Shown here piece by piece: positions 1 through 21,384 of a DNA stretch of 21,384 nt. The translations under genes were made by a program, and so were the position numbers. The stretch lies in contig JAGNNB010000007.1 of the NCBI GenBank assembly GCA_017990865.1, positions 1 to 21,384 of the forward strand. Direction: 5' to 3'. Source of the DNA: Lysobacteraceae bacterium. Lineage in GTDB: Bacteria > Pseudomonadota > Gammaproteobacteria > Xanthomonadales > Xanthomonadaceae. The notes under the pieces were generated by a model. The model saw nothing but the letters and a program-made list of their open reading frames with translations. It was not told where the DNA came from and did not search any database. Position 1 is the stretch's first letter. Each line of letters begins with the position of its first letter.

Positions 1-1
1 G

Positions 2-1597
2 ATGAGCGCAAAGCCTTGGGGACGCATTCGGCGCATCGCCGCCTGGGGGCTGTTTTCGCTGCTGGCGCTGGTGGGCAGCGGCGCGCTGTTGGCCGACCGG
101 CTGACGCCGCCCGCGACCGGCGAACCGAGCGCCGCGCTGCCGGTGGTTGCGCACACCGATTCGAAATCGACCGCGCTGGACCGCGAGATCGGACCGATGC
201 TCGCCGAGCATCCGGGCCAAACCGGGGCACTGCTGCTGAGCGACGGGGTCGATGCCTTCGCCGCGCGCGCGCTGTCGGCGCAGAAGGCCGAGCGCAGTTT
301 GGACATGATGTACTACATCTGGCACGACGACCTCACCGGCCGTCTGCTCGGGCGCGAGGCATGGCGCGCGGCCGAACGCGGCGTGCGCGTGCGCATGTTG
401 CTGGACGATATGAACGCCAGGGGCATGGACTCGAAGCTATTGCTGCTCGACGGCCATCCGAATATCGAAATCCGCCTCTACAACCCGTTCCGCAATCGCA
501 AAGGCGTCGCGCGGGTGTTTGAACTGGCGCAACGCTTCGTCAGCGTCAATCACCGCATGCACAACAAGGCGTGGATCGCCGACAACCGGTTCGCGGTGTT
601 GGGCGGGCGCAATATCGGCACGGAGTATTTCGGCGCGAGCGACGAGGTGAACTTCCGCGACTTGGACATCGCGATGTTCGGCCCGGCCGTGGGCGAAGCC
701 AGCTCGGTGTTCGACCGCTATTGGAACAGCGCCGCCGCGGTGCCTTTGGCCGGGCTGGCGGACGCGCCGCACGACGGGTTCGAGTCGATCGCCGACGCGA
801 TCGAAGCCGAAGCGACCGGCCCCGCCGCGCAGCGGTATCTGCAGCGGGTGGCGGCTTCGCCGAATGTCCGCGATTACGCCGGCGAACGCCTGGAACCGTT
901 TTGGAGCGCGCGCATCCACGTCGTTTCCGATCCGCCGCTGAAATGGCAAGAGGATCGCGACGACGACAGCCGCCGAAGCGATTGGCTGGTCAACCGCATC
1001 GTCGACGATCTGTCCGGCGCCAAGCGCAAAGCGCTGCTGATTTCGCCGTATTTCGTGCCCGGGCCGCAAGCGACCGCCGCGCTCACGAAAATGGCCGGCG
1101 AAGGCGCCGTCGTGGGCGTGGTCACCAACTCGCTGGCGGCCAACGACGTGGCCGCGGTGTACAGCGCGTATCGGCCGTATCGCGACACCTTGCTGCGCGG
1201 CGGCGTGCGCGTCTACGAATTGCGCGCGCAGGGGCACCCCGGCAGCAGTCTGTTCGGCAGCAGCGGCGCGAGTCTGCACACGAAAGCCTACAGCGTCGAC
1301 GATATCCGCGGTTTCATCGGCTCGTTCAATCTCGATGCGCGTTCGGCGTATCTCAACACCGAAATGGGCGTGATCTTCGAAGACGCCGCGCTGGCGCGCG
1401 CGGTTCGCGAGGAATATCTGCGTCTGGCCGGCCCTGAATTGAGTTATTCGATTCGACTGAACGGCGACGGCACCGCGCAGTGGTTGGATGCCGCCGCGCA
1501 ACCGCCGCGATTGCTGGGCACCGAACCCGACACCACGCGCATGCAGCGCGCGACCGCGACCGCGATGGGGTGGTTGCCGCTGGAGTCGCAGCTTTGA
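2..1597 (+). CDS. Phospholipase D family protein (cardiolipin synthase-like), membrane-anchored
   Basis: The 531-residue protein carries two complete HKD motifs of the phospholipase D superfamily: H187-N-K189 with D194, and H426-T-K428 with D433. Each is followed by the usual G/S-x-x-N segment (GGRN about 201-204, GSFN about 440-443). Family members cleave or transfer phosphatidyl groups through a covalent phospho-histidine; bacterial two-HKD proteins are often cardiolipin synthases or phospholipases. Residues 12-31 are hydrophobic after an Arg-rich start, so they form a signal anchor or an uncleaved signal peptide, placing the catalytic part in the periplasm. The length fits the PLD-like/ClsC-type proteins. 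The ATG is the second base of the window, so no upstream sequence or ribosome binding site can be seen and a longer N-terminus cannot be excluded. The next gene follows after 22 bases and may be co-transcribed. The exact substrate is unknown. Confidence 0.9.
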   Translation: MSAKPWGRIRRIAAWGLFSLLALVGSGALLADRLTPPATGEPSAALPVVAHTDSKSTALDREIGPMLAEHPGQTGALLLSDGVDAFAARALSAQKAERSLDMMYYIWHDDLTGRLLGREAWRAAERGVRVRMLLDDMNARGMDSKLLLLDGHPNIEIRLYNPFRNRKGVARVFELAQRFVSVNHRMHNKAWIADNRFAVLGGRNIGTEYFGASDEVNFRDLDIAMFGPAVGEASSVFDRYWNSAAAVPLAGLADAPHDGFESIADAIEAEATGPAAQRYLQRVAASPNVRDYAGERLEPFWSARIHVVSDPPLKWQEDRDDDSRRSDWLVNRIVDDLSGAKRKALLISPYFVPGPQATAALTKMAGEGAVVGVVTNSLAANDVAAVYSAYRPYRDTLLRGGVRVYELRAQGHPGSSLFGSSGASLHTKAYSVDDIRGFIGSFNLDARSAYLNTEMGVIFEDAALARAVREEYLRLAGPELSYSIRLNGDGTAQWLDAAAQPPRLLGTEPDTTRMQRATATAMGWLPLESQL

Positions 1598-1619
1598 TCG
1601 AACTTTGAACGAGACCGTC

Positions 1620-2918
1620 ATGCACGAAGACGTACGCAACGAAGAATCACCCCTACACGAAGAGGCGCTGCGCATCGCTGCGGATAGCGGCGATCGCGAT
1701 GCCGCATTTCGATTGGGCGTCGCGCTGATCGGGCACGGCGATTTCGGCGCCGCCGCGCCGCGTTTGTACAGCGCCGCGGAAGCCGGCCATGCAGGCGCGA
1801 TGTTGGAGATGGGCCGCTTGATGCTGTACGGCATGCTGTCGGTGCCCGATCCGCGCCAAGCCGTGCATTGGTTCGAACGCGCCGAACGCGCGGGCGCGCC
1901 TGCGGCGGGCGATTTCCTGCTGCAGATCGCGCTGGGCGGCATCGCCTTGCCGCGCGATGCGCGCATCAACGAACGCCTGCATCGCGGCGTGCAGACCGAT
2001 TATCCGCCCGCGCTGTTGACCGCGGCGCTGCACTTCGGACGCAAACCGCATCCGGACGATCAAACGCTGTGCCTGCAACTGCTCGAACGCGGCGCCGCGC
2101 GCGGCGATGTCGTCGCCGCTGCGTTGTTGGCCGAGCGACTCGCGCACGGTGAAGGCTGCGCGCCGCAACCGGAGGCCGCCGAAGATTTGCGCGCGCAGTG
2201 CGCCCGCGACGGCTTCGCGCCGCTGCCCGCATTCACGCTGCCGCCGCCCGGCGAACACGGCCCGCCGCGGCAACTGGCGATGGAAGACACCTTGCGTGCG
2301 CCTGCGGCGAAGTCGCTGAGCGAAGCGCCGCGCGTGTCGGTGATCGATCGACTTCTCTCCGCGGACGAATGCCGGCTGTTGATCGCGGCGTCGCGCCCGC
2401 TGCTGCATCCGTCGCAAACCGCCGATCCGATCACCGGCGTGCCCGACACGATGGCGGTACGCACCAGCCACGAAGCGAGCTTCGATCCGCTGGTGGAAAC
2501 CAGCGCGATCCGCTCGATTTTGTTGCGCATGGCGGCGGCATCCGGCATCGATTTGCCGCAAGCCGAACAACTCACCGTGCTGCATTACGGTCCAGGTCAA
2601 CAATACCGTCCGCATCGCGACTATCTGCCGGCCTCGACGCTGCAAATGGATCGCCCGTTAGCCGGCAATCGCGGACGGACGGTGTGCGTGTATCTCAACC
2701 CGGTCGAAGCCGGTGGCGAAACCGAATTCCCGGCGGCGGGTTTGAAAGTGGCGCCGATGCCGGGCCGCGCGGTGATCTTCGACAGCATGCGTTTCGACGA
2801 TGCGCATCCAGAAGGTCGCCTCGACCCCGACTCGCTGCACGCCGGTTTGCCGGTGATAGCGGGCGAGAAATGGCTCGCGACGCTGTGGATTCGGCAACGG
2901 CGCTATCGGGATTTTTGA
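1620..2918 (+). CDS. Sel1/TPR-repeat prolyl 4-hydroxylase-like 2-oxoglutarate/Fe(II) dioxygenase
   Basis: The 432-residue protein has two parts. Residues about 13-195 are alpha-helical and Ala-rich, with Sel1-like repeat signatures (for example GHAGAMLEMGRLMLYG near 56-71 and DPRQAVHWFERAERAG near 77-92). Residues about 237-428 match the P4Hc catalytic domain: H332 and D334 (PHRDY) with H407 form the iron-binding triad, and K417 (GEKWLATLW) should bind the 2-oxoglutarate carboxylate. The enzyme would hydroxylate a prolyl, or another residue, in a protein substrate, and the repeat part would recognise that partner. No signal peptide is visible, so it is probably cytoplasmic. The reading frame is open upstream to about 1488, but ATG 1620 was chosen because it lies just after the stop of the preceding gene and starts the conserved-looking protein. 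The substrate is unknown. Confidence 0.88.
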   Translation: MHEDVRNEESPLHEEALRIAADSGDRDAAFRLGVALIGHGDFGAAAPRLYSAAEAGHAGAMLEMGRLMLYGMLSVPDPRQAVHWFERAERAGAPAAGDFLLQIALGGIALPRDARINERLHRGVQTDYPPALLTAALHFGRKPHPDDQTLCLQLLERGAARGDVVAAALLAERLAHGEGCAPQPEAAEDLRAQCARDGFAPLPAFTLPPPGEHGPPRQLAMEDTLRAPAAKSLSEAPRVSVIDRLLSADECRLLIAASRPLLHPSQTADPITGVPDTMAVRTSHEASFDPLVETSAIRSILLRMAAASGIDLPQAEQLTVLHYGPGQQYRPHRDYLPASTLQMDRPLAGNRGRTVCVYLNPVEAGGETEFPAAGLKVAPMPGRAVIFDSMRFDDAHPEGRLDPDSLHAGLPVIAGEKWLATLWIRQRRYRDF

Positions 2919-2973
2919 AGCGGGATTTTTGAATCAGTATTTCTGAATCGGGATTTCTGAACGCGCATTTGAG
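2908..2973. repeat. 14-bp tandem repeat across the stop codon of the hydroxylase gene
   Basis: Four units with exact 14-bp spacing are visible: GGGATTTTTGAAGC at 2908, GGGATTTTTGAATC at 2922, AGTATTTCTGAATC at 2936 and GGGATTTCTGAACG at 2950. A decayed partial unit (CGCATTTGAG) starts at 2964. The first unit contains the last two codons and the TGA stop of the upstream gene. The repeat therefore probably grew by duplication of the gene's own 3' end, and copy-number changes would leave the protein intact. It is AT-rich compared with its surroundings. No function is evident. Confidence 0.85.
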
Positions 2974-3325
2974 GCTCTCGCGTCGCGCGACCGATATCGC
3001 GCAGCGCAGATAGTCGGCCCGGCTGAACGATCTTCAGAGCGCTGAAGGCGGCTTAGCACAGACGTCGCGTGTCGAAGTCCGCTCCGCCAGACGGCGATCG
3101 CCGAATTTGTCCAACGCTGTCGGAAACATCGTCGCGAGACCCTACGTCAGACGCACCCGCACGCCATGCGGCACCGCACGGCCCCGCGCGGACTATTCCA
3201 TTAGACTATGCGCCCGCGCCCCCGCCGCGGACCCGCCGACGAGTCGTCGATCCCTTTGTGATCAACGACTTGCCTCACTTTCCGGCGCCCGCCTCGGGCT
3301 CGACGCCGGCGCAACGGAGTTTTCG
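2974..3325. other. Intergenic region upstream of leucine dehydrogenase
   Basis: About 350 bases without a credible gene. One small plus-strand open frame (3069-3329) is Pro/Arg/Ser-rich and low in complexity and looks like chance coding in GC-rich DNA. A -10-like TAGACT lies at 3202-3207 but has no acceptable -35 at 16-18 bases. GGAG at 3316-3319, six bases before ATG 3326, is a good Shine-Dalgarno sequence for leucine dehydrogenase. The promoter of that gene should lie here, but I cannot place it. Confidence 0.5.
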
Positions 3326-4426
3326 ATGATTTTCGAACACGTCGATCAATACGGCCACGAGCAGGTCGTGTTCTGTCACAACAAAGACGCGGGGCTCAAA
3401 GCCATCATCGCGATCCACAACACGGTGCTCGGGCCGTCGCTGGGCGGCTTGCGGATGTGGCCGTACAAAACCGAGCAGGACGCGCTGAACGACGTGCTGC
3501 GTCTCTCGCGCGGCATGACCTACAAGAACGCGGTGGCCGGCTTGAACATCGGCGGCGGCAAGGCCGTGATCATCGGCGACCCGTCCAAAGACAAGTCCGA
3601 AGCGCTGTTCCGCGCCTTCGGTAAATTCGTCGATTCGCTGGGCGGCCGCTACATCACCGCCGAGGACGTCGGCATCGACGTTAACGACATGGAATACGTG
3701 TACCGCGAAACCGAATTCGTCACCGGCGTGCATCAAGTCCACGGCGGTTCGGGCGATCCCTCGCCGTTCACCGCCTACGGCACGTTGCAGGGCTTGATGG
3801 CCACGCTGAATCGCAAATACGGCGACGAGGAAGTCGGCCGCCACAGCTATGCGGTGCAGGGCCTCGGCCACGTCGGCATGGAGTTCGTGAAGCTGCTGAA
3901 GGAACGCGGCGCCAAGATTTTCGTCACCGACATCAACAAGACCCTGGTCGAGCAGGCGGTCGAAGACTACGGCGCCGAAGCGGTGGCACCTGAAGAGATC
4001 TACGACGTCAATGCCGACGTGTATTCGCCCTGCGCGCTGGGCGGTACGATCAACGAACTGACCTTGCCGCGTTTGAAAGCCAAGATCATCTGCGGCGCGG
4101 CCAACAACCAGCTCGCCAACAACGCCATCGGCGACGAAGTGCAGAAGCGCGGCATCGTCTACGCGCCCGACTACGCGGTGAACGCGGGCGGCGTGATGAA
4201 CGTGTCGCTGGAGATCGACGGCTACAACCGCGAACGCGCGATGCGCATGATGCGCACGATTTACCACAACCTCGGCCGCATCTACGAAATCTCCGATCGC
4301 GACAAGATCCCGACCTATCTGGCCGCGGACCGTCTGGCCGAAGAACGCATCGCCGCGATCGGCAAACTGAAACTGCCGATGGGCCGCTCCGCACCGCGTT
4401 TCCTCGGAAGAATGCGCGGGCATTGA
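3326..4426 (+). CDS. Leucine dehydrogenase (Glu/Leu/Phe/Val dehydrogenase family)
   Basis: The enzyme oxidatively deaminates leucine (and usually valine and isoleucine) with NAD+, giving 2-ketoisocaproate and ammonia. This is the entry step to leucine breakdown and to iso-branched fatty-acid primers. The 366-residue length is that of the family. The dimerisation/substrate domain includes LGGLRMWPY (about 39-47), K67 in GMTYKNA and the catalytic K79 in NIGGGKAVIIGDP. The nucleotide-binding domain has the Rossmann motif G179-L-G-H-V-G184 followed by D in VTDIN. APDYAVNAGGVMNV near the C-terminus is also typical. The frame is open upstream to 3107, but ATG 3326 with GGAG six bases before it gives the family's normal N-terminus (MIFEHVDQYGHEQV). 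Isovaleryl-CoA dehydrogenase, from the same pathway, follows on the same strand. Confidence 0.96.
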   Translation: MIFEHVDQYGHEQVVFCHNKDAGLKAIIAIHNTVLGPSLGGLRMWPYKTEQDALNDVLRLSRGMTYKNAVAGLNIGGGKAVIIGDPSKDKSEALFRAFGKFVDSLGGRYITAEDVGIDVNDMEYVYRETEFVTGVHQVHGGSGDPSPFTAYGTLQGLMATLNRKYGDEEVGRHSYAVQGLGHVGMEFVKLLKERGAKIFVTDINKTLVEQAVEDYGAEAVAPEEIYDVNADVYSPCALGGTINELTLPRLKAKIICGAANNQLANNAIGDEVQKRGIVYAPDYAVNAGGVMNVSLEIDGYNRERAMRMMRTIYHNLGRIYEISDRDKIPTYLAADRLAEERIAAIGKLKLPMGRSAPRFLGRMRGH

Positions 4427-4431
4427 GAGCC

Positions 4432-4568
4432 GGGAATCGGGAATGGGGAATCGGAAATCGTTGAAAGCGATTGAATCCGACTTCATTCCCGATCGCCGCG
4501 AAGGCCCAAAACCATGCTGATCTTTGTTTTTCGCTTTTGCTCTTCCCGATTCCCCATTCCCGATTCCC
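4432..4568. repeat. Inverted repeat of GGGAATC/GGGAATG heptamers (xanthomonad-type intergenic element)
   Basis: The 23 bases at 4432-4454 are perfectly complementary to 4546-4568, with a 91-base interval. Each arm is made of 7-bp units alternating GGGAATC and GGGAATG, and the right arm extends by about one more unit (to about 4575). The element starts six bases after the leucine dehydrogenase stop and ends within 20 bases of the isovaleryl-CoA dehydrogenase start. In RNA the arms could form a strong stem. I recall such heptamer repeats as frequent between genes of Lysobacter and Xanthomonas; on the minus strand they translate to spurious [12 protein letters not shown] peptides. Confidence 0.85.
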
Positions 4569-4586
4569 CACTCCCGGCCCCAACCC

Positions 4587-5744
4587 ATGCGCCCATTCCC
4601 CCTCGGTGAAGATATCGATGCCTTGCGCGATGCGGTGCGGCGTTTCGCCGAGGCCGAGATCGCGCCGCGCGCGGCGAAAATCGACGAAGAGAACGCCTTT
4701 CCGCAAGACCTGTGGTCGAAGCTGGGCGAGTTGGGCTTGCTCGGCATCACCGTGCCCGGCGAATACGGCGGCAGCGAGATGGGTTATCTGGCGCATCTGG
4801 TCGCGATGGAGGAAATCTCCCGCGCGTCCGGTTCGGTGGGTTTGAGCTACGGCGCGCACTCCAATCTGTGCGTGAGCAATCTGTACGCCAACGCCAACGA
4901 AGCGCAACGTCGGAAATACCTGCCGAAACTGTGCAGCGGCGAATGGAAGGGCGCGCTGGCGATGAGCGAACCGGGCGCGGGTTCGGACGTGGTCGGCTCG
5001 ATGTCCTGCCGCGCGGAGCTGAAGGGCGACCGCTGGATCGCCAACGGCAACAAGATGTGGATCACCAACGGCCCCGAAGCCGACGTCTTGATCGTCTACA
5101 TGCGCACCGCCAGCCGCGAGCTGGGTTCCAAGTGCATGACCGCCTTCATCGTCGAGCGCGGCATGCCCGGGTTTTCCACCGCGCAGAAGCTGGACAAACT
5201 CGGCATGCGCGGCAGCAACACCTGCGAACTAGTGTTCGAGAACTGCGAAATCCCGAAAGAGAACGTGCTGGGCGACACCAACAACGGCGTGCGCGTGTTG
5301 ATGAGCGGCTTGAACACCGAGCGTCTGGTGCTGACCGGCGGCCCGCTGGGGTTGATGCAAGCGGCGATGGACGTCGCCCTGCCCTACGTGCGCGAGCGCC
5401 GCCAGTTCGGCCAGGCCATCGGCACCTTCGGCATCATGCAAGCCAAGATCGCCGACATGTACACCGCGCTGCAGTCCAGTCGCGCCTTCGCCTATCAGGT
5501 CGCGCGCGATTACGATGCCGGCCACAAGTCGCGCATCGACGCCGCGAGCTGCTTGATGCACGCCTCGGAAGCCGCCGTGCAAGTGGCGCTGGAAGCCATT
5601 CAAGCGCTCGGCGGCAACGGCTACATCAACGAATACTCGACCGGCCGCATCCTGCGCGACGCCAAACTCTACGCGATCGGCGCCGGCACGAACGAAATCC
5701 GCCGCATGCTGATCGGCCGCGAGTTGTACAACGGCAATAGTTGA
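4587..5744 (+). CDS. Isovaleryl-CoA dehydrogenase (acyl-CoA dehydrogenase family)
   Basis: This FAD enzyme oxidises isovaleryl-CoA to 3-methylcrotonyl-CoA in leucine degradation and passes electrons to ETF. The 385-residue protein shows acyl-CoA dehydrogenase signature 1, [13 protein letters not shown], at 123-135, the WITNG segment near 158, and the C-terminal signature [22 protein letters not shown]. The catalytic base is E245 in [16 protein letters not shown] glutamate at this inner position is diagnostic of isovaleryl-CoA rather than short- or medium-chain dehydrogenases. The open frame begins at 4524, but its first 21 residues are translated repeat DNA, so ATG 4587 is preferred. It lacks a clear Shine-Dalgarno sequence (it is preceded by GGCCCCAACCC). 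The gene is 160 bases downstream of leucine dehydrogenase, with the inverted repeat between them. Confidence 0.94.
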
Positions 5745-5769
5745 ATTCCTGGGACATCAGCGTGGTGAT

Positions 5770-5787
5770 CGGCGCAGATTAGCGCCG
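5770..5787 (+). terminator. Hairpin after isovaleryl-CoA dehydrogenase, possible terminator
   Basis: CGGCGC (5770-5775) and GCGCCG (5782-5787) form a perfect 6-bp stem with loop AGATTA, 26 bases after the stop codon. No T-run follows, so it is not a canonical intrinsic terminator. It may act as an mRNA 3'-end stabiliser or a weak terminator. Confidence 0.35.
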
Positions 5788-5825
5788 TGCTGTCCTGTGA
5801 TGGCGATCTTCGTCGTTTGCCTTCA

Positions 5826-5866
5826 GGGTCCGCGCTCATGCGGACATCCGCTACGACAAAGGACCC
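5826..5866 (+). promoter_or_regulatory. Leader with alternative hairpins over the ribosome binding site
   Basis: The leader of the downstream gene has two competing pairings. GTCCGC (5828-5833) pairs with GCGGAC (5840-5845), a perfect 6-bp stem with a 6-nt loop. GGGTCC (5826-5831), which overlaps the same bases, is complementary to GGACCC (5861-5866), and this second strand includes the GGA of the Shine-Dalgarno AAAGGA (5858-5863), six bases before ATG 5870. Only one pairing can form at a time. The local hairpin, probably favoured, leaves the ribosome binding site free. The pairings are seen directly; regulation is inferred. Confidence 0.35.
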
Positions 5867-5869
5867 GTC

Positions 5870-8185
5870 ATGTCTCCTCGCCTTCCCGGGCGCGCGATGC
5901 GCTTGCTATCGCCCGCCGTTTTTCCATGCGCGTTATTCGCCGCTTTTTGCGCCGCACTGGCCGCATCACCTGTCGCGGCGCAATCGAAAACCCGAGAGAT
6001 CGGTTCGTTGCGCGTTGCGACCTTCAATACCTACCTGCTGTCGAATCAATTCCGCTGTATCGACCATCGTCTGGCATGGGACCCGATCACGACCACGGAT
6101 TGCTTCGCGAAAGGCGATCTGCTCGGCCTGACGCTCGACCCCGAAGAAATCGACGCTGCCGCAGACGCAATCGCCAACAGCATTCTCTCGATCGAGAACG
6201 AGGTCGATATCGTCGTCCTCAATGAAGTATGGGACGAACGCGCCCGAGATCGCCTGGTCTTGCGCCTGTCTGCGGTGTTTCCATCGCACGTCTCCAAGAT
6301 CGACCTCGGCGCATCGCTGCCGCTGTCGGTCGTGTTGCCGGAACTCGGCGTGCCGGACGCATCATTGCCGCATATCAGCGGCGAGGACAGCGGCCTGATG
6401 CTGTTCGCGAAACGCGATGTGGAATTTCTGCCGTTCGCACGGGAAGCACCTGTCATTCTGCCTAGCGCGATCGAGGGCAACGTCCCGCACGTGCGAGCCG
6501 AAACGCTGAACGTTCGAGCCATCAGCGTAGATGCGCTCGCAGCGAAGGCAGTGGCTGCCGTGCACGTGCGTCAGCGGATCGGCACGCAGAATATCCGCGC
6601 ATACATCGTCTTCACGCACATGCAGGCCGACGATGAGTTCGCGGCTGTCCGTGAGCGACAATTGCAACAGATACGAAACTTCATCGAAGCGGAAGTGATC
6701 GATCCGAATCTTGGCGTCAAAGACGAACTCAAGCGCGTATTGGTCTTCGGCGATCTCAACATCGATGGCATGCGTGGCGTCATACCGACCTCGCTCTCGA
6801 AGCCACCCGTCAAGGAGGAGTGGCAGAACCGGTTCGCCTCCCCCGACGCGAGCGAGCAACCCTTCGACGACCTGTGGGCGACCACAACATCGGAGAAGGA
6901 CTTTGGTCCCACTTACCTGCGGGGCAGCATCGACGGCAGCAGCCGCTACGACTACGCGCTCGGCGTGCGGCCGCAAGGCCAAGTCCCTGAGGGCCTCGGA
7001 TTCTGCGCGCAGCACATGAAGATCCGGCTGGAGGACTCCTATAGCGACCACAGCGCACTGGTCTCCGATTTCAACCAGCCGTTCCCGTTCTGCAGCCCGC
7101 GGACCGCGCTGCAGCCCGCGTTCGACGCGATGGTGCCGGGCAGTCACGACGGCATCGCCGATGCGATCCGGATCGACCGTCCCGGTGCGATGCAGTGGTT
7201 CCATTTCCCGCTCGAAAGCGCGGCCACGATCGACGTCGTGATTCCTGCGACAACGCCCGTACGCAGCACGATGTTCGCCGCCGACAACCTGTCGAGACCG
7301 ATCGCGCCCGTGGAGAACAGCGCACGCGTCTCGACCTATTCGGTGCCCGACGATTTCTTCATTCGTATCGAAGGCAAGCAGCGGAGCTTCGCGGGCGACT
7401 ACACGGTCTCGTTCCTGCGCCGAAAATGTCTGTCCGCCGATCGCCCTTGCGTATTGACGCCGACGCTGCCGCAGGAGGCGGTCTTCCCGGCGAACAACCT
7501 GCTCGGTAACGAAGACAGCGCGTGGTTCCGGATCGCCGTCACCGACTTGCCCGATGGCGCGAAGTCGCAGGGAATCTCGATCATGTTCCGCGGACTGAAT
7601 GCGAATCTGAAGCCGACGCTGATGCTGGAATCCGACCCGAACGCAGTCGTCGACTCGGACACGTTCAGCATCAACGGCCGCGGGACCGTGATCACCTTCT
7701 CGCCGACCGCCGCGGCCAACTATCTGGTCAAGGTCACGCGCGGCGCCGACAAGAGCGCCGAACAGCGCATCCGGGTCGGCTGGGATACCAACCTGACCGT
7801 GGTCAAGGTGCGGTCACTGGTGTGCGCCGACGAAACCAACGGCATCGCGGGCTCGGAAGCCGGCGAAGACGAGATCGCGCATTTCGTCGAGTACGACGGC
7901 ATCTCTCGGCGCAACCCTACAGGCGGCTGGCGCGATTTCGACTGCAACACGAGCAACCACGAACGCGCGGATTTCGCCCAGACGATGAAGGCGCTCAAAG
8001 CCGCATCGACGTGGCTGCAGGAACAGGACGACGGCCACGACGACAACGATTCGCCGCGACAATCGATTCCGACGTTGGGGTCCGGCCAGTTGGAGGCACG
8101 CTCCGAAACGGTCCGTTGGGAATTCGAGGGCGGCACCTATTTCCTGCGCTTCGACCGGCTGAAAGGCTCGTCCGGCCGCGAGTGA
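5870..8185 (+). CDS. Secreted endonuclease/exonuclease/phosphatase-fold protein, sphingomyelinase C-like, with beta-rich C-terminal half
   Basis: The 771-residue protein begins with a signal peptide (hydrophobic about 11-34, likely cleavage after SPVAA-Q near 38). Residues about 46-405 match the EEP (DNase I-like) fold: N53 in VATFNTYLL, metal-binding E119 in DIVVLNEVWDE, H250 in FTHMQAD, D295/N297 in VFGDLNIDG, D361 in SRYDYALG and the terminal catalytic D393-H394 in YSDHSALVSDF. The set is complete, so activity is likely. The HMQAD and VFGDLNID wording resembles bacterial sphingomyelinase/phospholipase C enzymes more than nucleases. Residues about 410-771 appear to be two beta-sandwich modules, each with an F-R-I/F-H-F core as in pre-peptidase C-terminal (PPC) domains, perhaps for surface or lipid binding. 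ATG 5870 has AAAGGA six bases upstream. The substrate is uncertain: sphingomyelin, other phospholipids or nucleic acid. Parts of the gene are poorer in G+C than its neighbours. Confidence 0.82.
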   Translation: MSPRLPGRAMRLLSPAVFPCALFAAFCAALAASPVAAQSKTREIGSLRVATFNTYLLSNQFRCIDHRLAWDPITTTDCFAKGDLLGLTLDPEEIDAAADAIANSILSIENEVDIVVLNEVWDERARDRLVLRLSAVFPSHVSKIDLGASLPLSVVLPELGVPDASLPHISGEDSGLMLFAKRDVEFLPFAREAPVILPSAIEGNVPHVRAETLNVRAISVDALAAKAVAAVHVRQRIGTQNIRAYIVFTHMQADDEFAAVRERQLQQIRNFIEAEVIDPNLGVKDELKRVLVFGDLNIDGMRGVIPTSLSKPPVKEEWQNRFASPDASEQPFDDLWATTTSEKDFGPTYLRGSIDGSSRYDYALGVRPQGQVPEGLGFCAQHMKIRLEDSYSDHSALVSDFNQPFPFCSPRTALQPAFDAMVPGSHDGIADAIRIDRPGAMQWFHFPLESAATIDVVIPATTPVRSTMFAADNLSRPIAPVENSARVSTYSVPDDFFIRIEGKQRSFAGDYTVSFLRRKCLSADRPCVLTPTLPQEAVFPANNLLGNEDSAWFRIAVTDLPDGAKSQGISIMFRGLNANLKPTLMLESDPNAVVDSDTFSINGRGTVITFSPTAAANYLVKVTRGADKSAEQRIRVGWDTNLTVVKVRSLVCADETNGIAGSEAGEDEIAHFVEYDGISRRNPTGGWRDFDCNTSNHERADFAQTMKALKAASTWLQEQDDGHDDNDSPRQSIPTLGSGQLEARSETVRWEFEGGTYFLRFDRLKGSSGRE

Positions 8186-8237
8186 GTTCGCGCGGCAGAG
8201 TCCCTCTGCACGACGGGTGCGACTTCCGCGGTCGCAT

Positions 8238-8252
8238 CCGCCGCGTCGGCGG
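8238..8252 (+). terminator. GC-rich hairpin after the secreted EEP gene, possible terminator
   Basis: CCGCCG (8238-8243) and CGGCGG (8247-8252) form a 6-bp stem with a 3-base loop, 52 bases after the stop. There is no T-run, so termination here is uncertain. The remaining bases up to 8350 contain no credible gene. Confidence 0.3.
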
Positions 8253-8318
8253 GTATCGCTATGCGCGACCAGCCATGAAGATCGTCGATGGCAGCGGGCG
8301 CTTTGCGGCGCAAGCGGC

Positions 8319-8324
8319 TAAAGT
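8319..8324 (+). promoter_or_regulatory. Possible -10 element of the KAS III operon
   Basis: TAAAGT lies 26 bases before ATG 8351 and would give a leader of about 20 bases. No convincing -35 sequence stands at 16-18 bases (the area reads GGGCGC). The operon promoter must lie in 8186-8350 unless transcription reads through from the EEP gene, so this is only the best visible candidate. Confidence 0.2.
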
Positions 8325-8350
8325 GCGCGCACTCCCAGACGCGCCCCGCC

Positions 8351-9364
8351 ATGCCATCGATTCGCCCCCGCCCGCTCCGCATTCTCGCCACCGGCGTTTC
8401 CACGCCCGTGCGATGGGTCGATAGCCGCGAACTCGATGCGCGTCTCGGTCTCGCGCCGGGCACGGTGCTCGCTCGCACCGGCGTGTCGCGGCGCGGCGTG
8501 GAACCCGAGCGCAACGCCGCCGAAGTCTCCGCGCAGGCCGCGCACGCGGCGCTCGCACGCGCGGGGCTGGGTTTGGATGATATCGACGCAGTGGTCTGCG
8601 CCAACGCCAGTCACGATCAAGCCATGCCCTGCAACGCCGCGCTGCTGCATCGCGCGCTCGGTTTGCGGGGCGTGCCCGCTTTCGACATCAACGCCAGTTG
8701 CATCGGATTTTTGATGGCCCTGGATCTGGTCGCATCGCTGCTGGCGAGCGGGCGTTATCGCCGCGTCCTGGTGACCTCATGCGATCTCGCCTCGCGCGCG
8801 CTCAACGCGAAGGATCTGGATACGTTCGGCCTGTTCGGCGACGGCGCTGCCGCCGCGGTATTGGAAGCTGCGAACGAGAACGACATCGACACGGTCGGCC
8901 CGGCCCTGCTCGCCGCGCGCTTCGAAACCTGGTCCGAAGCCGCGCACGCCTGCGAAATTCCCGGCGGCGGCTCGCGACTCACGCCGGATCGCTATCCGGG
9001 CGATTACCGCGAGGTTTGCACCTTCCGCATGGACGGCAAGCGTTTGTATCGCGCGGTCGCCGATCGCTTCGATCCGTTCGTCGCGGCCTTGCTGGCCGAT
9101 GCGGATCTTTCTCTCGACGCGATCGATCGCGTGATTCCGCATCAAGCGTCCGCGTTGGGCATGGCGCACGTGTTCCGTCGTCTCGCGGTACCGCGCGAAC
9201 GCATCGAAGACATCTTCGCCGAGCACGGTAATCAAGTCTCCGCCTCACTGCCGACCGCGCTGCACGCCGCGCTCGACAGCGGCCGGCTGCGTGCGGGCGA
9301 CACCGCGCTGCTGATCGGCACGGCAGCGGGCGTCACCCTCGGCGGCGCGGTGCTGCGGCTGTGA
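8351..9364 (+). CDS. Beta-ketoacyl synthase III (FabH/OleA/PqsD-type) condensing enzyme
   Basis: Thiolase-fold enzymes of this family load an acyl group from CoA or ACP onto a cysteine and condense it with a second acyl or malonyl unit. The 337-residue protein has the full KAS III triad: C117 in INASCIGF, H264 in IPHQAS and N294 in EHGNQVSAS. The N-terminal ARTGVSRRGV region (about 41-50) and the C-terminal GTAAGVTLGGAVLRL are typical. It differs from housekeeping FabH in context: it heads a glycosyltransferase operon instead of a fab cluster. It is more like the secondary-metabolism KAS III enzymes (OleA, PqsD, DarB classes), but I cannot assign it to one of them. The frame is open from 8288; ATG 8351 was chosen because it gives the usual N-terminus (PLRILATGVSTP). 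Its stop overlaps the GTG of the next gene. Confidence 0.9.
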   Translation: MPSIRPRPLRILATGVSTPVRWVDSRELDARLGLAPGTVLARTGVSRRGVEPERNAAEVSAQAAHAALARAGLGLDDIDAVVCANASHDQAMPCNAALLHRALGLRGVPAFDINASCIGFLMALDLVASLLASGRYRRVLVTSCDLASRALNAKDLDTFGLFGDGAAAAVLEAANENDIDTVGPALLAARFETWSEAAHACEIPGGGSRLTPDRYPGDYREVCTFRMDGKRLYRAVADRFDPFVAALLADADLSLDAIDRVIPHQASALGMAHVFRRLAVPRERIEDIFAEHGNQVSASLPTALHAALDSGRLRAGDTALLIGTAAGVTLGGAVLRL

Positions 9365-10311
9365 GCGGAACGCCCGACGCAGTCGCGAGTATGCGCGCGA
9401 CCGCGCAAGTCTTTCCGCGTGTGCGACTGGATGTGCTGCGCGTCGGTCATTGTCGGCATCCCGAATGCATGGCGGTTCGCGGCGGCGCATGGCGCGTGGC
9501 GGAATTTCCGAATTTGGTTGGATTGATTCGTCATCCTGCTGCGGGCGCGATCTTGTTCGACACCGGCTACGCCGAGCATTTTTTCCGCGCCACCGACGGT
9601 TTTCCCGAACGTTTCTATCGCTGGGCGACGCCGGTCTCGCTGCCGCCGGAAGAATGCCTGCAAGCGCAGCTCGCGCGACGCGGCATCGCGATGCACGAAG
9701 TGCGCGCGGTGTTCGCATCGCATCTGCACGGTGACCATATCGCCGGTTTGCGCGATCTACCGAACGTCGCGATCTGGTGCGGCGGCGATGCGCTGCGCTT
9801 GCTGCGCGACGGCGGCCGTATGCGCCTGCTGCGTCGCGCGTATCTGCCGACGCTGCTGCCGCAGGATTTCGAACGCCGGCATCGTCGGATCGAAGACGCG
9901 CCGCAGCGCGCATTGCCCGCGCGGTGGTCCGCGCTCGGCGCGGGTCACGATCTGATCGGCGACGGCAGCCTCTGGGCGGTGCCGTTGCCGGGGCATGCGC
10001 GCGGGCATTACGGTCTGCTGATGCGGCACGACGACGACCGCGAGTGGCTGCTGGTCGGCGATGCCGTGTGGCGACAGGGGGAAATCCGCGAACATCGACT
10101 ACCCGCGTTGCCGACGCGTTTATTGATCGACGATGCCGCTGCGCATCTCGACACGCGCGCACGCCTGCATCGCGTGTTCGCCGAAGCGCTGCGCGCGAAC
10201 GACGACGGCATCGCGCTGTTGCCCTCGCACTGCCCGCACAGCTACCGCGCGCTGCCTGCATCGATGCGCGAGACCGACGGCGACGCGCTCACGGAGCGTA
10301 ACGGCGCATGA
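9361..10311 (+). CDS. Metallo-beta-lactamase-fold hydrolase
   Basis: The 316-residue protein has the complete MBL metal-binding set: H121-L-H123-G-D125-H126, H212 in PLPGHARGH, D234 in LLVGDAVW and H290 in LPSHCPH. The layout resembles the lactonase/thioesterase branch (AHL lactonases, PqsE), so it should hydrolyse a thioester, lactone or similar ester. In this operon it may release or edit the product of the KAS III enzyme, as PqsE does in quinolone biosynthesis; that is inference by analogy. No signal peptide is seen. The GTG at 9361 forms a GTGA overlap with the stop of the KAS III gene, matching the other junctions of the operon. An in-frame ATG at 9391 is an alternative start and neither has a strong Shine-Dalgarno sequence. 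Confidence 0.88.
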   Translation: MSGTPDAVASMRATAQVFPRVRLDVLRVGHCRHPECMAVRGGAWRVAEFPNLVGLIRHPAAGAILFDTGYAEHFFRATDGFPERFYRWATPVSLPPEECLQAQLARRGIAMHEVRAVFASHLHGDHIAGLRDLPNVAIWCGGDALRLLRDGGRMRLLRRAYLPTLLPQDFERRHRRIEDAPQRALPARWSALGAGHDLIGDGSLWAVPLPGHARGHYGLLMRHDDDREWLLVGDAVWRQGEIREHRLPALPTRLLIDDAAAHLDTRARLHRVFAEALRANDDGIALLPSHCPHSYRALPASMRETDGDALTERNGA

Positions 10312-11273
10312 AGATTCTGATCACCGGCGCATCGGGCTTCGTCGGCGGACGATTTCTGCAGCGTTTTCGCGAGCGCGACGATGTCGAGCTTCTCGGCGTC
10401 GGACGACGTGCGCTCGACCTGCCCGACTATCGCTCGATCGATCTCTCGCAGCCGCAGGCGTTGGACGAGACCTTGAGCGCATTCGAACCCGATGTTCTCA
10501 TCCACGCTGCGGCTTTGGCTTCGCCGTTCGCGCCGCGACGCGAATATCTGCTTCACAACGTCGAAGCGACGAGACATACGCTGGAAAGCTGTCGCGCGCA
10601 CGGCGCGCCGAAATTCGTCTATATCTCGTCGAGTTCGGTGCACTACCGTCCTGAGGATCAGTTTGGCATTCGCGAAGACGACCCGATCGGCCCGACGTTC
10701 GCGAACGTGTACGCCGAAACCAAGGCCGCGGGCGAAACGCTGGTGCGCGATTACGCAGGCGCATGGACGATCCTGCGCCCGCGCGCGGTGTTCGGCCCTG
10801 GCGATACCGTGCTGTTCCCGCGCCTGCTGACGGCGGCGAAGCGCGGAAAATTGCCGCAGATCGTGCGCGATGGGCCGCCAGCGATGGGCGATCTGATCGG
10901 CGTGGACGCATTGACCGATTACATGCTGCGCGCCGCGCAACGACCGGAGGCAATCGGCGCGTTCAATCTCAGTCACGGCGAACCCGTCGCGATGCAGGAT
11001 TTCCTCGCCGAGGTTTTTCGTCGTTTGGATCTGCCGCCGCCCACCCGTCGCGTCGGCTATCGCACCGCGCATGCCGCCGCCTGCGCGGCGGAATGCCTAT
11101 GGACACTGCTGCCGCTGCGCGGCGAGCCGCCGGTCACGCGGTTCGGCGTGGATGTGCTGTGCTTCAGCAAAACCTTCGATATCGCCAAGGCGCGCGCGAT
11201 TCTTGGCGAACCTTCGCAAACGCTGGCGCAGGCGATCGACGCATTCGTCGTCTGGCAGCGCACGCAACCATGA
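10308..11273 (+). CDS. NAD(P)-dependent epimerase/dehydratase (extended SDR, 3-beta-HSD/OleD-like)
   Basis: The 321-residue protein begins directly with the Rossmann motif G7-A-S-G10-F-V-G13. It has the active-site serines in VYISSSSVH (108-110) and the Y135-x-x-x-K139 pair in VYAETKAAGE. LRPRAVFGPGD and DLIGVDALTDYMLRAA are typical of the extended SDR family that includes 3-beta-hydroxysteroid dehydrogenases and OleD. It could reduce the keto group of a beta-keto product made by the KAS III enzyme, giving a hydroxyl for glycosylation, or it could act on a nucleotide sugar. The 3-beta-HSD-like wording favours the first, but this is inference. ATG 10308 overlaps the preceding stop (ATGA). Confidence 0.88.
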   Translation: MKILITGASGFVGGRFLQRFRERDDVELLGVGRRALDLPDYRSIDLSQPQALDETLSAFEPDVLIHAAALASPFAPRREYLLHNVEATRHTLESCRAHGAPKFVYISSSSVHYRPEDQFGIREDDPIGPTFANVYAETKAAGETLVRDYAGAWTILRPRAVFGPGDTVLFPRLLTAAKRGKLPQIVRDGPPAMGDLIGVDALTDYMLRAAQRPEAIGAFNLSHGEPVAMQDFLAEVFRRLDLPPPTRRVGYRTAHAAACAAECLWTLLPLRGEPPVTRFGVDVLCFSKTFDIAKARAILGEPSQTLAQAIDAFVVWQRTQP

Positions 11274-11321
11274 GCCCGCGACGATGAACATTGAGGCGAA
11301 CGCGAGATGAGCGCGACGATG
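11270..11321 (+). other. Two overlapping micro-ORFs and a duplicated start region at the SDR-glycosyltransferase junction
   Basis: The 33-base gap between these genes is filled by two tiny frames linked by ATGA overlaps: ATG 11270 to TGA 11287 (MSPRR), then ATG 11284 to TGA 11310 (MNIEANAR). The last stop overlaps the glycosyltransferase ATG at 11307. The bases at 11270-11286 also closely match 11307-11321: ATGAGC, then CC in the first copy only, then GCGACGATG. This suggests that a short duplication of the original gene start moved the functional start downstream. The micro-ORFs may carry translational coupling across the gap or may be a by-product of the duplication. Confidence 0.55.
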
Positions 11322-12581
11322 TCGGAGTGGTTTCAGTTATTGCATGATTTCTCGTGGTGGCCCGCATGCGCGGCCGCGCTGTGGCCCGCGTGGGAACTGT
11401 GGCGCCAAACCCGCGCATGGCGTGCGCTGCGCGCGATGCCGGCGGCGCCCGTGCGCGCCGCGACTGCGACGCCCGCCACGCGCGATGCCGATGCCCCAGA
11501 CCATGCCTTGTCGTTCGCTGGCGTCGATGTGCTGCTGCCGATCCGCAGCGGCGATGTCGGTCTCGGCGAAGCGCTCGCGGCATCTCTGCGCGCGCTCGGC
11601 GCACGCGGTGCGCGTTTGCATTGGCTGATCGATGAAGACGATATCGTCGCCGGCAATGTCGTTCGCTCGTTGTTGAAGAAGCATTCGTCGCTCGCGCCGC
11701 ATGTGGCGGTCAGCATGCATCCTTCGTGTCCCTCCGGCGTCAACCCGAAACTGTTCAAACTCGACCGCGCGCTCGCCCATTGCGCGGGCGACACGGTGCT
11801 GATTCTGGACGACGACGCGCATCTGCCGCCGGCGACGCTCGAGGCCATGTTGGCCGCGCTCGGCGGCGACCACGACGCATCGCCTGTCGTCGCGACCGCC
11901 TTGCCGGCGTACCTGCCCGCGCACGGGCTCGGCGCGCGATTGCTGGCGCGCTTCGTCAACGACAACGCCGCGCTGACGTATCTGCCGCCGCGACTCACGG
12001 GCGGCGCACCGACGCTCAACGGCATGTGCTGGGCGATGCGACGGGATGCGTTGCTGCGCATCGGCGGTTTCGCGCCGTGGTTGCGCCATCTCACCGACGA
12101 TCTGGCGATGGCGCAGGCCGTGCTGCGCGCGGGCGGTCGCATCGAACAGCGCAACGAGCCGGTGTGGATGCGCACCGCATTGCCAGATTTTTCCGCGTAT
12201 CGCCGACAAATGCATCGCTGGATGCTGTTCGCGCTGTTGCTGTTGCGCAGTCAGCCGTGGAGGATGCGTCTGCGCATTCTGTTCTGGCACGGCCTGCCGA
12301 TGTTGCTGCCGCTGTTCGCGCTGGTCGTGTTCGCATATGCGCCCTCGTGGCTCGGCGCCGCGGCGCTCGCGCTCGGCGCGACTGTGCATGTTCTGGGGCG
12401 CAAGCGCCTGCAGCGCGCCTGTGCAGGCGCAGCGACCGCGAAAGCCGAACCGTTGCTGTCGCTGGCTTCGGCTTTGCTGTTGCCCGTGCATGCGCTGCAT
12501 GCGATGGTCGATCGACGCATCCAATGGCGGACGCATCGGTATCGCGTCTACGCCAACGACCGCTTCGTGGATTGCGAATGA
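11307..12581 (+). CDS. GT21/GT2-type membrane glycosyltransferase (ceramide glucosyltransferase-like)
   Basis: The 424-residue protein shows the processive-type GT-A signature of ceramide glucosyltransferases: D168-D-D170 in LILDDDAHLPP, D264-D265 in HLTDDLAMAQ, and Q301-x-x-R304-W305 in YRRQMHRWML. The C-terminus has hydrophobic segments at about 325-345 and 347-364, another at about 383-402, and ends with IQWRTHRYRV, a pattern seen in the ceramide glucosyltransferase family. An N-terminal hydrophobic stretch lies at about 16-30. It should transfer a sugar from a nucleotide donor to a lipid acceptor at the inner membrane face. The acceptor may be the lipid made by the upstream enzymes rather than ceramide. 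ATG 11307 has GAGG at 11293-11296; ATG 11319 is a possible alternative. Its stop overlaps the next start by ATGA. Confidence 0.87.
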   Translation: MSATMSEWFQLLHDFSWWPACAAALWPAWELWRQTRAWRALRAMPAAPVRAATATPATRDADAPDHALSFAGVDVLLPIRSGDVGLGEALAASLRALGARGARLHWLIDEDDIVAGNVVRSLLKKHSSLAPHVAVSMHPSCPSGVNPKLFKLDRALAHCAGDTVLILDDDAHLPPATLEAMLAALGGDHDASPVVATALPAYLPAHGLGARLLARFVNDNAALTYLPPRLTGGAPTLNGMCWAMRRDALLRIGGFAPWLRHLTDDLAMAQAVLRAGGRIEQRNEPVWMRTALPDFSAYRRQMHRWMLFALLLLRSQPWRMRLRILFWHGLPMLLPLFALVVFAYAPSWLGAAALALGATVHVLGRKRLQRACAGAATAKAEPLLSLASALLLPVHALHAMVDRRIQWRTHRYRVYANDRFVDCE

Positions 12582-13273
12582 GCGAACCGTCGTCCGAATC
12601 GTCGGTGCCGTCGCGCGCGGAAGCGCCGCGCATCGCGTTTCTGACCGGCCGCAGCGACCCCGACCGTTGCGCGTTGTCGCCGCTGCAGCGGGCTGTGCTG
12701 GATGCGCTGGCAACCGATCTGCTGGGTATGAATGCGGCGGACCTGCATCTTGATCCGCTGAATTTTCCGTGGTGCGAGAGCATCTACGAGAGAGTCGGCG
12801 AAAATGACTGCGAAACGGACCGCGCCTGGCGCGACACGCCGCTGCTCCGCGCGAGCCTCGCCAACGGCCGGCAGTATCTTGCGGCGCGGCGCGGCGATTT
12901 CGCCGATCTGCCGCAAACCGTCGTCGCGCAAGCGCGCGAGTGTCTGCGCAAGCCGCCGCGTTCGCTGCTGCTGGTCGGCAGTTGCGGTTTGAGCTTGCTC
13001 GATGCGCTGATCGCGCCGTTCGACGACGCGCAACGCGCGCGTCTGCGCATCGTGGCGTACGGCGGCGTCGGCCCGCGTTGGCCGCGCGGCGTCGAAGGGG
13101 CGCAACTGCGCGGTCGTCGCGACCGTATCGCCGCATGGTTCGGTCCGAACGACGGCCCATCGCCGCGCATCATCGATTGCGGCCATATGGATTATCTCGA
13201 GCGCAGTGCCGCGCGCGACGCGGTGCTGGATGCCGTGCGCACGTTATGGCCTTGGTTGCGAGGCGACGCATGA
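12578..13273 (+). CDS. Uncharacterised protein of a glycosyltransferase operon, weakly alpha/beta-hydrolase-like
   Basis: I do not recognise the family of this 231-residue protein. Visible features are RIAFLTGRSDPDRCALSPLQ near the N-terminus (18-37), then a beta-strand/turn SLLLVGSCGLSLLDAL (129-144) with S135, and a C-terminal RIIDCGHMDYLERSAARDAVLDAVRTLW stretch with D200 and H203. Strand-turn-helix around a serine, followed late in the protein by GHMDYL and a helix, is reminiscent of the nucleophile elbow and catalytic histidine of alpha/beta hydrolases, although the elbow is GSCG and not a strict GxSxG. No signal peptide or membrane segment is seen. The gene is real: ATGA overlaps join it on both sides to glycosyltransferase genes. 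The much longer open frame upstream in the same phase is the shadow of the GT21-like gene. A hydrolase or esterase role in the pathway is a guess. Confidence 0.8.
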   Translation: MSEPSSESSVPSRAEAPRIAFLTGRSDPDRCALSPLQRAVLDALATDLLGMNAADLHLDPLNFPWCESIYERVGENDCETDRAWRDTPLLRASLANGRQYLAARRGDFADLPQTVVAQARECLRKPPRSLLLVGSCGLSLLDALIAPFDDAQRARLRIVAYGGVGPRWPRGVEGAQLRGRRDRIAAWFGPNDGPSPRIIDCGHMDYLERSAARDAVLDAVRTLWPWLRGDA

Positions 13274-14568
13274 ACGCGACCGATGCGTTTGAGCGAACCG
13301 CGCATGCGAGCGACACGAAGCCGCGCATCGATCTGTTGGCGCCACCGTTCGCCGGGCACTTGCATCCGATCCTCGCCATCGGCCGCGCTTTGCGCGAGAT
13401 CGCCGATGTCGAAGTGGTCAGCACCGAAGGCGCGCAAGCGCGTATCCGCGCCGCGAGTTTGCGCGGCGTCGCGCTGGTGCCCGGTGCCGATGTCGCGCTG
13501 CGCGCGCTCACCGATCCGCCGTACGCCGTCGGCGCGAACCCGCTGCGTCTGCACGCGCAATTCCAACAGGCGATGCGCCTGCAGGCCGCGTTCGCCGCCG
13601 CGCTCGATGCGCGTTACCGCACGCAGCGCGCCGATTTGTTGATCGCCGATTTCACGCTGATCGTCGCCGGACCCATCGCCGCGCGCTACGGCATGCCGTG
13701 GTGGACCAGCCATCCCTCGCCCTGCGTGATCGAAGCGCCGGGCGGGCCACCGGCGTATCTCGGCGGATGGACGCCGGGCCGCAGCGCGTTCGGTCGCGCG
13801 CGCGATGCGTGCGCGGCGCAAGCGGTGCGAGCGTTCAAACGCGGTGTGCATCGGCTGCATCGACGCGCGCTGTCCGAACTCGGGCTCGATCGCGTCTATC
13901 GCGCCGACGGCAGTGAAACGGCGTATTCGTCGGAATGCGTGCTCGCGCTGGGCCTGCGCGAACTCGAATTCGAGCGGCGTTGGCCCGACTCCGTGCGCTT
14001 CGTCGGGCCGATGCTGTGGAGCCCGCCGGATCGCGGCGCGCCGCCGCCCGCGCCGGGCGATGCGCCGCAAGTGTTGGCGACGTTGGGCACGCATTTGGGT
14101 TGGGCGAAAGACGGCCTCGCGCAACGTTTGCGCGATATCGCACAGCGCAATACGCAATGGCGACTGCATTTCAGCGACGGCCGACACGAGACCGACGCAC
14201 CGATGGGCGCGGAAACGGCGACGCACGACGCGCTGCATCGTCATTCCTGGGTGGACTATCCGAGCTGGATTCCTACGATGTCGGCCGTGCTGCATCACGG
14301 CGGCGCGGGCGTGATGTGGGAATGTCTGCGCGCGGGCGTTCCGGCCCTGGTGCTTCCGCAGGACTACGACCAATTCGATCATGCCGCGCGCTTGGAGGCG
14401 GCGGGCGTCGCGATTCGCTTGCGCGATCCGCGCGAGATCGAGCCCGCGCTCGAACGCGTGTTGAGCGGAAATGCCGGTTTACGGCCCGATCGCTTCGTCG
14501 AATCGTTGCGCCCCGGTGCGGCCGAGGCGCACGTGGTCGCCGCTGTGCGTCGGCGATTTGGTTTGTAA
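13270..14568 (+). CDS. GT1-family glycosyltransferase (UDPGT/MGT-like)
   Basis: The 432-residue protein has the GT-B plan of family 1 glycosyltransferases. The N-terminal acceptor domain starts with IDLLAPPFAGHLHPILAIG, where H30 is the likely catalytic base. The C-terminal donor domain carries the UDPGT/MGT signature: H342-H-G-G345-x-G347, P363 and D367-Q368 in VLPQDYDQFDHA. Members transfer sugars to small hydrophobic aglycones such as macrolides, sterols, carotenoids or rhamnolipid precursors. It is probably cytosolic or membrane-peripheral. As the last gene of the six-gene operon it would add a sugar to the product or to the first sugar placed by the GT21-like enzyme. ATG 13270 overlaps the previous stop (ATGA). 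It ends 29 bases before the end of the convergent minus-strand gene. Confidence 0.9.
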   Translation: MNATDAFERTAHASDTKPRIDLLAPPFAGHLHPILAIGRALREIADVEVVSTEGAQARIRAASLRGVALVPGADVALRALTDPPYAVGANPLRLHAQFQQAMRLQAAFAAALDARYRTQRADLLIADFTLIVAGPIAARYGMPWWTSHPSPCVIEAPGGPPAYLGGWTPGRSAFGRARDACAAQAVRAFKRGVHRLHRRALSELGLDRVYRADGSETAYSSECVLALGLRELEFERRWPDSVRFVGPMLWSPPDRGAPPPAPGDAPQVLATLGTHLGWAKDGLAQRLRDIAQRNTQWRLHFSDGRHETDAPMGAETATHDALHRHSWVDYPSWIPTMSAVLHHGGAGVMWECLRAGVPALVLPQDYDQFDHAARLEAAGVAIRLRDPREIEPALERVLSGNAGLRPDRFVESLRPGAAEAHVVAAVRRRFGL

Positions 14569-14597
14569 GACGTTGTCGCCGCTTTGGTGCGATGCAT

Positions 14598-15734
14598 TCA
14601 AAGTTGCCGCCGCACCATCATCGGAAATACGATGCCGCGCAACACGGATGCGAGCGTATTCACGGCTGCGCGCCGGAAAACAGGCAAGTGCGCCGTGTAC
14701 ACCGCCATCGACTCGACAACCGCCCTCGCGCCACGCGCGCGCTTGAAATCCGCAGCCCCGGCCGAGCCGTTGAAACGCAGGCCGGCCTCCATCGCAAGGC
14801 TGCGCGCGAGCAAAGACGCGATTCGATACAAGCCGAGCGACCGCGCGCATGACGTGTCGTAACCGAGGATCGGCGCCGTCGCGACGCCGTCCCGCACAAA
14901 AATCCCGCCGACCGCCAAAATGCGCCCATCGCCAGCGCGCGCAACGCGGTAGCGCACCGCACCTGCCGCATGCGTCATGCGAATATAGTCCGGCGTGAAC
15001 CGCGGGTTCAGCGACGAATATTTGTCGATGTAAAGCTGACGATAGAGATCCGCGATCCGCTTCGCGTCGTCCGCAGACAACATCGTCGGCGTCTCGGCAT
15101 GCAATCCGCTTCGACGCAACGTTTTGAAATCGTTGCGAACGCTCGTTCGCGGCAGCCAGTCGCGCGAAAGATCGTCGACGACCCAGATTTGTCGACTCGG
15201 CAACAACACCCAGCCATCCGCGTTCAACGCGGACGCCAGCTCGGGCGCTGACCACGTATCGATCGAGCGGATCGCGATCAAATGGTCGGGGTATGTTTCG
15301 ATCAAATATTCGCGTATCGACGTGAGATTCTCACCCCGCCAATCGCCATGCAGATTCGTGGACAGCAGCCAGTTGTCAAGATGCACGATGCGATTGATCC
15401 TGGCGGCGCGAAGCAGCGCATCGAACGGCCGGATCGCCATGGACAACAGCGGTCGCAACGCGCCGGTATCGACCAACTCCAATTCCTCGCGCGCATACAG
15501 CACATAGGCGCTATGCGGCTGGCATACGTAACTGTCGCCGATGTCGCCATCGTCGATGGTGAGCGGAAAAACCCGATCGCCCATCCGCAACGCGCGCCAG
15601 TGCGTGCGCACGTTCGCGACCATCCTTTCGACGCCGGCGCCCGCGATGCCATCGATGTAGCGACGCTCCATGTCGCGATCTTCCGGCCAAGCATCCGCGG
15701 GAGGATCGAGCGGATCGAACACCAACGGCGTCAT
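14598..15734 (-). CDS. GNAT-superfamily acyltransferase (FemAB/CelD-like)
   Basis: The 378-residue protein has a distinctive C-terminal GNAT-like half (about 198-350). This includes VRNDFKTLRRSGL, DLYRQLYIDKYSSLNPRF, AVGGIFVRDGVATAPILGYD and the ending NGSAGAADFKRARGA, in which a G-x-x-x-F-K pattern close to the end is typical of CelD/FemX-like (BioF2-like) acyltransferases. The N-terminal about 195 residues do not match anything I can name. The family transfers acyl or aminoacyl groups to amines. The start ATG (15734-15732) overlaps the stop of the upstream ATP-grasp gene as ATGA, so the two are translationally coupled. An in-frame ATG at 15755 is an alternative. Base composition is lower in G+C than the facing operon (30 of 60 bases in 15301-15360), which hints at acquisition. 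The substrate is unknown. Confidence 0.75.
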   Translation of the reverse strand: MTPLVFDPLDPPADAWPEDRDMERRYIDGIAGAGVERMVANVRTHWRALRMGDRVFPLTIDDGDIGDSYVCQPHSAYVLYAREELELVDTGALRPLLSMAIRPFDALLRAARINRIVHLDNWLLSTNLHGDWRGENLTSIREYLIETYPDHLIAIRSIDTWSAPELASALNADGWVLLPSRQIWVVDDLSRDWLPRTSVRNDFKTLRRSGLHAETPTMLSADDAKRIADLYRQLYIDKYSSLNPRFTPDYIRMTHAAGAVRYRVARAGDGRILAVGGIFVRDGVATAPILGYDTSCARSLGLYRIASLLARSLAMEAGLRFNGSAGAADFKRARGARAVVESMAVYTAHLPVFRRAAVNTLASVLRGIVFPMMVRRQL

Positions 15735-16912
15735 GTCAACGCCTCGCCGTTCCATTCGATGTCCGCAGTCGAACCGCGTACCGCATCGCCGCTGCGCAGC
15801 AGATACCCGACTGTGTCGAGTAAAGCGCCGAGCGCTGGCAGCCGATCGCCGGGGCGCGTGAGCGCGTCGCGGCCGCGTCGCATGTCGGCCGCGAAATCGC
15901 GCCAGCGGCCATCGCGCAATGCGCGCGGCACGCCGAACGACAGCATCGCCGGCGCGAGATAACGCAACCGCGGTGGCGCGTGACATGGCGGGCCTTCGCC
16001 GAGCAGTGCGTCGGCCAGCGCCGCGTCGCCGTCGAACAGATGTACGCCGCTGACGGCGCGCGGATTGCATTCGATCGGCAGCGCTCTGCCGTCCGCCGTC
16101 AGAATGATGTCCAGACTGAGCTGACCGGTCAGGTTCGTCGCGGCAGCGATCGTCGCCGCAATGTCCACCGCTTGCGGGCATTCGATGGTCTCGAACGCAT
16201 AAGAGGCCGCCTGCCCCATGCGCCACACCGGACGGTACGCGGCGCTGGCGACGATCCGACCGTTGCGCGAGGCGGTCCAGAGGCATATTTCTTCGCCCGC
16301 GACGTATTCTTGCGCCGCCCAGCGCCGGCCAGGCAAGACTTCTACCGCGCGCAGCCGATCGAGCGTCGGTCGCAATAAGGTCGCAACGCCGAAACGCGAG
16401 AATTCCGGCTTGAATACCAATGCTTCCGAGGGTAGCGGCAATTCATCGCAATCTTCGCTGCACGACAACGCCCAAGTCTCCGGCACCGAAATGCCGAGAG
16501 AGCGCGCGAACGCGGGAAATTCGATTTTCGAATGCAGCGTCCGCAACAAGGCGAGAGGCGGAGCGAAGACGCGATCCGCGAAACCGCCAACGTCCGCGGC
16601 GGCGGCGAGATGAAACACATCCTCGCAGGTGGGCAGAATCATCGCGGGCCGCATCGCATCGACCAACGCGCGCATCGCGGTGCGGTATTCGGCGCCATGC
16701 CCGCACGGCGCAGGCAGTCGCAGAAGACGTCCGCGCCCCACCCGCGACCAGCGTGCCACGAACGATGGCACCGAATCCGCAAGCCAGACGGCATGTCCCG
16801 ATGCCGCGAAAGCTCGCGCCAAATCGATCGCGACAGGCGCACGCGCGCCTGTGACGATGATCGGCGGCCGGTTCGAACCCAGCGGAAGCGATGGCGTACT
16901 CACGCATCGCAT
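15731..16912 (-). CDS. ATP-grasp domain ligase (carbamoyl-phosphate synthetase L-like)
   Basis: The 393-residue protein is organised as an ATP-grasp enzyme: an N-terminal alpha/beta pre-domain (PPIIVTGARAPVAIDLARAF, about 16-35), the linker KIEFPAFARSLGISVPET (129-146), ATP-binding K168 in ALVFKPEFSRFG, Q201-E-Y in AAQEYVAGEE, D268 in QLSLDIIL, and the metal ligands E281 and N283 in LPIECNPRAVSGVHLF. Such enzymes activate a carboxylate with ATP and join it to an amine or thiol. It is coupled to a GNAT acyltransferase, so the pair may attach and cap an amino-acid or acyl group. The start ATG at 16912 has no clear Shine-Dalgarno sequence, so the N-terminus is uncertain by a few residues. The upstream 149 bases should hold a promoter, or the gene is read from the membrane-protein gene upstream. 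Confidence 0.85.
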   Translation of the reverse strand: MRCVSTPSLPLGSNRPPIIVTGARAPVAIDLARAFAASGHAVWLADSVPSFVARWSRVGRGRLLRLPAPCGHGAEYRTAMRALVDAMRPAMILPTCEDVFHLAAAADVGGFADRVFAPPLALLRTLHSKIEFPAFARSLGISVPETWALSCSEDCDELPLPSEALVFKPEFSRFGVATLLRPTLDRLRAVEVLPGRRWAAQEYVAGEEICLWTASRNGRIVASAAYRPVWRMGQAASYAFETIECPQAVDIAATIAAATNLTGQLSLDIILTADGRALPIECNPRAVSGVHLFDGDAALADALLGEGPPCHAPPRLRYLAPAMLSFGVPRALRDGRWRDFAADMRRGRDALTRPGDRLPALGALLDTVGYLLRSGDAVRGSTADIEWNGEALT

Positions 16913-17020
16913 GATACGGGACGCTTAACGATGCCGGCGCGTCAGGCAACACGACGGAGATGCGGGGCAAGTCCTGGTGATGCGCGGCCGTCGCGCGCAT
17001 TCGAACAATACGCATGATCG

Positions 17021-17059
17021 CATCTGTGCTTTTCATCCGTGATTTTCATCTGCGATCCG
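17021..17059. repeat. Three 13-bp units of a CATCYGYG repeat
   Basis: Three consecutive 13-base units are visible: CATCTGTGCTTTT (17021), CATCCGTGATTTT (17034) and CATCTGCGATCCG (17047). The array ends directly at the stop codon of the minus-strand membrane-protein gene. CATCCGTG-type repeats are, as I remember, common between genes in Lysobacter relatives. No terminator-like stem is visible in 16913-17061. Confidence 0.6.
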
Positions 17060-17061
17060 GA

Positions 17062-17769
17062 TCACGGCTTACTCAACGCCACAGCACCGGCACCCGGCTT
17101 CGGCATGTACTTGCGGTTGAGCCACACGCCGACGAACACCGAAAGCGTCAGCGGCAGGAACCACGCGATCAAGCCGTACCACGCCGGCGGTTGAATCCCC
17201 GCGGCTTGAATCACGCGATTCAGGCCGATCGCGAGAAACGCGATGTGCGTGGCCACGCCGCAGCCGATCATGGCGCCGAAATGTTCGCGCATCCACCAAC
17301 GGGTCTCGACGAGCGGCCGCGCGCGGCGCGTCAGCATCTGCACGCCGTTGAAAATGCCCACCGCGCTGAAGCCCATCAGCAAGACGCTCCCGCTGCGATA
17401 GCCTACCGCGCACACCGTCGCCGCAGCGACGAGATTGAACACCGCCACCGCCGCGTATGCGCCGCCGCGGAAACTCGCTTGATCGCGTTTGCGTTTCACC
17501 GCGCGCCAGCCCAACCACACGCCGGTCGCGGTGATGATGGATAGATACACCAGGAAAACGGCGTTCACAACGCTTCCGCGCAGGCCGATAATCGCCGACA
17601 TCGGCAGCGCGGTGACGATGATCCCGATCATCGCGATCATGTACGTCTTGCCGACGCGCACATGCAGCGGGGAGCCTTTTTTCGCCGCGGCCGCCAGCCA
17701 GAACGTCGCCAGCGCGACGAGGCCGACGAGGCCGTGCGCGGAAAGCAGAATGCGGTAGATCGTGTCCAT
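17062..17769 (-). CDS. DUF2306-like multi-pass membrane protein
   Basis: The 235-residue protein is very hydrophobic, with about seven predicted membrane segments (roughly 4-24, 40-61, 66-86, 103-123, 127-145, 165-184, 196-219). Conserved-looking polar residues sit at the membrane edge: H12 in LLSAHGLVG, and LHVRVGKTYM (34-43), a His/Gly/Lys pattern like that of DUF2306 proteins. Function in that family is not established. The frame extends to 17823, but ATG 17769 was chosen because GGAG lies seven bases upstream on the minus strand and the first membrane segment then starts normally. The gene is divergent from a two-component system, with a 143-base shared control region that contains an operator-like array, so it may be the regulated target or the sensing partner. 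Confidence 0.78.
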   Translation of the reverse strand: MDTIYRILLSAHGLVGLVALATFWLAAAAKKGSPLHVRVGKTYMIAMIGIIVTALPMSAIIGLRGSVVNAVFLVYLSIITATGVWLGWRAVKRKRDQASFRGGAYAAVAVFNLVAAATVCAVGYRSGSVLLMGFSAVGIFNGVQMLTRRARPLVETRWWMREHFGAMIGCGVATHIAFLAIGLNRVIQAAGIQPPAWYGLIAWFLPLTLSVFVGVWLNRKYMPKPGAGAVALSKP

Positions 17770-17833
17770 GTCGGGCTCCGAAAGAGTGAGCACAGTCTCC
17801 GGCGATCCCACGTCGCGGCCCACCTGCCTCTCG

Positions 17834-17861
17834 TCACCCGCAGGGGGTGAGAAAAGTCACC
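17834..17861. promoter_or_regulatory. Three TCACC/GGTGA half-sites between divergent genes, probable operator
   Basis: The sequence contains TCACCC (17834-17839), GGGTGA (17845-17850) and TCACC (17857-17861). The first two form an inverted repeat with a 5-base spacer, and the second and third form GGTGA-GAAAAG-TCACC with a 6-base spacer. Half-site spacing of 11-12 bases puts them on one face of the DNA. The array lies 64 bases from the start of the membrane-protein gene and 51 bases from the histidine kinase start. It would suit a dimeric LuxR/NarL-type regulator such as the one encoded at 19091. It could also form a small RNA hairpin. Confidence 0.5.
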
Positions 17862-17912
17862 TTTCGCTCGCGAAGCCTTTCGCCGCGCGCGCGGCGCTGC
17901 CATGCTGGCCCC

Positions 17913-19094
17913 ATGAACAATGCCGACGTTCTGCCGCCGCCGCACTTGCAATCGCACGCAGGCACGCTGCGCCAGCGCATCTTCACGCCGCTGAATATCG
18001 CCGCCTACGTCACCTGGGTGGCGGTCGTCAGCGGCGTGGTCGATCGCGCGCGACTGCGGGCCGGTGCGCCGACCGAGTGGATCGGCGCGCTCGCGCTGCT
18101 GGCGATGTTGGCGCTGTTCGTGCGCTGCGCCACGCGCACGCCGCAGTCCGACGCGCGCGGCATGCCGCTGATGATCGTGCTGCAGGGCGCGCTGATCGTG
18201 CTGGCCGAATCGATGCTGCACGGCGGGCAAACCGCGGTGTTGCTGATCATCGTCGCCAGTCAACTCGTGCTGGCGCTGCCGATGCGCATCGCGATCGCGT
18301 ATTTGGTCATGGCGAACGCCGCCATCGCCTGGCTGTGGATCGAGCGCAGCGGCCAGATCGGCGCGACGTTGCAGTGGATGGTGCCGGTGATCGGTTTTCA
18401 AGCGTTCGCAGCCTTGACCGGACATTTCGCCGGCAGCAGCGAACGCGCGCGCGCGCATTTGGCGCAGGTCAACGCCGAATTGTTGGCGACGCGCCGGTTG
18501 CTGGAAGAATCCGCGCGCGCCGGCGAACGCCTCAAACTCTCGCGCGAATTGCACGACGTCGCCGGGCACAGCCTGACCGCGCTCAAACTCAACCTCGCCC
18601 GCCTCGCGCGCGACCCGGCTTTGGCCGATCGCGAAGAAATCCGCACGTCCACCGCTTTGGCGGACGATTTATTGGCGCAGATCCGGCAAGTGGTCGGCGC
18701 CCTCCGCGCGCACGACGGCGTCGATCTGCGCGCCGCGTTCGAGGCCTTGGCGCGACCGATGCCGGGCGTGCGCATCGGTATCGATATCGAAGACGGCTTG
18801 CGCGTCGACGACATCGATCAGGCCGAGACGCTGCTGCGCTGCGCGCAGGAAGCGATCACCAATGCGTTGCGTCATGGACGGGCGGGTCGCATCGATCTGC
18901 GCCTGCGCCGCGAACCCGACGGATTGACGATGACCGTCGAGAACGACGGCCTCGCGCCCGCGACCATCGCACCCGGCAACGGCCTGATCGGCATGCGCGA
19001 ACGCGTGACCGCGCTAGGCGGCGAGTTGGCATTGACGCCGACCCCACCGCGCGGCGTTCGTGTGCGCATGCGCTTACCGGAGCGCGCGCCATGA
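17913..19094 (+). CDS. Sensor histidine kinase, NarL/DesK type (HisKA_3)
   Basis: The 393-residue protein has about five or six membrane segments in residues 27-170, then a short coiled-coil linker (about 178-205). The HisKA_3 dimerisation domain follows, with phospho-acceptor H214 in LSRELHDVAGHSLTALKLNL. The HATPase domain has the N-box EAITNALRHG (N317) and the G-box GNGLIGMRERVTALGG (355-370). There is no large extracytoplasmic loop, so it probably senses a signal within or at the membrane, as DesK does. The frame opens at 17847, but ATG 17913 was chosen because the earlier residues are Arg-rich and lie in the control region. Its stop overlaps the response regulator start by ATGA. Partner: the response regulator at 19091. 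Confidence 0.92.
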   Translation: MNNADVLPPPHLQSHAGTLRQRIFTPLNIAAYVTWVAVVSGVVDRARLRAGAPTEWIGALALLAMLALFVRCATRTPQSDARGMPLMIVLQGALIVLAESMLHGGQTAVLLIIVASQLVLALPMRIAIAYLVMANAAIAWLWIERSGQIGATLQWMVPVIGFQAFAALTGHFAGSSERARAHLAQVNAELLATRRLLEESARAGERLKLSRELHDVAGHSLTALKLNLARLARDPALADREEIRTSTALADDLLAQIRQVVGALRAHDGVDLRAAFEALARPMPGVRIGIDIEDGLRVDDIDQAETLLRCAQEAITNALRHGRAGRIDLRLRREPDGLTMTVENDGLAPATIAPGNGLIGMRERVTALGGELALTPTPPRGVRVRMRLPERAP

Positions 19095-19762
19095 GCGCCA
19101 CCGCGCCGCGCGCCCTGCGCATCGCGCTGTGCGACGATCAAGCGCTCGTCCTGCGCGGACTGTCGAGCCTGTTGGCTGACCTGGGTTTCGACATCGCGCT
19201 GGAAAGCCCCGACGCCGAACGCCTGCTCGCGGCCTTGCCGCAGCGGCCGGTCGATCTGATCGTCAGCGACATCCGCATGCCCGGTTTGGGCGGCATCGGT
19301 CTGCTGCGCACGCTGCGCGAACGCGGCGACGCCACCCCGGTGATTCTGCTGACCACATTCGACGATCCGGACCTGATGATCCGCGCGGTGGACGCCGGCG
19401 CCCAGGGCTTCCTGCTCAAAGACGCCTCGCCCGAGGATTTGAAGGCCGCGATCCTGCGCGTCGCCGCGGGCGAAACCCTGCTGCAGCCGGTCAGCCTGGG
19501 GCCGGTGCGCGCGGGCTGGAGCGCCGGCTTGAACGCACCGTTGAGCGCGCCCGACGCGGAGACCAGCGGACCGCGCCTGACCGAACGCGAACGCTCGATC
19601 CTGCGCCTCGTCGCCGGTGGATATTCCAACAAGGAAATCGCGCGCAGCCTGCATTTATCCGAAGGCACGGTCAAAAACTACGTCTCCGAGCTGTTGGTCA
19701 AACTCGATTGCCGCGATCGCACGCATGCGGTGCTGAAGGCGATCACGCTGCGGTTGCTGTAA
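19091..19762 (+). CDS. LuxR/NarL-family response regulator
   Basis: The 223-residue protein has a receiver domain (about 9-125) with the acidic pair D15-D16, phospho-acceptor D60 in LIVSDIRMPG, T88/T89 in ILLTTFDD and K110 in FLLKDAS. A LuxR-type helix-turn-helix follows (about 160-218: LTERERSILRLVAGGYSNKEIARSLHLSEGTVKNYVSELLVKL). It is phosphorylated by the kinase encoded just upstream, with which it shares a 4-base overlap, and would bind inverted-repeat operators. The likely nearest target is the half-site array at 17834-17861, which would couple autoregulation to control of the DUF2306-like gene. The open frame extends far upstream only as the shadow of the kinase gene; ATG 19091 gives the standard family length. 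Confidence 0.94.
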   Translation: MSATAPRALRIALCDDQALVLRGLSSLLADLGFDIALESPDAERLLAALPQRPVDLIVSDIRMPGLGGIGLLRTLRERGDATPVILLTTFDDPDLMIRAVDAGAQGFLLKDASPEDLKAAILRVAAGETLLQPVSLGPVRAGWSAGLNAPLSAPDAETSGPRLTERERSILRLVAGGYSNKEIARSLHLSEGTVKNYVSELLVKLDCRDRTHAVLKAITLRLL

Positions 19763-19815
19763 GGCCTGTCCGAGCCACCCGCACGTCGCCTACGCGCCGC
19801 ACCGGCCCATAAACC

Positions 19816-19848
19816 GCGCCGGACGACCGCCGGCTCGACCCCCGGCGC
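19816..19848 (+). terminator. GC-rich stem after the response regulator, weak terminator candidate
   Basis: GCGCCGG (19816-19822) is complementary to CCGGCGC (19842-19848) across a 19-base loop, 53 bases after the stop. There is no T-run, and in GC-rich DNA such pairings arise by chance, so support is low. The rest of 19763-19889 shows no gene. Confidence 0.2.
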
Positions 19849-19889
19849 CTTACCCAACCCGCGCCGCCGCAGCGGACCCGACGAGCGGT

Positions 19890-19918
19890 TTGCGGCACCG
19901 CAGCATGAGTCGCATAAT
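19890..19918 (+). promoter_or_regulatory. Sigma-70-like promoter of the thiolase gene
   Basis: TTGCGG (19890-19895) and CATAAT (19913-19918) are separated by exactly 17 bases. The -10 matches the consensus at five of six positions and the -35 at three. Transcription would begin near 19925, giving a leader of about 70 bases before ATG 19998, which has GGAG at 19988-19991. Confidence 0.55.
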
Positions 19919-19997
19919 CGGCGCTTCGGCCACTGCCGACCCGGCCCAGCGCGGGGGAATGCGCCAACGGCCGCCCACTTCCAGCACGGAGTCCGTC

Positions 19998-21173
19998 ATG
20001 TCCGATATCGTCATCGTCGGTGCCAAACGCACCGCCATCGGTTCCTTCCTCGGCCAATTCACCGGTGTGCCCACTCCGACGCTCGGCGCAGCGGCGATCT
20101 CTGGCGCGCTGGCACAAGCGGGCGTCGCCCCGGACCAGGTCGACGAAGTGATCATGGGCTGCGTGCTGCCCGCCGGCCTCGGTCAGGCGCCCGCGCGTCA
20201 AGCCGCCCTGGCCGCGAAGATTCCGACCTCCGCCGGCTGCACCACCATCAATAAGGTCTGCGGCTCGGGCATGAAGGCGATCATGTTCGCCCACGACCTG
20301 ATCAAGGCCGGCTCCGCGAACGTCGTCGTCGCCGGCGGCATGGAATCAATGACCAATGCGCCGCATCTGCTCAACGGCTCGCGCACCGGCATCCGCTACG
20401 GCAGCGGCGAATTGCTGGACCACATGGCCTGGGACGGTCTGACCAACCCGTACGACAAACAAGCCATGGGCGTGTTCGGCGACGCCACCTGCGCCAAGTA
20501 CGGCTTCAGCCGCGCCGATGCCGACGCGTTTTCGGCTGAAAGCGCCGCCCGTGCGCAGAAGGCCATCGCCGACGGCGCCTTCAAGTCCGAAATCGCCCCG
20601 GTGACGGTGGTGACGCGCAAGGGCGAGACGGTCGTCGACACCGACGAGGAGCCGGGCAAGATCGATGTCTCGAAGATCCCGACCCTGCGCGCCGCGTTCG
20701 GCAAAGACGGCGTACTCACCGCCGCGTCGTCCTCGAAAATTTCCGACGGCGCCGCCGCCACGGTCGTGATGTCGGCCGACGAAGCCGCGCGTCGCGGACT
20801 GACGCCGCTCGCGCGCATCGTCGCGCACGCCACGCATGCGCAAGCGCCGGAATGGTTCACCACCGCGCCGGTGAACGCGATCGAAAACGTGTTGAAGAAA
20901 GCGGGCTGGGGCGTCGAAAACGTCGATCTTTTCGAGGTGAACGAAGCGTTCGCCGTGGTCGCGATGGCGCCGATGAAAGACCTCGGCATTCCGCACGCGA
21001 AGCTCAACGTCAATGGCGGCGCGTGCGCGCTCGGTCATCCGATCGGCGCCAGCGGCGCACGCCTGGTGGTGACGTTGATCGCGGCGTTGCGCGCCACCGG
21101 TGGCAAGCGTGGCGTGGCCTCGCTGTGCATCGGCGGCGGCGAGGCGACTGCGATCGCGATCGAGTTGGTCTAA
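19998..21173 (+). CDS. Acetyl-CoA C-acetyltransferase (thiolase)
   Basis: The 391-residue protein is a biosynthetic/degradative thiolase converting two acetyl-CoA to acetoacetyl-CoA or the reverse. Catalytic residues are all present: C88 in INKVCGSGMKA, H347 in GGACALGHPIGASGAR, and C377 in ASLCIGGGEA, with NEAFAV (315-320) also conserved. Its length is that of the family. The segment TAASSSKISDGAAA (241-254) departs from the commoner TAGNxSxINDGAAA, a variation outside the catalytic residues. It could finish leucine degradation, handling acetoacetyl-CoA made after the isovaleryl-CoA dehydrogenase pathway, or act in ketone-body or isoprenoid metabolism. The frame is open from 19890, but ATG 19998 with GGAG six bases before it starts the conserved MSDIVIVGAKRTAIG. 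It appears to be a single-gene transcription unit. Confidence 0.96.
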   Translation: MSDIVIVGAKRTAIGSFLGQFTGVPTPTLGAAAISGALAQAGVAPDQVDEVIMGCVLPAGLGQAPARQAALAAKIPTSAGCTTINKVCGSGMKAIMFAHDLIKAGSANVVVAGGMESMTNAPHLLNGSRTGIRYGSGELLDHMAWDGLTNPYDKQAMGVFGDATCAKYGFSRADADAFSAESAARAQKAIADGAFKSEIAPVTVVTRKGETVVDTDEEPGKIDVSKIPTLRAAFGKDGVLTAASSSKISDGAAATVVMSADEAARRGLTPLARIVAHATHAQAPEWFTTAPVNAIENVLKKAGWGVENVDLFEVNEAFAVVAMAPMKDLGIPHAKLNVNGGACALGHPIGASGARLVVTLIAALRATGGKRGVASLCIGGGEATAIAIELV

Positions 21174-21191
21174 GGGATTCAGACGGCCGGA

Positions 21192-21207
21192 GCCGGAGGC
21201 TTCCGGC
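21192..21207 (+). terminator. Hairpin after the thiolase gene, possible terminator
   Basis: GCCGGA (21192-21197) and TCCGGC (21202-21207) form a 6-bp stem with loop GGCT, 18 bases after the TAA stop. No T-run follows directly, so it is not a textbook intrinsic terminator, but its position just after the stop supports a transcript-end role. Confidence 0.4.
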
Positions 21208-21261
21208 CCGGCAAGCCCTCGGAGAGGCGACTAAGCACCCCTCCAAAAGGTTTGAATACGT

Positions 21262-21318
21262 AAAAAGAAAAAAAAACCGGACACACCCGCTTGACACCGG
21301 CTCACGGCTTGTCATGAT
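21262..21318 (+). promoter_or_regulatory. Promoter with upstream A-tract reading out of the window
   Basis: A perfect TTGACA (21291-21296) is followed after 16 bases by CATGAT (21313-21318), which matches TATAAT at four of six positions. An A-tract (A5-G-A9, 21262-21276) lies upstream at about -50 to -63 relative to a start near 21325, where UP elements act on the RNA polymerase alpha subunit. Such an A-run is striking in this GC-rich sequence. The gene it serves lies beyond the window. The remaining bases (21319-21384) contain a CCGGCGCCGG palindrome (21336-21345) but no start of a recognisable gene. Confidence 0.55.
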
Positions 21319-21384
21319 GTCGCCGTGCGCCGACCCCGGCGCCGGTTCCCCAGGCCTGAAACCCTTAGAACCCGAGACCTACAC

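Follow-up and report, generated by a model that had tools for sequence, protein, structure and literature searches.

We have analyzed the window, a stretch of 21,384 nt from contig JAGNNB010000007.1 of a Lysobacteraceae bacterium (GCA_017990865.1), which carries a six-gene operon between positions 8351 and 14568 with all its ORFs on the plus strand. As in the original prediction, four of the five junctions are 4-base overlaps (GTGA at 9361 and ATGA at 10308, 12578 and 13270), and the remaining one, between genes 3 and 4, is a gap of 33 bases (11274–11306). Promoter and terminator scans did no better than shuffled sequences (1 vs 0.8 and 7 vs 5.9), and no acyl-carrier protein, transporter or regulator was seen within the operon.

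The enzymes of the operon

Gene 1 (8351–9364, 337 aa) codes for a condensing enzyme of the KAS III type, with the families ACP_syn_III and ACP_syn_III_C detected in the profile search and C117, H264 and N294 unchanged in all 22 rows of the alignment. In the tree it belongs to a GumO-type clade of 33 rows (support 99/95), separate from the OleA rows and also from the housekeeping FabH rows, a placement that the original prediction had raised against itself; some branches are long, which limits inference on transfer routes. FabH was ruled out by this position and by the score against TIGR00747 (193.7, below the cut-off of 292.1), and a true FabH above that cut-off was found elsewhere in the genome in 10 of 10 genomes. 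OleA was also ruled out. Besides the separate clade, gene 1 scored 116 against PRK09258, which we take to be the OleA-type model (cut-off 285), and where OleA has its catalytic Glu117 the family has M, I or L (19/19), the place being aligned by eye to the OleA that the window genome encodes elsewhere. Judged from its sequence, gene 1 is neither FabH nor OleA. Among solved structures it comes closest to MxnB (E 4e-98) and CorB (E 1e-95), which join two chains in alpha-pyrone antibiotics, and PqsD is also related (E 6e-48).

Gene 2 (9361–10311, 316 aa), GumP, is an MBL-fold metallo-hydrolase of the Lactamase_B family, in which all 22 aligned rows share H121, H123, D125, H126, H212 and D234, and H290 is found in 21 of 21, one of the 22 rows being gapped there. 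Among the 50 fold matches listed the closest are acyl-homoserine lactonases, so that a lactone, rather than a thioester, may be the substrate of the hydrolysis step; PqsE is not in this list, which is no evidence of a difference from PqsE. A catabolic or protective unit that opens or glycosylates foreign lactones, i.e., quorum quenching or antibiotic inactivation, is extremely unlikely, because it would have no use for a leading condensing enzyme with a full active site, kept together with the rest, and because gene 2 scored only 62.2 against the acyl-homoserine lactonase (AttM) model NF045700, whose cut-off is 390. Gene 3 (10308–11273, 321 aa) is an extended SDR of the Epimerase family, with S107, S108, Y135 and K139 in 23 of 23 aligned rows. 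The original prediction had compared it to OleD-like SDRs, and OleD (NF042422) is indeed its best NCBIfam model, although the score of 151.7 is far under the cut-off of 580.

Gene 4 (11307–12581, 424 aa) codes for a GT21/HpnI-like glycosyltransferase with two hydrophobic C-terminal segments. The GT21 assignment was borne out by a score of 111.1 against Glyco_transf_21 (cut-off 21.7) and by the presence of D83, D109, D112, D168-170, D264-265 and R304-W305 in 23 of 23 rows, with Q301 of the (Q)xxRW motif in 16 of them. Ceramide glucosyltransferase is its sole solved relative, whereas the score against the HpnI model TIGR03472 was 81.3, below the cut-off of 310, and there are no hopanoid genes in the operon. 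The complete catalytic motifs noted for the KAS III, MBL, SDR and GT21-like proteins were confirmed, their residues being invariant across aligned relatives. Gene 5 (12578–13273, 231 aa) had been left as unknown, and it gave no family match in the profile search and no sequence relative among solved structures (best E 0.4), but an alpha/beta-hydrolase fold with a Ser-Asp-His triad, S135-D182-H203, could be recognized. A Cys nucleophile at C136, suggested by a first alignment, was dropped because this position is I in the four rows of Nocardioides type, whereas S135 is present in all 27 rows. Gene 6 (13270–14568, 432 aa) is a GT1-type glycosyltransferase with the families EryCIII-like_C and UDPGT. 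Neither for gene 4 nor for gene 6 can the sugar or the acceptor be read from the profiles.

Distribution of the six genes and their place behind gumM-gumN

The identical six genes in identical order were found in 15 of the 18 named loci retrieved via gene 5, the order occurring in Lysobacter, Luteimonas, Tahibacter, Leminorella, Rhodoferax, an Acidobacteria MAG, Nocardioides and Pimelobacter, i.e., in Pseudomonadota, Acidobacteriota and Actinomycetota. Set and order are repeated in six further loci (L029–L034). The recurrence in the named loci indicates that the arrangement is not due to chance, and conservation of the neighbourhood had been named beforehand as a test. Within the Lysobacteraceae, the GumO-type KAS III is present in each of the 14 genomes listed with gene 5 (14/14), and the three sister genomes without gene 5 have a FabH match only (3/3); one genome of the same family (G909) has the GumO-type KAS III together with a doubtful match to gene 5 (E 4.4e-4). 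A class-wide search gave 2 of 369 genomes, which shows the unit to be rare beyond the genera that favour it. The family-wide search gave 46 of 395, counting the doubtful G909 and two partial matches (G852 and G292), and the one in Nocardioidaceae gave 5 of 198.

In the five Xanthomonas-type loci (L030–L034) the operon is located directly behind gumM-gumN, 5/5 by clustering, and Pfam identified the gumN family in all three of those tested. Their gumO and gumP share with genes 1 and 2 the same two families, the order and the place behind gumN, and are followed by genes 3–6 in all five loci fetched. Genes 1 and 2 therefore correspond to gumO and gumP. Of the 30 genomes of the Xanthomonas-type genus that carry both gene 1 and gene 5, 29 have the two on one strand at a distance of 2927–2969 bases; gene 1 is missing in 4 of 35 genomes, one has a remnant and one a decayed copy.

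Earlier reports state that no role in xanthan synthesis had been demonstrated for gumO and gumP, describe several monocot xanthomonads that do not have them and read this absence in monocot-infecting strains as a possible clue to host range (PMC2585010, PMC4468381, PMC5554336). In those reports they are treated as loose accessory gum genes, whereas our comparison puts them first in a six-gene unit, which is also present in bacteria and loci with no gum genes next to it. The position behind gumM-gumN in the five Xanthomonas-type loci could suggest a function of gumO, gumP and the genes that follow in the synthesis of xanthan or another exopolysaccharide. We consider this very unlikely, given the reports just cited and the comparison of 25 loci, that of the window among them, in which only those five have gum-type clusters; in the window, no gum genes flank the operon. 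A six-gene unit not tied to gum genes makes testable the role of two genes that have been regarded for years as accessory to xanthan. Our search of the open-access literature turned up no study of the operon or of the genes downstream of gumP; a miss on the Xanthomonas locus tags says little.

A precursor core and a glyco module

The operon splits into two modules. One is a precursor core made up of KAS III and MBL, often with an OleD-like SDR and an F390-type ligase, that occurs also without sugar genes; the other is a glyco module that adds the SDR, the ceramide-glucosyltransferase-like GT, the hydrolase and the GT1. In Stenotrophomonas cyclobalanopsidis both are present at separate places, and in Leminorella an E. 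coli-type core is joined to the glyco module. The core without sugar genes appears in 672 of 5426 complete E. coli genomes; the E. coli core carries genes for a fatty-acid hydroxylase, a fatty-acid desaturase and PAP2. A related core is also found on plasmids of Pseudomonadota and Bacillota, with a ligase in 8 of the 10 plasmid cores viewed; one plasmid KAS III has no ligase, and the KAS III of the Pseudomonas Leaf58 plasmid has no compact core around it. The search for gene 4 relatives on plasmids gave a single, distant and partial match, so that the glyco module was not seen there. The F390-type ligase is present in 7 of the 15 named loci with complete order and in none of nine genomes searched, that of the window (86.5% complete) included. 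This core, in E. coli and on plasmids of Pseudomonadota and Bacillota, would gain its first functional hypothesis from testing the gumO/gumP unit.

Besides gumO/gumP and the HpnI and ceramide glucosyltransferase enzymes, three known systems resemble parts of the operon. The TIGR02304 cassettes (KAS III-SDR-MBL-F390 synthetase-related) share with the window the KAS III clade, the MBL family and the kind of SDR, but the window has neither the ligase nor the SDR that belongs to the cassette, and has the GT21, hydrolase and GT1 genes in addition. The OleABCD head-to-head hydrocarbon pathway also combines a KAS III with an OleD-like SDR, whereas the operon is without the OleA-type Glu, OleB and OleC and has sugar genes instead. 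The PQS route (PqsA, PqsD, PqsE) brings together an adenylating enzyme, a KAS III and an MBL enzyme like the ligase-bearing cores do; the operon differs from it by its glycosyltransferases and by an MBL fold that, among the matches listed, is nearest to acyl-homoserine lactonases.

The proposed product

In our best reading, the operon encodes a so far undescribed pathway that has spread horizontally, and we infer an acyl-derived lipid carrying sugar as its probable product. KAS III would condense an acyl thioester with a second thioester, by malonyl extension more likely than head to head, since Cys-His-Asn is present and the OleA-type Glu absent. The MBL enzyme would open the product, a thioester or a lactone, to a free beta-keto acid, and the SDR would reduce the keto group to a hydroxyl. 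The membrane-bound GT21-like enzyme would then put a first sugar on the lipid hydroxyl, the serine hydrolase of gene 5 would move or remove an acyl group and the GT1 enzyme of gene 6 would add a second sugar. Where present, the F390-type ligase probably activates a free acid; in the window genome, where none was seen, the acyl group would come from ordinary fatty-acid metabolism. The original interpretation, a series of condensation, hydrolytic release, ketone reduction and one or two glycosylations in a glycolipid pathway without a named match, is partly supported, with the reservation that the MBL step may act on a lactone. The gene set, its catalytic residues, its conservation as a unit and its split into two modules were observed directly, the reaction steps and the nature of the product being the conjectural part.

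A rather doubtful, although conceivable, alternative to a membrane lipid is a small glycosylated compound that the cell secretes as a signal or antibiotic (pyrone-, tetronate- or quinolone-like), with KAS III, an adenylating ligase and MBL acting as PqsD, PqsA and PqsE or as MxnB and CorB. The solved relatives of gene 1, the antibiotic glycosyltransferases among the PDB relatives of gene 6 and the frequency of the ligase in the plasmid cores would fit, but gene 4 has hydrophobic segments at its C terminus and is of the GT21/HpnI type, whose members act on membrane lipids, there is no exporter or PKS in the operon, and the genes accompanying the E. coli core point to a membrane lipid. A broader proposal, tentative and less likely than not, is that the core (KAS III, SDR, MBL and F390-type ligase, together with ATP-grasp and GNAT) supplies the backbone for a class of polar membrane lipid, ceramide-like and so far undescribed, that is found across several phyla, the joined genes setting head group or tail and gumO/gumP being a remnant name in Xanthomonas. 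The decorations would be sugars here (GT21, hydrolase, GT1), a BtaA-type (DUF3419) one in Rhizobium and those due to PAP2, hydroxylase and desaturase in E. coli.

Just downstream of the operon we observed a pair of minus-strand genes that the original prediction did not include. A GNAT-type (Acetyltransf_6-like) protein of 378 aa (14598–15734) is convergent with gene 6, with 29 bases between the stops, and overlaps by ATGA with the gene of an ATP-grasp-like protein of 393 aa (15731–16912). In this strain the pair probably adds an amide-linked part. It was found in 2 of 25 genomes searched, that of the window and one near relative, weaker ATP-grasp matches in five more being taken as other ATP-grasp proteins, and is therefore not needed for the six-gene unit. 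Two Deinococcus plasmids have the pair with no KAS III annotated within about 7 kb. Among the plasmid records, relatives of the ATP-grasp protein were located at most 5.3 kb from a GumO-type KAS III in 7 of 14, and relatives of the GNAT protein at 3.2–4.5 kb in 10 of 12.

Gene content of the operon and its condensing enzyme

The six plus-strand genes of the operon (8351-14568) were all found where the original prediction had placed them, with 4-base overlaps at four of the five junctions and 33 bases separating genes 3 and 4. The assignments to KAS III, MBL, SDR and GT21 (genes 1 to 4) were backed by Pfam and NCBIfam, gene 6 was indeed of the GT1/UDPGT kind, and gene 5 matched no family in either database. 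Complete active sites had also been claimed, and when the window's proteins were aligned with those of related loci (22 or 23 rows), these residues were invariant in every row. An ORF of 771 amino acids that belongs to no Pfam family (5870-8185) lies immediately upstream of the operon, and before it come the genes for an ELFV-type amino-acid dehydrogenase and for an acyl-CoA dehydrogenase (3107-5744), which have counterparts in five Lysobacter-type loci (L011, L012 and L014-L016).

We have analyzed the condensing enzyme in a tree of 50 KAS III proteins with several long branches. As anticipated, gene 1 was not a housekeeping FabH: the operon KAS III stood apart from the FabH rows, and together with those of related cores formed a single clade of 33 rows (99/95), separate from OleA as well. 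In all 10 genomes searched, a separate FabH above the curated cut-off was present elsewhere, while the operon enzyme scored below it. At the aligned position that we take to be the site of the catalytic Glu of OleA, M, I or L was found in 19 of 19 cases. The low score and the separate clade rule out FabH as the identity of gene 1, and the clade and the replaced Glu rule out OleA. The nearest solved relatives were MxnB and CorB; one rival reading has the operon producing a secreted, glycosylated pyrone-like compound.

Distribution of the six-gene unit and its place behind the gum genes

Gene 5 is the most particular of the six, and its profile matched 18 loci among the named genomes. The co-occurrence that had been proposed as a check is conserved, the six genes being on one strand and in identical order in 15 of them (counting L011, L017 and L024, whose contigs end before gene 6 does; L024 also has an incomplete gene 1). 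Of the other three, L013 and L020 are short contigs that carry genes 5 and 6, and L021 is a Stenotrophomonas cyclobalanopsidis locus limited to genes 3-6. The full order was also present in six more loci (L029-L034). Both the set of genes and their linkage are demonstrated. Carriers include Lysobacter and Lysobacterales MAGs, Luteimonas, Tahibacter, Leminorella, Pimelobacter simplex, three Nocardioides, and one MAG each of Rhodoferax and Acidobacteria. Of the genomes searched for gene 5, 46 of 395 in the window's family had a match (one doubtful, two partial), as did 5 of 198 in the Nocardioides family; in the class the gene is rare (2/369). This patchy occurrence, and the interspersion of Actinomycetota and Acidobacteriota rows among those of Pseudomonadota in the trees, fit a horizontal spread of the unit.

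In five of these loci (L030-L034) gum genes precede the operon, and for this reason we take their genus to be Xanthomonas. Pfam identified in L030 a polysaccharide flippase, GumK, a pyruvyl transferase, a WecG-type enzyme and a TraB/PrgY/gumN protein, and clustering detected their counterparts in L031-L034. Genes 1 and 2 thus correspond to gumO and gumP, described in the excerpts seen of PMC2585010, PMC4468381 and PMC5554336 as a 3-oxoacyl-ACP synthase and a metal-dependent hydrolase that follow gumN directly, have no demonstrated role in xanthan synthesis and are missing from several monocot pathogens; those excerpts make no mention of the four genes behind gumP. Such a location also allows the rival view that the operon is accessory to xanthan. 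Of 35 genomes of the Xanthomonas-type genus, 30 had gene 5 and 31 had gene 1 (absent from four); where both were present (30 genomes), they were on one strand in 29, spaced by 2927-2969 bases. Two Xanthomonas-type genomes showed decay: in G292 (L049) gene 1 is broken and other genes are shortened or missing, and G219 (L050) keeps only a remnant of gene 1.

A separable core and the predicted product

Seven of the 15 named loci with the complete set have an extra gene for an adenylate-forming enzyme separating genes 2 and 3 (TIGR02304, F390 synthetase-related; three proteins were put to the family search, all scoring above the cut-off), and in Leminorella genes 1 and 2 are likewise separated, by a second OleD-like SDR. 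The ligase was found in none of nine genomes with the operon (the window's own and eight others). The KAS III, SDR, MBL and ligase set also occurs without sugar genes. At 10 plasmid places, selected from the best matches of gene 1, the first three were close together in nine and the ligase was present in eight. Two of these GumO-type cores, on Paracoccus and Ketogulonicigenium plasmids (L053, L132), have a sulfotransferase and a TetR regulator divergent from them, and Rhizobium plasmid pMK-2 (L131) has a DUF3419 gene, from the family that contains the betaine-lipid enzyme BtaA, between the ligase and GNAT gene of its GumO-type core. S. cyclobalanopsidis carries core (KAS III, SDR, MBL; L088) and glyco module (genes 3-6, L021) at two places of one genome. 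In E. coli (L035, L036, L055) a seven-gene operon, sited between narI and tyrT or purU, codes for KAS III, SDR, MBL, F390-type ligase, PAP2, a fatty-acid hydroxylase and a fatty-acid desaturase; 672 of the 5426 complete genomes of the species had a match to it, and our literature search found no description of it. The Leminorella KAS III clusters with that of E. coli (100/100), though its genes 3-6 are the glyco module.

The most economical reading, in which we infer every chemical step, is that the core would make an acid, leading to a hydroxylated acyl lipid that would then be glycosylated twice. Gene 4 probably acts at the membrane, since its only solved relative is a ceramide glucosyltransferase and it has two hydrophobic segments at the C-terminus. 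Defence by lactone opening is a further rival to this lipid pathway. The enzyme families are all known; what appears new is their combination and the position that gumO and gumP take within it, and our searches of an open-access library brought up no description of the six-gene unit.

The convergent ATP-grasp and GNAT pair

On the minus strand, 29 bases after gene 6, there is a GNAT-type gene (15734-14598), joined by an ATGA overlap to an ATP-grasp-like gene (16912-15731). The pair was found in only 2 of 25 genomes, that of the window and that of a near relative, and its relatives are often beside the core; it is therefore an accessory of the six-gene unit, yet a frequent partner of the core. 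Relatives of both genes are beside the core in Paraburkholderia, and of one or both in Roseateles, Rhizobium and Pontibacillus. Among 72,556 plasmid records searched, 12 had GNAT relatives, 10 of them (including three Shinella and four Rhizobium) with a GumO-type KAS III at 3.2-4.5 kb; ATP-grasp relatives were in 14, half of them (7/14) within 5.3 kb of such a KAS III. On two Deinococcus plasmids (L139, L140) the pair stood by itself, the stretch viewed having no annotated KAS III. In Paenibacillus urinalis all are in one run, KAS III, ATP-grasp, SDR, MBL, ligase and GNAT, and Shinella zoogloeoides has a similar one. Beyond the pair, the window carries a histidine kinase and a LuxR-type response regulator followed by a thiolase (17762-21173).
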